Below, one piece after another: positions 1 through 64,000 of a stretch of DNA of 64,000 nt. Under the pieces are notes generated by a model. That model saw only the letters and a program-made list of their open reading frames with translations. It had not been told where the DNA came from and ran no database searches. The DNA is from Chthonomonadales bacterium (GTDB taxonomy: Bacteria > Armatimonadota > Chthonomonadetes > Chthonomonadales > CAJBBX01). The stretch is taken from contig DAIDHP010000001.1 in assembly GCA_027459625.1 (NCBI GenBank), forward strand, positions 1-64,000, in the 5' to 3' direction. A program made the translations under genes and the position numbers. Positions within the stretch are counted from its first letter, which is position 1, and each line of letters begins with the position of its first letter.

Positions 1-671
1 GTCTGACCGCATTTGAAGCACTCCTGGCCGGATTTGGCTCCTCCGCTGCGGCTGTTACCACCCATGCCGCCACCGCCGTAGCCAGCGTTGTAGCCGCCGC
101 CGCCGCCGCCGTAGCCGCCACCGCCTGATGTCGCCCCCAACAGCCCCGCTGTGCTGTAATATTCGGAAATGATCGGAGTGCCTCCCAGTAGGATCGCAAT
201 CTCACCGGCGTCAGCGAAATTCACTGGAATTTTGGTGAACCTCTTAGGCATCTGCACATCGGCTGCGGGAGTGTTCGTGTTATCCGATGGTTGGTTCGGT
301 TGTTGCACGTTGTTGTTATCCTCTTGCTTCACGGAGATGTTATAAACGCCGTTTTCCACTCGGTACGTAAGCGGAATCATAGAGGATGAGCGAAGAATGC
401 TTTCCAACGCCGTTTGGAACGGAGTGTCATTCAAAGATACCGTTACAGTACCCCGCACATTTGAATCAAGCGAATAGTTCACCCCTACTGTGTTGAAAAG
501 CAATTGAAGCGCACTGCGAATATCCGCATTCGTCAGATTTAATGTGACTTTCTTGTTAAGTAGATCATTACCACTACTTTGCTGCGATAGTGCAGGGCGA
601 CATGCGACCAATGTGGATAGCATCAACGCACCAAGTGCCACAGCTCGAAACCAGTTTTTAGCCTCTTTCAT
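1..671 (-). CDS. pilQ: Type IV pilus secretin PilQ-like, N-terminal part (cut by window edge)
   Basis: Reading back from an ATG at 671 gives at least 223 residues with no stop before the window edge. The start has an AAAGGA ribosome site six bases upstream. A hydrophobic signal ends in LVAC, a possible lipobox; cleavage after ALS is the alternative. Residues about 40-115 (VTLNLTNADIRSALQLL, then YSLDSNVRGTVTVSL) match the secretin/TonB short N-terminal domain of PilQ and related secretins. A short Asn/Gln-rich linker follows, then a segment IPVNFADAGEIAILLGG of secretin N-domain type. Next comes a Gly/Tyr-rich stretch of about 35 residues, and the readable part ends with CFKCGQ, which resembles the start of a zinc knuckle. 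It is the last gene of the pilMNOPQ run. The outer-membrane channel domain would lie outside the window, so the family call rests on the N-domain and position. Confidence 0.85.
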   Translation of the reverse strand, partial: MKEAKNWFRAVALGALMLSTLVACRPALSQQSSGNDLLNKKVTLNLTNADIRSALQLLFNTVGVNYSLDSNVRGTVTVSLNDTPFQTALESILRSSSMIPLTYRVENGVYNISVKQEDNNNVQQPNQPSDNTNTPAADVQMPKRFTKIPVNFADAGEIAILLGGTPIISEYYSTAGLLGATSGGGGYGGGGGGYNAGYGGGGMGGNSRSGGAKSGQECFKCGQ

Positions 672-684
672 TTTAAGTCCTTTC

Positions 685-702
685 GGATATGATCCCATAT
701 CC
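685..702 (-). promoter_or_regulatory. Hairpin directly upstream of the pilQ ribosome site
   Basis: On the minus strand GGATATG and CATATCC pair perfectly (7 bp) around a 4-base loop, immediately before the AAAGGA ribosome site of pilQ. A second dyad, TCGTTAA/TTAACGA with a 12-base loop, lies at 777-802 in the same 180-base gap between pilP and pilQ. The gap is unusually long for this otherwise tight operon. The hairpins may set pilQ translation or act in transcript processing; that role is inference. Confidence 0.4.
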
Positions 703-851
703 AACGGTTATAAAAGGATACATGCAAATGGATATTTCACACTCCCTTTATATCTTATACTCGGCGCAAGAAGGTATCGTTAAGAATTATTGCAATTAAC
801 GAATATATTCTTTTAACGGTTCAGCTTGCAGGCTGAAAGAATACACAAACA

Positions 852-1628
852 CTACCCACGCGGTCTTCGGTTCCTATAGGGATTTCCTCTGTAAAAACCG
901 CCGCCAGGTCCCATTGGTCCTCTTGGCCCCATGGTTCCCATCGGACCACCCGGCCTATTGTTTTGAACGCCCGGTATGGTATCGGAAAGCGGAATAACTT
1001 GTTGAATGGTTTGACCATTCACCTGACGTTCAATGACTACGGAATCAGGCTCAATTCGGGTCACGGTGTAGCCTTCCACTTTGTCGCCTGGCTTGACAAC
1101 CACCTGTCCGTTGACTCCCTCAATCAGAGCGAACCTCCCTGTCGAGCCGCTTATCGCTCCCACCATTCGATATTGAGGAACTTCGTGAATAATGGGTTGC
1201 GCCTTAGTCACCTGTTGGACACCGAAATTCGGGGCGACACGCACAACCGGCAGCATAGGTTCAACAGGCGGCAACGGTTTCGGCGGAGGAGATGGTGGAA
1301 GCCACCCAGTCCGAGTGTATCTGCCCCAGTTGAAACTGAACGGATCCTCCCGGTGAGAGGGAGGCGTGGTGTTGGCTGGTTTGCTAGATGCGGAAGATTG
1401 TCCGGAATTTGATGAGGTCGACGCCATACCCATTGATGGCGGCATCACGCCCGGAGGCATCATTCCCCCCGGCATTCCCCCCATGGCCCCTCCCCGTACC
1501 GGAGGCCCAGAAGGAGCGGATGACGCAGAGGATGATTGCGAGGAGGAAGAGTTATCGGACCCGCCTCCACTACAGCCTGCAATCAGGAGCGTGATTCCCA
1601 AGGCCAAAGCCAAGGAACCCCATTTCAT
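852..1628 (-). CDS. pilP: PilP-like pilus assembly lipoprotein
   Basis: The 258-aa product starts MKWGSLALALGITLLIAGC, a clear lipoprotein signal with lipobox IAGC. A Ser-rich then Gly/Met/Pro-rich segment (residues about 25-75) follows, then a Pro-rich stretch. A globular part at about 140-220 (GRFALIEGVNGQVVVKPGDK, EGYTVTRIEPDSVVIE) matches the small beta domain of PilP/GspC that links the inner-membrane PilNO complex to the secretin. The tail is again Gly/Met/Pro/Arg-rich. A TTG start eight codons upstream (1652) has a better ribosome site (GGAG, 7-base spacing), so the N-terminus is uncertain. It sits between pilO and pilQ, the standard place for pilP. Confidence 0.75.
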   Translation of the reverse strand: MKWGSLALALGITLLIAGCSGGGSDNSSSSQSSSASSAPSGPPVRGGAMGGMPGGMMPPGVMPPSMGMASTSSNSGQSSASSKPANTTPPSHREDPFSFNWGRYTRTGWLPPSPPPKPLPPVEPMLPVVRVAPNFGVQQVTKAQPIIHEVPQYRMVGAISGSTGRFALIEGVNGQVVVKPGDKVEGYTVTRIEPDSVVIERQVNGQTIQQVIPLSDTIPGVQNNRPGGPMGTMGPRGPMGPGGGFYRGNPYRNRRPRG

Positions 1629-1772
1629 CAGTTGTCTCTTTTCACTTTGCAAAGGAATTCTCCGTAATGCAATCTTAAAGCTTGATCGCTGGTCTTAATG
1701 AATTAATGATACATAAATGGGCAAACGGAGTCGCGCAGATTCTAGACACCAACGCATACGCTCATATTTGCA

Positions 1773-2663
1773 CTAATGCGGCGTGCCGCTTGATGTAGGA
1801 CCAGGCGTACCACCCATGGATGCCCCGGGCATTCCGCTCATGCCTCCCATCATTCCAGGACCACCCATCATTCCCGGTCCGCCCATCATTCCCGGTCCGC
1901 CCATCATGCCGCCACCGCCACCTTGGCCGCCAGCCCCGCTTGGAGTTCCGGAAATCCTCGGGTTGTACACCGGATTATTCTCATGAAGTATGATGGTTGT
2001 GGTGACAGTATATCTGCAAAACAGAGTGCTGTAAACGCGAAACATATGCACATCTGAGACGGTGGGAACCCCGATGCCCTTTGCTTTTGTCCAACTCTGG
2101 ACGTGATGCAATAGGGCGTTCATGCTAGGACCAGTCACTAGCATATTCATGGTGTAGTTCAGTACCGGTCCATATCCTTGACATTGCGAACTGACACCGC
2201 CGCCGAACGCGTCCGCTTTTATAGTGGAGGGATCGATCCCAAATGGACCGAAAGTCATGCTTTTCCCTTCAATCCATGTGATGTCATTGTCCCTCTGTTG
2301 GGAATTCATGAAACTAAAGACTGCATTCTTGAAACGTTGGGGCCAGTTATGCCCGTAATTCCACATGAAAACCCGCAACATAGTGACAACCTCATTTGAG
2401 TTGTACCCTAATGTGGGCATATATTGCGCTTCGTACACCTTATAGGCTTTTGTAAGCGAAATCTTGTCGGCAACCGCTTTTTTCAGGTCGGATTGCGCTG
2501 TTGGCAACGTATTCGCAGTTTGCTGAGTTGAAGCTAGTAACTTTTGATTTTGATTGATTGCGGTTCTAGCCTTGGGAATAAAGAGAAAGTAGAGTCCCAC
2601 CCCCACCGCAATCGCCACAAAAACACCGATGATATTAATATGTAATATAGTTAGTCGCGACAT
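1773..2663 (-). CDS. pilO: PilO-like pilus alignment protein
   Basis: The 296-aa product has a short cytoplasmic N-terminus, one membrane helix (residues about 8-30, IIGVFVAIAVGVGLYFLFIP), a helical segment (about 30-75, TANTLPTAQSDLKKAVADK) and a periplasmic ferredoxin-like region, the PilO layout. PilO partners PilN and PilP in the inner-membrane alignment complex. A GGGAG ribosome site precedes the ATG. The last 55 residues are unusual: Gly/Met/Pro-rich with a tandem GGPGMM repeat. Sequence match to characterised PilO proteins is weak, so the call rests on topology plus its place between pilN and pilP. A close relative of GspM is the alternative. Confidence 0.75.
   Translation of the reverse strand: MSRLTILHINIIGVFVAIAVGVGLYFLFIPKARTAINQNQKLLASTQQTANTLPTAQSDLKKAVADKISLTKAYKVYEAQYMPTLGYNSNEVVTMLRVFMWNYGHNWPQRFKNAVFSFMNSQQRDNDITWIEGKSMTFGPFGIDPSTIKADAFGGGVSSQCQGYGPVLNYTMNMLVTGPSMNALLHHVQSWTKAKGIGVPTVSDVHMFRVYSTLFCRYTVTTTIILHENNPVYNPRISGTPSGAGGQGGGGGMMGGPGMMGGPGMMGGPGMMGGMSGMPGASMGGTPGPTSSGTPH
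1843..1914 (-). repeat. 18-bp tandem repeat inside pilO
   Basis: Four near-identical 18-bp units (1843-1860, 1861-1878, 1879-1896, 1897-1914) encode consecutive GGPGMM-type hexapeptides in the tail of the PilO-like protein. The two middle units differ by a single base. Slippage here would add or remove six residues without shifting the frame. Confidence 0.9.
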
Positions 2664-2681
2664 GTTTTCTCCCTTTCCCTC

Positions 2682-3788
2682 TTAACCGGCCGTTGGCGGG
2701 CCACTTGCTTGAGGCCCAGCCATTCCACCGGGGGTGCCGGCGGGTGACGCCATGCCACCCGGAGCTCCCATCGGACCGCTCATGCCGCCAGGACCCCCAG
2801 GATATCCGCCCATTCCGCCGGGGAACCCACCCATACCGCCCGGCGTGTTGGAAGCACCGCCGGATTTTTGCGATGATCCGGAACTATAAGTTGGAGCGCC
2901 AGGTATGGGAGTGACTAGTGTCAACGTCACACCAAAAGTGTATCCGTAGAGATTGCCGTTCGCATCGGTCGGGCGATAGTGAGGATAGTTATCATCCTGT
3001 CCGCCTCCGCCGCCGCCTTGACCCGTTGTCATACCCATGCTATACGGATTGCCGCCGCTCATCGGGCTCATCGGGGTCATCATTGAGGACATCGGCGACT
3101 TAAATGATGACGCGGAAGAGGGAGGCATCATGCCGCCTGGATAGGGGGATCCACCGCCCCCTCCGCCAAAACCACCCATACCGCCACCTGACCGCCCGCC
3201 GCCGAGTACCAAATCAATCGCGTCCTGTTTGGTCTTTATCTCCGTGGTTACAAACTGCCCGCCCAATGTCTGATTGCCGCCCTTCCAAGGCGACGGGAAA
3301 GTTGGACGGAAGTTACTCAAATTGATATACAGATTGGAAATTTTGGGGTTATGCTCCATCCACATCATATAATGCCCCAACTGCGCCAAGCTAGGAGCGA
3401 ACGCCTGCATGGCGACCTGTGAGCCATTGGGGGTAATGGAATCATAAACCACCGAGCGAATCGTGTATTCCGCGATATTGTGATAAACCGGCGGATAGGT
3501 GGTCATATCGTATTGCCGGCAGCTTGTCACGAAATCAGCCTTTGTTTTAATATCGGCGCTTGCGGTTTGAATGCTTGTCGCTTTGCTCTCAGTCTGTGTC
3601 GCCTCGTCAGCCGTAGGTTTCAGTTGAGCCGCCGCAGCCGCCAAGCGGGCTGACTTGCGATCCATGACTATCTTCACGCTCATGAAGCCTACGATGATAA
3701 GGGCAACGACAGCCGACCATAAAACGATGACATTTCTGCGTTTCGAACGGTCGTAAATGTAATTTGGGAGAAGTGATATTCGAAGCAT
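2682..3788 (-). CDS. pilN: PilN-like pilus alignment protein
   Basis: The 368-aa product begins MLRISLLPNYIYDRSKRRN, a PilN-type N-terminus whose conserved I-LLP motif binds PilM, followed by one membrane helix (residues about 21-42) and a coiled-coil-like Ala/Thr-rich helix (about 43-85). The periplasmic part is interrupted at about 195-270 by a Gly/Ser/Met/Pro-rich insert and ends in a 60-residue Gly/Pro/Met tail. Typical PilN proteins are about 200 aa, so roughly half of this protein is low-complexity addition. It lies 15 bases downstream of pilM and 18 bases upstream of pilO. PilN recruits PilM to the inner membrane and pairs with PilO. Confidence 0.85.
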   Translation of the reverse strand: MLRISLLPNYIYDRSKRRNVIVLWSAVVALIIVGFMSVKIVMDRKSARLAAAAAQLKPTADEATQTESKATSIQTASADIKTKADFVTSCRQYDMTTYPPVYHNIAEYTIRSVVYDSITPNGSQVAMQAFAPSLAQLGHYMMWMEHNPKISNLYINLSNFRPTFPSPWKGGNQTLGGQFVTTEIKTKQDAIDLVLGGGRSGGGMGGFGGGGGGSPYPGGMMPPSSASSFKSPMSSMMTPMSPMSGGNPYSMGMTTGQGGGGGGQDDNYPHYRPTDANGNLYGYTFGVTLTLVTPIPGAPTYSSGSSQKSGGASNTPGGMGGFPGGMGGYPGGPGGMSGPMGAPGGMASPAGTPGGMAGPQASGPPTAG

Positions 3789-3803
3789 CTTTATTTGCTC
3801 TCT

Positions 3804-5156
3804 TTACTTCTTCTTTCCACGCTTACCGCTAACCAAAGGAGACGGCATGGAAGGGGGGATTATCATATCTCTGGCAGCCAATCCAATCGCCACAGCGAAT
3901 TGAGGCGCGACATCCTCCAGATACTCCATGGAGAAGTTTTTCGCGGTCGGGCGCACGTATGCGAGTGGAGAGGCTATATGTGTGGGAATATTAAACTCCC
4001 TCTCAAAATACTTATCCAGATTTTTTAATTTCGAGGAGCCACCGCATAACAATATCTCATCGATCTCTCCGCCCGTAGGACGTCCTTTGAAATAATCGAG
4101 AGATCGCTTGATCTCATCCTTAAGCTCCACAATCACCGAAGCAAGGGCTTGCTGCACTGCGTTCTCTTCTGGGTCGCCGACTGGAACAGGCGCGGGAAGC
4201 GCCGCATTAGGCTCCTCGACGCCGTTTGAAGTTTCCAACTCAATCGGTCGCTCATCCGCTTGTTGGAATAACGGCGAAGGCTTCTCGGGCTCTTCTTCAG
4301 GCACGGAGAAAATGAACGGCATGGCCCCTTCCTCCTCCTCCGGTTGCTGTGACGCAAAGTCCAGAAAATCCTCACCTTGCGGTATCACCGGTTGTGCAAG
4401 TTTCTCCAGATCAATCTCGCCGTGCTGCTTCTTCAGATCCTCCGCCTTGCGCTCGTCGACGCCAAGCTGAGACATAATGGAGCGCGTAATGTTTTTCCCT
4501 GCCAGTGGAATTGTGCGCGGAAACGCTATTACGCCGTTTTTATAGATGGCGATTTCGGTGTTGTTACTTCCGACATTCACGATAGCGACCGTTTTCTTGC
4601 CCCATGGGTCCGGACCGAGTTCCACCAATGCGCGAGAAATCGACAGAGGCTCCACGTCAATGGCTTTAGGTTTCAAGCCCGTGGCGAAAATAGTCTCGAC
4701 ATGCTTGTCGACCATATCTTGTTGGGCGACGACAAGCAACACTTCCATGTTCTGGTCGTTGGGATCGGCGTCCAGGCGCGGGATTGGCTGAAAATCCATC
4801 ACCACGTCATTAGCCGCGAATGGAACATGCCGTTCCACCTCCCAGCGCATCGTTTCCTTTAACTCCTCCTCGGTCATTTTCGGAACCTCTATCACACGAA
4901 CCACCAGAGCGGTCTCGCCTGATACGGAACTAATGACGGTCTTGGAAGTAATACCTGAATCCTTCAAAAGCTTTTTAATTACTCCACCGAGGAGATGAGG
5001 ATCCAAAATGATATTATTCTCCATAACCCCTTCCGGGGTGGGAACCATACCCAGAGCGCGAAGTTTCACCCCATCTCGACCGGATGACAACTCCACCACC
5101 TTGATCATACTGGAGCCGACATCCAAACCTACCGTCGGCGCAACCGACTTTGGCAT
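3804..5156 (-). CDS. pilM: Type IV pilus assembly ATPase-fold protein PilM
   Basis: The 450-aa product opens VGLDVGSSMIKVVELS, the phosphate-1 motif of the actin/FtsA-like PilM fold, and has a second nucleotide motif (AIVNVGSNNTEIAIYKNG, about 188-205) and a late one (EILLCGGSSKLKNLDKYFE). PilM is a cytoplasmic ring protein that binds the PilN N-terminus. The family is usually about 350 aa; the extra 90-100 residues form an acidic Pro/Glu-rich insert at about 265-350 (QQPEEEEGAMPF, PEEEPEKPSP). It is the first gene of pilMNOPQ, with its own consensus promoter upstream and a G-rich ribosome site before the ATG. Confidence 0.95.
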   Translation of the reverse strand: MPKSVAPTVGLDVGSSMIKVVELSSGRDGVKLRALGMVPTPEGVMENNIILDPHLLGGVIKKLLKDSGITSKTVISSVSGETALVVRVIEVPKMTEEELKETMRWEVERHVPFAANDVVMDFQPIPRLDADPNDQNMEVLLVVAQQDMVDKHVETIFATGLKPKAIDVEPLSISRALVELGPDPWGKKTVAIVNVGSNNTEIAIYKNGVIAFPRTIPLAGKNITRSIMSQLGVDERKAEDLKKQHGEIDLEKLAQPVIPQGEDFLDFASQQPEEEEGAMPFIFSVPEEEPEKPSPLFQQADERPIELETSNGVEEPNAALPAPVPVGDPEENAVQQALASVIVELKDEIKRSLDYFKGRPTGGEIDEILLCGGSSKLKNLDKYFEREFNIPTHIASPLAYVRPTAKNFSMEYLEDVAPQFAVAIGLAARDMIIPPSMPSPLVSGKRGKKK

Positions 5157-5292
5157 TCTCGATTATCCCCCATTTCATCCGCGGTATTTGTCACACACTT
5201 CAACAAGCGCCATGAACCACGCAACAGAAGATCACGTGAAAAACGACCCAGCGAACATCGCAATTACCCGATCCAATAAGATGATGCATACC

Positions 5293-5321
5293 ATTGTAGC
5301 AAGTTTGATACACTCTGTCAA
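5293..5321 (-). promoter_or_regulatory. Consensus sigma-70 promoter of pilMNOPQ
   Basis: On the minus strand TTGACA (5321-5316) and TACAAT (5298-5293) are spaced by exactly 17 bases, a full -35 match and a 5/6 -10 match. Transcription should start near 5286, giving a leader of about 130 nt before the pilM ATG. The pilMNOPQ genes therefore need not depend on read-through from the upstream giant genes. Confidence 0.8.
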
Positions 5322-5418
5322 GTATCAAAGCGCAAAGAATGAAAAATGAGAACTCGGGAGTGGCGGGTCGGTGCTCTCCGTCCATCATTGGCTTAAAAGG
5401 CAATTGCAATTCCGATTT

Positions 5419-5455
5419 GCGGGCGGCTCGACATGACACATGTGACCCCGCCCGC
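5419..5455 (-). terminator. GC-rich hairpin after the 2911-aa gene
   Basis: GCGGGCGG and CCGCCCGC form an 8-bp stem around a 21-base loop, starting 21 bases beyond the stop codon of the giant gene. The loop itself contains the palindrome CACATGTG. No T-run follows, so it is either a weak terminator or a transcript-stabilising 3' structure. Confidence 0.5.
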
Positions 5456-5476
5456 ATCGTGCATTTCACGCAGGCT

Positions 5477-8400
5477 TTATTGAGCAGGCTTTAAATAGAA
5501 CTGCGGGCTGATTGTTTCATAATAAAGATCCGGCGTTCCGTCGCGTGTACTAACCCAGAAGACCCACACTTTATTCTCAAATGGATCCTTGAATGCAGCT
5601 ACCTGACCTTCGTTCACGCTCACCGTCGTAGGCAGTGCGGCTTCGGAAGTCGATTGATCGGCGGGAGTCACCGCAGCACTTATCTCATCCTGCCAGGAAA
5701 CCACTCCGGTCACCGTATCGGTACTGGTGTTCACAGCGTTTCCGCTTTGTGTGCTCTGCCAATTGTAGGTGATCGTAACGGTTCTGCCTTCATCGGCGGG
5801 CGTGAAGTATACGCGACCTCTCGCCCAGTCCACTTCATATGGCCCGACATTGCCTGTAACTGTGATGTTTTGAGTGGTTCCGTTATTCACGGTGCCATCG
5901 GGGTTCAAGAGAACACCATGATTCAAGCGAACCATCAACCGCATCGATTTGTAATATATCTGAGCCGGCGCCGGCAAACCGGAACCCGTCTTGCGATAGA
6001 ACAGCCAATATCTCGTAACTGGCATCGTCTGCGCAGGCGGAACCTGTGCATTGGAACCGGCTGCAAACACCATGCCTGGATATTGGTCTGGGCTCATATC
6101 CAAAAATGCGCTTGGATCCGTGCTGGAACCCGAGACGGGATCGGGCGGAAGATTGTTGCGATTTACATTCAGCCGCATAGTCTGCGGAATATAATTCGCC
6201 GTCACCACATCCGTCGGCGCCGGGGCTTTCCCCGTGAAGGTTACCGTCCCGACCGTCGGGTCTATCACGATCTCTCCGCCATTCGGATTGGAGTAATAGA
6301 TCTTCCCGGTGGCGTTGTCCCAACTGGCGTTGCCGGTGTTCACTTGCGTTCCGTTCACCATGATGCTGATGGGCGGGTTCGTATACTCCTGCGCCGTCCA
6401 AGCGATATCCCTGGATTGCCAGGTCTGCGTGGAGCCGACGCGAGCCATCAACTCATTCTGAGCAATCGGCAATGGAACCGGAGTTAACTGGTTTCCGTTG
6501 ATTACATATCTTGTCAGGAATGTCTCGGATTGCCCATTGGTGGGCATTTTACCCGTATATATCAAATCAATACAAGGCGGATTGAGATCATTTCTCAACA
6601 CCGGTACCGGATTGGACGCCCATTGCAAGGATCCCGGGGTGACGAGAGTTGTATCCGATTGCCATTTGGTCGGATCGGAGACCGTCGGATTGTAATTGAA
6701 ATACAACCGTGTTCTGCCGTTGGATCCGCTGAACCAGAATAGCCAAGCGGCACCGTTTAACACCACCGCTTTCGGCCCGTACTTAGGCAGTGACGGGTCG
6801 TTGGAGAACGCTGCGGGAGAACCGCCATTGAATGTCGTGTCAGGGACACCGTTGATCAACCTGGTGTAGAAAGTGCGCGTATCCTCGGTTGGCACAGTGG
6901 TGTTCATCGCCGCCGTGTACTGCCAGAACAGCCAGGATGTGTTATTGGCGGGATCAGTCGTGATACACGGGAACAGATTCTTAATGGTGGACGGGACATC
7001 CCCTGCAGGCGCGGGAGGATAGGGTCCGTTTATCGCATCCCACCAGCTTTGCGGAGTGCCGAACCGCCAGTCAAACACATTATTCGCTGCGTTGCTCGCC
7101 GAGGGCATCGTGGAGTAGAACAGGTTCCACGGAGCGTCCGGAGTACCCGGATCCACCCATTTGCCATTACTAGGAATGCGGTTACTCGACCAGTAGAGAT
7201 AGATATCATTCTTGCCCGCGTTATTATTCATCATCACCGCCGGCATGGCGTTCGCGCCATTCGGCACGTCCCCAGGCAGTCTGACATCCAGTTGATATGC
7301 GGACCCGGCAGTGGTGCCGTTGGTTAAGCGGGCTTCCGTCACGGTTGTCTTCAATGTGAACGGATTGGATACCACCGGCTCGACAGCTGGGAAGGAAGGT
7401 ATGGTTCCGGTCACCGGAGTGTTCAAAATACCATCGTCATTCACCGCAAGATTCAAGGGATCGGCAAGATTATTCCAAGTGGAATACTCGTTAACCCAGT
7501 TTCTCCAAGCGGCGGGCGTTTCATCCTCGAACACCATAACCTGGGTCGAGTATGTGCCAACGGGTGTGCCAAGCGGAACCGCGAAACCAATCTTCGGCTT
7601 GCCGCCAAACTGTGCGCCATTTGGGCCATCCCCTAGATACATGATAGTGGCGGAGGTATCCCCAACGTCAGGTTTGTGCAGGGTGGGCCGAGGCTGACTG
7701 TTGCCAGGCCAGTTCGGATTCGGAATCGGCCAGAGATTGGGTACGCTATCCCAGCTATCCGGAACTTGCTGGCCGTTAACAGTAATGCTGTGATCCAAGG
7801 AACTGACAATCCCGATATTGCCTGCGGCGGGCGGGCCGTTCGTGTTGAATCCCGGAGCCCATAGCTGACCGACACCGGTGGAGATCGGCACCTGATCGCT
7901 TGTCAAACCAAGCCAGCATGCGATGTTGGCAGGCGCGGTGTTGTTTCCTATCAACTTGGCGACCCGTAAATCCAACAGGTTGATATTGCCATTGTTTTTA
8001 ATTGTGAACGGTGCGAAGAATGACGTACCGTTGGGGTTGTCCCACGGCGATGTAGATCCCGTGTAGGGGCCAACTCCGCTTGGGGCAAACGGAATACTAT
8101 ACGTACCATTGGCGCCGAACGGCGAATATCCCGCTCCTTGAGGCTCCTGCCCCAAGTCAACCGTCTGTTCCTGTGTCTGAATGCTGAAATCAGGCGGTAC
8201 GGCAAGCCCCACATTGAATTGACGGAACGCCATCTCGGTGGAAGTAGGCGTTTGAGCGTTCTGCACTCCCGGCAACGCTGCATTCCCCTGGAAGGTACCG
8301 GTACCACTTGAATCCACGAATACAATCACCGTGCCGACATAACCCGCAGTGGGTGTGAGCAAAAGCTTGACCGTGGATGAATCGTTCGGTGTGGCGGGAA

Positions 8401-11400
8401 GACCGGTGGTAACGTTCATGGGACCGTACACATCCGGTGCGTTCGCGCTTGTGTGAGCCAGATCGTTGATGCCATAGTAAGCCGTGGATATGTTGGCGGG
8501 TTGATACTGGGGCACTTTCACATTCAAGTTCAGCACTAAGGGATTTAGAGTTTTAACATTGTTAACCACAGTCGCCATCGGCAAAGTGACCGCTTGCTGA
8601 GTCAAATCCGTTGAGGAGTTAACCGGCATCACCGTCGTATCAATCGCGGGAATGTCAGGATAATCCACGGAGTTATGGGTCGGGATAAGATACGTATCCT
8701 CCCATGGCAAGGCGTTCATCACTCCCAAGGTGGAATCGGTATTTCGATAGTTCCATCTCAAACTGTATCTCGCAACGCGTATGTTATTAAGCGGTTGCGC
8801 CAATTTATACATGTCGCTTCTATCGGCGATTGCGAGCGCCTGCACCGGAGTGCCATTCGTATCCACCGCGGAATAGGTTGCGCTGGAGTTATCCTTGATG
8901 AACCCCATCGGAGCAAAAACATCCTTCAATCCGGATACGGTTAATACGCCCGCAGTACCGGTGGCGGGATCTGTAACCAAACGGTTCCCATTCGACAGCA
9001 CTTCGCTGAAAACGCCATTCGCACTTGCATCCCACCCCATTTCGTTGGTTCCAGGACCAATGACATTACCGCGAGTGGTGATCGCCAAAGGATTTGCGAA
9101 GGTTATATTCCTTCCGGTGTTGCTTGGCTCGGTACCGTACATGGTGTACGTGGGAGCCACAGATGGCGTGTCGTAAAATTCCGGTGGATTCGGGTTCGTG
9201 CCCGAACCATCGGTGAAGTTCGGCGTTGTGAGCACATATTGCCCCGCCTGCAACTGGATCGTTGGCACGGTCACGGACGGTTTTCCCGGAAAAGCGGTCG
9301 AAGTCTGTTTGGCGGAAACGGTGATATGGTACACCGATCCCGGAGTCTGCGCGAAGACCTGAGAACTTCTTCCGATGGTGAACTGCGCCGTGGCGTACCA
9401 TGCATAGCCAGGCAACCACTGCGGAACCTGCAATGCCGGATTGGTATTCGTTGGGTCACCGGGTACATATACATATATTTGACTTCCGCTATAGGCTAAG
9501 TCCTGTTTGGCGGCGACAGTCTGAGTCTGATTCTGAGCGCCGCCAGTGAGGGTGAAGGTCACCTGCGGCACATTTGTCGGGCTAAGGTTGCCGTTGCTAT
9601 CCACTCCCCGATACCCGCCCCATGCGGCGGTGTAGATGGTGTCACCCCACTCGTAAACAAGGAAGTGTGTGTCGTTTCCCGTGCTATCGTTCGTATCATG
9701 TTTCCAGGTGCCAGTACGCCAAGCGTCATAAGGTGATGTTCCCCCGGCCTGTCCGAGATTAGCCCAGGGACTTGTCGCAACATCCTTTGTGGAATCCCAA
9801 ACATCCGCCAATCGGATATCCACACCTTCAAGATAGGCGCCGGGACCGGTTGGAGATATCCCAGGCTCTCCCGGCGGAATGTAATCATTCGTGTACGCCG
9901 TGTTGAAGTAGGCATGGAGCTGACCATTCACCTCGCCGTTATCCTGATTGCCTTCGTCGGAGTTGTACACCCACATATTCGAAGTGATCGCTTCGGAACC
10001 CCTCCAAACGTTAGAGGTGTTGAACTGTTGGATGGTGCCAGCGTTATCCACTTGCAAGGGGACATAGCCTATCAGCCCATCCTGCAACGACCAGATCAAT
10101 TTCCCCAAGCCCGTATCCGACGCGTCCAAGCCGATGATCGCACCCGTATCCAAAGGCAGCATAACGGCGGGTGATACCTTCGGCGCACCTGTCACCCATG
10201 CTTGATATGGAAGATTCGCCAGGAAAGTCACCGGCGCGCGCGTGGCGCCATATGTCGGACTCGCCCACTTCTGACTGCCCGTCGCCCCGTCGAGTTCATA
10301 GATGGATCCGCTTTGATTGGCGACGAAAACCGCCGCATTGCCGCCGTCTATGTTGACGTTCCCGGCGGGAATCCATGCAGGAGCCGTGAAATTCTCCGTC
10401 ACTGAAGGCGAGAAGGTCCAATTGACCGTCGGCGAACCGTTTGAAACCGTCTCAGGGTCGGAAATATCAAACACGTGTTCGCCTGCGGAGAAGATATAGT
10501 TTCCGTCAACCCCCTCGGACGTAAGCGCTCCCGGTTGCAATACCGGAGAGAGAGTCGGTGTGGTGTAGAACCATCTGGGTTGTCCGATATTGACACCGCC
10601 CGCCAACAGGTTCGATAATCGCTGGTGAGGATCGTTATTCTGCATATCCACGCAATACACAACGCCATCCCCGCTGCCATCGATAATACGGTCATTGGAG
10701 CCGGTTGCCGGATCGGTATGGATGGCGGGCGTCGCTGCAAAGGCGCCCTTGGAAGGATCATCCGATAACACCCCGCCAGCCGATTCGGATACGAATTTGA
10801 GCGCGGACAATGCAATGACGTGGCCAGCGGTGATATCCGCCGTGCTTCCGTCATTATAGATGGTCACCTGTCCGATAAAGTTGCCGTTCAGGTTTTGCTT
10901 GAACACCACATGGTTTTGCAGCAGTACCCATCTATCCCCCGGGATCGTCGGAGTGAAATTATTCTGGTTGATATAGACATCCTTGAACCCAGTGGATGTA
11001 TTTAATTGATAATGTGCGGATGTCGTGAAGTTGGCGGAACCAGTGCTCGGAATCCATGCATACACCGAATACATCGTGGTGCCGGCGGGCGGTGTCAAAG
11101 TCTGAGTCCAAGTGGCGTAAAGAGTGGGAGGCGCTGCCACAACCGGCGCTGAGAGATAGGTGAAATTCGAGCCATTCCACGAAACGGTATCCGTCACCGT
11201 GGTGAAGGAGGAAATGTTCGGGTAGGCGTCGAATTGTCCAGGAGGATAGGTGTTATCAACCGTCTTCACATCCGTCGGTAGCTGAGACACGAACATCACC
11301 GAATCCGCCACGACGATACGGTTTGCGGCGGCGTCCGTTGCGGAAGCGTTGCTCAGGCTTAACGTTAGGGTAGCCTTATTGTTCGCGTCCACCGGGAAGT

Positions 11401-14212
11401 TTATGTCCGTCGCCAGCAATCGCCATTTACCGACCGGAGGCAAAGCAGGATTAGGAGCAACGGCAGGCAGGACATTCCTCTGATCGAATGTCACAACCTG
11501 AGGGCCTGTTGCCGTGGTGAGCGTGTACTGAGCGCTTTGGGCGAAATTGCCGTTCAAATCCGCCGGAATCCACACATATACGTCGAAAACCGGAGCCTTC
11601 ACGTTCGGATCGAGTTGAACGCTTGTTGTCCATGTGGCGGTTGCGACCACACCCGTCGGATTTACCGCGTTCGCCTCGTGATAGTTGCCTTTGTTCGCCA
11701 TGGCGTCCACGGGGGCTGGGTTCACGGGAGTGAAGCCATTCACCGTTGTAAACGCCGGGTTGCCGTCGCTGTCATCCACATAGGCTTCAATCAGGCTTTG
11801 CATCCATTTGTCTCGACCAAGCGAAGGCCAAGTCATGGTGCGTCTGCCGGTACCGGCGATATGATTCACGAGAGTCGACTGATAGGGTTCCCCGATCGTC
11901 TCTCCGGCTAAATTCGGATTGGATACCGTTCTGCCTGCAGGGTCAAAAGCGTAGACCCTTCCATTCTGGTTACCTATTACAATATATGGTATGGAGACAT
12001 TCCCCTGCTTCACAAACACATAAGATGGAGAGGAGATAAATGGTCCCAATGGGGGGACGGTATTGACAACCGTATAATTCCCGGTGGTGTTGTTCGGGTC
12101 CTCCTGACCGCTCGGAGTCGGGCTGAGGTCCCCGTCAATGGCGTAGATGCCGCCATCCGTTCTGCCATCCGTACCCGTTCTTCCCTCCAAATTGTAAAGA
12201 TCGGGATTGTAGTTCGGGTCGTCCTGCGGACCGTTCATGATCCCGTTAGGAAGACGCGGATTGGATATCGATGGATAGACCCAGTACGGCGTGGTGGTGC
12301 CGTTTCCACCTAATGCGTCCAAACACCATACATGGCCATCACCGGTGCCAAAATAGACCACCGTGCGCGTTTTTCCGGAAGGCCACGTCACATCCTGTAT
12401 CAGCGGGGATGCGAGCACGCTGTTGGTCAACTGATTTTCCGCAACCAACTCCACCGCATCCGCGACGACCACATTATTATTAGTCACATCCGTGGCAGTG
12501 CTTTGGTTATTCAAGGAGATGTCCACCGCCTGCATCAGTGTCCCGCCTCCAACTCCGGGGAACTGAATATGCGAGGCGAGAAGCCTCCAGCCGCCTGTTG
12601 TTGTGGGAGCCGCTTGCTGATCCAAGGTGTAATTCTGCGTTCCAGCCGTGGTCACGATGGAGTAATTTGCCTGAGTGACATACGCCGGACCGGGAGCAGC
12701 CTCGGCTGCGGGAATCCACACATACACGGAATAGGTCGTGGAGTCTGTCGAACTTGTCACGGGAACTTGTGTTTTCCAAGAGAAAACGCTTGTCGCGGCG
12801 GCGACGGCGGGAGTTGTCTGATACTCAGATCCGTAACAGTCATTCCCGGTGACGGAAGTCCAGTCGGGCGGTCCTGGATCCGGGCTGTACGAAGCCCCGG
12901 AACTATTATCATCCACCACATACGATTGAGGAGTGGGACTGGCAACGTATCTCCAGCGCAGCACACCGTAATTCTTGTTCGTGGGATTGTTAATGTTGGC
13001 GTCATCATCCTCAAGACAGTAAAATGCGGCGTATCGGATGCTGCTGCTAGAATCGGCGACAACCGGATTATTGACAGGATCCACCGCTTGCGTTGGATTT
13101 AACGGGATCGCTTGAAAGCCCGCCGGGCTTCCGGGATTGGTCAGAGAGGGGAACAGTACGCCCGGTCCCTTGGTTTCATCCCTGCCAAAATAGGTGAGTT
13201 GCATCATCGCGGTAGGATTGTTGGGATCTTGCGGGCTCTGCGGAAACATTCGGCTCACCGGTGCGTCATGAATATCCCCGCGTCCCTGTTCCGGCACCAG
13301 TCTGACCGCGTTGGCGGGGACGATGGCGTTTGTGTTCGGATCGGGTGTGATGTTGTAAAGGGTGACCCGCAACGGATGCACTCCGTCATAAGGAAAATAT
13401 CGATCATCTCCGGGACCGGTGCGAATGCGCAACCAAAACCCTCCGGTCTGGCCGAAATTCAACATGAAAATACGGCTTGTGACGGGATCATCCACGTTCG
13501 CCCCCCAACTCACTCTCACCATCGCGTAATCCACATTCGGAAATGTGGCGTTATTCACGATCGTGCCGCTGTTCGGGAATCTTATGTATATGGCGTAACG
13601 TTGGTTTGCAGCTAGAGGTTGTCCGCTAACATCCGTCGTGCCTTGCATGGTTCCGGCGGGGTATTCCGTCCCAAAGGACCATTGCGCCCAGCCGGTGGAG
13701 GCGTTGGTGGGTAGTTCGCCATTCACCTCGGAATAGGTCTGCACAGCGGAGCCGTCCGTGCCAAGATCTGGCAGCAAAGCCAGAGTGCTTTCTCCAATGG
13801 TACTGCCCAGTACAGGGTCATATGTGGCATGTGCGTAAACATAATCCCCGACATTGGCGGAATTTGGATCGGCGGGAGGCCAAGCTCCAGAAGCTCTCAC
13901 ATTGGAGTTATCCGCAGTATTGATTGCGTTATTCCAAGCACCGTTTGTTGTAAAGCTTTGTCCCGTAGCATTAGGAGTCGTCTGGAGATTATCCACCACA
14001 ATCTCGGGAGGCATTGAAGCGGTATTCGGATATTTATATACGAATCCAAGCTGCTGTTGAGCGTTTACTATGCCCGTGTCGTTATTTGTTCCAGTGCGCG
14101 TGGGTCCTCCGCGGTGGGTTACCCAATCCACAGTCTGGCATTGTGCCGCAAGCAAGGAGGCGCACAATAGGATCATTACGCCCACAAGCGTTTTCGCTTG
14201 TTTATGCTCCAT
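5477..14212 (-). CDS. Giant secreted beta-propeller and golvesin-like protein, candidate PilY1 analogue
   Basis: The 2911-aa product has an excellent ribosome site (GAGGTGA) and a signal peptide ending near AAQC. The mature start WVTHRGGPTRTG is of the type that opens PQQ-like propellers. Propeller blades are visible at about 619 (YFGTGDGHVWCLDA), 750 (VIGNQNGRVYAFD), 1180 (GSGDGVVYCVD) and 1294 (VANQSGSIYELDGATG). Between them lie at least three golvesin/Xly-type carbohydrate-binding-like modules (about 450-595, 837-976, 999-1142), each with YSVYVWIP-like and VVADAVEFV-like motifs. The C-terminal third has repeated beta modules ending in YWLFYRKTGSG and VWVFWVSTRDG. It lies between the minor pilins and pilM, where proteobacterial loci carry the propeller tip protein PilY1. 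A tip adhesin role is inference from position and fold only. Confidence 0.75.
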   Translation of the reverse strand: MEHKQAKTLVGVMILLCASLLAAQCQTVDWVTHRGGPTRTGTNNDTGIVNAQQQLGFVYKYPNTASMPPEIVVDNLQTTPNATGQSFTTNGAWNNAINTADNSNVRASGAWPPADPNSANVGDYVYAHATYDPVLGSTIGESTLALLPDLGTDGSAVQTYSEVNGELPTNASTGWAQWSFGTEYPAGTMQGTTDVSGQPLAANQRYAIYIRFPNSGTIVNNATFPNVDYAMVRVSWGANVDDPVTSRIFMLNFGQTGGFWLRIRTGPGDDRYFPYDGVHPLRVTLYNITPDPNTNAIVPANAVRLVPEQGRGDIHDAPVSRMFPQSPQDPNNPTAMMQLTYFGRDETKGPGVLFPSLTNPGSPAGFQAIPLNPTQAVDPVNNPVVADSSSSIRYAAFYCLEDDDANINNPTNKNYGVLRWRYVASPTPQSYVVDDNSSGASYSPDPGPPDWTSVTGNDCYGSEYQTTPAVAAATSVFSWKTQVPVTSSTDSTTYSVYVWIPAAEAAPGPAYVTQANYSIVTTAGTQNYTLDQQAAPTTTGGWRLLASHIQFPGVGGGTLMQAVDISLNNQSTATDVTNNNVVVADAVELVAENQLTNSVLASPLIQDVTWPSGKTRTVVYFGTGDGHVWCLDALGGNGTTTPYWVYPSISNPRLPNGIMNGPQDDPNYNPDLYNLEGRTGTDGRTDGGIYAIDGDLSPTPSGQEDPNNTTGNYTVVNTVPPLGPFISSPSYVFVKQGNVSIPYIVIGNQNGRVYAFDPAGRTVSNPNLAGETIGEPYQSTLVNHIAGTGRRTMTWPSLGRDKWMQSLIEAYVDDSDGNPAFTTVNGFTPVNPAPVDAMANKGNYHEANAVNPTGVVATATWTTSVQLDPNVKAPVFDVYVWIPADLNGNFAQSAQYTLTTATGPQVVTFDQRNVLPAVAPNPALPPVGKWRLLATDINFPVDANNKATLTLSLSNASATDAAANRIVVADSVMFVSQLPTDVKTVDNTYPPGQFDAYPNISSFTTVTDTVSWNGSNFTYLSAPVVAAPPTLYATWTQTLTPPAGTTMYSVYAWIPSTGSANFTTSAHYQLNTSTGFKDVYINQNNFTPTIPGDRWVLLQNHVVFKQNLNGNFIGQVTIYNDGSTADITAGHVIALSALKFVSESAGGVLSDDPSKGAFAATPAIHTDPATGSNDRIIDGSGDGVVYCVDMQNNDPHQRLSNLLAGGVNIGQPRWFYTTPTLSPVLQPGALTSEGVDGNYIFSAGEHVFDISDPETVSNGSPTVNWTFSPSVTENFTAPAWIPAGNVNIDGGNAAVFVANQSGSIYELDGATGSQKWASPTYGATRAPVTFLANLPYQAWVTGAPKVSPAVMLPLDTGAIIGLDASDTGLGKLIWSLQDGLIGYVPLQVDNAGTIQQFNTSNVWRGSEAITSNMWVYNSDEGNQDNGEVNGQLHAYFNTAYTNDYIPPGEPGISPTGPGAYLEGVDIRLADVWDSTKDVATSPWANLGQAGGTSPYDAWRTGTWKHDTNDSTGNDTHFLVYEWGDTIYTAAWGGYRGVDSNGNLSPTNVPQVTFTLTGGAQNQTQTVAAKQDLAYSGSQIYVYVPGDPTNTNPALQVPQWLPGYAWYATAQFTIGRSSQVFAQTPGSVYHITVSAKQTSTAFPGKPSVTVPTIQLQAGQYVLTTPNFTDGSGTNPNPPEFYDTPSVAPTYTMYGTEPSNTGRNITFANPLAITTRGNVIGPGTNEMGWDASANGVFSEVLSNGNRLVTDPATGTAGVLTVSGLKDVFAPMGFIKDNSSATYSAVDTNGTPVQALAIADRSDMYKLAQPLNNIRVARYSLRWNYRNTDSTLGVMNALPWEDTYLIPTHNSVDYPDIPAIDTTVMPVNSSTDLTQQAVTLPMATVVNNVKTLNPLVLNLNVKVPQYQPANISTAYYGINDLAHTSANAPDVYGPMNVTTGLPATPNDSSTVKLLLTPTAGYVGTVIVFVDSSGTGTFQGNAALPGVQNAQTPTSTEMAFRQFNVGLAVPPDFSIQTQEQTVDLGQEPQGAGYSPFGANGTYSIPFAPSGVGPYTGSTSPWDNPNGTSFFAPFTIKNNGNINLLDLRVAKLIGNNTAPANIACWLGLTSDQVPISTGVGQLWAPGFNTNGPPAAGNIGIVSSLDHSITVNGQQVPDSWDSVPNLWPIPNPNWPGNSQPRPTLHKPDVGDTSATIMYLGDGPNGAQFGGKPKIGFAVPLGTPVGTYSTQVMVFEDETPAAWRNWVNEYSTWNNLADPLNLAVNDDGILNTPVTGTIPSFPAVEPVVSNPFTLKTTVTEARLTNGTTAGSAYQLDVRLPGDVPNGANAMPAVMMNNNAGKNDIYLYWSSNRIPSNGKWVDPGTPDAPWNLFYSTMPSASNAANNVFDWRFGTPQSWWDAINGPYPPAPAGDVPSTIKNLFPCITTDPANNTSWLFWQYTAAMNTTVPTEDTRTFYTRLINGVPDTTFNGGSPAAFSNDPSLPKYGPKAVVLNGAAWLFWFSGSNGRTRLYFNYNPTVSDPTKWQSDTTLVTPGSLQWASNPVPVLRNDLNPPCIDLIYTGKMPTNGQSETFLTRYVINGNQLTPVPLPIAQNELMARVGSTQTWQSRDIAWTAQEYTNPPISIMVNGTQVNTGNASWDNATGKIYYSNPNGGEIVIDPTVGTVTFTGKAPAPTDVVTANYIPQTMRLNVNRNNLPPDPVSGSSTDPSAFLDMSPDQYPGMVFAAGSNAQVPPAQTMPVTRYWLFYRKTGSGLPAPAQIYYKSMRLMVRLNHGVLLNPDGTVNNGTTQNITVTGNVGPYEVDWARGRVYFTPADEGRTVTITYNWQSTQSGNAVNTSTDTVTGVVSWQDEISAAVTPADQSTSEAALPTTVSVNEGQVAAFKDPFENKVWVFWVSTRDGTPDLYYETISPQFYLKPAQ

Positions 14213-14285
14213 TTCTAACTCACCTCAATTCCAAATTCCACCCATTCATTGATGGAAAGGTCAAATCTCAATAAAAGAAATACTT

Positions 14286-17200
14286 TCATGGCTGCACCGC
14301 ACACATTGGAGCTTCTAATAGCTGGGTGGATGTGCCGTTCAATTGGGAGCCGATATATCGGCGAATGGAGTTATTCACAATCATCTCACCGGGCGTACGC
14401 CAAATGATGCTTGGGTTTGGTGTCGTCGCCAAAGTCCCTCCAACAGCAACGTAGTCGGGCACATATCCGTCGTATGGGGCTGTTGGATTGTAGGCGGTGG
14501 GATCTAATACGAACACCTCTCCGTCGAACTCCGCAGGCGGTATGTTGTTAGGTCCGAACACAGTGGTGTCCGTCAATCCCCGATAGTGATTGGTTATAAG
14601 GAACTGATGGAGCAATCCGTTGGCGCTCACCGATTTTGACAGTCGTCGAATACTTGTCGCCTCAAGGTGATTTCCCGTCATGTGATAGTAATCGTTCGCC
14701 GTGATCATCCATTCCGTATCCATCAAATTGGGATTGTTGGCGTCGGGAACCAACTGGTAACATCCGTTCGCATCGCAAAGTAGATAGTGAAATGTCAACG
14801 TGTTTCCGCTGCCAACTGTGAAACTGGTGAAGCAGGTTGGGTTCACTATCGGTTGTAATTTGCCGTTCGGCAAAAGGATGTTGGATAGTGTCGAAGAGAT
14901 ATTCCCATTGGCGTCCAACACAACCACCGACCCGCCTCCCGATGGCGCCTGGTCCCCGTTTGAATTAGACTCGATACCCGGCAAGCCCACAATGCGCGAG
15001 TTGGACACGCAAGCCAAAGTCAACGGAATTGGAGGATTGTTAGGATTTGCCGGATCCGCCTTCCATATGCGTTCCGCCGTGGTATAGCGATATTTTTTCC
15101 CATTCAGAGTGGTTTGACTTGCCCACACCACCACCCATGGGGGAGGCGTGCCGATTTGATTGGCGTTAAAGGTGTTCACCAACTCAAGGATACGATAATT
15201 CCCCGTATCGGCGACCAAACAGTGTTCCGTGTAGGTCTGACCATTCGGGCCGGCATCTGTCCAGAAAGTGCAGTCCATAGGAGCGTTCAACGTCAAAGGT
15301 TGATTGGCTCCGAGAATATTATTGGGATCAGTGAAACTACTGATCTCCCATACTATGTTGCCGCCGCTGTCAATCTGAACCACCCTGTTATTGCCGGTAT
15401 CCACCACAACATAGTTGTTGTTCTGAGCCGAACGAATGACGGATGGCGATGAAAACGGAATCATGCTCGTCATTGCGACGCCTGTGTCCACGAGATTGTT
15501 GATGGGTTGGCCGTTACCGTTGCCATTTGCATCAAATCCAATGTACAACGGCAGTTGTCCGCCTGCAACCACGTAATTTCGGGTTCCACCGCAAGTCCAG
15601 ACGGCGTCGCCCGCAGCGTCCACTTCAACAAGGCGATTCTTATCCGCAATTACGGTAAAGGTGTTTGTGTATTCGCGAAGTCCGCCCTCGGTATTGGCGA
15701 TCATCACGTTCTCGGTCCCAATGGGAGCGCTTAATAGCGGACCAGCGTCTCCAGGCACATTCCATTCCAAGTCCATCACAGTATCCATGTGTCCCTGAAC
15801 GGTGGTTGTGGTGAAGAGAGGAACCTGTCCACCCTTTCCCTGTATCGTGGGATCGGTAAGGGTCGGATTGGCATCCACCCCAATCGCCTCGCCGCCTGCA
15901 AAGCCCATCCATAAAGTGTTCCCCTGAATGGACGGTGAGGAGGTTACCAACCCCAAAGCCGGATTGGTGACCTTGGGCGAAAGGGCGTTGGCGGGTGGAT
16001 TTAACGCGGCGGGAAAGACCATGTACCATAAAAGGTTGTTCACGCTGCCCGGTGTCGCGGGGACCTCCGTCTCCGTTCCCGATCCTACCTGCACGACAAA
16101 CGGCAGGGATGCCGAAACGAAATTATTCACCGTTCCCGGAATCGCCATGGATGTTATGGTGATGTTCCCCGAAGCATAATCTATCGTGTATTGACTGGGC
16201 TGCAAATCCACTCTCGCCGCTGTGGTTGTATTGGTCATAAGCTCCGGATTAAACTGCCATATCCGAACGGTTTGATTGGGATCTATCGCCTGACCCAACC
16301 TAAGCATGATATTCGGATCGGCGTTGAACGCACACAGAACAGACACGGGATTCCCTGCGATTTGCGCTGTTGCGACAGCATACGCCGTGTTATTGTACCA
16401 AGCCGGAGAGCCGATGAATTGCACATTGGTGATTGGCTGACCCGCTCCGGGTTGCGTCGGATCGTTTTGCACAAGCGTGGGCGGCACCTGAACGGTCTGA
16501 TTGTTCACTTGGATGCTGTACCCATCCTGCATCACATAGGTCCATTTCAATATCGGCCGGGTTTCCTGCTCATTCTCCGCGAATAGTACCCCTCGCCCCG
16601 GATTGGTTGATCCGGAAGGAGTGGTATTCACCCCGTAAAGCAGAATATCATCCGGGGTGAGCGACGGCGTGCCGCTGATGAAGTTTCCTGCGGAATTCAC
16701 ATCCGGAGCGAACATCATCCTTCTTTGAACGCCGGAATTCAAAGCGGTGTTCGACCAGTCGAGAGTATAGTTCGCATAGAACGTGCAGAGAGGATCGTTT
16801 GTGTTGAACGAATCCACAGTCGGACCGATGACCACCTTGTTCACCACTACGGTGAACTGATCCGCCGCAGGCACGCCTGAAACATAATGCAACTCCTCCT
16901 CAGCGTCCGCCTGCCCCGTAACGTTATGATGTACCAGAAAAACCCGCGGGCGCAGCAATGGGTTCCCATTACCCGGATTGTTCGGGTCGTAGATGTACCA
17001 CGGGACGTTCGTAGTGGTGCGAGAGGATTGGAAGATGTAGTCGTTATTCTGAGTTCCGCTCTGAACCAATACGTCCCCCTTGGTCCCAAACCAAAAAGCT
17101 CGTACGGACGCCGCATACTTTGTCCCATCCGTACCGGTATAGGCGGGAACGGTGACGTACACCACCTTGTCATTGGCCCCGGAAGCGGTATCTTGTACAT

Positions 17201-19052
17201 AACCCACAGTCGGCGAAGACCAGATGGAGGGGTTTCCAGGTGTGACAGGCACGGAAGCGTCCTGCCAATCGTGTTGACCGATATTTCCGTTCGGTCCTGG
17301 TTCGAACGCACTCTCTCCGTTTCGCGGATCAATCGCGACCACGCGTCCGCCGTTGGCGGTATTCACACCAAGGAAGAGCACACCTTCCGACCATGCCACC
17401 GATGGCACGGGCATATTGCTTGGAAGATTGTAATTCGTCCCGAAATTCTGGGGCGAAACCCAGTCCACTTCGGGAGTGGCGGAAAGCGGATAAACGGGCG
17501 GGATGTTGTCTCGCGGAAACGCCCTTGCGGCCACCACCGTTCCGGTATTCAAAACCACAATCACCAATTGACGCGTGAAGAAATTTGCATGCCCTGAAGC
17601 CGTTGGGGGATTGTTCCCGAAGCTGGGATCGTAGAACGAAATCACCGTGGGGGTCGATGCGCGCGTGGCGTTGGGATCGATGCTTTTAAGATTTAGACGC
17701 CATATCTCGTCATAAGAGGCGCCATAGGCGTAATCCGGAATGCCATCGTCTGGCGTGCCGTCCCCATCAAGATCCGTGCCAGGGTCTATCTTGAAGCAGT
17801 GCAGCACCAAGTTGGAATCCACGTTAAAGATGCAATGGTTGAAAACCGCAGGAGCGGACACGGGAACCGGTCCTGGTGCGGCGTATCTCCATTTTTCCGT
17901 TAGTGAAGTGCCCACGTTTTCCGGAGAATAACCCGTTCGGCGAACGTCGGTATGAGCGGTGGTGTGACTTGACGCCCAAGACAGTAAGTTATATACGAAT
18001 TTCAGATCTGGAACATGCGCGGCGGCGAAGTTGGTTCCGCTCACCGCCCCACTGTTTCCACCGTAACCGGCGTTGGCTCCGCCTACGTAATCATTGATGG
18101 CGCAACCTGAATCCTGTACGCTGAAGACGATCCTTCCGTCTCCCATCTGACCCGCCAATATATAGGGACGCCAGGTGGAACCTGGGTTCCCGTTTCCGGG
18201 AGGCGCCTGCCCAAGCGTGTTCCATACGATGGGGGTCAGTTCGTCCGTTCCTGGAACCACTCCGGGAGGACTGTCCGTCGTTGATCCAATGGGATTTTGA
18301 TAGAGGTAGTATCCATGAACTCCTTTGTCACCTATGGTTTGGATCTCTTGCGGTGTAAGGACATAAGGGGTGGTTAATAATGGGCTCAACGGGTCGCCAA
18401 TCGCTCCTTGACCATTGCCCCCCCCGTTATTCATCTGCACATCAAACAAAAAAGGCGAATTTGGATTGAAGGACAGACCGCCGCAGTCTTCGATCCACAG
18501 GGTTCCGCCGCCCTCCACGTATTTTATCAGCTTATCCAACTCATCGGCGGTGAAGCTGATATTATGCATATGGGTGTGGATGTAGAGCAGATCGAACTGG
18601 CGCATATCCGCCACGGTGATATTGTCCAAGTTCACTTCCCAGTAGGCGCCCATGTTTTTAGTGACCTGCGCACCCACCTTGAATATCTGATATTGCGGTG
18701 TGCCGGGAGTAAACGCGGGATCGCTGCCGTTTTGACGCGCATTCCATCTCTGGTAGATAGCGGGGGTTATGACCGATGGGGCAAGCGGATTTTCTAAAAT
18801 CATTCCCGCAGGCTTTAGATCGGTTCTGCTATCAAGCACATAGAAAAAATTGGGGTCTGGGTTTTCCGGATAGCTCCCAGGAATGGAGCCATTTTTATTC
18901 GCGATGTTTTCCGCCGCGCATACAAGCATGCCGACATTGACTACGCGCTGTTGGTTATTGTAAACAAACGAGTCGGCGTATCCCTTAGTCGTCAGCAGTC
19001 CGCATCCCAAAAGGGTCCATATGATAAAGTATGATTTTAGGCGGGTTTTCAT
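14286..19052 (-). CDS. Large secreted protein: GATase-like N-domain, propeller and NHL repeats
   Basis: The 1588-aa product starts MKTRLKSYFIIWTLLGCGLL, a signal peptide; longer starts (to 19121, a TTG) lack a ribosome site. Residues about 20-260 include DLLYIHTHMH and ELDKLIKYVEGGGTLWIED, the pattern of DUF4159/ThuA-like GATase-fold domains. The middle has PQQ-like segments (VFLVHHN and AIDPRNGES regions). At about 1120-1290 three NHL-like units appear (ADKNRLVEVDAAGDAVW, VDTGNNRVVQIDSGGNIVW, VADTGNYRILEL). It is 73 bases upstream of the 2911-aa gene and downstream of the minor pilins, so both giants probably belong to the pilus locus. Its biochemical role cannot be read from the sequence; extracellular binding is the likeliest use. 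Confidence 0.7.
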   Translation of the reverse strand: MKTRLKSYFIIWTLLGCGLLTTKGYADSFVYNNQQRVVNVGMLVCAAENIANKNGSIPGSYPENPDPNFFYVLDSRTDLKPAGMILENPLAPSVITPAIYQRWNARQNGSDPAFTPGTPQYQIFKVGAQVTKNMGAYWEVNLDNITVADMRQFDLLYIHTHMHNISFTADELDKLIKYVEGGGTLWIEDCGGLSFNPNSPFLFDVQMNNGGGNGQGAIGDPLSPLLTTPYVLTPQEIQTIGDKGVHGYYLYQNPIGSTTDSPPGVVPGTDELTPIVWNTLGQAPPGNGNPGSTWRPYILAGQMGDGRIVFSVQDSGCAINDYVGGANAGYGGNSGAVSGTNFAAAHVPDLKFVYNLLSWASSHTTAHTDVRRTGYSPENVGTSLTEKWRYAAPGPVPVSAPAVFNHCIFNVDSNLVLHCFKIDPGTDLDGDGTPDDGIPDYAYGASYDEIWRLNLKSIDPNATRASTPTVISFYDPSFGNNPPTASGHANFFTRQLVIVVLNTGTVVAARAFPRDNIPPVYPLSATPEVDWVSPQNFGTNYNLPSNMPVPSVAWSEGVLFLGVNTANGGRVVAIDPRNGESAFEPGPNGNIGQHDWQDASVPVTPGNPSIWSSPTVGYVQDTASGANDKVVYVTVPAYTGTDGTKYAASVRAFWFGTKGDVLVQSGTQNNDYIFQSSRTTTNVPWYIYDPNNPGNGNPLLRPRVFLVHHNVTGQADAEEELHYVSGVPAADQFTVVVNKVVIGPTVDSFNTNDPLCTFYANYTLDWSNTALNSGVQRRMMFAPDVNSAGNFISGTPSLTPDDILLYGVNTTPSGSTNPGRGVLFAENEQETRPILKWTYVMQDGYSIQVNNQTVQVPPTLVQNDPTQPGAGQPITNVQFIGSPAWYNNTAYAVATAQIAGNPVSVLCAFNADPNIMLRLGQAIDPNQTVRIWQFNPELMTNTTTAARVDLQPSQYTIDYASGNITITSMAIPGTVNNFVSASLPFVVQVGSGTETEVPATPGSVNNLLWYMVFPAALNPPANALSPKVTNPALGLVTSSPSIQGNTLWMGFAGGEAIGVDANPTLTDPTIQGKGGQVPLFTTTTVQGHMDTVMDLEWNVPGDAGPLLSAPIGTENVMIANTEGGLREYTNTFTVIADKNRLVEVDAAGDAVWTCGGTRNYVVAGGQLPLYIGFDANGNGNGQPINNLVDTGVAMTSMIPFSSPSVIRSAQNNNYVVVDTGNNRVVQIDSGGNIVWEISSFTDPNNILGANQPLTLNAPMDCTFWTDAGPNGQTYTEHCLVADTGNYRILELVNTFNANQIGTPPPWVVVWASQTTLNGKKYRYTTAERIWKADPANPNNPPIPLTLACVSNSRIVGLPGIESNSNGDQAPSGGGSVVVLDANGNISSTLSNILLPNGKLQPIVNPTCFTSFTVGSGNTLTFHYLLCDANGCYQLVPDANNPNLMDTEWMITANDYYHMTGNHLEATSIRRLSKSVSANGLLHQFLITNHYRGLTDTTVFGPNNIPPAEFDGEVFVLDPTAYNPTAPYDGYVPDYVAVGGTLATTPNPSIIWRTPGEMIVNNSIRRYIGSQLNGTSTQLLEAPMCAVQP

Positions 19053-19166
19053 TGCTTCCACCGTCACTTCTCTCATTCCACTATTTTCCATAAGCGCAGC
19101 TTGGAAAATGTTAAACATCAAGTCAAGACAAGACCCTACTCTGCGCTCAGAGCCTTCCCCTCTCCG

Positions 19167-21884
19167 TTAACCGGAGGTTGCTACGTTCGTATAAATGATT
19201 TGCGGACACACCGGCAATTTGGGCACCGGCGGCAGAATTCTGCCCCACATATCCTGGCGAACCGGCGTGTTCGTGCCCGGCAGGAATGGGTTCCACAATA
19301 CCGGATCATATAAGAATCGCAATCCTTGAACGTTCGACATGCCTTCGTCCACTCCCCCCGCAAAACCCACGTCGGTTCCTTTGACGTGCGCATCCGGCAC
19401 CGCTACGTTGGAACTCCCATCCTCTCGGGGAATATAGCCCCATAATTGCATCCACGAGGATTGGTCCGCAATGGTTGCGGTTCTGTTCTCGGCGACGGCT
19501 CCGTCGATGGTGATACGGCAATCCACCGGCTGGTAATAATAAGGATACATTGGGTCCGTTCCCTCGGGACGTGCTCCGGATGCCGCATAATTTTCAGGTG
19601 TGTCGTTCGGGTTCATGTTCATCGGATACCCCGGAATGATAAAGAACGATCCGTTCTGGGCGTATATCAAAGCCTCGATGCGCACATCCATCGGCTCCAC
19701 GGCGGCTTGGCTGAAGAGATAATCCTGAGGCGGCGGAGGCCCATACTGCGTGGGATCCGGACCAAGGGATATCTGATTGACATCGCCGGGCAAGGATGTC
19801 AGCGTATAATTTGAATTATTCGGAGCAGGCTCCAATTGGAAACTTCTATGCTCGAACAGGTCCTGCTGCAATGTGTTCTGGATCACCCAAGTGGTGGAAT
19901 TAGGCGCGAAATGGTACAAGGAATCGCCTGGATTCGTCTCCATCCACTGGTTGATGAACATGTTCATGTAGGTCGCGCCAGGCGGCGGGTTGTTCTGCGG
20001 CGACCCCTGTCGTAACAATAAAAAGATGGGGGATGCGGATCCGTTTGTTGTGTACTGGCTTGCATCATCGCCAAACATGAATGCCAGAGTGAATCGCTGT
20101 CCGATGGGTATGTCCATATCGAACGGATCGCTGGGATCCCCGGACGTGTTAACGAAATTCGGCGGGGTTGTGGGCTGCAGGAACACGGTTGTATTCACTG
20201 CAACATAATCCTTGGCAAGCAATGCGATCATGGAATCCGGAGCTTCACGTATGAGGCTTCCCTCAATGTAGATATTCGCATTTGAAACGAATGTCAGAGC
20301 CGGAGGCTGCGCGAGAGCCATGTCGCCATTGCCAGGCCCCCTCACAGGAATGTTCGCCTTCGCCGGAGCTATTCCGGCGATTCGAATATCGCCCTCCGCG
20401 AGGATCACACCGTTAAATGGCGGCAACCAAGCGTCCACCTCGGCATCCGTGGCGTTATTCCCCATCTGCGCTTTCAGGTACGCCCTGTAAAATGGGTTGT
20501 CCAGTTTCAGCACGGGCACTGAGTTGTCCGCCGGCTTATAATAGAAGAAGTAAAACGTCTCCTGTTTGGATGGAGGGTTCGTTGAGTCGTTGTTGCCTGG
20601 AGGATCCGGGAAATTCGCATCCGTCCTCGTCATCTGTATCCCCGGTTCCGCCGGATTACCGAAATACCCCAGCCGTACGATGACTCCGCACTTTGGATCG
20701 TAGTACGGCCCGACCCAGTGCGGGTTATTGTGGTCCAACCAAAGCGACGGCAGCGTTTGCCCTCCATAAACATTGGTGGTTTCCTGCTCGTAATCGTTGA
20801 AATCGTTGATATAAATCCCGTTGCCAAGGCAGTAGTTCCCGGACATGGAGCCGGTATTGGGCAGATTGCTGCCGGAATCCCTCGTAAGGGAATAATAGCG
20901 ATTCGCCCCGGAGTTCGGGTCCACACTGTCGATCCGCGGTGGATCCAATCTAGTGATTCCACGCGGATAACCGTTCGCGTCGGGATTCGGGGATGCGTCC
21001 CGTATCAAACCGCCAAAGGTGTTGAAATTACCCGAACTCGGCACAATGGCATTCCCATTAAGAGTTGGATCATAGATGTTTCCGTTGATGGTTTCACTCG
21101 CCAAGCTGATATTTCCAGCCGCCATTACGGCGTTATTCTGCGCCCCGAATTCCTGAAGTGCGAGGTTTCCCATCAATTTCAAATCGCAGTTGGCGAAGAT
21201 CGGCGCCCCTGTCTGAGTAAAGGTTCCGCCTGGGGTTCGCACGTTCACCCCGCCCATTTGCTCCGGATAGATGACGCCCGTCGGAGGAGCTCCGATATCC
21301 GCTTCCTCTTTCGAGTCATTATTGATATTGGTGATATATCGCAAATAGTCAGGCAATCCGATCGCCATATACGCCACCACTTTGCGACGCAGGCGCGGCG
21401 GAGAGGCGGTGAAAGTGGTGGGGTCATTCGGATTGAAATAACCCACTCGCCCTATCGATTCAATCTTGAGGTACCGTTTGTTCGCGCTATTCGGATCGGA
21501 GAAATAGGATACGCGAATGAGAGCTCGCCCTCCGCCCAAATCGATCCTGGCGTATCTGCCCTCGGGATCCGTGCTGTTCAAGTATATAAGATCCGGATCG
21601 TTCGGTTGTAACTCGGATCGGTCAGGCAATGGCGGACGCCAATCAGCGCCGTCCGGGCTATGCAGCAAGCAGTAGCTGGCATATTGAATTCCAGCCAGAG
21701 CATATCGCCTGGCGGACTCGCCTTGTTGGTATTCACCGGCGTTTTGGAGATTACGGGCCACCAACGCCACGAAAAGACCGCCAATGAATAGGAGAAGGAA
21801 CATTGTGATGATCGCCACCACCAAGGCCTGTCCCTTTTGCCCGCCATGTACGAATCGTATGGAATTGTTCTTCCGACCTGTCAT
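19167..21884 (-). CDS. Oversized PilX/GspK-like pilus-associated protein
   Basis: The 905-aa product begins with QKGQALVVAIITMFLLLFIG, the PilX N-terminal pattern (basic-Gly-Gln-Ala followed by one long hydrophobic helix), then ALVARNLQNAGEYQQ and SARRYALAGIQYA, which are typical of the helical spine of these minor pilins. The rest is a large beta-rich, Asn/Pro-rich region of about 800 residues with no recognised motif. PilX proteins are usually under 200 aa. It follows the other minor pilins and precedes the propeller genes, as pilX precedes pilY1 in proteobacteria. It probably belongs to the pilus tip or initiation complex; GspK of type II secretion is the nearest alternative. Confidence 0.7.
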   Translation of the reverse strand: MTGRKNNSIRFVHGGQKGQALVVAIITMFLLLFIGGLFVALVARNLQNAGEYQQGESARRYALAGIQYASYCLLHSPDGADWRPPLPDRSELQPNDPDLIYLNSTDPEGRYARIDLGGGRALIRVSYFSDPNSANKRYLKIESIGRVGYFNPNDPTTFTASPPRLRRKVVAYMAIGLPDYLRYITNINNDSKEEADIGAPPTGVIYPEQMGGVNVRTPGGTFTQTGAPIFANCDLKLMGNLALQEFGAQNNAVMAAGNISLASETINGNIYDPTLNGNAIVPSSGNFNTFGGLIRDASPNPDANGYPRGITRLDPPRIDSVDPNSGANRYYSLTRDSGSNLPNTGSMSGNYCLGNGIYINDFNDYEQETTNVYGGQTLPSLWLDHNNPHWVGPYYDPKCGVIVRLGYFGNPAEPGIQMTRTDANFPDPPGNNDSTNPPSKQETFYFFYYKPADNSVPVLKLDNPFYRAYLKAQMGNNATDAEVDAWLPPFNGVILAEGDIRIAGIAPAKANIPVRGPGNGDMALAQPPALTFVSNANIYIEGSLIREAPDSMIALLAKDYVAVNTTVFLQPTTPPNFVNTSGDPSDPFDMDIPIGQRFTLAFMFGDDASQYTTNGSASPIFLLLRQGSPQNNPPPGATYMNMFINQWMETNPGDSLYHFAPNSTTWVIQNTLQQDLFEHRSFQLEPAPNNSNYTLTSLPGDVNQISLGPDPTQYGPPPPQDYLFSQAAVEPMDVRIEALIYAQNGSFFIIPGYPMNMNPNDTPENYAASGARPEGTDPMYPYYYQPVDCRITIDGAVAENRTATIADQSSWMQLWGYIPREDGSSNVAVPDAHVKGTDVGFAGGVDEGMSNVQGLRFLYDPVLWNPFLPGTNTPVRQDMWGRILPPVPKLPVCPQIIYTNVATSG

Positions 21885-21941
21885 TCCTTATGCCTCTGTA
21901 TGTTAAAAGCAATCAACAATTGTCGAACATCCTCGCGACCA

Positions 21942-23792
21942 TTATCTCAACAAATCGAACACGGGCACTTTCTGCGCCAAAGAGACTTGGTATGCGCGGC
22001 TGGAGTGAAAATCATACATCCTGACACCGAGAGTAAACTGCATCACCTGACGAGAGAGATAGTTCGCTTCGACGAAATCACCATCCCGGTTATTTTGCAC
22101 TTTATAGGATATGGTGATGGGGGCTGCGTTCTCCGGCAATGCATCCGTTTGAGCGGTGTTCACAGGATCGGTTTTGCTGTCGAAAATAACCGTCGCACCG
22201 TACCCGAGGTTGTTCGGGTCATAATTTTGAATATTGTAATTATTCCCGTAGTTGATCATATATTCATCCGGACCCAGCAGCATCGGGTCGGTATCGCGAG
22301 ACACTCGGGTGTACGTGATCGGCTGACCGTAATTCGGTCCGGGATGCATGTCCGGTCCGATAACCACCTCGGACCCTGGCACGATCCTAATATCCCCGTT
22401 ATTTTTTGCAAGTTGACCGATATTGGATAGCGTCGGCGTGGGTGCGGGCGAAGGTGAAGATGTCGGATCCTGCATGCCCACCTGACTGTTCCAAAGCAGA
22501 TTGATAAATCGATAATTCGACCATCCGAACTCCTTCCACCGGTTGGCATCGTAGTGCGCATCATACGTCTGTACATTCACACCGTTATTGATCACGGAGA
22601 GCGGGAAGGAGAAATTCACCATGCCACGCCTCGGATCGACGCTAAACAAAAGCCCGTTAAAGGTGCTGATATTGTTAATCGTCTCCGTATAGGGGTTCCA
22701 ACCGGAATCCGAGCCGTTGTGCAATGCATCAGGTGGATTTGTGGATCCGTCGTAGTTCCAAGTGTATACATCGCCTGAGTTATGATAGACCGCGACGGAA
22801 TAGTTGTTAGTCCAGTAACCATGGTTAAGGAACATCGCGCTAGCCGGTATCCACGGGGTTTGATTGCCGGGATCGGAAGTACTGCTGGCTGTCGCAAAGT
22901 CATTCAAAAAAGCGGTTGGTTGGAATTGAACCAAGGCGGTCGTCTCATTGTACGACGGGTTGTTGTTTTGGTCATACGGAACGATTACCTCGTCGGACTG
23001 ATCAATATTCACCACCGGTTCGGCGATCGCTTTCCAGTTTTGCGCAATTGTTCCGTAAGGCTGCCCGCCTGGATACCCAGGAATCGGCGGCAAGCCGGAA
23101 GGAGGGGTTGTGGTGTCGTAGAAGAAGTTGGGATCCTCCAAATCCAGGATGTTCCTTCCGGTTGAGTCCGCATGGAAAAATCTCTGATCCACCTGACCGT
23201 TGCTAAGATAAGGGGTCACGACCGCTCGGTAAAGTATCATTGTGTTATTTGCGGTGACGTCACGATGAAGCGGATCGGCGTAAACGTTATAATACGGTTT
23301 TACCGGTATGTTATTGACGGAAGTGTTATCCCGCAGACCCAGCCAATATCGTATGATGATTCGTCCCGGAGACAGGGGCTTGGACACCGGTCCTCTAAGG
23401 TTTTCCATTGGCAAACCCGTCGTAGGATCAATAGGTATGTTGGGGTTTTCATCATTCACATGCAGCGGCGGAACGATGTCCACCATGGCGAACGGTAATT
23501 GGATCGGCGTGACGCTTCCCGGAACCCACATGTTCACGGGAGAACCGCTGTTATCGTCAATAAAAACGCCCTCCGAAATATCCGATTTAATGGTGTCCAT
23601 GGCCTGCTGCGTGGTCGCCTGAGTGAGAACCTGAACTCTCGCCAAATTCGTCAGATTGAATCCTTCAATCAGAGGACCCAGTATCAGCCCCATTAAAATA
23701 CTAGTGATGGCAAGCACCACCAGCAACTCCACCAATGTGAAGCCCTCGAAGTTACGCTTGCTCAATATTAATGATGATATCCTTGATTTCAT
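21942..23792 (-). CDS. Large minor-pilin-like prepilin, PilW/GspJ type
   Basis: The 616-aa product carries a class III prepilin signal, FEG-FTLVELLVVLAITSILMG, with cleavage expected after Gly17 or so, Glu+5, and a hydrophobic helix that would be processed by the local PilD. After the helix come NLARVQVLTQATTQQAMDTI and a beta-rich body containing NFSFPLSVINNG and Pro-rich loops. Family members are normally 200-350 aa. It lies between the PilV-like and PilX-like genes, the order pilV-pilW-pilX seen in other pilus loci, which supports the assignment. Confidence 0.75.
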   Translation of the reverse strand: MKSRISSLILSKRNFEGFTLVELLVVLAITSILMGLILGPLIEGFNLTNLARVQVLTQATTQQAMDTIKSDISEGVFIDDNSGSPVNMWVPGSVTPIQLPFAMVDIVPPLHVNDENPNIPIDPTTGLPMENLRGPVSKPLSPGRIIIRYWLGLRDNTSVNNIPVKPYYNVYADPLHRDVTANNTMILYRAVVTPYLSNGQVDQRFFHADSTGRNILDLEDPNFFYDTTTPPSGLPPIPGYPGGQPYGTIAQNWKAIAEPVVNIDQSDEVIVPYDQNNNPSYNETTALVQFQPTAFLNDFATASSTSDPGNQTPWIPASAMFLNHGYWTNNYSVAVYHNSGDVYTWNYDGSTNPPDALHNGSDSGWNPYTETINNISTFNGLLFSVDPRRGMVNFSFPLSVINNGVNVQTYDAHYDANRWKEFGWSNYRFINLLWNSQVGMQDPTSSPSPAPTPTLSNIGQLAKNNGDIRIVPGSEVVIGPDMHPGPNYGQPITYTRVSRDTDPMLLGPDEYMINYGNNYNIQNYDPNNLGYGATVIFDSKTDPVNTAQTDALPENAAPITISYKVQNNRDGDFVEANYLSRQVMQFTLGVRMYDFHSSRAYQVSLAQKVPVFDLLR

Positions 23793-23851
23793 CGTCTGTC
23801 ATTTCTCGGATGCGCTCACAGGCGCCAAAATAAACATATAATTCTTAATGA

Positions 23852-25672
23852 TTAAGGGTTAGTCCTGGACAGAATTGTGTCCAGGTCGTACTTGTTCCAT
23901 CGTACGGATGTTATATTTCCAGCGGCTGTTTGGTTTACCATAGAGCCGTTGTTATGGATCACACGCACATCGAAAGACACGCCTTGCACATTCTGGACCG
24001 GAAACGGACTGTAACCGGTTCCGTTCACATTCATGTCCAGTCCCAAAGTGTCGGGATGCACGGTTGTGATATCCACATAGGGAAATCCCACCACCGGATC
24101 CACAATTGAACTGATCTGGTACGCCTCGTTGGTTGAGTTTCGATGATACGGATTGGCCAGATTGCCGGGATTTGGCTCCAAGTAATAAAGTTTCCCAATT
24201 CTAACCGTTTTTCCCATGTCGCAAATCGGAAAATAGATTCGATTGCCCCTCACGAAGAATTCACCCATCGCAGGCGGAACGCCTCCCGATCCGGAGTAAA
24301 CATTACTGGCTTTCAGAATCTGAATCGCCCATGATCCGTGCGCCTGGTAATATATTCGCAGAGTGTGAGTGGCGTCAGCCACCCCTTCGACAGGCGTGAA
24401 ACTGATCGTGCCGTTCAGATAATCGACGGATTGAGGAATCACCTGACTGCCGGTGTTCATGTCGTACACGAGAATATCCGGTGAAGTGCCCACATCGAAA
24501 AACAACCCGTTGTACTTCGTTTGGTCGCTTTGCATGTCGCCTATCTTCTTTATGTTTGTCAATCCCAGCGTGATGGTGTACGGTTCGGATGACGGCATGA
24601 ATCGATCCTCATGAAGGATATGCCAATCGAATACGTCGTAGTCGATATGCGCCTCCAAATACTGGCTTCCGTTGGGGCTTCCCTCCCCGTAGTGGTAGCC
24701 GGCCGGATTGAGAAGTATCTCTCCAACGTTAGCGGCAAGCATCGGATCGGAACTGGATTGGTAACTCGGCGAAACAAGCTCATACTCATAAGGGTTGTCG
24801 CTGTCAAAGGAAAGATTGCCATGATCCACGTACATCCTGCTCACGGTTTCACTGTAGGGTACGATCGCGCCCACCGTCGCCAGCGGCTGCCAGACAGCCG
24901 GTGGTATCGTGTTCGGCGGACTTGGCGGCGGAAGCGCTGGGACGACGGGAACATAAACGATCTGGTCAACAATGCGATGCCTCAGCCCGTCCGCGCCTAT
25001 CGTAACATAGGTGATCAAAAAGAACTGGTTATATTTGATGCTCGGATAGAACGCTATGGAAGGAGGTGTGTTTGACTCGCCGTAATCTATGGCGTACATC
25101 CGACCGTTGACATTCGGCACCGTCACGTTTCCATTGGAATCGTAAACAAGTTGATGGTTGCGATACATCGGATTTCCGTAGATGAAAAGACTGCGGGTCA
25201 TCCCATCCCATTTCGTGTCCACAAAAGGACCGCATTTCAGGAAATAGTCCGTCGGAGTGGGGGGTATGGGCACTCTCTCACCGATAACTCGATGGATTTT
25301 ATTCACATCCGCCGCGAAATAGGGATCGGAGAGATACGTATTGGCGAAACCAGGATAGATGACTCCAGGTCCCAAATCGTAAGGAGACACATTTGTGTTT
25401 TCCTCGAACTCTGTCACCATGCCGCTCGCCTCCTGAAGAGGCACCGGGGTCACCGCAACAACGTTGTCCATGATGCTGTCGGGATCGGATAGATAGCCAT
25501 CCTGCACTTCGTTGGCAAGCGCGGAACTCAAAGTGGTTTTTTCAGCCGACTTATTCACTGACAAGCCAATGGGGAATATGCGAATGGCCGTCATAATGCC
25601 CACCAGAAGAATCACCATGACGATCATTAACTCTATTAACGTAAAACCAGATTGTGTTTTCAGTTTCAGCAT
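23852..25672 (-). CDS. Large minor-pilin-like prepilin, PilV/GspI type
   Basis: The 606-aa product starts MLKLKTQSGFTLIELMIVMV, a canonical short prepilin leader with Gly-1 and Glu+5, then ILLVGIMTAIRIFPIGLSV and SALANEVQDGYLSDPDS in the manner of PilV/GspI. The remaining 540 residues are beta-rich and include a module (QSVDYLNGTISFTP, then TLRIYYQAHG) also seen in the giant secreted proteins of this locus. It is the first of the three large minor pilins, possibly behind its own -10 box at 25742. It may act in pilus initiation or as a tip component. Confidence 0.75.
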   Translation of the reverse strand: MLKLKTQSGFTLIELMIVMVILLVGIMTAIRIFPIGLSVNKSAEKTTLSSALANEVQDGYLSDPDSIMDNVVAVTPVPLQEASGMVTEFEENTNVSPYDLGPGVIYPGFANTYLSDPYFAADVNKIHRVIGERVPIPPTPTDYFLKCGPFVDTKWDGMTRSLFIYGNPMYRNHQLVYDSNGNVTVPNVNGRMYAIDYGESNTPPSIAFYPSIKYNQFFLITYVTIGADGLRHRIVDQIVYVPVVPALPPPSPPNTIPPAVWQPLATVGAIVPYSETVSRMYVDHGNLSFDSDNPYEYELVSPSYQSSSDPMLAANVGEILLNPAGYHYGEGSPNGSQYLEAHIDYDVFDWHILHEDRFMPSSEPYTITLGLTNIKKIGDMQSDQTKYNGLFFDVGTSPDILVYDMNTGSQVIPQSVDYLNGTISFTPVEGVADATHTLRIYYQAHGSWAIQILKASNVYSGSGGVPPAMGEFFVRGNRIYFPICDMGKTVRIGKLYYLEPNPGNLANPYHRNSTNEAYQISSIVDPVVGFPYVDITTVHPDTLGLDMNVNGTGYSPFPVQNVQGVSFDVRVIHNNGSMVNQTAAGNITSVRWNKYDLDTILSRTNP

Positions 25673-25736
25673 CTAAATCACCCGATCATCCACATTGCTT
25701 CGCTTATCCGACGACGCATATGTCCTACATGTTCCC

Positions 25737-25742
25737 ATTATA
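25737..25742 (-). promoter_or_regulatory. Possible -10 box for the minor-pilin genes
   Basis: The 229-base gap between the pilin and the minor pilins has a perfect TATAAT on the minus strand about 65 bases before the PilV-like start, but no good -35 box at the usual distance. The gap also has T-runs closer to the pilin stop. A separate minor-pilin transcript is possible but not certain. Confidence 0.3.
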
Positions 25743-25901
25743 AAAATAATTGCAAATATTACTTGGTACCGTATGAGTTTGTGCAAAAAAAAGGTTCTAT
25801 TGTTTTTCGCATAAAGCAAATCGTACAAAAAAACTCACCTCACCAACAACACCAACATCGGCTAAAAGTTTTCCATGCCTTATACGCCTAAGGGCTGGCT
25901 T

Positions 25902-26663
25902 CTATTGATTGAAAACATTCGGACCATACTCCAGCATCTCCTTGTAGGAGAATTTTTTGGCCGTCCCGCCAAGGTTGATGGCTATTACGGAGTTGGAACC
26001 GGCCGTTGCCACATGCCAAGTGCAGTATGTCAGCAAGGTGTGGTCTTCCGGGGGATATGCGTATTTCATCTGGTTGGGCAGATCCGTGGCTCCGCTGTTG
26101 GCGGGACCCGTCCAATCCATGCTGTAATGAATATCGTATAAGACGTTGCCGTTGTTATCCTTGGCCACAGTGCCATTAGGGTTGATGCGGGGTCCGATAT
26201 CGTAGGAATCCCATCCGTAGAAAACGCCTGACATGGCTGTGTTCCAGTTAGCGGCGCCGCCTGGCCATTGCGAGGGGACCACCGGGGCGATGGCGTTTAC
26301 GCCAAGGGTTTTATCTGTAATGGGGTTGTCATCGCATTTGAAGGCGCTTATATCCTTAACATATTCTCGATAGAGGAAACCGTTTGCGACTTGGTCGGCA
26401 GGCACGACCAAGGTTTGATTGTTCGGACCCAATTCATACTGAATCGTCTGAAGCAGCAAAGGAGGATACGAACCCTCGTCCTGATGATACATCATGGTGG
26501 CGACCCATATCTGGTGCAGGTTGGTCATGCACGACGACTGGCGCGCCTGCTCCTTCACTGAGCCCGCCACGGGAAATAGTATCGCGGCGAGCACCGCGAT
26601 AATAGCTATTACCGTGAGCAACTCGATTAGAGTGAATGCATGATTTCGAGTGACTCTATGCAT
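25902..26663 (-). CDS. Type IV pilin / pseudopilin-like major subunit
   Basis: The 253-aa product has the prepilin signal RNHA-FTLIELLTVIAIIAVLAAILFPV and the helix continuation VKEQARQSSCMTNLHQI, the form common in Armatimonadota and Planctomycetota. The residue before the cleavage site is Ala rather than Gly, which PilD-type peptidases tolerate less often. The C-terminal two thirds are a compact beta domain with WDSYDIGPR and HTLLTYCTWH. It is the only pilin of normal size in the locus and follows pilD, so it is the best candidate for the major subunit. It could instead be a pseudopilin serving secretion. Confidence 0.75.
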   Translation of the reverse strand: MHRVTRNHAFTLIELLTVIAIIAVLAAILFPVAGSVKEQARQSSCMTNLHQIWVATMMYHQDEGSYPPLLLQTIQYELGPNNQTLVVPADQVANGFLYREYVKDISAFKCDDNPITDKTLGVNAIAPVVPSQWPGGAANWNTAMSGVFYGWDSYDIGPRINPNGTVAKDNNGNVLYDIHYSMDWTGPANSGATDLPNQMKYAYPPEDHTLLTYCTWHVATAGSNSVIAINLGGTAKKFSYKEMLEYGPNVFNQ

Positions 26664-26801
26664 GGTACGATTCCATCCTTTCCGCGAACCTGCGCGGCGT
26701 GTATCCCTTCCGAAGGCTTCTTATCAAATATTGGCGAAAACGTTTACAATTCGTCTGTTCTGACGACAAAGAACCTTGCAATGTTCCTATTCCATCACAA
26801 T

Positions 26802-27839
26802 TTACCTCAAACCTGACATTCGAAGATAGATATTGATGAGTTTGTCGCCAAAAAAAACGGCGAGAAAAAACCCCGTCACCATATAGGGTCCGAATGGTAT
26901 GTGAGTCGGCCCAGGGACAAACTCATTTTCCTCATCCGCATAAGTCGACTGAACTTCGACAAAACGCCTTGCCGCCGGAATGCGAAGCCATGCAGCGATC
27001 TGAATGATCACGTCAACAAAAAAAACGTACGCCAGGCCGTATAACAGTATTTGCGTCAGGGTCGAAGGCTCCTCATCGGCATCCTGCTGCGGAGCGCCTG
27101 TCATATCCTCGTTCATTGCGCTTTTGGAGGAGCGTAGCCTCTCGTATAACACCATCCCTCCGCCGATCAGTGCGCCGGAAGCGATGGCGAGAAAGAAAGA
27201 GGCGGCCGCCAAACCGATGGGCAGCATCGCCCCTATCGCCCTAGCGAGCTTCACATCACCATCCCCCATGGAATCCCGTCCGAACAACATACGCCCGAGC
27301 AGTTGAATCAAAATAAAAAACGTCGTGAACACCATCGCACCGCCGACGGAGCGTGGCATCCATCCCCACAAGAGGCTATGCCCCGTCTCCCCGTGCATGG
27401 CGAACCACACATCCATCGCAATTGCAACAAACAGGGCGATGAAGTTAAGTTCATCGGGAATGATGAATAACTCCCAATCAATGAAAAACGCTGCAATTAG
27501 TGCGGAGCTAAACAGGCAATAGGATATGGTTTGCACATTGGGTCCGAAATGAATGAAGAACAGTAAAAAAAGCACGGCCGTGAAGAGTTCAACCAAGAAG
27601 TAACGCCAGGATATGGCGTGCCGGCATTTTTTACATTTCGCACCTAACAAGAGAAAGCTTATCAGGGGAATATTTTCAAGCGCGGATAACGGATGGCTGC
27701 AATACGGGCAATGCGACCCAGGATAAGCCAAAGACTCACCCCGGGGCAGCCTCCAAACCACCACGTTTAGAAAACTGCCGATGATTGCCCCAAAAATGAA
27801 TGCGATTACTGCCCAATACGCCACCGTATTAACCGGCAA
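26802..27839 (-). CDS. pilD: Prepilin peptidase / N-methyltransferase
   Basis: The product (345 aa) opens PVNTVAYWAVIAFIFGAIIG followed by SFLNVVVWRLP. A zinc-binding CPYC and CKKC pair marks the methylating bifunctional type, and the two catalytic Asp motifs are present (FIDWELFIIPDEL and MGDGDVKLA), as is IPFGPY near the end. It cleaves and methylates prepilins in the inner membrane with eight or so helices. The TTG at 27839 has a GGAGGGAG ribosome site, whereas the longer TTG start at 27866 does not, so the shorter form is chosen. A non-membrane insert of about 70 residues (AMNEDMTGAPQQDADEEPS to FVPGPTH) separates the last helices, longer than usual. Confidence 0.93.
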   Translation of the reverse strand: MPVNTVAYWAVIAFIFGAIIGSFLNVVVWRLPRGESLAYPGSHCPYCSHPLSALENIPLISFLLLGAKCKKCRHAISWRYFLVELFTAVLFLLFFIHFGPNVQTISYCLFSSALIAAFFIDWELFIIPDELNFIALFVAIAMDVWFAMHGETGHSLLWGWMPRSVGGAMVFTTFFILIQLLGRMLFGRDSMGDGDVKLARAIGAMLPIGLAAASFFLAIASGALIGGGMVLYERLRSSKSAMNEDMTGAPQQDADEEPSTLTQILLYGLAYVFFVDVIIQIAAWLRIPAARRFVEVQSTYADEENEFVPGPTHIPFGPYMVTGFFLAVFFGDKLINIYLRMSGLR

Positions 27840-27923
27840 GTAACATCTCCCTCCGAAAAAACTCAAGGGAAGGGAGCGTCTGAAAACGCCCCCCTTCCGG
27901 ATAACGCTCTGTAATTCTTTCGA

Positions 27924-29150
27924 TTAGCCGCCCCCGCCTCCGGACAGGTTGCTAATGACCGCGATCAATGGCATAAACATGGAGATGACGATAAATCCCA
28001 CGATGACGCCGAGAAACACGATCAATACAGGTTCGATGGCGGCGGCCAAGCTTTGCAACTGGGCGTCGACCTCTTGCTCGTAGAATTCCGCCACCTTTGT
28101 GAGCATATGATCCAACGATCCGGATTCCTCGCCTATCGATATCATGTGCACCACCATCGGCGGGAACATTCCGCTCCGCTCCAGAGGCTCCTTAATCTGC
28201 TCGCCTTCTCGTATGCGGTTTCGAGCCTCGAAAATGGAATCCGCCATGAGGGAGTTGCCGACAGTCTCCGCCACGGTCTCCATCGCCTGCAGAATCGGCA
28301 CGCCGGATACGAGCAAAGTTCCCAAGGTTCTACCGAAACGGGCAAGGGATATCTTGTGATTCAATTTTCCGAAAACGGGGAGTTTCAACTTTACGCGATC
28401 CATAACGCGCCGCCCTATTCTCGTGGAGCCGAAAAGCTTGAACGCAATATAGATACACACCACAATGATGATTCCCATCCACCACTTGGCCTTGAGGAAG
28501 TTACTGAAGTCCACCAGCATCTGAGTGGACCATGGTAACGATTTCATTCCCAAACCTTTGAACAATTCAATGAATTTCGGAATAACGAAAGAACACAGAC
28601 CCAGCACAATGATTACGGAGAAAACAACCACAATCACAGGATAGGTCATAGCGGATTTCACTTTGCGCCTTAACTCCATATCCTTTTCAAGGAACATGGA
28701 GAGTCTCTGCAAGGATTCCTCCAAAACGCCTCCCACCTCTCCGGCATGGATCAAACCGATAAAAAGGTTGGAGAAGGTCTTCGGGTACTTGCTCATCGAT
28801 TTGGTTAGAGTCTGTCCGGATTCCACCTGTTCGGATACATCAATGATAATTCGCCGAAGTTTCGGATTTGAGGTCTGCTGACTGAGAACATCCAGAGAGC
28901 GAACGAGCGACACGCCCGCGTCGATCATAGTGGAGAACTGACGGCAGAATACGGAGATGTCCGCCAAGCCCACCCTGCCCCAACCAGCCCCTGCGTTCGC
29001 TTTGCGCTGCGCTTTAGTCTGCTTGATGTCGGCAACGGTGAACCCCTGCTCCTGCAATCGCTTGCGGAGAATATCCACATTCTCCGCTTCCGATGTGCCG
29101 GAACGTGTTTGCCCGCTGGCATCACGAACGGTATATGCAAATGTTGCCAT
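27924..29150 (-). CDS. pilC: Type IV pilus inner-membrane platform protein PilC
   Basis: The 408-aa product shows the two T2SF/PilC halves. An N-terminal segment (FAYTVRDASGQTRSGTSEAE, then LRKRLQEQGF) is followed by FCRQFSTMIDAGVSLVRSLDVL and GEVGGVLEESLQRLS. The first hydrophobic helix is at about 175-195, then the repeat half has ARFGRTLGTLLVSGVPIL and IGEESGSLDHMLTKVAEFYE, with two further helices. Length matches the family. It lies between pilT and pilD with an AAAGGGGGAG ribosome site. It sits at the base of the pilus and couples PilB/PilT to pilin movement. Confidence 0.95.
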   Translation of the reverse strand: MATFAYTVRDASGQTRSGTSEAENVDILRKRLQEQGFTVADIKQTKAQRKANAGAGWGRVGLADISVFCRQFSTMIDAGVSLVRSLDVLSQQTSNPKLRRIIIDVSEQVESGQTLTKSMSKYPKTFSNLFIGLIHAGEVGGVLEESLQRLSMFLEKDMELRRKVKSAMTYPVIVVVFSVIIVLGLCSFVIPKFIELFKGLGMKSLPWSTQMLVDFSNFLKAKWWMGIIIVVCIYIAFKLFGSTRIGRRVMDRVKLKLPVFGKLNHKISLARFGRTLGTLLVSGVPILQAMETVAETVGNSLMADSIFEARNRIREGEQIKEPLERSGMFPPMVVHMISIGEESGSLDHMLTKVAEFYEQEVDAQLQSLAAAIEPVLIVFLGVIVGFIVISMFMPLIAVISNLSGGGGG

Positions 29151-29221
29151 ATTACTCCCCCTTTAGGGATACATCCTACGAAATCGAATAGGAGGACATT
29201 ATCACCCTCCCAAAATATATC

Positions 29222-30400
29222 TTAGCGCGTTGTGCGCATCGGCTGCGCGTTTCCACCTGCAGGACCGCTGAGGGTGCGAATCATCTTCTCCAATTCCTGC
29301 GAGTTCATGGCTCTCTCCATGGCGAGTTCGAAAGTGATCGTGCCGCGAAGATAGAGGTCGCGCAGGGATTGATCCATAGTCTGCATGCCAAGATTGGCGC
29401 TCGTTTGGATCATGGATGTGATCTGATGTGCCTTGGATTCACGAATGAGGTTGCGAATGGCGGGACTTGCGGTCATAATCTCCAAGGCGCAAATGCGGCC
29501 CGGCTGGTTCGCTCGCGGCAACAACTGCTGACAAATGATCGCTTGCAGGTTATTCGAGAGCTGCAAACGAACCTGTTCCTGCTGTCCGGGCGGAAACGCA
29601 TCCACGATGCGCTCCACGGAAGTCGCGGCGCTGTTTGTGTGCAAAGTGGCGAAGACAAGGTGACCGGTTTCGGCGGCGGACACAGCCATCTGCATGGTCT
29701 CGAGGTCTCGCATTTCACCGACCAATATCACATCCGGGTCCTCGCGCAAGGCGGCGCGCAAGGCGTTGGCGAAAGCCCTTGTGTCCTGTCCCACTTCGCG
29801 TTGATTGATGATACTGAAATTGTGCGAGTGTAAATACTCAATCGGATCCTCGATTGTCAGGACGTGCACGCTTCGCTCCGTATTGATCGAATTGATCATC
29901 GCCGCGAGCGTGGTGGATTTACCCGACCCGGTAGGTCCGGTGACAAGTATCAAACCGCGCGGAAGCCGAGTGAGATCCTCCAAAATCGCGGGCAATTGCA
30001 GATCCTTCAGAGTTGGGATTTTTGCGGGAATCACGCGAAAAGCGGTGGCGACATTGCCTCTGTCACGATACACGTTAACACGAAACCGCGAAATACGCCC
30101 CAACTGATAGGAGAAGTCAAGCTCAAACTGAGTCTCGAACCGCTGTATCTGATCGTCCGTCAGGATATCGTAAATCAGTCGTTGCGACTCTTGCGGTATC
30201 ACTTTTTCGTAGTTGGTGGGGATCAAAGCTCCGTCTATGCGAAGAACAGGAGGAAGCCCTACGGAAATATGAAGATCGGAAGCCTTCTTATCCACCACGA
30301 GCTTGAGCAAATCATCGATATGTGCCTCGGCTAGTGGTTTCGTCTTTGATGATTCCGATGCGACGCCCTGTGCGGGTAGCTGTTGTGTCTGCTCTGCCAA
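29222..30400 (-). CDS. pilT: Pilus retraction ATPase PilT
   Basis: The 392-aa product has the PilT N-domain (KKASDLHISVGLPPVLRIDG), Walker A GPTGSGKSTT near residues 152-161, the Asp box TIEDPIEYLH, Walker B VILVGEMRDLETM, the His box TLHTNSA, and the PilT-specific C-terminal AIRNLIRE motif near 313. It is a hexameric cytoplasmic ATPase that depolymerises pili. The start is TTG with a strong GGAGG site seven bases upstream. It is encoded directly after pilB. A second PilT-like gene in this window (38229) lacks the exact AIRNLIRE motif, so this is the main retraction motor. Confidence 0.95.
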   Translation of the reverse strand: MAEQTQQLPAQGVASESSKTKPLAEAHIDDLLKLVVDKKASDLHISVGLPPVLRIDGALIPTNYEKVIPQESQRLIYDILTDDQIQRFETQFELDFSYQLGRISRFRVNVYRDRGNVATAFRVIPAKIPTLKDLQLPAILEDLTRLPRGLILVTGPTGSGKSTTLAAMINSINTERSVHVLTIEDPIEYLHSHNFSIINQREVGQDTRAFANALRAALREDPDVILVGEMRDLETMQMAVSAAETGHLVFATLHTNSAATSVERIVDAFPPGQQEQVRLQLSNNLQAIICQQLLPRANQPGRICALEIMTASPAIRNLIRESKAHQITSMIQTSANLGMQTMDQSLRDLYLRGTITFELAMERAMNSQELEKMIRTLSGPAGGNAQPMRTTR

Positions 30401-30488
30401 AGGAAAACCTCCGTACCAAAAAATATGTTTAACTCGTTCATGGAACGCGGATCGCTCCTGCGAGATATCCGCGCTCCATGCAAAGACA

Positions 30489-32327
30489 CTAATGTCCGGC
30501 GGTGAACACCACGCGCATCACTTCTTCCGGAGTTGTGACACCTTCAAGGACTTTGGCAAGCCCATCCTCTCGCAACTCCTGCATGCCATTCGCTCGAGCG
30601 GCGTCCCGAATATCGTTCAGAGGAGCACGGCGCACAACCAATTCAGCGATCTCGTCATTCACCGACATCAACGAGCATATAGCCACTCGGCCTTTGTACC
30701 CTGTATCACGGCACATCTCGCAACCCTTCCCTCTCCAGAGGGTGACTTTCTGGTCGACGGAATCAGGTCTGAAACCGAAACGACGCAAATCCGCTGCATC
30801 CACCTCGTAAGGTTCCTTGCAGTTGTTGCAAACCTTGCGCGCCAGTCTCTGCGCCAGAACTCCGATGACCGTGGCTGAAATCAAATAGGGTTCAATTCCC
30901 ATGTCCACAAGGCGGATGACGGCGGACGGGGCATCGTTCGTATGTAGCGTCGTCAGAACCAAGTGTCCTGTCAAGGATGATTCCACGGCGATCTCGGCGG
31001 TTTCCAAGTCGCGCATCTCTCCGATCATTATAATATCCGGGTCCTGTCGGAGGAAGGCTCTTAACGCGGCGGAGAATGTCAGTCCCGCTTTTTTATTCAC
31101 GTGAACCTGAGTAATACCGCTGAGCTGATACTCCACAGGGTCCTCAATGGTGAGAATGTTTTTCTCAATGGTGTTAAGCTTGTTGAGAACGGAATACTGG
31201 GTGGTCGTTTTTCCGGAACCGGTTGGTCCCGTGGAAAGGAACATGCCGTTTGGCTGTGACACCAACTCCTCCACCTGCGCCTGCAATTCCGCATTTAAGC
31301 CCAGCTTATGCAAGCCGATCATAATGCTCGACTTGTCCAAAATTCTGCAGACAACTTTTTCGCCGTGCAGATTGGGCAGACAGTTTACACGCAGGTCGTA
31401 ATCCTTGTTTTCGTAACGGATAGGGATACGACCATCCTGAGGAACACGTCTTTCGGCGATGTTCATTTCCGACATGATCTTGAAACGAGAGATCAGCGGG
31501 GCTTGAATGTATTTTGGCATGGTCATCGTTTCGCGCAAAACGCCGTCAACACGATAGCGCACGCGAACCCCCCGGCGATCCGGTTCCAAATGGATATCGG
31601 AAGCCCCTTCGTTGATCGCCTGCTGGATAATCGCGTTCGCCACGCGTATGATCGGCGCGGCTTTCGCCATCTCCTCGACGGCTTCGCCTTCAATCTCCGC
31701 ATCCATATCCGAATCGATATTCGGGTTGGCGCCGTGCTTGGCAACGTTCTCCCGGATTTCGGACATCAGGTCGCTCATCATGCTGCCGCCGCCAGCGCCG
31801 GCTTTAAACGGATTCATCCCTCCAACGGCGGACCCAGTCGCCCCCGCCCCTCCAATGGAGGAGGCGTCCGTTGTGGCGGACGCGGAGGTGTTGCCATACG
31901 CTCTGCTGATCGCGTCCTCAATGGCGCCAGGCGATGCCAAAACCGCCCGAACCGTGCAACGAGATACCATGCGCAAATCATCCGCAGCGTATGGATTGTT
32001 CACATCCCCCATAGCCACATATAGCGTATTGGTGGCGCTGTCCTTGCGAATGGGGATTACATTATATCGTTTCGCGATATTCTCCGGCACCACATTCACT
32101 GCGCTAGGCTCGGGGGTGAAACGTGTCAAGTCCACAAATTGAAGACCCAGTTCATGCGCCTTGCCCTCTGTCACATCACGTTCCGTGGCGAAACCCAACT
32201 CAATCAGAATTTTGCCCAGATCGCCACGAGATTGTTTTTGCATGTCTTGGGCTTGTTTCAATTGATCGGTGGAGATGAATTTTTTCTCCACCAAGTATTC
32301 GCCCATGCTTTTTCTAGCCATCACCAT
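30489..32327 (-). CDS. pilB: Pilus assembly ATPase PilB
   Basis: The 612-aa product has two MshEN-like N-terminal units (MGEYLVEKKFISTDQLKQAQ and GDLGKILIELGFATERD), which in related ATPases bind cyclic di-GMP. An Ala/Gly-rich linker (about 150-185) precedes the core. Core motifs are SDIHLEPD, Walker A TGPTGSGKTTT, Walker B DIIMIGEMRDLETAEIA, the His box TTLHTNDAPSA, and a zinc site CNNC with CEMC. It powers pilus extension. AGGA lies five bases before the ATG, and a good promoter with a dyad is upstream. Cyclic di-GMP control is inference from the N-domain type. Confidence 0.95.
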   Translation of the reverse strand: MVMARKSMGEYLVEKKFISTDQLKQAQDMQKQSRGDLGKILIELGFATERDVTEGKAHELGLQFVDLTRFTPEPSAVNVVPENIAKRYNVIPIRKDSATNTLYVAMGDVNNPYAADDLRMVSRCTVRAVLASPGAIEDAISRAYGNTSASATTDASSIGGAGATGSAVGGMNPFKAGAGGGSMMSDLMSEIRENVAKHGANPNIDSDMDAEIEGEAVEEMAKAAPIIRVANAIIQQAINEGASDIHLEPDRRGVRVRYRVDGVLRETMTMPKYIQAPLISRFKIMSEMNIAERRVPQDGRIPIRYENKDYDLRVNCLPNLHGEKVVCRILDKSSIMIGLHKLGLNAELQAQVEELVSQPNGMFLSTGPTGSGKTTTQYSVLNKLNTIEKNILTIEDPVEYQLSGITQVHVNKKAGLTFSAALRAFLRQDPDIIMIGEMRDLETAEIAVESSLTGHLVLTTLHTNDAPSAVIRLVDMGIEPYLISATVIGVLAQRLARKVCNNCKEPYEVDAADLRRFGFRPDSVDQKVTLWRGKGCEMCRDTGYKGRVAICSLMSVNDEIAELVVRRAPLNDIRDAARANGMQELREDGLAKVLEGVTTPEEVMRVVFTAGH

Positions 32328-32383
32328 TTTTGTCCTGCCTGGCTCGATATTGGATATTTCGTCTTTGAAACGTGTATCGCGCG

Positions 32384-32412
32384 ATTATATCACAGTTTGC
32401 TAACATTAGCAA
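32384..32412 (-). promoter_or_regulatory. pilB promoter overlapped by a dyad operator
   Basis: On the minus strand TTGCTA (32412-32407) and TATAAT (32389-32384) are spaced 17 bases apart. The dyad TTGCTAA-TG-TTAGCAA (32397-32412) covers the -35 box and the front of the spacer, a typical place for a repressor or an activator. The leader to the pilB ATG is about 50 bases. No transcription factor gene for it is apparent in the window. Confidence 0.65.
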
Positions 32413-32500
32413 TAGGTTATAATATCACCGCGTTTCTTTCTCTCAAAGATTGATCTTTCTCAGTATCCGCTATCGTCGTTTATTGGTTCGTTACAATACT

Positions 32501-33403
32501 TCAGGGAACGCCCATCTTCCGCTTAGCCGCCTCTCGCATCGCCTCCACGGAGGGTTCCCGCTGAGTCCAGATTTGAAAAGCCACGGCTCCTTGCTGTATC
32601 AACATCTCCAAGCCGTTCAACGTCTTCGCACCAGCTTCCCTGGCGCACCTTAGAAAACGGGTCTCATATGGATTATATATCAAATCATACGCCAACATTC
32701 CGGAATGAAAGGATTCAGGTGGGATGGGGGGCATGGAATCCATGTCGGGATGCATTCCCAACGTAGTGGTGTTTACAACCAATTCCGCCGCTTCCATCAT
32801 TTCCGTTATCTTGCCGACATCCTGAAAACGCACACAGTCGATCTTATCCGAATCCAAAATACGGCTTATCCGCAACGCCAGTTCTTCCGCTCTTTCAACC
32901 GTTCTGTTTGCGATGGTTACTCTCGCCCCTTCTTTGACGAGACGATATACTACCGATCGGGACGCCCCGCCGGCGCCCAACACCAAGACATGCGAACCCT
33001 TGAAGGAAAGCCCTGTATCATTCAATGAGCGTAAAAATCCCTCACCGTCCGTATTGTAACCTTTCAGTTCGCCGTCCACCGGATGTATCGTGTTAACGGC
33101 GCCAACCGCCTTCGCTTCAGGCGATATCCAATCCAGACAGGATATGGCTCTCTCTTTGTGGGGAACAGTAAGATTGATTCCCCGTATTCCCAGCGGATTA
33201 ATAATGCGAATCGCCGAATCGAGATGGTCCGGCTTAACGGTAAATGGAATATAAATATAATTCAGTCCGAGGAAAGCTATCGACGCATTATGAATGGTTG
33301 GCGATAGCGAATGCTCCACAGGATAACCAAATACGGCAAAAACCTGAGTTTGCCCGTTCACCTCGGGTACACGGACACTATCCGGTCGGTTAGACGACCC
33401 CAT
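32501..33403 (-). CDS. aroE: Shikimate dehydrogenase
   Basis: The 300-aa product reduces 3-dehydroshikimate to shikimate with NADPH in the aromatic amino acid pathway. Seen are the substrate motif GYPVEHSLSPTIHN, the catalytic Lys in NLTVPHKE, the NTDG motif (GYNTDGEGF), the nucleotide motif VLGAGGASRSVVY and the NADP-type ANRTVERAEEL. Length is slightly above the usual 270-290 because of a 20-residue N-terminal extension. It lies between yqeG and pilB, a linkage seen in several bacteria with type IV pili. Its ATG lies inside an upstream short reading frame, described separately. Confidence 0.95.
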   Translation of the reverse strand: MGSSNRPDSVRVPEVNGQTQVFAVFGYPVEHSLSPTIHNASIAFLGLNYIYIPFTVKPDHLDSAIRIINPLGIRGINLTVPHKERAISCLDWISPEAKAVGAVNTIHPVDGELKGYNTDGEGFLRSLNDTGLSFKGSHVLVLGAGGASRSVVYRLVKEGARVTIANRTVERAEELALRISRILDSDKIDCVRFQDVGKITEMMEAAELVVNTTTLGMHPDMDSMPPIPPESFHSGMLAYDLIYNPYETRFLRCAREAGAKTLNGLEMLIQQGAVAFQIWTQREPSVEAMREAAKRKMGVP

Positions 33404-33440
33404 TGTAACTTTTGTTCCTTGATGTAACTGCGGCGCTCAT
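33390..33440 (-). CDS. Possible 16-codon leader peptide overlapping the aroE start
   Basis: An ATG at 33440 has a better ribosome site (GGAGG, five bases upstream) than aroE itself, and encodes MSAAVTSRNKSYNGVV before a TAA. The stop overlaps the first codons of aroE in another frame (the aroE ATG at 33403 lies inside the leader), so ribosomes finishing the leader could restart on aroE. No run of aromatic codons is present (one Tyr), so classic attenuation is not suggested. Translational coupling is inference. Confidence 0.4.
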   Translation of the reverse strand: MSAAVTSRNKSYNGVV

Positions 33441-33524
33441 TTTCCCCTCCGCCCGCCGGTTGATGGTTTCTTGCAAGAACCGTTGGAGAGGGGGTTTTCC
33501 GCAATTACATTTCCCTATAAAGCT

Positions 33525-33553
33525 ATTATACACAAAAGCGATCCAATCGGCAA
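33525..33553 (-). promoter_or_regulatory. Probable promoter of aroE
   Basis: TTGCCG (33553-33548) and TATAAT (33530-33525) on the minus strand are spaced by 17 bases. Directly upstream is a run of eight T after the yqeG stop, which may end the ruvX-mltG-yqeG transcript. The predicted leader is about 115 bases and contains the 16-codon reading frame. Confidence 0.55.
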
Positions 33554-33586
33554 AAAAAACAAAAGAAATCAAAGAATATTTTCCGA

Positions 33587-34141
33587 CTATGAGGAGGGTG
33601 CATCATCTTCCTGCAAAACCCCGCACCTGCGAAACCAAAAGAGCAGCGCCGATTCGGCTACACGGCTCACTTTGGTGCCCACAAACTCCCTGTGCGCGAT
33701 CGGCTTCACCATCACAGTATAGATGCCTAATCTATTACCGCCCAATACATCCGTGAACATCTGATCGCCAACCATCACCGTGTCAGCCGGAGAGACATCC
33801 AACTCCTTCAACGCGCTAAGATACCCCCGCTTGCCGGGTTTCCAGGCATGGCGAATATAAGGGATATCCAATTCCTCGGATAGCTTTTTCAATCTCTTGC
33901 CAAACCGAGTGTTGGAGATAAGGCATAATTTGATGCCATTCTCCTTTAATTCGCTTAGCCAATCGCGTACCGCATCCGACACCTCGTGACGCTGCCACGG
34001 AACCAGTGTGTTGTCCAAATCCAACAGAACCGCTTTCACCCCTCTGCTCGTCAACTCCCGTACGCCTATTTGAGACACACCCAGGTGACAGTATTTGCGC
34101 GGGCAACATAGATAAACACCGCCCCTCTTCGAATTATCCAT
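33587..34141 (-). CDS. yqeG: YqeG-family HAD phosphatase
   Basis: The product (184 aa) has the HAD motif I LLDLDNTLVPW, motif II LCLISNTRFGKR, the Lys in HAWKPGKRGY and motif III VMVGDQMFTDVLGGNRLG, the order and spacing of the YqeG/HAD-IIIA group, close to phosphatidylglycerophosphatase Gep4. Its substrate is not established here. The ATG at 34141 overlaps the mltG stop by 8 bases. A GTG at 34153 and a GTG eight codons downstream (34117), the latter with a purine-rich site and the usual family length to motif I, are alternative starts. Confidence 0.85.
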   Translation of the reverse strand: MDNSKRGGVYLCCPRKYCHLGVSQIGVRELTSRGVKAVLLDLDNTLVPWQRHEVSDAVRDWLSELKENGIKLCLISNTRFGKRLKKLSEELDIPYIRHAWKPGKRGYLSALKELDVSPADTVMVGDQMFTDVLGGNRLGIYTVMVKPIAHREFVGTKVSRVAESALLFWFRRCGVLQEDDAPSS

Positions 34142-35210
34142 GATGATACGCACCGGTTTGGGTCGATTCCAACTGTTTCACTCGTTTGATCGCAGCCAAG
34201 TGCTCTGCCAATGTTCTCGTGAAGATATGGGAGCCATCCGGGGATGCCACATAATAATAATAGTCGTTATGATCCGGATGCAGTGCAGCCAACAACGAAG
34301 GCAAGCCCGGACTGGCGATAGGTCCTGGAGGCAGCCCTTTATGAAGATAGGTGTTGTACGGCGAACGCACTTTCAAATCCTTATACAGAACTCTATCCTT
34401 ATGAACCCCTAGCGAATATAGAACCGACGCATCGATATCCAAATTCATATGCTTGCGCAATCGATTCTCTATGACCCCGGCGATCACGGGCCTGTCCTTC
34501 TCCACCTCCGCCTCTCGCTCAATCAATGACGCAATCGTGACGATTTGATTTAGATTGTGGTTACTCCGGCTAATATCTTCATGGTAGGGGTCATAAAATT
34601 CACGAATAAATGTGTTCAGCATCACCTGAGCTACCTTCTTGTAATGACTGTTCGGGAGAAAAAAGTAGGTTTCTGGATAGAGATACCCCTCCAATCCAAC
34701 CTTGGGCAGTGGAAAAGGCGCTGTTAATCCCGTGTAAGCCGAGTGAGCGAATTTAAGAAACGCTTGCGGGTCTGAAATAACCCCTTTGTGATAAAGAGTT
34801 TGCGCGATCTGCTTTAATGTAAACCCTTCGGGAATCGTCACTTTGACGGCGTTATCCGTTTGGCCCCGAGCGATCGTTTTGGCGATGCCGGGGGTGGACA
34901 TGCTTGGTGACAACAGATATGTGCCAGCCTCCAAACGCCTTGAATACCCCTTGATTTTCGCGTAGAGCAGGAAAGACCAGGCGCTTCGTATCAAACCTTT
35001 GCTTTGCAGCGTTCGTCCTATGCCCAGCGTCCCCAAATCAGGAGCAATCTCCACGCGGGTGTAATGAGACTTAGGCGATACAGGGCTGAGCGAATGCAGG
35101 AAGCCTGCGACGAACGCAACCGCTACCAGTGCGAAAATCCAACCCCATTTCACACGAAACAATCGTTGTCTACCGGTTTTTGTCAATATCTTCCCTTGCC
35201 CGTAGGACAC
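34134..35210 (-). CDS. mltG: Endolytic transglycosylase MltG
   Basis: The 358-aa product has one N-terminal membrane helix (about 24-42), a LysM-like region (KVTIPEGFTLKQIAQTL) and the YceG/MltG catalytic block: LEGYLYPETYFF, ASLIEREAEVEKDRPVIAGV with the catalytic Glu, RLRKHMNLDIDASVLYSLG, SPYNTYLHKGLPPGPIASPG and DYYYYVASPDGSHIFTRTLAEH. It cleaves nascent glycan strands at the inner membrane. The start is GTG with a poor ribosome site; a TTG at 35186 after AAGGGAAG is possible. It lies six bases after ruvX and overlaps yqeG, so the three form one operon. Confidence 0.93.
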   Translation of the reverse strand: MSYGQGKILTKTGRQRLFRVKWGWIFALVAVAFVAGFLHSLSPVSPKSHYTRVEIAPDLGTLGIGRTLQSKGLIRSAWSFLLYAKIKGYSRRLEAGTYLLSPSMSTPGIAKTIARGQTDNAVKVTIPEGFTLKQIAQTLYHKGVISDPQAFLKFAHSAYTGLTAPFPLPKVGLEGYLYPETYFFLPNSHYKKVAQVMLNTFIREFYDPYHEDISRSNHNLNQIVTIASLIEREAEVEKDRPVIAGVIENRLRKHMNLDIDASVLYSLGVHKDRVLYKDLKVRSPYNTYLHKGLPPGPIASPGLPSLLAALHPDHNDYYYYVASPDGSHIFTRTLAEHLAAIKRVKQLESTQTGAYHHG

Positions 35211-35216
35211 ATGAAA

Positions 35217-35672
35217 TTACGTCTCATTATCCATCTTTGGAGTTTCGATCTTACGCTCCAGGAAACTTTGCAGTATCAGGCACGCGGCAACGGAATCGAT
35301 CACGGTTTTACGCTCACTGTTCCTTTTACCTGTTATCTCCAATGATCTATGCGCCTCCCCTGTGGTGAGCCTCTCATCCTGTTCGTATATGGGAAGACAC
35401 GTGTAGCGGCGAAGTTGCGAGATGAAATCACGCACTTTTTCCACCTGCCTGCCGGTTGTGCCGTCAAGCATTAACGGCAGCCCCACTACAATCACTTCGG
35501 GATTCAACTTATCTATCAGGTTCACGATGCGGCGCATATCCCGGCGATAGCCCTCCTCCCGGATAATCGTCTCCCCTGGAAAAGCGAGTCTAGCCTCCTC
35601 GTCGCTCCAAGCCACGCCAATGGTTTTATCGCCCACGTCCAGCGCAATCGCACGTGCCATAAACTTTAACAT
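35217..35672 (-). CDS. ruvX: Holliday junction resolvase-like RuvX/YqgF
   Basis: The product (151 aa) has RAIALDVGDKTIGVAWSD, the first acidic motif of the RNase H-like YqgF fold, VIVVGLPLMLDGTTGRQVEKV, YEQDERLTTGEAHRSL, and the final acidic IDSVAACLILQSFLE. The family acts in 16S rRNA maturation and may resolve junctions. The ATG at 35672 follows GAGGAG by nine bases and gives the usual family length, while the reading frame extends further upstream without a ribosome site. It is the first gene of ruvX-mltG-yqeG. Confidence 0.93.
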   Translation of the reverse strand: MLKFMARAIALDVGDKTIGVAWSDEEARLAFPGETIIREEGYRRDMRRIVNLIDKLNPEVIVVGLPLMLDGTTGRQVEKVRDFISQLRRYTCLPIYEQDERLTTGEAHRSLEITGKRNSERKTVIDSVAACLILQSFLERKIETPKMDNET

Positions 35673-35770
35673 CCATGATAACTCCTCATCCAGCCCCCTT
35701 TCCGCGAAAGGCTTCATGGTGATTGCTTGGGGAATGATGATGGAGGATCGGAAAATCACCGATATGGCAC

Positions 35771-35856
35771 ATTATACCGCGAATCCTTAATTCCCGCTTC
35801 CGTAAACGCCTCAAATTCTCTATCTATCGCATCCTCTCATGCGTATATGTTATAAT
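35771..35856. promoter_or_regulatory. Divergent -10 boxes for ruvX and trpE
   Basis: The 220-base gap between ruvX and trpE has an extended -10 on the plus strand (TGT then TATAAT at 35851-35856) and a TATAAT on the minus strand (35776-35771). Neither has a good -35 box. The plus-strand box lies after an ATG at 35839, which rules out that ATG as the trpE start and supports the one at 35893. Confidence 0.5.
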
Positions 35857-35892
35857 GACCTATACATCGCGAAAGGATTGTGCGCGAAGGAC

Positions 35893-37374
35893 ATGATATA
35901 CCCCAGCCGGGAAGATTTTATACGAAAATCCAGCGAAGGAAATCTCATTCCCGTTTACAAGGAGATTCTTGCGGATCGCCTAACTCCCGTTTCCGCATAC
36001 GAGAAGATCGCGTGGGGGGCGGGTTCCTTTCTGCTTGAAAGTGTCGAGGGGGGAGAGCGAATCGCGCGCTACTCCTTCATTGGCGGAAATCCATTCCTTA
36101 TCCTGAAATCAAAAGGGCGTCAGGTCACCATCACGGAGGGGACGCGCAACCGTGTCATCTCCCTATCGGACGGCGAGGATCCTCTTACCGTTTTGAAAAA
36201 GTTGATTCGCGAATACCGTTACGTTTCGGATCCTGGCATCGGCACGTTCAGCGGGGGAGCCGTTGGCTTTCTATCCTACGATATCGTCAGGTTCTTTGAA
36301 AAACTTCCAGATAAAAATCCTGATGACCTGAATCTGCCGGATTGCTGCTTCTTCTTTACGGATACAATGCTGATTTTTGATCACGTAAAACAGAGAATCA
36401 AAGTTCTCTGCAACGCCAGAGTGCAGCAGGATGCGGCTTCCGCATATGACCGCGCGGTTTCAAGAATTGAAGGTTTGATAGCCCGACTGCGCTCCCCTTG
36501 GGCTCCGCCCGCATCGCTGCCAAGTCCGGACGAGTTAGAGATAACCCCTAATCAGACTCAGGGGCAATATGAAACGGCGGTGACTAAATGCAAGGAGTAT
36601 ATCGCCTCCGGCGACGCCTTTCAGATCGTCCCTTCTCAGCGATGGGCGGTTCGGTTTAACGCCAAGCCGTTCGAGCTCTACCGCGCCTTGCGCTCAATCA
36701 ACCCCTCACCGTATCTGTACTTTTTGGAGATGGGAGACAAACAGGTGGTGGGCTCCTCGCCTGAAATCCTTGTCACCGTCAAGGGGGGAACCGTGAGAGT
36801 GCGACCTATTGCAGGAACGCGACCTCGCGGGAAGACGGACGATGAGGATAACAGGCTCGAAAAGGAGTTGCTCGCGGATGAAAAGGAGAGAGCGGAGCAT
36901 GTAATGCTCATCGATCTTGGAAGAAATGATGTCGGACGCGTAAGCAAATACGGCACCGTGAAGGTCTCCGATCTGATGGCGATCGAGCGTTATTCCCATG
37001 TGATGCACATCGTCTCCAATGTGGTTGGAGAACTGGCGGAGGACAAGGATGTTTTCGACGCTTTACGCGCATGCTTCCCCGCTGGCACGCTCACAGGAGC
37101 CCCAAAGGTGAGGGCTATGGAGATCATTGATGAAGTCGAGCCCAATCGCAGAGGACTCTATGGCGGTGCGGTCGGCTATTTCTCCTTTTCCGGCGACGCC
37201 GATTTCGCTATCGCCATACGAACCATGTTGGTGGATGGTAACATAGCGTACATCCAGGCGGGAGGGGGTGTCGTGGCGGATTCCACACCGGCCGGGGAGT
37301 ATCAGGAATCGGTGAATAAATCGCGCGCACTGCTTTCGGCGATTGAGATGGCTCAAGCAGGTCTCGAAAGTTGA
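35893..37374 (+). CDS. trpE: Anthranilate synthase component I
   Basis: The product (493 aa) makes anthranilate from chorismate together with a glutaminase (TrpG), which is not in the window. The N-domain carries the LLES motif of the tryptophan feedback site (SFLLESVEGGERIARYSFIG). The chorismate-binding domain has FQIVPSQRWAV, SPYLYFLEMG, RPIAGTRPRGK, HVMLIDLGRNDVGRVS, FPAGTLTGAPKVRAMEII and IQAGGGVVADSTP. The LLES motif and the full N-domain favour TrpE over PabB. The start at 35893 is chosen because the upstream ATG (35839) precedes the likely -10 box; its ribosome site (GAAGGAC) is close. Confidence 0.93.
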   Translation: MIYPSREDFIRKSSEGNLIPVYKEILADRLTPVSAYEKIAWGAGSFLLESVEGGERIARYSFIGGNPFLILKSKGRQVTITEGTRNRVISLSDGEDPLTVLKKLIREYRYVSDPGIGTFSGGAVGFLSYDIVRFFEKLPDKNPDDLNLPDCCFFFTDTMLIFDHVKQRIKVLCNARVQQDAASAYDRAVSRIEGLIARLRSPWAPPASLPSPDELEITPNQTQGQYETAVTKCKEYIASGDAFQIVPSQRWAVRFNAKPFELYRALRSINPSPYLYFLEMGDKQVVGSSPEILVTVKGGTVRVRPIAGTRPRGKTDDEDNRLEKELLADEKERAEHVMLIDLGRNDVGRVSKYGTVKVSDLMAIERYSHVMHIVSNVVGELAEDKDVFDALRACFPAGTLTGAPKVRAMEIIDEVEPNRRGLYGGAVGYFSFSGDADFAIAIRTMLVDGNIAYIQAGGGVVADSTPAGEYQESVNKSRALLSAIEMAQAGLES

Positions 37375-37447
37375 AACTATCCTTCGAGGATCACGTTATC
37401 GTTATGACGGCAAATCGAATGTAGAAATGAAACGAGAATAAAAGAAA

Positions 37448-37828
37448 ATGTTTCGTATCATTCCTGAATTAACGGTTGATGATATGCAGCGGGCTATGGA
37501 TTTTTACTGCGGCATCCTTAATTTTCAGGTCAGCATGCAGGATGAAGAGGGTAACACCAACTTTGTCAGTTTGGAAAAGGAGGATGCCTCGCTATTCCTT
37601 GTGACGGAGGATTCGAGGGTTGAAACAAAAAGAGAGGCTTTGAAACATAACAAACGGGGTGTGGGCGTGCGGCTCTATTTTGAAGTGGAGGATGCCGGTG
37701 CGCTCCACGAGGAATTGAAGACAAGAGAGTTAGCGGGTCTCGGAGAGCTTAGTTACAATAAGAATGAGGATTACACGGAATTCACTCTCACCGATCCGGA
37801 TGGTTATTGTCTAGGGTTCTACTCCTAA
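37448..37828 (+). CDS. VOC-family (glyoxalase/bleomycin-resistance fold) protein
   Basis: The 126-aa product has two beta-alpha-beta-beta-beta modules: IIPELTVDDMQRAMDFYCGILNF and VRLYFEVEDAGALHEELK, with the ending FTLTDPDGYCLGFYS that is typical of VOC proteins (the DPDG and a metal ligand region near the C-terminus). The first-module metal ligand His/Glu is not obvious, so it may be a binding protein or an enzyme of unknown reaction. It follows trpE by 73 bases on the same strand; no functional link to tryptophan is known. Confidence 0.8.
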   Translation: MFRIIPELTVDDMQRAMDFYCGILNFQVSMQDEEGNTNFVSLEKEDASLFLVTEDSRVETKREALKHNKRGVGVRLYFEVEDAGALHEELKTRELAGLGELSYNKNEDYTEFTLTDPDGYCLGFYS

Positions 37829-38099
37829 CCGAATTACGCCTTTAGAGGAAATGGAATAGCGATCTTTAATTTAAGGAATGATGCATTCGCCTCCGCTGAA
37901 TATTTTTTTCCTATCCGATTATCTTCGATGGATTAATATAACATCCACGCCAAAGGAACGTGTCGTCCAATCATTGCATGGCGACGCGTTTTCACATTCC
38001 GATACGAGGAGATCACACCGACCATAATACAACGGCCATCGGAAAATGTAGCGAGACCAACAGGGATGGATCGCATCTCTCATCCATGAAATCCACAAA

Positions 38100-38203
38100 G
38101 GGGATTGCATATTTCGCCTACAGGGATAAGACGAAGTTTATTAGGATTGACGGAGAATCCATGGGAGGATTATGCAATCCCCCTTGCGGAATGAGAAATC
38201 CGC
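38100..38203 (+). promoter_or_regulatory. Structured leader before the second pilT-like gene
   Basis: The 400-base gap 37829-38228 has no convincing gene. It contains a perfect 12-bp inverted repeat, GGGGATTGCATA (38100-38111) with TATGCAATCCCC (38171-38182), enclosing a smaller GGATT/AATCC hairpin. A separate GCGGA/TCCGC hairpin follows at 38186-38203. The structures end 25 bases before the ATG of the PilT-like gene. TTGACG inside the loop could be a -35 box but lacks a good -10. A cis-acting RNA or a large operator are both possible. It does not match the cyclic di-GMP riboswitch signatures as I know them. Confidence 0.45.
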
Positions 38204-38228
38204 AGCCATCAAATGAACTGGAATAATT

Positions 38229-39365
38229 ATGAAAAGTATTCATGCATTTTTGGAAGTCGCACTAAAGAAACGAGCATCCGATCTTGTGATCAAAGCGGGG
38301 GCGCCTCCATCCTTCAGGGTGGACGGGGATATGCAAATTGACGATTCCGCTCCGTTAACTAGTCAGGATACGTATGAAATCAGTTGTGGAATTATCGATA
38401 GCGCATCGAGAGATTATCTCTTGCGAAAAGCCGATGTGGACGGTGACGGGGATGAACCTCCATTCATGAACACGGAGGAGATTATGGAGCGCCTGCAAGC
38501 CGGCCATGAAATCGATCTTGTTTTCTCTGTCCCTGGACTTGTTAGAGTAAGAGCAAATCTATTCCTGGAACGCGGGACCATTGGAACGGTTTGCCGCATT
38601 ATTCCTCTTTCCCCTTACACAATACAGGAACTCAGCCTGCCGGCGGTGTTGAAGGATATCGTCATGCAACCCCAAGGGCTTATCATCATCACCGGACCAA
38701 CCGGCAGCGGAAAAACCACGACATTGGCGGCGTTGGTCGAAGAGATAAACCGCACTCGTCGGACAAACATATTTACCATAGAAGACCCCGTGGAATATAT
38801 CTTTAACGACAAAAAAAGCGTCATCCATCAAAGAGAGATAGGGTCGGACACTCAATCCTTTAAATCCGCATTGCACAGTGTTACGCGTCAAAGCCCGGAT
38901 ATCATTTGCATTGGGGAGATGAGGGATGTGGAGACGATGGATGTCGCCATGGCCGCCGCGGAAATCGGTCACCTCGTGATCACAACATTCCACACCGTTT
39001 CCGCCCCAGCGACAATTGATCGTATCATAGACAGTTTCCCGGTTCATCTTCATCGTCAGGTTTCGACGCAACTCGCGGCTTCATTGCTGTGTGTCACATC
39101 TCAAAGACTGGCAAGAAGATCTTCCGGCATGGGACGTCTGCCGGCAGTGGAGGTTATGTCCAATTCGCCTACCGTTCGAAAGCAAATCGAGGACGGAGAG
39201 ACAAACGAACTGTATAATTCCATCCGGGACGGAAGTCATTTCGGCATGAATACCATGAATCAGGCTCTGGAAAAACTATATCAAAACAAAACAATCTCTT
39301 ATGATGAGGCGATGCTTCTAGCGGGTAATTCAGCGGAACTCAGACATATGCTGAGACATAACTAA
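38229..39365 (+). CDS. Second PilT/PilU-like ATPase
   Basis: The 378-aa product has the PilT N-domain (KKRASDLVIKAGAPPSFRVDG), Walker A GPTGSGKTTTL, Asp box TIEDPVEYIF, Walker B IICIGEMRDVETM and His box TTFHTVSAPATIDRI. Compared with the PilT at 29222 it has an extra acidic insert of about 17 residues (DVDGDGDEPPFMNTEE) in the N-domain and TVRKQIEDGE in place of AIRNLIRE. The last part (MNQALEKLYQNKTISYDEAM) is PilT-like. It is solitary, on the other strand from the pilus locus, behind a structured leader. It may be a PilU-type accessory retraction motor or serve twitching regulation. Confidence 0.85.
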   Translation: MKSIHAFLEVALKKRASDLVIKAGAPPSFRVDGDMQIDDSAPLTSQDTYEISCGIIDSASRDYLLRKADVDGDGDEPPFMNTEEIMERLQAGHEIDLVFSVPGLVRVRANLFLERGTIGTVCRIIPLSPYTIQELSLPAVLKDIVMQPQGLIIITGPTGSGKTTTLAALVEEINRTRRTNIFTIEDPVEYIFNDKKSVIHQREIGSDTQSFKSALHSVTRQSPDIICIGEMRDVETMDVAMAAAEIGHLVITTFHTVSAPATIDRIIDSFPVHLHRQVSTQLAASLLCVTSQRLARRSSGMGRLPAVEVMSNSPTVRKQIEDGETNELYNSIRDGSHFGMNTMNQALEKLYQNKTISYDEAMLLAGNSAELRHMLRHN

Positions 39366-39375
39366 TGCATGTTAA

Positions 39376-39459
39376 GGTAATTGCAAATTTCGGAAAAGGC
39401 GACTAACAACGCTATTTTCAAGCTCGATAAAACACCGAAAATCGAGTTTTGCAATTACC
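39376..39459. repeat. Dispersed palindromic element, copy A
   Basis: The 84-bp segment begins GGTAATTGC and ends GCAATTACC, so its ends are inverted repeats. An inner hairpin has CTCGAT and ATCGAG arms. Copy B at 55455-55539 shares the ends, the CAAAT-TCGGAAAA block and the GCTCGAT-AAACA block in the same order. It lies just after the PilT-like gene and before the rhamnosidase. The form is that of a REP/MITE-like non-autonomous element. Confidence 0.75.
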
Positions 39460-39565
39460 TGTGTTGTAAGTTTTCAATAGCCTACGCCCGTGGTTCCGGA
39501 CGATCGATGCAAGCCACCCTTGCTCCATGTTTGGCGCCGACCAGAGTGATATTAAGGAGTTCCCG

Positions 39566-42070
39566 ATGCGTCTTAGCGCGTACTCCTGGTTTATAGTGTG
39601 CGTGATCAGCTTGTTCGGATGCATATCCAATGTCGCCACCTTCGGAAAGAGTAATCCCATGGATTCGCGCGGTCCCACCTATTGCGCAGATATCTCCATA
39701 CGAATTAACAAGGACGGGGTGCAAGCGAAAGGGGCTGGTGTCGATTTTCACCCCTCTCCTGTACGCCATTGGGACGCGGATTGGGTGACGGCGCAAGGGA
39801 ACGCCCCGGTTATCCTGCTCCGTAAAACTTTCAACCTCACACTGCAGCCCAGGAAAGCGATAGCGTGGATAACCGCCGATAAGTATCTGCTATATGTAAA
39901 CGGCAGGCTTGCCTCCCGAGGACCGGCGGATCAGGGCAGGGATTGGAACAGTGTCACTACTGAGAAATGGTTTTACGATTGCAGGGATATATCTCCGTTA
40001 TTGCACAAAGGCGTGAATTGCATAGCCGTCCTGGAGTTCGGAAACGATGGATTTCTTTTTCAAGCCGACATTATTCCTCCGCACGGCAAGGATATTGTCC
40101 TGAAAAGCGATCCGACTTGGAAAGCTATTCCGGCAGACTATCTGAATTGGGTGAATTGGACGCCACCAGCCGGCGCGAACTCCCGTCCCTCCCAATGCCT
40201 TCAGTTTGACGGAGCGAAAGAGCCCGTTAACTGGCAAGAGCCCTCCTTTGAGGATTCCCAATGGAGCCACTGTATCCTTGCTTCGGGCGTGAAATATCCT
40301 CTAATCCTCAACGAACTCCCTTCCTGTATGGAGGCGAGTTATCCCGTTCTTAACGTGGAGAACCCCCGAGGCGGGGTGAAAATACCAAAACACCCCTTTC
40401 AAAGCGGCGAGAGCGTAGTTGTGACCTCCGATGGAAGTTTCGATGTCCGTTTCGACAGAATTCTCTCGGCGTATTACGGTATCGAGGTGATGGGAGGGGC
40501 GAACGCGCATATCGCCCTCCAGTCGTGCGAATTGGAGAATGGCAATTACAACCGCATGGCATCCCTGGTTCTAAGAGATGGGATGCAATACTTTGAATGC
40601 CCGTTTTACTCCAGTTTCAGCGTTCTTCATGTAATCGTGTCCAATGTCACCACGCCGGTCGTCATCAAGGATATCAGCGCGAATTTCACATCGCAACCTG
40701 TGACTTATAAAGGCGCATTCTCGTGCAGTGACCCATATCTCAACAAAGTTTGGAAATCCTGCCGCTGGGCGACACAAATCTGTCTGCAAACGCATCACTT
40801 GGACTCTCCCGATCATCAGGAGCCCATCGCGGATTACGGGGATTACCTTATAGAGGATATGGTCAATTTTTACGCTTTTGACCAACCGCAACTCGCCAAA
40901 CAGGATTTGCGCAAATTCGCATGGGTGATGAAGAACAGCGATTACAAGACTTTCCACACCAGCTATATTCTATTGTGGGTTCAGTCATTGCTACAATACT
41001 ATCAATACACCGACGACATATCCCTCATTCGGGAGCTATCCCCCGAAGTCTACGGCGTTATCGATCGTTTTTCAGGATATATAGGTGAAAACGGAATCAT
41101 CTCCGAAGCCCCCAATTACATGTTCATGGACTGGGTAACCATCGACGGATTCAACTGCCATCACCCTCCCTCTGTAATCGGGCAGGGATACATGACGGCT
41201 TTTTTCTGCAAGGCGTTGCAGGACGCGGCGGAGGTTGCGAATATCATGGGCGACAATTCCCGCGCCGAAAAATACGAATCGATTCGGGAAACGCTTATCC
41301 GTGCTTTTAATAAGGAGCTATGGGTTCCCGATAAGGGCATGTACAGAGACGGAAAACCGTTTCAAACCCACGTGAAACCTTATGAGTGGATGCCGGAGGA
41401 CAAGGATATCGAAACCTTCAGCGCGCAATGCAACTCGCTGGCGGCACTCTACGACATCGCTCCGAAAACGCTGCAAAAATCCATCATGGAGAAGGTGTTG
41501 ATGGAGACACCTTGGAACGTTCGACCGTATTTCATGCATTTTGTCTTGGATGCAATGGCTCACGCCGGGCTGTTTGATCAACTGGGAACGACATGGCTGC
41601 GTAAATGGAGGATCATCCCCCAGACTCAGACCTTCTACGAGATGGGGGATCAGGGGGATTTAAGCCATGGATGGATAGCCACCCCGCTCTGTCAACTCTC
41701 TGAAAGGGTATTAGGAATCAAGCCATTAAAGCCTGGCTACTCAGTGGTGGGAATTCAGCCCGAACCATGCGATCTGCGTTGGGCGAAAGGGGCGGTTCCC
41801 ACGCCTCGCGGGCTGGTGAAGGTTAGCTGGAAAAAAACGGAGACGCGTTTCACCATGAAAGTCGCCATCCCGCGCAAACTCACGGGATTGGTTCGCATTC
41901 CTCGATCCTCCGAGGGGAATTTCGCAACGTTATGCGTCAACGGAAAAGTCGTCTGGCGCAACGGAAAGCCGGGGCAAACGCCTTTGGGAATTAAATCACT
42001 GGTCGTTGAGGACGGGGAGTTCGCCATGAATGTGGCGGGTGGCGGTTACACCATCGAGTTAACGGAGTAA
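39566..42070 (+). CDS. GH78-like alpha-L-rhamnosidase family protein
   Basis: The product (834 aa) starts at an ATG with a perfect AAGGAG site and has a signal ([14 protein letters not shown]), possibly a lipoprotein although Phe at -2 is unusual. The N-terminal beta domains contain [19 protein letters not shown], the sugar-binding style of bacterial rhamnosidases. The (alpha/alpha)6 barrel follows with [19 protein letters not shown], which takes the place of the acidic catalytic loop, and [13 protein letters not shown]. The C-terminal beta domain has GLVKVSWKK. The enzyme would release terminal rhamnose from plant polysaccharide outside the cytoplasm. Family membership is firm; substrate is inference. 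Confidence 0.85.
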
Positions 42071-42090
42071 ACCGACGCATATCGATGTGA

Positions 42091-42125
42091 TAAAACCCTC
42101 TGTCGCAATGGCAAGAGGGCTTTTA
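42091..42125. terminator. Bidirectional intrinsic terminator
   Basis: CCCTC and GAGGG form the stem around a 14-base loop, flanked by AAAA and TTTT, so a U-run follows the stem on either strand. It can end the rhamnosidase transcript (plus) and the tRNA-Leu-tRNA-Gly transcript (minus). Confidence 0.8.
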
Positions 42126-42136
42126 TCGAAATCGTT

Positions 42137-42211
42137 TGGAGCGGGAAACGAGTCTCGAACTCGCGACCTCCTCCTTGGCAAGGAGGCGCTCTACCACTGA
42201 GCTATTCCCGC
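42137..42211 (-). tRNA. tRNA-Gly (GCC)
   Basis: The minus strand gives a 75-nt cloverleaf including an encoded CCA: acceptor GCGGGAA, D arm GCTC-AGTGGTA-GAGC, anticodon stem CTCCT/AGGAG with loop TGCCA region giving anticodon GCC, and T arm GCGAG-TTCGAGA-CTCGT. It lies 13 bases downstream of tRNA-Leu and probably shares its promoter. Confidence 0.97.
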
Positions 42212-42224
42212 ATCAGTTTGACGG

Positions 42225-42308
42225 TGGTGGGCGAGAGGAGAGTCGAACTCCTACGCCTTGCGGCACTAGTTCCTAAGACTAGCGTGTCTGCCATTCCACC
42301 ACTCGCCC
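42225..42308 (-). tRNA. tRNA-Leu (UAG)
   Basis: The minus strand gives an 84-nt class II tRNA with encoded CCA: acceptor GGGCGAG, anticodon stem CTAGT/ACTAG with loop CTTAGGA (anticodon TAG), a short variable arm GCCGCAAGGC, and T arm AGGAG-TTCGACT-CTCCT. It is the first gene of the two-tRNA transcript. Confidence 0.97.
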
Positions 42309-42335
42309 GAATGGCCAGATCAATTTAACGTGAGA

Positions 42336-42365
42336 ATTATATCATGGGATACGAAAAAATGTCAA
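42336..42365 (-). promoter_or_regulatory. Consensus promoter of the tRNA pair
   Basis: TTGACA (42365-42360) and TATAAT (42341-42336) on the minus strand are both perfect, with an 18-base spacer. The start would fall about 20 bases before the 5' end of tRNA-Leu. The rest of the gap to czcA (42366-42517) shows no further signal. Confidence 0.85.
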
Positions 42366-42517
42366 GAGCCGAATTGCATCATCAAAAAACCACACGAAAA
42401 GGGATTGTTGCCTCAGGCAAAAATCCACACGATAATGACAGATGTTCAATACTATCGCTTTTCAATTTCAACGTACTCACACAAATACCTGATAACACTT
42501 AAGCTCACTCGCATTCA

Positions 42518-45500
42518 TCAGAATTTATCCTTTTCCACACATGCGTATAACGTTGGCAGTACGAAGAGAGTCAGCAGCGTCGATGTGATCAAGCCCCCTA
42601 TGACCACGGTCGCTAAAGGTTTTTGCACCTCGGCGCCCGCACTGGTCGAGATAGCCATCGGTATGAAACCGATGCTGGCAACGGCTGCGGTCATCAATAC
42701 CGGACGCAATCGCGTAAGCGCACCCCTTAAAACCGCGTCGCGCACGGGGGCTCCTTGCTCTCTCAAGGAATTAATGAACATAACCAGCACCACCCCGTTA
42801 AGGACGGCAACTCCGAATAACGCAATAAATCCAATACCTGCGGAAATGGACATCGGCATTCCACGCATAAGCAGGGACAGGACTCCTCCCGTTACCGCGA
42901 ATGGTATCCCTGTAAATACCAACGCCGTCTGCTTCAAACTTCCGAATGTGGAGTAAAGCAACAGGAAAATCAAGGCGAACGTAACGGGTATGGCGATCAT
43001 AAGTCGTGCGCGACCCGCCTGCAACATCTCATACGTTCCACCGTATTCGATATGATATCCGACAGGTAAACGTACCTCCCCGCCTATTTTGGATTGCAGC
43101 GCTTGAACGAACCCCCCAAGGTCACGCCCTCGAACATTGGCTTGGACGGATACGAATCGCTGACCGTTTTCATGGTTGATTTGAACTGGTCCTTCCACAC
43201 TATGGATATCCGCCAACATAGATAATGGCACTTGGCCGCCATCCGCACCCGGCACCAGAATACGCCCGATTTTTTCCGCGTTATCTCTGTATTTGCTTGG
43301 CAGCCTCACCGCCACTTGAAAACGCTCCACTCCCTTCGTCAATGTAGTAGCCGTCTTGCCGCCGAGCGCAATCTCCACGATCCTATTCACATCATCCACG
43401 CTCACTCCATAGCGAGCGATTTCGTCGCGCCTGATCTTAATCTGCAGTTGTGGCAACCCTTGGGTAACCTCCGCGTGCACATCCGCCGATCCACGCACCG
43501 ACCTTGTCACATGAGCAACTTTCGCAGCCAAGCTCGCTAACACCTGCGGATTTGTGCCGAATATCTTGATACCGACATCTGATGTCAAACCGATTCCCTC
43601 CATCAATTCCATCATCCTCTGGTTGATTGGTTGATTAAAACTCATCCTTGCTCCGGGAAACTCCTTCAGTGCGCGTGACATCCTCCTTACCAACTCATCC
43701 TCGGAGTGAGCCTGTTTCCATTGGCTGATTGGTTTAAGAGATATCGATTCATCCGCCTGGCACACCAAATTAGGTTCCGTTGCCACTTCTGCGCGGCCGA
43801 TATGGCTAACAACATGGTTCACCTCGTCTGGAAACTTTTCCCGTATTAGGCTCTCCAGGGCGCTTGACCTTTGGATCGCCTCATTCAATGAGATACTCGT
43901 GGGGTAACGCACTTCGATGAGAATAGCCCCCTCCTCCAGCTTTGGTATGAACTCTGATCCCAAAAAACGAAATAGCGTGGCGCATACTACGAAAAAGACC
44001 AGGGCTCCTCCCACTGTGACATACCTATGATCCATCGCCCATTTGAGCGTGTGTTCATATAAAATTGACGCTTTGCTTAGAACGATATTGGGGCTCTCCC
44101 TCCGTGCCCGTAAAAACAGGGCGCTCAGCGCGGGAATAAGTGTAAGCGATAGAATAAGCGCACCGATCAATGCAAAGATCACCACAAAACCCATCGGACG
44201 AAACATCTTACCCTCCACCCCTGACAGACTGAGTATGGGAATATACGCAGCGATGATGATCATCTCACCGAACTGACTTGCCTTACGCACCTCCACAGTC
44301 CCAAGGTAGATCGTATCCAGTCGCTCCGATTCGGTGAGATCCCGTCCTAGCTCTTCTCTCCTTTCCGATAGTCGACGCATGCAGTTCTCAACAATGATAA
44401 CAGCCCCGTCCACTATCATGCCAAAGTCAATCGCTCCAAGGCTCATCAGGTTAGCGGAGATACCATAATAACGCATGCCAATGATCGCTATCAGCATGGC
44501 GATGGGAATGGCGCTGCTTACTATTAACCCGGCTCTCAATTGAAGCAAGAACAGGAACAGAACGATGATTACCAACAAACCTCCATGGATTAAGTTGGAA
44601 ATCGCCGTATGCACTACACGATCTATCAATTTTGAGCGATCTAAAAACGGTATGAGTGTCGTTCCGGGAGGCAGGGATTTCTGTATTTCCGCAAGCTTCG
44701 CCTTCACATGCTGGGTAACTACGCGGGCGTTTCTCCCCATTAACAACAAGGCGACACCATAAACCTGCTCTCCCTTGCCATCTTGCGTACAAGCTCCCTG
44801 TCGTATCGCTCCTCCCTCCTTGACCTTAGCGACCCGCGCAATGGTAACGGGAACGCCTTGATGCGCGGCGATGACGATATTCCGGATGTCATCGATGCTG
44901 TGGACCATCCCCACCGTTCCGACAGTCCGCTGTTCCGCTCCTTTGGTGATATACGCGCCTCCTGCGTTCTGATTATTATTCTCCAAGGCCGCAAATACGT
45001 TGTCGTAGCTCAGTCCGTATTCCAAAAGCCTGTTGGGATCCACCAGAACCTGATACTGTTTTACCACCCCCCCCCAAACATTGACCCCTGCAAGTCCCGA
45101 CACGGAACGAAGTCGAGGAACAACCATCCAATCCATGATCGTACGACGATTCATGAGCGAATCCTTGGCGTTGCGCAGTCTGAATTGATATATCTCACCC
45201 AGCCCCGTGCTTATCGGTCCCATCACTGGCTTGACCCCCGGCGGCAACTCATTTAACGTCTGCATCCTCTCGTTAACCAGTTGTCGATCAAAGTAGATGT
45301 CTGTGTTATCGTCAAAGGTTACCGTCACTTGCGAAAGTCCAAACTGCGAAATCGATCTGGTATTCACCACGTGTGGCAAACCGGCGACGGCTGTCTCTAG
45401 TGGAAAGGTGATCCTCCGCTCCACATCCTGCGGACCCAACGCCGGAGCGCTCGCGTTAATAAGCACCTGCTTGGGGGTGATATCCGGCACGGCGTCCAGC

Positions 45501-45604
45501 GGAAGTTGTGTGGCGCTCCATACGCCGATGCCTATGAGGAACAAGGATAGAATTACAATCACCGTTCTGTTTCTAATTGAAAATCGCAATATAGAGTCAA
45601 TCAT
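42518..45604 (-). CDS. czcA: Heavy-metal RND efflux pump, CzcA family
   Basis: The 1028-aa product has the RND layout: an N-terminal helix (TVIVILSLFLIGIGVW), a porter domain, helices 2-6, a second porter domain and helices 8-12. Helix 4 carries DFGMIVDGAVIIVEN, the proton-relay and metal-specificity motif of the divalent-cation (Zn/Co/Ni-type) branch, in contrast to the Cu/Ag branch. It exports cations from the periplasm with a proton antiport. It is the last gene of the response regulator-kinase-czcC-czcB-czcA run. The exact metal cannot be told. Confidence 0.93.
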   Translation of the reverse strand: MIDSILRFSIRNRTVIVILSLFLIGIGVWSATQLPLDAVPDITPKQVLINASAPALGPQDVERRITFPLETAVAGLPHVVNTRSISQFGLSQVTVTFDDNTDIYFDRQLVNERMQTLNELPPGVKPVMGPISTGLGEIYQFRLRNAKDSLMNRRTIMDWMVVPRLRSVSGLAGVNVWGGVVKQYQVLVDPNRLLEYGLSYDNVFAALENNNQNAGGAYITKGAEQRTVGTVGMVHSIDDIRNIVIAAHQGVPVTIARVAKVKEGGAIRQGACTQDGKGEQVYGVALLLMGRNARVVTQHVKAKLAEIQKSLPPGTTLIPFLDRSKLIDRVVHTAISNLIHGGLLVIIVLFLFLLQLRAGLIVSSAIPIAMLIAIIGMRYYGISANLMSLGAIDFGMIVDGAVIIVENCMRRLSERREELGRDLTESERLDTIYLGTVEVRKASQFGEMIIIAAYIPILSLSGVEGKMFRPMGFVVIFALIGALILSLTLIPALSALFLRARRESPNIVLSKASILYEHTLKWAMDHRYVTVGGALVFFVVCATLFRFLGSEFIPKLEEGAILIEVRYPTSISLNEAIQRSSALESLIREKFPDEVNHVVSHIGRAEVATEPNLVCQADESISLKPISQWKQAHSEDELVRRMSRALKEFPGARMSFNQPINQRMMELMEGIGLTSDVGIKIFGTNPQVLASLAAKVAHVTRSVRGSADVHAEVTQGLPQLQIKIRRDEIARYGVSVDDVNRIVEIALGGKTATTLTKGVERFQVAVRLPSKYRDNAEKIGRILVPGADGGQVPLSMLADIHSVEGPVQINHENGQRFVSVQANVRGRDLGGFVQALQSKIGGEVRLPVGYHIEYGGTYEMLQAGRARLMIAIPVTFALIFLLLYSTFGSLKQTALVFTGIPFAVTGGVLSLLMRGMPMSISAGIGFIALFGVAVLNGVVLVMFINSLREQGAPVRDAVLRGALTRLRPVLMTAAVASIGFIPMAISTSAGAEVQKPLATVVIGGLITSTLLTLFVLPTLYACVEKDKF

Positions 45605-45628
45605 TCGCGAAGTCCCACATCCTCTTAG

Positions 45629-47224
45629 TCATCGTCCCCCCCCCATCGCGCTCTTGATCGCCTGAGATTCGACGATGAAAGCGTTCTTTGTCACTATGCG
45701 ATCGCCGGATTTCAATCCAGCCCGAATTTCCGTCACTCCGTCAACCGTATCCCCTACCTTCACAGGACATGCAATAAACTCACCCGGCTTATCCCCCACT
45801 TTGAAAACCATTTTGTTCCCATTGTAATCCTGAATCGCCTCCTTCGGCGCTACAAGCACAGGGTTTGCGGGTGGCTTGATGATGTCCCCTTCCACAAACT
45901 CACCCAGTTTAAGACGATCATTACCGTTCCGAAGAACACATCGCACCTTCGTGGTGTGCGTCGTCGGATCCATTGCTTCTCCGATATAAGAGATAATCCC
46001 GGGGATTATGCATCCTGGATTGTTGTTCGATGTTATGGTCACCCGCTGCCCCACATGCACCATCGACGCCGGATTTGGATAGAGGTTAAGTTCGACCCAA
46101 ACGGTATTGAGATTGATGATCTGATATAGTGTTTCGCCTGAAGGCACCGTTTCGCCAAGCGTCACCGGACGTTCCGTGACATGGCCCCCAAATGGCGCTC
46201 TGACAGGGATCACATCCCCTCCGCCTGGTGTTCCCCCCATCAGTCGAACGGCATTAGCCGCCGCCGATGTGTCGAGCTTTGCCTGTTGCAACGTCGCCTC
46301 CGCCGCTACGATCTGCTGATTGGTGATATACCCGCCATTGTAGATCCCTCTCTCCCTAGTGAGAGCCTCCATCGCAACCTTATTTCGCTCGACTGCATCT
46401 GACACCACACGCTTCGCTGATCGTATCCTGGACTTTTCCAGAGCGACTCTAGCACGAGCGGCATCAATATATGTCATCGCGCTTTGGTAGGAGGCTTGCG
46501 CCACATCCAACTCCTGCTTGGAAATAAACTCGGCCTTGTAAAGCGATTCGTCTCTGTGCAAGGTGGATTGAGTGAGATTGAATTGCGCTTTTGCTTGTAC
46601 GAGATTAGCCTCTATCACACGCAATTTATTTTCGTTGTCGGTGACTGCGGATTGAGCCGTAGAGACATCGCTTTCCGCGTTTGCAACCTGCATTCGTGCG
46701 GCTTCCAACGGCGGAGCGGCGAAAGCCCCCAGTTTCGCCAGTTTCCGCTGCCTTTGCAGATCGTTCCAGGCAACCGCAATCCTCGCCATGGAGTCTCGGT
46801 AAGCGGCTTGAGCGCGCGCCAAATCCATGCTCGCGAGAGTGGCAAGAGGTTCTCCAGCTCGAACATTGTCACCAATCCCAACATTCAGCGACAGGACTTT
46901 TCCGGGGACGCGAGAGGTTACTAAGAAGACTCCGTTTTGATTTGGTTGGACCGTTCCTGTGACCTTCATACCGCTGGAGATGAGTTGGTATCTTGCATGT
47001 GCGTATCCCAGATTGGAGAGCTTCAATTCATCCTGATCGAATATCACTATACCGGATTTATTCACGCTGGAATCGGGAGAGCTGTGGTTATCGGCTTGAT
47101 CACCAACGCTTGCACGAACCGCTTTGGGCGAGTACCCAACTCTCCCCATCATGAATCCTATTCCGATAAGCAGAAGCGCTCCTGCAAGTGCGAGCACGAC
47201 ATTTCCATGTGGTTTCCTGATCAT
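45629..47224 (-). CDS. czcB: Membrane fusion protein, CzcB family
   Basis: The 531-aa periplasmic adaptor has one N-terminal membrane helix (about 9-27), split lipoyl halves (VPGKVLSLNVGIGDNVRAGE and VRAPFGGHVTERPVTLGETV), a very long alpha-hairpin between them (about 130-330) and a beta-barrel with VWVELNLYP. The hairpin, longer than in most CzcB proteins, would reach the outer-membrane channel. It overlaps the czcC stop by ATGA, so translation is coupled. No N-terminal metal-binding His cluster is seen. Confidence 0.9.
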   Translation of the reverse strand: MIRKPHGNVVLALAGALLLIGIGFMMGRVGYSPKAVRASVGDQADNHSSPDSSVNKSGIVIFDQDELKLSNLGYAHARYQLISSGMKVTGTVQPNQNGVFLVTSRVPGKVLSLNVGIGDNVRAGEPLATLASMDLARAQAAYRDSMARIAVAWNDLQRQRKLAKLGAFAAPPLEAARMQVANAESDVSTAQSAVTDNENKLRVIEANLVQAKAQFNLTQSTLHRDESLYKAEFISKQELDVAQASYQSAMTYIDAARARVALEKSRIRSAKRVVSDAVERNKVAMEALTRERGIYNGGYITNQQIVAAEATLQQAKLDTSAAANAVRLMGGTPGGGDVIPVRAPFGGHVTERPVTLGETVPSGETLYQIINLNTVWVELNLYPNPASMVHVGQRVTITSNNNPGCIIPGIISYIGEAMDPTTHTTKVRCVLRNGNDRLKLGEFVEGDIIKPPANPVLVAPKEAIQDYNGNKMVFKVGDKPGEFIACPVKVGDTVDGVTEIRAGLKSGDRIVTKNAFIVESQAIKSAMGGGR

Positions 47225-48510
47225 TGTTGTTTCCTCATTTTAAGCAGCAAGGGCGGAGCGGACTTCAACTTGAACGAGCCTGTTGCGTGTTCCAGTTCGG
47301 CTTCAGCCAGAGCCAGATCGGCTTGCGCGTTGATATAATCCGTTTGCACTGAAGCGTAACTGCGTTCCGCTTCTAAAACCTGCAGGATATTCGCACTTCC
47401 CTCCCTCATACCCATGCGAACGGAATCGAGAAGACGTTTTGCCTGCCCGAGCCCGGTTCGCCGAAAGTCTATCACAACGCTCTCCGCCGTGCGCATATCC
47501 ACCACGGCCCGAATCACTTCCGCGCTCACAAGATTTTTTGCAGCCAATAGCCGCTCACCCTCGGCTTGAGCGGACTCTTCCGATTGCCGAATACGCTCCT
47601 TTCCACCCCCGTAATCGAACATAGGAAGATTAATCGCAAGCCCCACCCCTGCATCGTGCGTGTTGGCAAGAAAATCGCTTCCAGCGCGAAACTGAAGGGA
47701 TACATCGGGTCGCAATTGGTCTCTTGTCAAACGAGCAACTTGCTTGAACTCATACTCCTTCGCCAATTCGGAGGATATCTCCGGGCGAGAAATCATGGCT
47801 TGAGTAACGAGCTTCCGCTGATCTAACGGGGTAAATTTTAAGTTTGGCTTAGGTATAGTGGCAATACAGGGGGAGTCCGGATTACGGCCCAACAGCGTGT
47901 TCAGCGTGGCGGTGAAGGATACGAGCCTGCCTTCCTCCATAGTTACGCGACGCCTTGCATCGATGACTTCAAGACCCGTCTGAGCGGTATCCATACCGGG
48001 ACGAGAGCCAAGTTCAACTTCACGTCGCATGGAAGTGTCGAATTTCTCAGCGATAGCTAGGAGATTTCGATCAAGAGAGAGTAATTCCTGTGATCGCGCC
48101 ATTTCGTAATAGGCTGTTTTTGTGGCGTAGACTATATCCTGCAATTGAATGATCGCCTCCGCCTGTTTTTCACTCAACTTCGCCGATGCCACTGCGGTTC
48201 TCGCGCTGCGTGTTCCATTTAACTCCAATGGTTGTTGAAGTAGGATCACATTTTCACTGCCGTGCGCGGTTAAGGGTGGTGAGACTTCGAATTTGGGATT
48301 TGTCAAAGCCTGTGCGGAACGAACGCCGGATTTCGCCGCATTGATATCCATAACCGCCGCGATAACGGATGGGTTATGCTTTATGGCGATGGCTACCGCC
48401 CGTTCCGCAGTTAATGGGACGGGATCGCTTACGGGCGGCGTTGTTTGGCAAATCGCGATGGATGCGAATGTGCTAATTACGATCGCCGCAAGAGTTGTTG
48501 TGGATCTCAT
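47221..48510 (-). CDS. czcC: TolC-like outer membrane efflux protein, CzcC family
   Basis: The 429-aa product has a signal peptide (TLAAIVISTFASIAICQ), the first OEP repeat (LTAERAVAIAIKHNPSVIAAV) and the second (VGLAINLPMFDYGGGKERIRQSE), then ANILQVLEAERSYASVQTDYINAQADLALAEAELEHATG. It would form the outer-membrane exit duct for CzcBA. The ATG lacks a good ribosome site. A dyad in front of it is the likely regulator target. Confidence 0.9.
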   Translation of the reverse strand: MRSTTTLAAIVISTFASIAICQTTPPVSDPVPLTAERAVAIAIKHNPSVIAAVMDINAAKSGVRSAQALTNPKFEVSPPLTAHGSENVILLQQPLELNGTRSARTAVASAKLSEKQAEAIIQLQDIVYATKTAYYEMARSQELLSLDRNLLAIAEKFDTSMRREVELGSRPGMDTAQTGLEVIDARRRVTMEEGRLVSFTATLNTLLGRNPDSPCIATIPKPNLKFTPLDQRKLVTQAMISRPEISSELAKEYEFKQVARLTRDQLRPDVSLQFRAGSDFLANTHDAGVGLAINLPMFDYGGGKERIRQSEESAQAEGERLLAAKNLVSAEVIRAVVDMRTAESVVIDFRRTGLGQAKRLLDSVRMGMREGSANILQVLEAERSYASVQTDYINAQADLALAEAELEHATGSFKLKSAPPLLLKMRKQQ

Positions 48511-48556
48511 GATATATGATTAAGGCATGACAATGCCCACAAAACCCGAACAGTCT

Positions 48557-48574
48557 GATTACAATCCTGTAATC
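48557..48574. promoter_or_regulatory. Probable response-regulator box before czcC
   Basis: GATTACA-ATCC-TGTAATC is a perfect dyad with 7-bp arms and a 4-base centre, 47 bases before the czcC ATG, in the 93-base gap after the kinase gene. Half-sites of this kind are typical for OmpR-type regulators of metal efflux. The adjacent response regulator is the natural candidate to bind it; this is inference. Confidence 0.6.
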
Positions 48575-48603
48575 CTGTCGAAAAAGGGTGAATGATGATT
48601 GTT

Positions 48604-50094
48604 TTAAGAAGAGAGAAAGTAAAGGGAGGCGGTGGTTCCTACGCCAGGTTCGCTTTGTATGGAAACCCGACCGCCGTGGATGTCCATAATAGACTTGACG
48701 ATAGCCAAACCTAACCCGCTACCATCGGGGTTGAGCGTTCGGGCTTTATCCGTACGATAAAAACGCTCGAACACTTTCGGCAGATGATCCGATTCGATTC
48801 CCGAGCCGGTGTCGCTGATATCCACGCTAACCGATCCGTTCGCACTTTGTTTAATGGCGATGGTGATTTTACCGCCTATAGGAGTGTATTGAAGTGCGTT
48901 CGAGATCAAATTGCTTAGAGCTCGACGATACAGATCCGGGTCGGCGTTAAGAGTCGCATCTCCTTCGCAATAAAGAGTGACTCCCTTTTCATCGGCGAGC
49001 GCTTCGTAAAACTGAAGCACCGCATCCGCTTCGGTGCGCACATTGAAGGTGGAGAATACGCCCACCGTATCCGTATTTTCCGCTCTTGCCAAAAAAAGAA
49101 GACTGCCAATCACGTTCGATAGGCGTTCATAATCACCCAGACTGGATTCAATCACCCTGCGATACTCCTCCTTCGTTCTGTCGCGGGATAACGCCACTTC
49201 GGCCTCCCCCCTAAGGCTATTGAGGGGGGTGCGCAGTTCGTGCGCCAAATCCGAGGAGAAACGCGTTATTCTGCCGAATGATTCTTCGAGATGGTCCATC
49301 ATCTCATCAAATGTAAGCGCGAGGGATGTGAGTTCACTCGGCCACCCATCCGCGGCAATACGACGTTGAAGATGCGGAGCTCGAACTTGCTTCAAAACCT
49401 TGGTCATTTCCGTGAGCGGTCGCATACCCTTTCGGGCGATGCCGTATCCAAGAAAAATAGATAGTATGAGTCCGATCCCCTGCACGCCTAACAGCATCCG
49501 ACGGTATTCGGCAAGAAGCCGGTCCTCGTCCGATCGGTCAAGAGCCACTTGCACCACCAGGATCGTTTTACCCAACTCCACGATTCCCGTTTGAACCCAA
49601 TAGCTTCTTCCATCTTCGTATTGCCGTTTGAAAACCTCTCCATCGGGATTCGATGTCGCGAGAGAGGGATAGACTCCTAGTTTCCACAGGGCGTCCGCAC
49701 CAGGTGTCTCGATGACGACCTTCCCCTGTGGATTTAACAATCGAATGTAGAAAAACCTGTGATATTGTTCCGAAATATTGTTAGGGTTGTTTTTTTCCGA
49801 TGGGGTATTCCGGAATTCATCCGTCAGCCATGTTACCTCCCCGGCTTTTGCCTTCGCGGGGGGATGCGAGAGTTGACTGCAAATGCTGCGCACCTTGTCG
49901 GAAAGAGAATCGGCATCTTCACGATTGAGATTGCTGGATAGGAGCCAAAAAAGCCCCACGCTTGAGAATACCAGGATAATGAACGTGCAAAGAGCGTAGA
50001 GAACTGTGAGGCATGCCGCTATGGACAAGCCTCCCCAATATCCTCTGTGGTGACGCGATTGTACCGCAATTTCAGTTTCGTTCTTCGAGTACAT
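48604..50094 (-). CDS. Membrane sensor histidine kinase (CusS/CzcS type)
   Basis: The 496-aa product has two membrane helices (about 22-55 and 198-221) around a periplasmic domain of about 140 residues, then HAMP, a HisKA block with His285 in [14 protein letters not shown], and HATPase motifs [17 protein letters not shown] and [18 protein letters not shown]. The order and the ending are those of the heavy-metal sensor kinases. Its first 23 bases overlap the end of the response regulator gene. With czcCBA directly downstream, sensing of a periplasmic divalent metal is the likely role. Confidence 0.9.
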
Positions 50095-50746
50095 AACCGA
50101 CCCCGCGAACCGTGTGGATCAGCTTATTCGAATAAGGATCATCCACCTTCTCCCGCAGCCTGCGAATAGCCACATCCACGGCGTTCGTCTCCGAATCGAA
50201 GTTGATATCCCACACCATTTCCGCTATGAGCGTGCGTGATAGCACCTCTCCCGCTCTGCGCACCAGTAGCAATAGCAAAGCGAACTCCTTCGGGGTGAGT
50301 TCCAGCCTCGAACCCCCTCTGGTCACCTTATGCCGTGGCAAGTCAATCACCAAGTCAGCGATGCGCATTGTGTCCGGCTGTCGGGTTGGGCTGCGGCGCA
50401 AAAGTGATCGCACTCTTGCCAGAAGTTCCGAAAACGCGAAAGGCTTGACTAGGTAGTCATCGGCTCCCAGTTCCAATCCTTTAACTTTCTCGGGAACGGC
50501 GTCACGCGCGGTTAAAAAGATAACAGGAGTCTGTTTTCCGCGTCTTCGCATTTCCGAAAGAATGGACCACCCGTCGCGTTGTGGAAGCATCACGTCAAGT
50601 ATGACTAGATCATATCCACCCGAGCAAGCAATATTAAGCCCCTCCTCGCCTCGGTCGGAGGTGTCCACGGTGAATCCGTTTTCCGCAAGCCCCTTCGTCA
50701 AATACGCCGAGGTCCTTCTATCATCTTCCACAACGAGTATGTGCAT
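50072..50746 (-). CDS. OmpR-family response regulator (CusR/CzcR type)
   Basis: The 224-aa product has a receiver domain with acidic pair EDD at 7-9, phospho-acceptor Asp51 ([14 protein letters not shown]), Thr and Lys in [27 protein letters not shown], and a winged-helix output ([51 protein letters not shown]). It would activate czcCBA through the dyad at 48557. It begins the operon. Confidence 0.93.
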
Positions 50747-51327
50747 GGGTTTATGACCTTGAAAAGTCGGTTATGGAGGCGGAGCGAATATCATGACGAA
50801 ACATAAGAGAACGCAATTTACTTTGCATTCATAACCGTGTTCACGTCCCCGGCGTAACCAATCCTTGCGCATGACTTCCCGATCCCCTGCGCGTTCCGAA
50901 GGCACGGGTTGTTCTCCTATAACGTCGATCAATGCTTCGAACCGGAAATCGGTGTCATATGCTAACTGCCGAAGTATACGCTGAACCACCACCGAACCAT
51001 TCCGATAATGCGTTGGTAAACTGGATGATGAGCCGCCAGTCGTCATGGAGAGGAATCGAAGAGAGCTCTCTCTTCCATTGGAAGGCAATCGATAAAAAAC
51101 GATAACTCCACTACGATTCGCATTATTGCACCGGCTTCGAAAATCAATCTTATTATGTAGCCGCTCCCATTATATAACATCAGGAAAACGCGCAATTCGA
51201 TTTATGTCCTGTTATCAAGCGTGAAAGGAGCGATATCAGCCATTCTATTAAATTTTGCAAATACCTCACGTGTTTATTTTACTGTGAAATTATCAGGGAG
51301 GCAATAATATCCACCCTCGCCCCCCTA
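50747..51327. other. 581-bp region without a secure gene
   Basis: This lies between the SDR-like gene and the response regulator, both on the minus strand. A 105-codon frame (51088-50771, TTG start, no ribosome site) matches no family known to me and has an uneven composition, so it is not called. The part 51100-51327 is AT-rich with no clear promoter, hairpin or reading frame. Confidence 0.5.
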
Positions 51328-51927
51328 TCAAAAATCCCTTGCGTCGAGCGTTTCCCCGTTCCTTGAGCTCTCGACACACTCCACATACGCCGCCGCGCAC
51401 GCCACTGCGGTCATGCCAATCGAGGGATCCTTGATCCCGGCGGGCGGCTCGTCCCATATCCAAGGCGGACTGACTACATTGACGCGAACACCCCTAGGCA
51501 TTTCCACCGCCGCGGTTCGCGCGAACCCTTCCAACGCGGAATCAACCATGCTCGCGGTCACGTTACCAGGCAGCGGCGTTTTCGCCAGTATTCCGCTGGT
51601 CAGCGTAAAAGAGCCGTTATCGTTAATGTAACTCACCCCAAGCCTCACAAGGTTAATCTGCCCCATCAGTTTGTTGGATAAGCAGAATTGAAAGTCATCG
51701 TCGATGAGAGATTCCAGCGGCTTGAAACGCAGCTGCCCCGCCGCCGAGACCACCGCGTCAAACGGTGTGACCGCCTCGTATAGCCTTCGGATCGATTCCT
51801 TCGAGACGATATCCACTCGGATATCTCCGGAGGTATGCCCCACGGACACAACCTCGTATCGGTCAGCCAACGCCCGAACCACTTCTCTGCCAATGGTTCC
51901 GCTTGCGCCAATAACCACAATTCTCAT
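51328..51927 (-). CDS. Short SDR-fold protein lacking the usual catalytic Tyr and Lys
   Basis: The 199-aa product has the Rossmann motif VVIGASGTIGREVVRAL, the DIVSKESI region and VVSAAGQLRF (the NNAG-like motif), so it binds a nucleotide. Where classical short-chain dehydrogenases have Y-x3-K before ALEGF, this one reads TASMVDSALEGF, so both residues are replaced. Ser remains in LTSGILAKT. A short SDR subgroup of about 200 aa with this change exists. Activity may be lost or altered. GAGG lies a few bases before the ATG. It follows the 57-aa small gene by 24 bases. Confidence 0.75.
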   Translation of the reverse strand: MRIVVIGASGTIGREVVRALADRYEVVSVGHTSGDIRVDIVSKESIRRLYEAVTPFDAVVSAAGQLRFKPLESLIDDDFQFCLSNKLMGQINLVRLGVSYINDNGSFTLTSGILAKTPLPGNVTASMVDSALEGFARTAAVEMPRGVRVNVVSPPWIWDEPPAGIKDPSIGMTAVACAAAYVECVESSRNGETLDARDF

Positions 51928-51951
51928 TTTTTTATCCTCTTTTACAAACGA

Positions 51952-52125
51952 TCAGGTCGTTCTTTGCGTCATTGCATTCAGCCTCAATTCAATCTGCAAC
52001 AGTTCATCGGCATCCGCACCTTTCGAACGAAGCAGCTCTATCAATTTCTTACGCTCTCGGTGAATAGCTTCATTTTCCCAAAACTCTCCTTCAATATGTA
52101 GTGCAAATAATACGGCACGTGACAC
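51952..52125 (-). CDS. Probable 57-aa helical protein
   Basis: A GTG at 52125 opens a 57-codon frame reading MSRAVLFALHIEGEFWENEA then HRERKKLIELLRSKGADADE and LLQIELRLNAMTQRTT. The last 40 residues are strongly amphipathic and helical, unlike a chance frame. No clear ribosome site is seen before the GTG. It lies on the same strand just upstream of the SDR-like gene. The family is unknown to me. The remainder of the 306-base gap 51928-52233 shows nothing else. Confidence 0.45.
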   Translation of the reverse strand: MSRAVLFALHIEGEFWENEAIHRERKKLIELLRSKGADADELLQIELRLNAMTQRTT

Positions 52126-52233
52126 TATTTCAAAGGAAACACTCCGTTAAACACAAGAACATCATTACTCCCAAATCCATTCTGCGCGTCACGAAGTCAA
52201 GGCGGGACCATGGATGAAGTCAGAGAAATCCCG

Positions 52234-53727
52234 TCAACGTTTTCGGATCGAGCCTCTTATCGCCGTAAAGCTCAGTGGCGGCAATTTCGCCAACGCACCG
52301 CCATCGCCGTTTAGCTCGACTTTCAATGGCATAGGTTCCACTGCGTGCGGTTTCTCCCAGCTATTCGCCGCTTTCGGATCGCTTCCTGTAAGGGTGTCCG
52401 CACTGATTACGCCGGTAATGAGCGCATCGTTTATGTGAATATGTAAATCCACCGAGTCCGTTTGGCTCCTATTGACCGCAAAAACCGCAAGCGTTCCATC
52501 CTCCGCCAAACAAACGGAGACATCCAGCATCATGGTCTCCCCTCGTTCGCCCGCATGATAGGTCGGGCAATCCAGAATCGGACGAAGGGATCTGCCCTTG
52601 GTGTGTTCCGCCATCAAAGCGAAGGGATAGTAGTTGCTTTGGATGAGAAGCCCATCCCGTTTTGTGAGAATTGGTGCGATAACGTTAACGACCTGCGCGA
52701 GGCATGCGATTTTCACCACGTCGGCGTGACGGATGAAAGCGTTCAAATACTGTGCGCAGACAAGCGCATCCTCAAGGTTATAAGTCTCCTCCAGCAGATG
52801 CGGCGCTTTTGTCCAGTTCCCATCCGCCTGATCCGCCTTGTACCACACATTCCATTCATCGAAGGAGAGATAGACCCTCTTATTCGCTCGCTTCATCCCT
52901 CGCACGTAATCGAATAGCCCGGAGTAATCCTCTATGACGCGGTCAATCTCCATCCCCTCCGCCAAAAACCATGCGGTGTCATTGCGATGATTCTCGCTGT
53001 ATCGGTGTGCGGAGACATAGTTGACGACATCCCAGGCGTACTCCAGCGTGATCCGATCATAAGTCAGATAGGTGGACATAAATCTTCCAGAGGAGCCGCA
53101 CGCCACAAACTCAATGGAGTTATCCAACCCCTTCATCAGCTTCGCAGCCTGATCCGCTCTCATGGCGTACTCCTCCGCAGGCACATGCCCTGCCTGCCAC
53201 GGACCATCCATCTCGTTGCCGAGGCACCACACCTTCACCCCGTAAGGCTCCTTGTGACCGTTCCTCACCCTCTGATCCGCCCAGTAGGTTCCGGCGGGCA
53301 TGTTGCAATACTCCACCAAAGCCGCAGCCTCCGTGGCGCCCTTGGTTCCGAGATTGATCGCCATCATGGGGGAGGTATCCGCCTGCTTGCACCATTCGAC
53401 GAATTCATCCACACCGAACTCGTTGGTCTCCAGACTGCGCCAGGCGAAATCCGGACGAGTCGGTCGGGATTCACGCTTACCGATCCCGTCCAGCCAGTTG
53501 TAATTGCTTACGAAATTTCCTCCGGGGTATCGCATTAAGGGCATACGCAGTTTTCGCAGAGCGGCGATGACATCCTGGCGGAATCCGTTTTCGTCCGAGA
53601 GAGGGCTGCCTGGATCGTACACCCCTTCGTAAACCGCACGGCCGATATGCTCCAAGAAGCCGCTGAAGATGCGCGGGTCTATGTCTCCATTGTGGTATTG
53701 CGTATCCAATGTCAGTTTTGCCTGCAT
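52234..53727 (-). CDS. abfA: GH51 alpha-L-arabinofuranosidase
   Basis: The product (497 aa) matches GH51 throughout: FSGFLEHIGRAVYEGVYDPGSP, RYPGGNFVSNYNWLDGIG, the acid/base Glu in CLGNEMDGPWQ and the nucleophile Glu in LSFDEWNVWYKAD. It removes terminal arabinofuranose from arabinan or arabinoxylan fragments; without a signal peptide it acts in the cytoplasm. The ATG at 53727 follows AAAGGA by seven bases, and the nine-codon upstream extension lacks a site. It is divergent from the rhamnogalacturonan acetylesterase and shares its control region. Confidence 0.93.
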   Translation of the reverse strand: MQAKLTLDTQYHNGDIDPRIFSGFLEHIGRAVYEGVYDPGSPLSDENGFRQDVIAALRKLRMPLMRYPGGNFVSNYNWLDGIGKRESRPTRPDFAWRSLETNEFGVDEFVEWCKQADTSPMMAINLGTKGATEAAALVEYCNMPAGTYWADQRVRNGHKEPYGVKVWCLGNEMDGPWQAGHVPAEEYAMRADQAAKLMKGLDNSIEFVACGSSGRFMSTYLTYDRITLEYAWDVVNYVSAHRYSENHRNDTAWFLAEGMEIDRVIEDYSGLFDYVRGMKRANKRVYLSFDEWNVWYKADQADGNWTKAPHLLEETYNLEDALVCAQYLNAFIRHADVVKIACLAQVVNVIAPILTKRDGLLIQSNYYPFALMAEHTKGRSLRPILDCPTYHAGERGETMMLDVSVCLAEDGTLAVFAVNRSQTDSVDLHIHINDALITGVISADTLTGSDPKAANSWEKPHAVEPMPLKVELNGDGGALAKLPPLSFTAIRGSIRKR

Positions 53728-54004
53728 GTCCGATCCTTTCGTTTCTTGTTTCAATTCAAATGCGTGTTAATTCGTTCCGTGAAGCGAGAGCCAGTATCCT
53801 CGTATTTGGCAAAGGATGAAAAAAAACCATCCCCTCCCTCTCGGTGATGCGTTCGTCATTTCAGCGAAAAACATTCGACGGATTCCACGGGGGATATCCT
53901 GTTGTCATTGAGGAGGTTGTGATTTTCATATGGGCTACGTATCTCTCATCCCTCGTGACGGGCGCAAAATCCGCGAACCGAATTATAACCGCAACTGTTT
54001 TTAG

Positions 54005-54055
54005 AGTATATTACCGCGCCTGGGAATTGTCAAGCGAGAACTTACGCTGTATCAT
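54005..54055. promoter_or_regulatory. Divergent promoters with overlapping -35 boxes
   Basis: Plus strand: TTGTCA (54027-54032), 17 bases, TATCAT (54050-54055), serving the acetylesterase with a leader of about 75 bases. Minus strand: TTGACA (54033-54028), 17 bases, TATACT (54010-54005), serving the arabinofuranosidase with a leader of about 270 bases. The two -35 boxes share five bases, so polymerase cannot occupy both at once. The rest of the 409-base gap (53728-54136) holds the long leader and an extra TATAAT on the minus strand. Confidence 0.7.
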
Positions 54056-54136
54056 TTATGCGGACGCCATCAACAAAGGATCGTTCGCGCGTAAAACGAC
54101 TCATCACACTTATTTCCATTGACAGAAAGGATGCAT

Positions 54137-54949
54137 ATGAATCGATTTCTTCTCCCGCTGCTGTTCACCGGGATTCTCACCTTTGCGACGTCCTCAAACC
54201 TCTTCGCGCAAACATCCACCTCTTCCGAAAACTCGATCCCGACGCTCTTCATCATCGGCGATTCAACGGTCAAAAACCCGCTTCCGGGTTTGGAGGGGTG
54301 GGGCGACGCCATCGCGCCTTATTTCAACACCACGCGGATTCGCATCGAAAACTTTGCCCTTGGAGGGCGCAGCAGCAGGAGTTATCTCACCGAAGGTCAT
54401 TGGGCGAAAGTTCTGGCGCAAATCAAACCCGGGGACTTCGTCCTGATGCAGTTCGGTCACAACGATGGCGGGCCCTTGGACCACGGCCCCGCGCGAGCCT
54501 CTCTCAAGGGAGTGGGCGACGAAACCAAAACGGTAACCATGCAAGCCACCGGGAAAGTGGAGGTGGTTCACACCTACGGTTGGTACATGCGCAAATACAT
54601 GACGGACACAAAGGACAAGGGGGCGAGACCTATTGTTGTCTCGCCCATCCCGCGCAATATCTGGTCTCCGGATAACAGGGTGCTCACGAACGAGCGGGAT
54701 TACGGCGGATGGTCCAGAGAAGCGGCGCAACAAACCGGCGCCTATTTCATAGACTTGAACCGTATCATTGCCCATTACTACGACGAGATGGGGCCGATAA
54801 TGGTGAAGACCTTTTTCCCCGGCGATCATACACACACCAGCCATACCGGGGCGGCGCTCAACGCGGATTGCGTGGTGCAGGGATTGCGAACCTTGCCGAA
54901 CTGCCCGTTGAAGGCATATCTCAAACCGGAGATCGGGCCGACACGATAG
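54137..54949 (+). CDS. Rhamnogalacturonan acetylesterase (SGNH hydrolase)
   Basis: The product (270 aa) has a signal peptide (RFLLPLLFTGILTFATSSNLFAQ) and SGNH blocks: GDS in FIIGDSTVKN, Gly in GGRSSRSY, Asn in QFGHNDGGP and Asp/His in PGDHTHTSHTGA. The order and TVKNPLPGLEGWGD match the rhamnogalacturonan acetylesterase family, which deacetylates the pectin backbone outside the cytoplasm. The ATG follows AAAGGA by five bases. It is divergent from abfA. Confidence 0.88.
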   Translation: MNRFLLPLLFTGILTFATSSNLFAQTSTSSENSIPTLFIIGDSTVKNPLPGLEGWGDAIAPYFNTTRIRIENFALGGRSSRSYLTEGHWAKVLAQIKPGDFVLMQFGHNDGGPLDHGPARASLKGVGDETKTVTMQATGKVEVVHTYGWYMRKYMTDTKDKGARPIVVSPIPRNIWSPDNRVLTNERDYGGWSREAAQQTGAYFIDLNRIIAHYYDEMGPIMVKTFFPGDHTHTSHTGAALNADCVVQGLRTLPNCPLKAYLKPEIGPTR

Positions 54950-54971
54950 GGCGACACATACGTCACCGCTT

Positions 54972-55439
54972 TCATGTTCGCGAATGCGGCGCATCCGGAT
55001 CATCCAAGGTGAAACTGCGCACAGTAGTCACCCCGTCGGAGGCGTAAAGCGTCAGCACCGTCCCTTCGTAGGTCCATTTGCCGAAGCCCTGCGCCCTCGC
55101 CGCGTTCAAGGCGTCACCCATGGAATGCGCGGTGTTCACAAGCGGCACCGACTGCGTCAAATCCACCTGAGATATATCCCTCGTTACCGCCACATCCACA
55201 TACCTGTCCGAGGAATTCACCAGCGTAGCACCCGCGTCGATCTGCCCTGCGGCTTCGTGATTGACAATCGGATCGTAATCGAATGCGTATATCCCGCCGC
55301 CGATCTCCCGTATCGCGGGCGGGGCGATATCCGAACCATCGGAAAGTCTCTTGAAGAAAAGCCACGAGGGGGTCAACCCCGTTTTGCGTTCTCCGGGAGG
55401 ATAGGATGCGTTATCCCGGATCGAAAATACTATCACCAT
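54972..55439 (-). CDS. Phage-structural-like protein of unknown role
   Basis: The product (155 aa) starts at an ATG preceded by AAGGAG. Its N-terminal KTGLTPSWLFFKRLSDGS and EIGGGIYAFDYDP, and its ending GKWTYEGTVLTLYASDGVTT and RSFTLDDPDAP, recall a widespread module in phage tail or neck-associated proteins. I recognise the pattern but cannot name a family. No other phage structural gene is beside it. A bacterial surface or carbohydrate-related use is possible. It converges with the acetylesterase (22-base gap). Confidence 0.55.
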   Translation of the reverse strand: MVIVFSIRDNASYPPGERKTGLTPSWLFFKRLSDGSDIAPPAIREIGGGIYAFDYDPIVNHEAAGQIDAGATLVNSSDRYVDVAVTRDISQVDLTQSVPLVNTAHSMGDALNAARAQGFGKWTYEGTVLTLYASDGVTTVRSFTLDDPDAPHSRT

Positions 55440-55454
55440 GAATCTCTCCTTGAA

Positions 55455-55539
55455 GGTAATTGTCAAATTCGGAAAATAGTGCCCCATACCGCTTCATTCA
55501 CGCTCGATCAAACATCGATTCTCGATTTCCGCAATTACC
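55455..55539. repeat. Dispersed palindromic element, copy B
   Basis: The 85-bp element starts GGTAATTG and ends GCAATTACC. It shares ends, the CAAATTCGGAAAA block and the GCTCGAT-AAACAT block with copy A at 39376-39459. It lies in the gap before the phage-like gene and leaves only 15 bases, including the ribosome site, before that gene's ATG. A short end-like piece, GCAATTACCT, is also at 63797-63806. Confidence 0.75.
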
Positions 55540-55575
55540 TGCTTTGTTTATTCGTCAAGGGTCGGTTGACGTTAT

Positions 55576-56976
55576 TCATATGCCTACGGCTATGGCTCGC
55601 CCCTCGGCGCCATACACTCCGCCGCGACTTCTTCCCGATCGCAAACGCGCCGGAACGCGGTCGTTCATTCGTCGCAAAAAGCCCTCCACATTTTCGGCGA
55701 TCCTCGCATGCCCCGCCATGTTGGGATGAAGCCCGTCCGCAAGATCGGTTGACGTGTTCAGCCACATCTCGGTATCGTGATAATAGGCGTTGGATATTCC
55801 GGCGAGCGCGGATTGAATCGCCGAATTGAACTCCGCGCGAGCGGCGGGGGTGTTCTGGGTATTCGCCTGAATCCCAAGGCAATGCAGCCTCACGGAGGGA
55901 AGGACGGCGCGTATCCTCGTAATCATGACGCGATACGCCGCTTCGAAATCCGCCTCGCCGGAGCCGTTCAACATATCCACCACCCCGTAGGCTATCACGC
56001 ATTCGACCGGGGCGCACGCCGTCACCTCCGCCACGCGCTCCGGAGTCTCCCCGGCGAGGTCGCCCGCAGCGTGCGAAATCACGGCGGAGCCGTTCCTGCC
56101 AAGATTGAACACCTCCAAACCAAGCCGCGTGGAGAGGATGTAAACCCAATCCGGAGCCGCTCCGTTCAACGTGTCCCCTCGTGTGACGCTATCGCCGAGG
56201 AAGGCGATTTTTCGCCGGGACGGGAACGACGCCGCAAGGATATCCCCGCCGATCGTCATCACGGCGTGCGCGTAAGCCGTGTCGGAGCCGCAATAGGATA
56301 TCCACAGGGCGTAATCATGCGGGTCGCCGTCCAGATTCTCCGCCATCGAAAGCCAATCCCAGAGCCCCGCACCGGTATCCGCCACGTCCGCGATCTCCTC
56401 CCCGTCCCGCGAGAGCCGATAGCGGCGCCCGTTCAGGAAAGCCCATAATTTAAGAGAGGTGGCGTCGGAGCGAAAGCGAATGGCGGCGTCGGGGAATTGA
56501 GACACATGGCAGGGGGGATTTTCGTAACCCGCCACCGCCGAGGGAAACCACCCTCCCTCCGCGCGAATTGCGGCATTGTTCAATCCGGTTATCGCTCCGA
56601 AACCATCCGGGGATTGGAGCGCGGGAGCGACGCCCGCCACCTCCAGCGCCTGTGCGCGATCCAGATACCAGTCCCTGTTCCCCCCGGCGTGGCGCACGGT
56701 GACCGCATGCGCCGCATCCGCCAAGCCGGAGAAGATCGGAAAGGCAGCCCACGCGCCGTAGACTAGGGTTAGAGGGAGGAACGACCCGCCGTCCACGCTC
56801 GTCTCCAATAGGGTTCCGCTTCCTATTAATCCGTTAAGCGACAGATCGGTTCCAACGACGACCGTATCCAGCCTTCCGTTCACGCCAAGCATCCGGGAGG
56901 CGGCCCGTCCCCCCGCAACGACGTCCTCCCACTCCCCGGAAAGGAGTACGTTTGTGTTTGGTAAGGTGAAAATCAT
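55576..56976 (-). CDS. SGNH-hydrolase-fold protein with N-terminal beta domains
   Basis: The product (466 aa) starts at an ATG with AAAAGGAG. The first 240 residues are beta-rich (LETSVDGGSFLPLTL, AVTVRHAGGNRDWYLD) and look like binding modules. The SGNH domain begins near 259 with FLGDSVTRGDT, then NLGRNGSAV, and ends with DGLHPNMAGH near 412. Block III reads AYGVVDMLNG, so the usual Asn of GxND is replaced by Val, which may weaken the oxyanion hole. No signal peptide is seen. Substrate unknown; sugar ester hydrolysis is the family's common use. Confidence 0.7.
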   Translation of the reverse strand: MIFTLPNTNVLLSGEWEDVVAGGRAASRMLGVNGRLDTVVVGTDLSLNGLIGSGTLLETSVDGGSFLPLTLVYGAWAAFPIFSGLADAAHAVTVRHAGGNRDWYLDRAQALEVAGVAPALQSPDGFGAITGLNNAAIRAEGGWFPSAVAGYENPPCHVSQFPDAAIRFRSDATSLKLWAFLNGRRYRLSRDGEEIADVADTGAGLWDWLSMAENLDGDPHDYALWISYCGSDTAYAHAVMTIGGDILAASFPSRRKIAFLGDSVTRGDTLNGAAPDWVYILSTRLGLEVFNLGRNGSAVISHAAGDLAGETPERVAEVTACAPVECVIAYGVVDMLNGSGEADFEAAYRVMITRIRAVLPSVRLHCLGIQANTQNTPAARAEFNSAIQSALAGISNAYYHDTEMWLNTSTDLADGLHPNMAGHARIAENVEGFLRRMNDRVPARLRSGRSRGGVYGAEGRAIAVGI

Positions 56977-57055
56977 CTTATCTCCTTTTACATCGAAATG
57001 ACGATTTATATACAAATGTGTTGAAAATTGAGTGATTATGTGGTTTAATAGAACT

Positions 57056-57137
57056 ACAGGCGTGCGCGGGAAGATTCATAGGTCGCCTTCTAGGGCGGCA
57101 GCCGCTGGTCGGTGGGATCCTATGACCCGGGACCTGT
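57056..57137 (-). ncRNA. Candidate structured RNA
   Basis: On the minus strand, nested complementary segments occur in order: ACAGG (57137-57133) with CCTGT (57060-57056), GGG with CCC, CATAGG (57124-57119) with CCTATG (57082-57077), and small GC hairpins inside (GCGG-CTG-CCGC or CGCC/GGCG). GC content is much higher than in the AT-rich flanks. It lies between the DUF3800 and SGNH genes. It is not a tRNA, and I cannot place it in a known RNA class. Confidence 0.4.
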
Positions 57138-57145
57138 TTCCAACA

Positions 57146-57946
57146 CTATTCCCATCCTGCAAATAATTCCCCGCGTTTTCGAGCCTCTTCCGCTTCTCCG
57201 GGCATTAGCTTGATTCCATATCCCCATACCTGTTCCTTATGGCGATAAGCCGTTTTGTATAAATATTTCGCGTAACTATCTTCCGTGAAGCCATATATGG
57301 AAGGTTCAACAGCGTAATAAAAACTGCTTGCAACCGCATCAGCCAATTGCAATCCCATTCGTTTCCCACTGGTTAAGGTGCTTATTCTATTAGGATCTAT
57401 GATATTTGGCGTAGCATGGTATGCCAACGCAACACGATTTGCTTCCAGATAATTAAGATATTGCTTCATTGCATCATAATCCAATGACGCTCTATTTGAA
57501 AAGACAATATCTATCTTGCCATCGCCCGCATCCGTTAGGCGTTTATTATCCCTACAATACCAGGAAATTCTTTCCACCAGAAGACGAGTGACGTAATGAT
57601 ACAAGCGATTCTCATTTTGAAAATTTTCAGGAGATGTTAATCTGGATTTATCAATCATAACAACTATTATGCGAAGCGATGCCTCGCCTATTTCCGAAGC
57701 GAAATACTTTCTCTGTTCATGTTTGAGATCACGGAAATGGAGCGGTTTTCTCGGCGGCATGCGATGATTCGGTTGACGTTCTTCGTTGATTCTGCCCCGA
57801 ACCATATCAACTAATTTAACCGTTTCGCTTTCCTCGGACTTACGCATAATAACGGAGGATAGAACAAACCATCTGCTGCTTCCCGATTGAAAAGAAAAGC
57901 CTTCATCTCCCGATTCGTCCACATAACCAATATATGTTGAACTCAT
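57146..57946 (-). CDS. DUF3800 domain protein
   Basis: The 266-aa product has the DUF3800 signature: YVDESGDEGF at the N-terminus, a central acidic motif (KIDIVFSNRAS) and GLQLADAVASSFYYA near 200. The acidic residues and their spacing have led to suggestions of an RNase H-like nuclease fold, but no function is established. Such genes are often found beside mobile elements and defence genes, which fits the SIR2 and methyltransferase genes 2-5 kb away. Codon use is more AT-rich than in the pilus genes. Confidence 0.85.
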   Translation of the reverse strand: MSSTYIGYVDESGDEGFSFQSGSSRWFVLSSVIMRKSEESETVKLVDMVRGRINEERQPNHRMPPRKPLHFRDLKHEQRKYFASEIGEASLRIIVVMIDKSRLTSPENFQNENRLYHYVTRLLVERISWYCRDNKRLTDAGDGKIDIVFSNRASLDYDAMKQYLNYLEANRVALAYHATPNIIDPNRISTLTSGKRMGLQLADAVASSFYYAVEPSIYGFTEDSYAKYLYKTAYRHKEQVWGYGIKLMPGEAEEARKRGELFAGWE

Positions 57947-58094
57947 TTGAATTATTTGCCAAAGCAGCTACTTGTTTGACGCATATCCATTATCTTCGGA
58001 TTCCTCTTTTGAAGAAAGATATACATTTTACTAAATCGTGAAAATAGACCACAGAGCGAAATCAAATAGCCCTGTGGTCCACATAATTATTCTA

Positions 58095-59072
58095 CTACGT
58101 CGTCGGTCTCGTCACCTTCACGGTGTTGCTGCCCCTCTCGTTCTGGGTGTACAAAACGACATACACCTTGAAGACCGCCGAAGCGCCCGCAGCCACAAGC
58201 CCGCTGTCCGTGAGATATTCCGTTTCCGTCTTCGGCGCACTCGCCACCACGAAATCATCCGCAGTGCTGTACCGAGTCCCCGGCGAGGAGCGTATCTCGT
58301 AGTGATCCAGGTTCGGATTGTCGGACGGAGTCCAAACGAGCCTCGCCATCAGCGCCGTCGAGTCCCACACTCCGGAAAGGTTCACCGGATCGGGAGTGCT
58401 TCCGGGTGGCGGCGACAGAACCGGGATGGAGGCTATCAGCGGGTGCGTTCTTCCCAGTCTTCCAATCGCCGCGTTTTTGTACTGCTGCAGCCGGGCTCGA
58501 ATGGGCTTCAAAAGGCTATCCCTCTCCAGGCGATTTCTCCGCGCCTCGTTATCCGCTTTGGTGAGATTGATGTAAACCAACTCCAACGCGGTTATGTCCG
58601 TGTCTAACGTGGCGATAGTATACGCCCCCAGCGTGAGCGGCGGGGTGAAATCCTGAGAAGACGCGAAGGCGTTTACAGTGGTCCATAGATCCTTCATGTC
58701 GTAAAACGGCTTGAGGAATCTGCTTTGTATCATTTCCATCCTCGGTGCCTGAGGTATGGAGCCGAGGATGGGTCTGCCGAAAAGCACTCCCGACAGAGCG
58801 CCTTTCAGTTGGAAGAACCTTTCGATAAGCGCCGCCTTCGCCTGATCTCGCGTGGCGGCGGCGGTACTCCGCACGTTATCCAGCCCGGGTTGAGAGTTGA
58901 TGATTGTCAGCAGATTCGTGCGATCTGCTATCAGGTCCTCCACCGCATATCCTCCCTGCAGCAGAACAGGGTCGTCCGGAGTCAATGTCGCCAGAGTCGC
59001 GTTCACCGACTGCCAGTGGCTGATGAACTCCTGCATTACGGCTGGATACGACGCCGCGGTCGTTAAAGGCAT
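58095..59072 (-). CDS. Protein with N-terminal helical region and C-terminal Fn3-like domain
   Basis: The product (325 aa) starts at an ATG with GAAAGGAG. Residues 1-210 are mainly helical (EDLIADRTNLLTIIN, DQAKAALIERFFQLKGALSG, RRNRLERDSLLKPIRARLQQ). Residues about 227-325 look like a fibronectin type III domain (ARLVWTPSDNPNLDHYEIR, then ASAVFKVYVVLYTQNERGS). No signal peptide or membrane segment is seen. The family is unknown to me. Its ribosome site resembles those of the phage-like and SGNH genes, and the three may be related in origin. Confidence 0.6.
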   Translation of the reverse strand: MPLTTAASYPAVMQEFISHWQSVNATLATLTPDDPVLLQGGYAVEDLIADRTNLLTIINSQPGLDNVRSTAAATRDQAKAALIERFFQLKGALSGVLFGRPILGSIPQAPRMEMIQSRFLKPFYDMKDLWTTVNAFASSQDFTPPLTLGAYTIATLDTDITALELVYINLTKADNEARRNRLERDSLLKPIRARLQQYKNAAIGRLGRTHPLIASIPVLSPPPGSTPDPVNLSGVWDSTALMARLVWTPSDNPNLDHYEIRSSPGTRYSTADDFVVASAPKTETEYLTDSGLVAAGASAVFKVYVVLYTQNERGSNTVKVTRPTT

Positions 59073-59265
59073 GTGAATTCTCCTTTCGGGTATAAAGGTA
59101 GGTGTTGGTAAGGCAGGGGCGGTCGAATCCCCCATCCTGTTTGGATATGGCACTAGTCCCGCCATCCCCAAAAACGTGTATAATCTCACGGCACACCTCT
59201 CTATAGAGATTTACAATCTCAAAAAAAGACAAATTCGCGCAGTTTTCTTCAACAAAAAGGACTGC

Positions 59266-59442
59266 GCATTCAAGAAAGTGATCTCCGCATTCAAGAAAGT
59301 GATCTCCGCATTCAAGAAAGTGATCTCCGCATTCAAGAAAGTGATCTCCGCATTCAAGAAAGTGGGTTCCGCATTCAAGAAAGTGGTCTTCGCATTGAAG
59401 AAAATGGCTTACGCACTCAAGAAAGTGGCTTACGCACTAACT
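59266..59442. repeat. 21-bp tandem repeat, eight units
   Basis: Units of GCATTCAAGAAAGTGATCTCC start at 59266, 59287, 59308, 59329, 59350, 59371, 59392 and 59413, with a partial ninth. The first four are identical and the later ones diverge progressively. The unit is a multiple of three, and the plus strand reads AFKKVIS repeatedly within an open frame from 59176 to 59445. That frame starts without a ribosome site, so coding is doubtful. Confidence 0.9.
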
Positions 59443-59873
59443 TAAATGATCTCCGCATCTTATAATGCTATGTTTGCGTCGCCTCATGATGCTTTATATT
59501 TGGTTTTTAAGGTGTCATTTCCAATATTGGAGGCATGATTTTCGAAAAAAGGAGTCCATCTTACTGGAAATACAAATATGAGTGAGTTGGAGGTATCCTG
59601 TTTTTAACTCAAACATAAATTTAGTACCTGTGAAACAGCTCTTTATTGAATAATAAGACGATGTTCTGACAAAAAAGTTTCAATTCTTTTTGGAGGTTGT
59701 TGCATCGCCCGTTTCTAAACCCCCGGAAGGCCTGGTGATGGGAGCGTGTTCATGCGTAGCCAACCCGCTCGGCGCGAGGCTGGGGGGGTTGGAGGGATTT
59801 GACGAAACCCCCGCATGGCGGTTGAATACATGCGCGGGGAATATGCGATAATATCTCAAAGGGGGATGCTGAG
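59443..59873. other. Non-coding stretch before the SIR2 gene
   Basis: The first half is AT-rich and featureless apart from one more partial repeat unit at 59448-59458. The second half (59700-59870) is GC-rich and contains a perfect GGGGGTT/AACCCCC hairpin (59784-59790 with 59806-59812). A weak extended -10 (TGC then GATAAT at 59847-59852), with TTGAAT 19 bases upstream, could serve the SIR2 gene. Confidence 0.5.
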
Positions 59874-60941
59874 ATGAGCAAGATAGTCTTCGTATTCGGG
59901 GCTGGCGCTTCCGCAGACGCTGGCGGGCCATTAATGAGCAATTTCATAGATAAGGCGGAAAAAGTTTATCATAATCCTGGTGAACTAGAAAAAAAGGCGT
60001 TTGAAATCTTTTTTGAAGCATTGCATTGCCTGGAACAGGTACATACCAAAGCGACACTGGATACGAATAATATCGAAACCGTTTATGGAGCATTTGAGAT
60101 GGCGGTATTATGCGGTCATCTTGAAGGATTTGATGATAAGAGATTAGAAGATTTACTTCCTGCTGTTCGTACCGTTATTTCAAGAACCATTGAAGAAAGC
60201 ATATCATTCATTGATGGTCGTGGAAAAATAATTAAAATAAATGCATATTCATTTTTAATTCAGAACCTGAGAACAATATCTGATATTTGGACAAATGTTG
60301 ATTTTATAACATATAATTATGATTTATGTCTAGATTTTATTCTTGATTATTATCAAATATCATTCAATTATTGCTTTGATAGTCCGACTGTCAATAATGG
60401 TATCCCATTACTTAAATTACATGGTTCATTAAATTGGTTTAGAGATAATGATAATATTCGCGAAATTGATATTAATGTAATAAAACTTTTTTACAAAAGA
60501 TATCAGGATGGAAATGACTGTAAGATAATAATTCCGTCAATGGGTTTTTTCACTGGTAAGCATCCGATGGATGAATATTCATGGAAAGATCCTATTATCG
60601 TACCTCCAAGCTGGAGTAAAGGAGAGTATCATCAAAACGTTAAACCCATATGGAAAATTGCTTCCGAGCATTTAAGGGAAGCGGAGTGTATTTTCTTTAT
60701 AGGATATTCATTACCAGAAAGTGATGCTTTTTTTAGATATTTATTTGCTCTTGGATCTATGGGGAAAACTAGAATTAAATGCATTCATGTATTTGATCCT
60801 TGTCAAAACGACACAGTTAATCAACGCTATCTGTCATTAATTGGTGAATCAATACGAAGCAGATATAAATATGACAGATACGATTTTCAATCTTCTATTG
60901 TATCTATTATGCAAGATATAAGAGATGTAATGAATCTTTAA
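59874..60941 (+). CDS. SIR2-domain protein (probable NAD-cleaving defence effector)
   Basis: The 355-aa product has the SIR2 Rossmann motif VFVFGAGASADAGGP (6-19), the Asn of ITYNYD (145-150), the His of LKLHGSLNW (180-188) and FIGYSLPESDAFFRYLF near 277. This spacing is that of SIR2 domains in anti-phage effectors that destroy NAD rather than of protein deacetylases; no zinc Cys pairs are seen. The gene is very AT-rich (line 60301-60360 has 8 G+C in 60), far below its neighbours, which suggests recent acquisition. It lies 43 bases before the methyltransferase on the same strand. Defence function is inference. Confidence 0.8.
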   Translation: MSKIVFVFGAGASADAGGPLMSNFIDKAEKVYHNPGELEKKAFEIFFEALHCLEQVHTKATLDTNNIETVYGAFEMAVLCGHLEGFDDKRLEDLLPAVRTVISRTIEESISFIDGRGKIIKINAYSFLIQNLRTISDIWTNVDFITYNYDLCLDFILDYYQISFNYCFDSPTVNNGIPLLKLHGSLNWFRDNDNIREIDINVIKLFYKRYQDGNDCKIIIPSMGFFTGKHPMDEYSWKDPIIVPPSWSKGEYHQNVKPIWKIASEHLREAECIFFIGYSLPESDAFFRYLFALGSMGKTRIKCIHVFDPCQNDTVNQRYLSLIGESIRSRYKYDRYDFQSSIVSIMQDIRDVMNL

Positions 60942-60984
60942 TTATTCATTTTGTTGATTATTTTAATTAAATGAAAGTATATAA

Positions 60985-62610
60985 ATGAACACACTCTTCT
61001 ACGGCGACAATCTGGATATCCTGCGCAACCGCATTCCGGACGAATCGGTGGATCTCATCTATCTTGATCCGCCCTTCAATTCCTCGCGCAACTACAATCT
61101 GCTCTTCAAGCAGCGCAAGGGCGTCGACAGCCCCGCGCAGATCATGGCGTTTGAGGATACGTGGCAATGGAGCCTAGCGCTGTACGAGGAGTTCATGAAT
61201 GATCGGCGGAACGCACGGCTTTTCGACCTGACGGAAAGCCTGCACCGTATTCTGGGGCGCAGTGAGATGATGGCTTACGTGCTTATGATGGCGCCGCGTC
61301 TGTTGGAACTGCACCGCGTCCTCAAACCCGCAGGTTCGTTGTATCTGCATTGCGATCCCGCCGCAAGCCATTACCTGAAGATTATTCTGGATGTGGTGTT
61401 CGGACCAGACAAGTTCAGGAATGAAATTACATGGAAGCGCACAAGTTCGCACAATGATGCTAAGCAAGGCCGTAAAATTCATGGAAGCATCCATGATACT
61501 ATTTTATTTTATTCTAAGACCGATAAATGGACATGGAATTGGATTTACACTCCATATGATGATGCTTATATTAGAGAATATTATAAATTCATTGAACCAC
61601 AAACTGCCCGAAGATATAGATTGGATAATTTAACCGCAGCGAAACCTGGAGGAGATGTATCTTATGAATTTCACGGAACATATCCATACAAAGGTCGTTA
61701 TTGGGCGTATTCAAAAGAGAATTTAGAGAAATTTTATAATGATGGACGCCTATATTTTCCCAAAAACGGCGGCACGCCAAGTTATATTAGATATCTAGAC
61801 GAAATGCCCGGGGTGCCTATTCAAAACTTGTGGACGGATATTCCACCAATACAAAGTAATTCTAAGGAACGCCGAGGCTACCCCACCCAGAAGCCGCTTG
61901 CGCTGCTGGAGAGGATCATCGCGGCGTCCTCCAACGAGGGGGACGTGGTGCTGGACCCGTTTTGCGGGTGCGGCACCGCCGTGATCCAGGCTGAGCGAAT
62001 GAATAGGAGCTGGATCGGCATCGATGTCACCTGGCTCGCCATCGCCGAGATCATCTACCGCCTGAACTCCGAGACCTCCGCCAAGCGGGATGAGACCTAT
62101 CATGTGGAGGGGGATCCCGCAGACGAACTCGCCGCACGGGAGTTCTTCCGCTCCACGGAAAGTCAAAACCATAAGCCGTTCGAGATGTGGGCGGTGTCGC
62201 TAGTGGAAGGGGAGCCTCAGGAAAAGAAGGGCGGCGATCAGGGGGTGGATGGAAGGATTCCCCTATATGATCTTCAAAACCGATTGCGCTGGGCGGTCAT
62301 CCAGGTGAAGGGCGGTCACCTCACCCCCTCGCTCATTCGGGACTTTGCGAGAGTAATCGAGCGGGAGAAAGCCCCCTTCGGCATCTTCATCTCGCTGATG
62401 GAGCCTTCGAAACAGATGCGCCAGGAGGCGGAAGGTCTCGGATTCGTAGAGGGGTACGGTTCCCGGCGCATCCCGCGAATGCAGCTTCTCACCATTCGGG
62501 AGATTCTGGAGGAGAGCAAACGCCCCGAACTCCCCTTGGGATATATGGTTCAACGTCATGATGGCGTGGGGAAAATCCAAGCGCGAAACGAGGAGATGGA
62601 TTTCGGGTAA
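60985..62610 (+). CDS. DNA methyltransferase fused to an Mrr-like nuclease domain
   Basis: The 541-aa product is a beta-class N6-adenine/N4-cytosine methyltransferase: catalytic motif IV LDPPFNSS (D28-P-P-F) first, target recognition in the middle (about 141-295), and the SAM motif LDPFCGCGTA (from D324) last. A C-terminal domain (about 395-480) has GGDQGVDGRI (D418, D422) and VIQVKGG (Q440, K442), the Asp and Q-x-K layout of Mrr-type PD-(D/E)xK nucleases. The recognition segment is AT-rich while both flanks are GC-rich, so it seems to have been exchanged. It may act alone as a modification-restriction enzyme or with the SIR2 protein. Confidence 0.88.
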   Translation: MNTLFYGDNLDILRNRIPDESVDLIYLDPPFNSSRNYNLLFKQRKGVDSPAQIMAFEDTWQWSLALYEEFMNDRRNARLFDLTESLHRILGRSEMMAYVLMMAPRLLELHRVLKPAGSLYLHCDPAASHYLKIILDVVFGPDKFRNEITWKRTSSHNDAKQGRKIHGSIHDTILFYSKTDKWTWNWIYTPYDDAYIREYYKFIEPQTARRYRLDNLTAAKPGGDVSYEFHGTYPYKGRYWAYSKENLEKFYNDGRLYFPKNGGTPSYIRYLDEMPGVPIQNLWTDIPPIQSNSKERRGYPTQKPLALLERIIAASSNEGDVVLDPFCGCGTAVIQAERMNRSWIGIDVTWLAIAEIIYRLNSETSAKRDETYHVEGDPADELAAREFFRSTESQNHKPFEMWAVSLVEGEPQEKKGGDQGVDGRIPLYDLQNRLRWAVIQVKGGHLTPSLIRDFARVIEREKAPFGIFISLMEPSKQMRQEAEGLGFVEGYGSRRIPRMQLLTIREILEESKRPELPLGYMVQRHDGVGKIQARNEEMDFG

Positions 62611-62642
62611 CAGGATATCCGACGCAGTCCGGTCCATTGGAA

Positions 62643-62666
62643 AGGGGCGACGCATGCATCGCCCCT
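62643..62666. terminator. Hairpin between convergent genes
   Basis: AGGGGCGA and TCGCCCCT form an 8-bp stem around CGCATGCA, 33 bases after the methyltransferase stop. A smaller TCCGTC/GACGGA hairpin follows near 62691-62708. No long U-run is present on either strand, so termination may be partial. It separates the methyltransferase from the convergent nitroreductase. Confidence 0.5.
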
Positions 62667-62709
62667 CGAATTCATCATTTCATGGAATCATCCGTCATCA
62701 CCGACGGAA

Positions 62710-63219
62710 TCACCACTTATTCCAGTGCACGATTTTCGAATTGTAGCGATCCGGGGATTCCGGAGCGACCGCCGGATATCCGATCGGAATCCATGAGAAC
62801 GGTACGATCTCCGGTGGCAGTTGAAAGAAATCGCGGAACCGCTTGATTTTATTCTCGTCCGCGTACACCGCAGTCCAGACCGCGCCGAGCCCGAGAGCGT
62901 GCACGGCGAGGAGCAGGTTTTCGGTGGCGGCGGCGCAATCCACGGGCCAATTGCCCGGGCAGGTTTCGCGTCCGGGCTCCCCGCAGACCAGCACGCCCAG
63001 CGCGGCTCCGGGGGTCATTGCTGCGTTTGAATGGATAGAGGGTATCTGTCTCAGGATATCCTTATTCGTGACCACTATAAATCGCCACACCTGCTGATTG
63101 CAAGCGGAGGGCGCCATCATCGCTGCTCTGAGGAGCGTCTCAATCGTCTCCTGCGAGACCTCCCCCTCGCGATACTCCCGAATGCTTCTTCTCGTCATAA
63201 TGGCATCCAGTGCATCCAT
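62710..63219 (-). CDS. Nitroreductase-family protein
   Basis: The product (169 aa) has the FMN-binding start AIMTRRSIREYREG, MAPSACNQQVWRFIVV, AATENLLLAVHALGLGAVW and the ending VPFSWIPIGYPAV, typical of the compact nitroreductases that reduce nitro compounds or quinones with NAD(P)H. The ATG at 63219 is chosen because AAGGAG lies seven bases before it; the ATG two codons upstream is too close to the site. It is 19 bases downstream of the unknown gene and in the same operon. Confidence 0.9.
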   Translation of the reverse strand: MDALDAIMTRRSIREYREGEVSQETIETLLRAAMMAPSACNQQVWRFIVVTNKDILRQIPSIHSNAAMTPGAALGVLVCGEPGRETCPGNWPVDCAAATENLLLAVHALGLGAVWTAVYADENKIKRFRDFFQLPPEIVPFSWIPIGYPAVAPESPDRYNSKIVHWNKW

Positions 63220-63238
63220 GTCCATACTCCTTCTCTTT

Positions 63239-63799
63239 TCAGTTTTCCTTCCAAACCGCTATTCCGTATCCGTTTTCCGCGCAATCCTGAAGCATATCGT
63301 TCAATATTCGATAATGCGTTTCAACGCTCTCCCCTTGAAGCAGTCTGCGCGTGAGGAGCGCCAATCCGCTGGAGGATTCCTTGGACGATTTCAATTGAGG
63401 GATCGACCTGAAATAGGCGGACAACCGTTGAGAGCGCTGAGGGGTGAAGATGTTGGAGATTCCCTCATCCGCGCGAAACCACCATTCCACGCTCTGCTCC
63501 TCCGATAGAAGCCTGCCCAATTCATCCGCCAAGTCCTCGCCGTTGTTTTTTCGACGCAAAATAGAGATCATTTCATGCAATCCCTTTGGAAAACTCACCC
63601 AATCGCCCACGCCGCACAGATCCGCGACAAGTGCGTTGGCGATCATGGAACGGGGCGCATCCCGATCCAGTGATCGAAGTGTCTCAGCGATGTTTGGAAT
63701 ACTCAGTTCGTCAAAGGCGCCGGTTCGCGTCGCCTCCTGCAGCAAGGGCTTTATCTTCTGAAACTTTTCCCAGTCAAACATAAAAAACGACCAACGCAA
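63239..63799 (-). CDS. Unknown protein in the ATL-nitroreductase operon
   Basis: The 186-aa product (KFQKIKPLLQEATRTGAFDE, IPNIAETLRSLDRDAPRSM, EQSVEWWFRADEGISNIF) is mainly helical, soluble and of no family known to me. The TTG at 63799 follows GGAGG by eight bases; the ATG at 63781 has no site but gives the cleaner start MFDWEKF. Spacing of 21 and 19 bases to its neighbours indicates a shared transcript. Function cannot be proposed from the sequence. Confidence 0.65.
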   Translation of the reverse strand: MRWSFFMFDWEKFQKIKPLLQEATRTGAFDELSIPNIAETLRSLDRDAPRSMIANALVADLCGVGDWVSFPKGLHEMISILRRKNNGEDLADELGRLLSEEQSVEWWFRADEGISNIFTPQRSQRLSAYFRSIPQLKSSKESSSGLALLTRRLLQGESVETHYRILNDMLQDCAENGYGIAVWKEN

Positions 63800-63820
63800 T
63801 TACCTTTCCTCCCGACTCCA

Positions 63821-64000
63821 TTAATTCCTCCAACGGTAAACCTCCATATCCACCCTGCCATCCGGGCGAAAAACGACCCCCTCCTCCTCAAGCAGGCGTC
63901 TCTGCTCCTGCGCCAGCCTCGGGTCGCGCTTGTGAATGGATAGAGAGCCATCCACGGCAAGCACCCGATGCCACGGAGTTCCGGGAGGCGCCATCGCCAT
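63821..64000 (-). CDS. Alkyltransferase-like protein (ATL), C-terminal part cut by window edge
   Basis: The last 59 codons are readable: PPGTPWHRVLAVDGSLSIHK, then AQEQRRLLEEEGVVF and RVDMEVYRW. This is the C-terminal DNA-binding part of the MGMT family. The active-site PCHRV of true O6-methylguanine methyltransferases is PWHRV here, which marks the ATL group that flags alkylated guanine for nucleotide excision repair without removing the alkyl group. The N-terminus lies beyond the window. It is the first readable gene of a minus-strand operon. Confidence 0.88.
   Translation of the reverse strand: MAMAPPGTPWHRVLAVDGSLSIHKRDPRLAQEQRRLLEEEGVVFRPDGRVDMEVYRWRN

Follow-up and report, generated by a model that had tools for sequence, protein, structure and literature searches.

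Detailed knowledge of type IV pilus tips comes mainly from lineages that bear PilY1. In Myxococcus, the pilus is primed by the minor pilins together with PilY1, which also make up its tip (PMC7541494). The junction between PilX and PilY1 is predicted to be a strand complementation, with the N-terminal domain of PilY1 at the very tip, and one in three described PilY1 proteins follows a plan in which a vWFA domain is combined with a propeller (PMC13190605). The two giant proteins considered here, P2 (1588 aa) and P1 (2911 aa), are encoded in the window, a stretch of 64,000 nucleotides from a Chthonomonadales bacterium of the phylum Armatimonadota, and searches of the open-access literature (Armatimonadota with PilY1; DUF4159) returned no earlier description of either. 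Judged from sequence, it is fairly probable that P2 and P1 belong to the extracellular part of a type IVa pilus, where they stand in the place of PilY1 and form an oversized tip/priming complex with long minor pilins.

The locus lies on the minus strand and runs from pilB through pilT, pilC, pilD, a pilin and the PilV-, PilW- and PilX-position genes to P2, P1, pilM and pilN/O/P/Q:

30489..32327, minus strand: pilB (PF00437 and MshEN, Pfam)
29222..30400, minus strand: pilT (PF00437, Pfam)
27924..29150, minus strand: pilC (PF00482, Pfam)
26802..27866, minus strand: pilD prepilin peptidase (PF06750/PF01478, Pfam)
25902..26663, minus strand: pilin, 253 aa (N_methyl and DUF1559)
23852..25672, minus strand: PilV-position minor pilin, 606 aa (N_methyl; TIGR02523 PilV at 2.4e-7, under its cut-off)
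21942..23792, minus strand: PilW-position minor pilin, 616 aa (N_methyl; synteny)
19167..21884, minus strand: pilX-position protein, 905 aa (position, N-terminal hydrophobic segment, synteny)
14286..19052, minus strand: P2, 1588 aa, secreted (intact ORF; homologs)
5477..14212, minus strand: P1, 2911 aa, secreted (intact ORF; homologs, PDB profile, Pfam)
3804..5156, minus strand: pilM (PF11104, Pfam)
852..3788, minus strand: pilN, pilO and pilP, three ORFs (assigned by order and synteny)
3-704, minus strand: 5' part of pilQ (STN domain, order), running off the contig end

PilB, PilT, PilC, PilD, PilM and the prepilins, found together by Pfam, mark a type IVa pilus locus. Within it, pilN and pilO have no Pfam match and are both named by order, pilP has at most a sub-threshold T2SSC match, pilQ is matched in its STN domain alone before the contig ends, and the pilX-position protein fell into no Pfam family among 16 members. 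The sequence-only reading had placed two giant secreted proteins directly after the minor pilins, and this holds: both open reading frames are present and intact behind N_methyl prepilins, that of P2 (14286-19121, minus strand) giving 1611 aa from a TTG or 1588 aa from the ATG at 19052. Given that 74-115 bp separate the pilX-position gene, P2 and P1, and that the 320-bp gap between P1 and pilM contains a promoter-like site (11/12), P2 and P1 probably share transcription with the minor pilins. A second PilT-like ATPase is encoded at 38229-39365, away from the main pilus cluster. Elsewhere in the window, a segment of low GC (59874-62610; about 39.5% versus 52%) carries a gene for a SIR2-like protein and one in which an Mrr-type nuclease domain is joined to an N6/N4 DNA methylase; it appears to be an inserted defence or restriction-modification system.

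Both giants have secretion-type N-termini and lack a prepilin motif in their sequences. P2 consists of a DUF4159 domain, overlooked in the earlier reading, followed by a PQQ-like region and an NHL-type propeller:

17913..18965, minus strand: DUF4159 alpha/beta domain, P2 residues 30-380 (PF13709)
17733..17774, minus strand: acidic DLDGDGxxDDG loop in the first PQQ-like blade, P2 residues 427-440 (motif search)
15153..15662, minus strand: NHL-type propeller blades, P2 residues about 1131-1300 (PDB profile; AlphaFold2)

DUF4159 (PF13709) is matched by 22 of 23 members of the P2 family at E<=0.01 (best 8.4e-9), the window's own P2 staying under threshold (21.2 against a cut-off of 25.9). The loop motif recurs in 13/23 P2 homologs, with D435, G437 and D448 invariant, and is a possible calcium site. 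A profile of residues 389-1588 finds NHL propellers in the PDB (Pizza6 8e-11, TRIM71 7e-7, Brat 3e-5). The AlphaFold2 model of the same residues (mean pLDDT 73.4, pTM 0.66) is better than that of P1, and Foldseek likens it to proteins with several propellers, among them DDB1 and an Elongator subunit, at poor rigid superposition.

P1 begins with an N-terminal region, continues with a PQQ/BamB-type propeller that carries golvesin inserts, and ends in a conserved middle and C-terminal repeats:

9893..13207, minus strand: PQQ/BamB-like propeller interrupted by golvesin modules, P1 residues 336-1440 (PDB profile, Pfam, AlphaFold2, Foldseek)
12413..12955, minus strand: golvesin module between blades, P1 residues 420-600 (Pfam Golvesin_C; occupancy across 33 homologs)
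10769..11797, minus strand: two more golvesin-like modules, P1 residues 806-1148 (identity to the conserved module)
7316..9145, minus strand: middle region, P1 residues 1690-2299 (phylum-wide conservation in alignment)
5480..7315, minus strand: C-terminal W-x-F-W repeats with two inserted VDxxxGxIxF beta modules, P1 residues 2300-2911 (alignment, repeat HMM)

The PQQ-type propeller is well supported. A profile of residues 336-1535 matches the designed Cake10 (8e-21), 3hxj (7e-7) and BamB (9e-5) in the PDB, and the best Pfam matches of the P1 family are Beta-prop_ACSF4 (6e-23), Golvesin_C (1e-17) and PQQ_2 (6e-14). The AlphaFold2 model of these residues is of low confidence (mean pLDDT 54.5, pTM 0.49); Foldseek places BamB at the top (1.9e-7, 334 columns of a 364-residue chain, at an rmsd of about 4-9 A or more), and on our reading of the predicted strands the propeller would have about 7-8 blades; closure into a ring is possible. 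Golvesin_C (PF25275) matches three stretches of P1 and passes its threshold (48.6 bits against a cut-off of 31.6). The three modules share 31-34% identity. The one at residues 420-600 occurs in several Armatimonadota families and is missing from a sister family (f3), and the pair at 806-1148 is particular to the window genome, being absent from all 32 homologs aligned. Since homolog alignments stop at residue 805 and restart at about 1149, this stretch is, on the alignments, a clean lineage-specific insertion between blades, its modules being apparently copies related to the conserved one. The middle region corresponds to no known family and has no PDB match, with a weak GEVED match in 2 members (Pfam). 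The C-terminal region, likewise with no usable PDB or Pfam match beyond weak PD40 in 2 members, is repetitive (an HMM built on the last repeat matched 11 others and gave 0.0 matches per shuffled set) and possibly forms another propeller. The motif VDxxxGxIxF...VxVxY occurs twice at the C-terminus, and similar patterns occur in PilV/PilW of several relatives. A module common to P1 and PilV/PilW was suggested by single-HMM searches (best match 8e-6, to the PilW of G062, in a small sequence set) and was weak profile-to-profile, and that claim was dropped.

The folds that had been read from the sequence alone, PQQ-like blades, NHL repeats and golvesin-like modules, are thus borne out beyond chance by PDB and Pfam profiles, with the correction that golvesin is confined to P1 and NHL to P2. 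Structure prediction, which had been proposed as a check, recovered propellers in both proteins through Foldseek, at poor superposition and at low to moderate mean pLDDT; ring closure is a possibility for both.

Neither P1 nor P2 matches the PilY1 family (PF05567) at E<=1, nor do their homologs at E<=0.01, and the family is found in 0/291 Armatimonadota genomes; as a control, the established PilY1 of a classical pilV-pilW-pilX-pilY1 cluster was recovered at 186-190 bits. Membership of P1 or P2 in the family was rejected on Pfam, NCBIfam and hhalign, whose alignment to a single PilY1 is weak. The gene directly behind pilV-pilW-pilX is nevertheless P2, followed by P1, as pilY1 is in the control cluster. 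Given this position and the missing family match, P1 and P2 are positional, and probably functional, counterparts of PilY1 from outside its family; they resemble it in place and general fold and not in descent from the same family.

Profile searches across 291 Armatimonadota genomes recovered P2 from 239 and P1 from 205, and a single-sequence search of 121 relatives found them in 90 and 58, respectively; the lower count may reflect faster divergence of P1. Both families are kept as open frames across the phylum. In one genome (G007) P1 is divided into two overlapping frames (L067 4976-7843 and 7786-13038), being a single frame in its congeners G009 and G011; the split is a frameshift or an assembly error. 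Forty-one genomes carry the P2 and P1 matches on a single contig, and in every one of them P1 follows downstream of P2 and co-directionally (the count leaves aside 11 further genomes with the matches on separate contigs); the order pilB-pilT-pilC-pilD-pilin-pilV-pilW-pilX-P2-P1-pilM recurs throughout the phylum. In all 20 neighbourhoods examined, from about 16 families, minor pilins and/or pilM stand beside P2/P1. Relatives carrying P1/P2 away from pilus loci were sought, and none appeared among these pairs and neighbourhoods. On such gene order, the link of P1 and P2 to the pilus is strongly supported. The suggestion of a lineage-specific pilus survives with a change of scale, the lineage being the whole phylum. 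Beyond the phylum, a profile scan limited to two peptide patterns gave 25 loci, titled Armatimonadota, Chthonomonas, Fimbriimonas or just "bacterium". The presence of PilM, nearly universal and multi-copy, proved useless as a discriminating marker. In a genome of the window's own genus (G001, 92% complete) neither P1 nor P2 was found, and its PilM matches fall far short of those in G000 (best 1.8e-18 versus 2.8e-42); its pilus locus may have been lost or left unassembled.

What P2 and P1 do at this locus can be read in more than one way. It is unlikely that they are substrates, large secreted or surface proteins pushed through the PilQ secretin by a minor-pilin pseudopilus and not parts of the fibre. 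Their ordinary secretion signals without a prepilin motif would suit such a role, golvesin and propeller modules occur in secreted enzymes too, and some filament systems of this kind do secrete proteins. However, PilT and PilM are both encoded here, which is typical of a type IVa pilus and not of a type II secretion system, substrates seldom hold a constant place such as this one, flanked by the pilX position and pilM, throughout a phylum, and the lengths of the minor pilins suggest fitted partners. Indeed, these pilins (phylum-wide medians of about 640 aa for PilV, about 656 for PilW and about 1017 at the PilX position) look as if scaled to giant partners. Rather improbable, too, is an arrangement in which P2 alone is the counterpart of PilY1, on the PilX-position protein, and P1 works with the PilMNOPQ machine at the cell surface or in the periplasm. 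In favour of this, P2 is found in more genomes and combines an alpha/beta domain with propellers, and split clusters keep P2 with the minor pilins and P1 with pilM: in one (G062) P2 lies behind the pilX-position gene and P1 before pilM, and in another (G049) P1 adjoins a PilM match. Yet P1 usually follows right behind P2 across short gaps, the promoter-like site beyond P1 suggests co-transcription of the two, and the difference in counts may stem from the faster divergence of P1. That P1 and P2 are unrelated cell-surface proteins beside pilus genes by chance is barely credible, common as propellers and golvesin modules are in secreted proteins generally, and is rejected on the 41/41 co-linear pairs and the pilus genes in 20/20 neighbourhoods.

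An oversized tip complex of both giants remains the best explanation for a place and order the same as in PilY1 loci and for the long minor pilins. On this model, P2 and P1 would be exported via Sec and would join the long PilV, PilW and PilX-position proteins in a tip/priming complex, onto which the pilin fibre would then be built; P2/P1 would end at the fibre tip, where their propellers and golvesin modules could touch surfaces or polymers. We infer the presence of P2/P1 at the tip, their part in priming and in adhesion, and which one contacts the minor pilins. By analogy, the joining of an N-terminal alpha/beta domain to propellers in P2, which parallels the vWFA-bearing PilY1 proteins, speaks for the model. 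Fimbriimonas, of the same phylum, has fimbriae and yet is non-motile (PMC4072686), and an attachment role would fit this. Against the model, P1 keeps to pilM and not to the minor pilins in split clusters and could differ in role from P2, confidence in the predicted structures is low to moderate, the hhalign alignment to PilY1 is weak, and the P1 propeller is N-terminal.

More broadly, it is a serious possibility, offered tentatively, that the phylum has swapped PilY1 for an unrelated two-protein tip of about half a megadalton, with several propellers, lineage-specific inserted binding modules and minor pilins several times the usual size, and so represents an independent solution to building and arming a type IV pilus tip. 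The two gene families, at a phylum-wide locus, are candidates for capping and priming in a lineage that has no PilY1, which suggests that more than one kind of propeller protein can take the tip position. Seeking giant propeller proteins behind minor pilins, instead of PF05567, may uncover tips in other phyla.

Several known systems resemble parts of this one. The propellers of BamB and PQQ dehydrogenase have the blade pattern and fold of P1 336-1440, whereas P1 carries large modules between its blades, is extracellular and shows no sign of an enzymatic or BAM function. NHL-repeat propellers (TRIM71, Brat and the Pizza designs) have blades like those of P2 at about 1131-1300, which belong, by contrast, to a multi-domain bacterial secreted protein. 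The long Verru_Chthon cassette proteins (TIGR02596-TIGR02600) have similar prepilin-like N-termini and give weak matches to C and D, but these are limited to the N-terminal pilin helix, fall far under the cut-offs and include no counterpart of P1 or P2. The PilY1/PilC family is like P1/P2 in its place after pilV-pilW-pilX, its secretion, its large size and its PQQ-type beta-propeller, and like P2 in having an alpha/beta domain at the N-terminus and, within a propeller-like blade, an acidic DxDGDG loop. Unlike PilY1, the Armatimonadota locus has two proteins (1588 and 2911 aa) for one, DUF4159 in P2 replaces vWFA, P1 has golvesin inserts and adjoins pilM, and, where the PilY1 propeller is C-terminal, the PQQ propeller of P1 lies in the N-terminal half. 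The propellers of P2 lie in its C-terminal two thirds.
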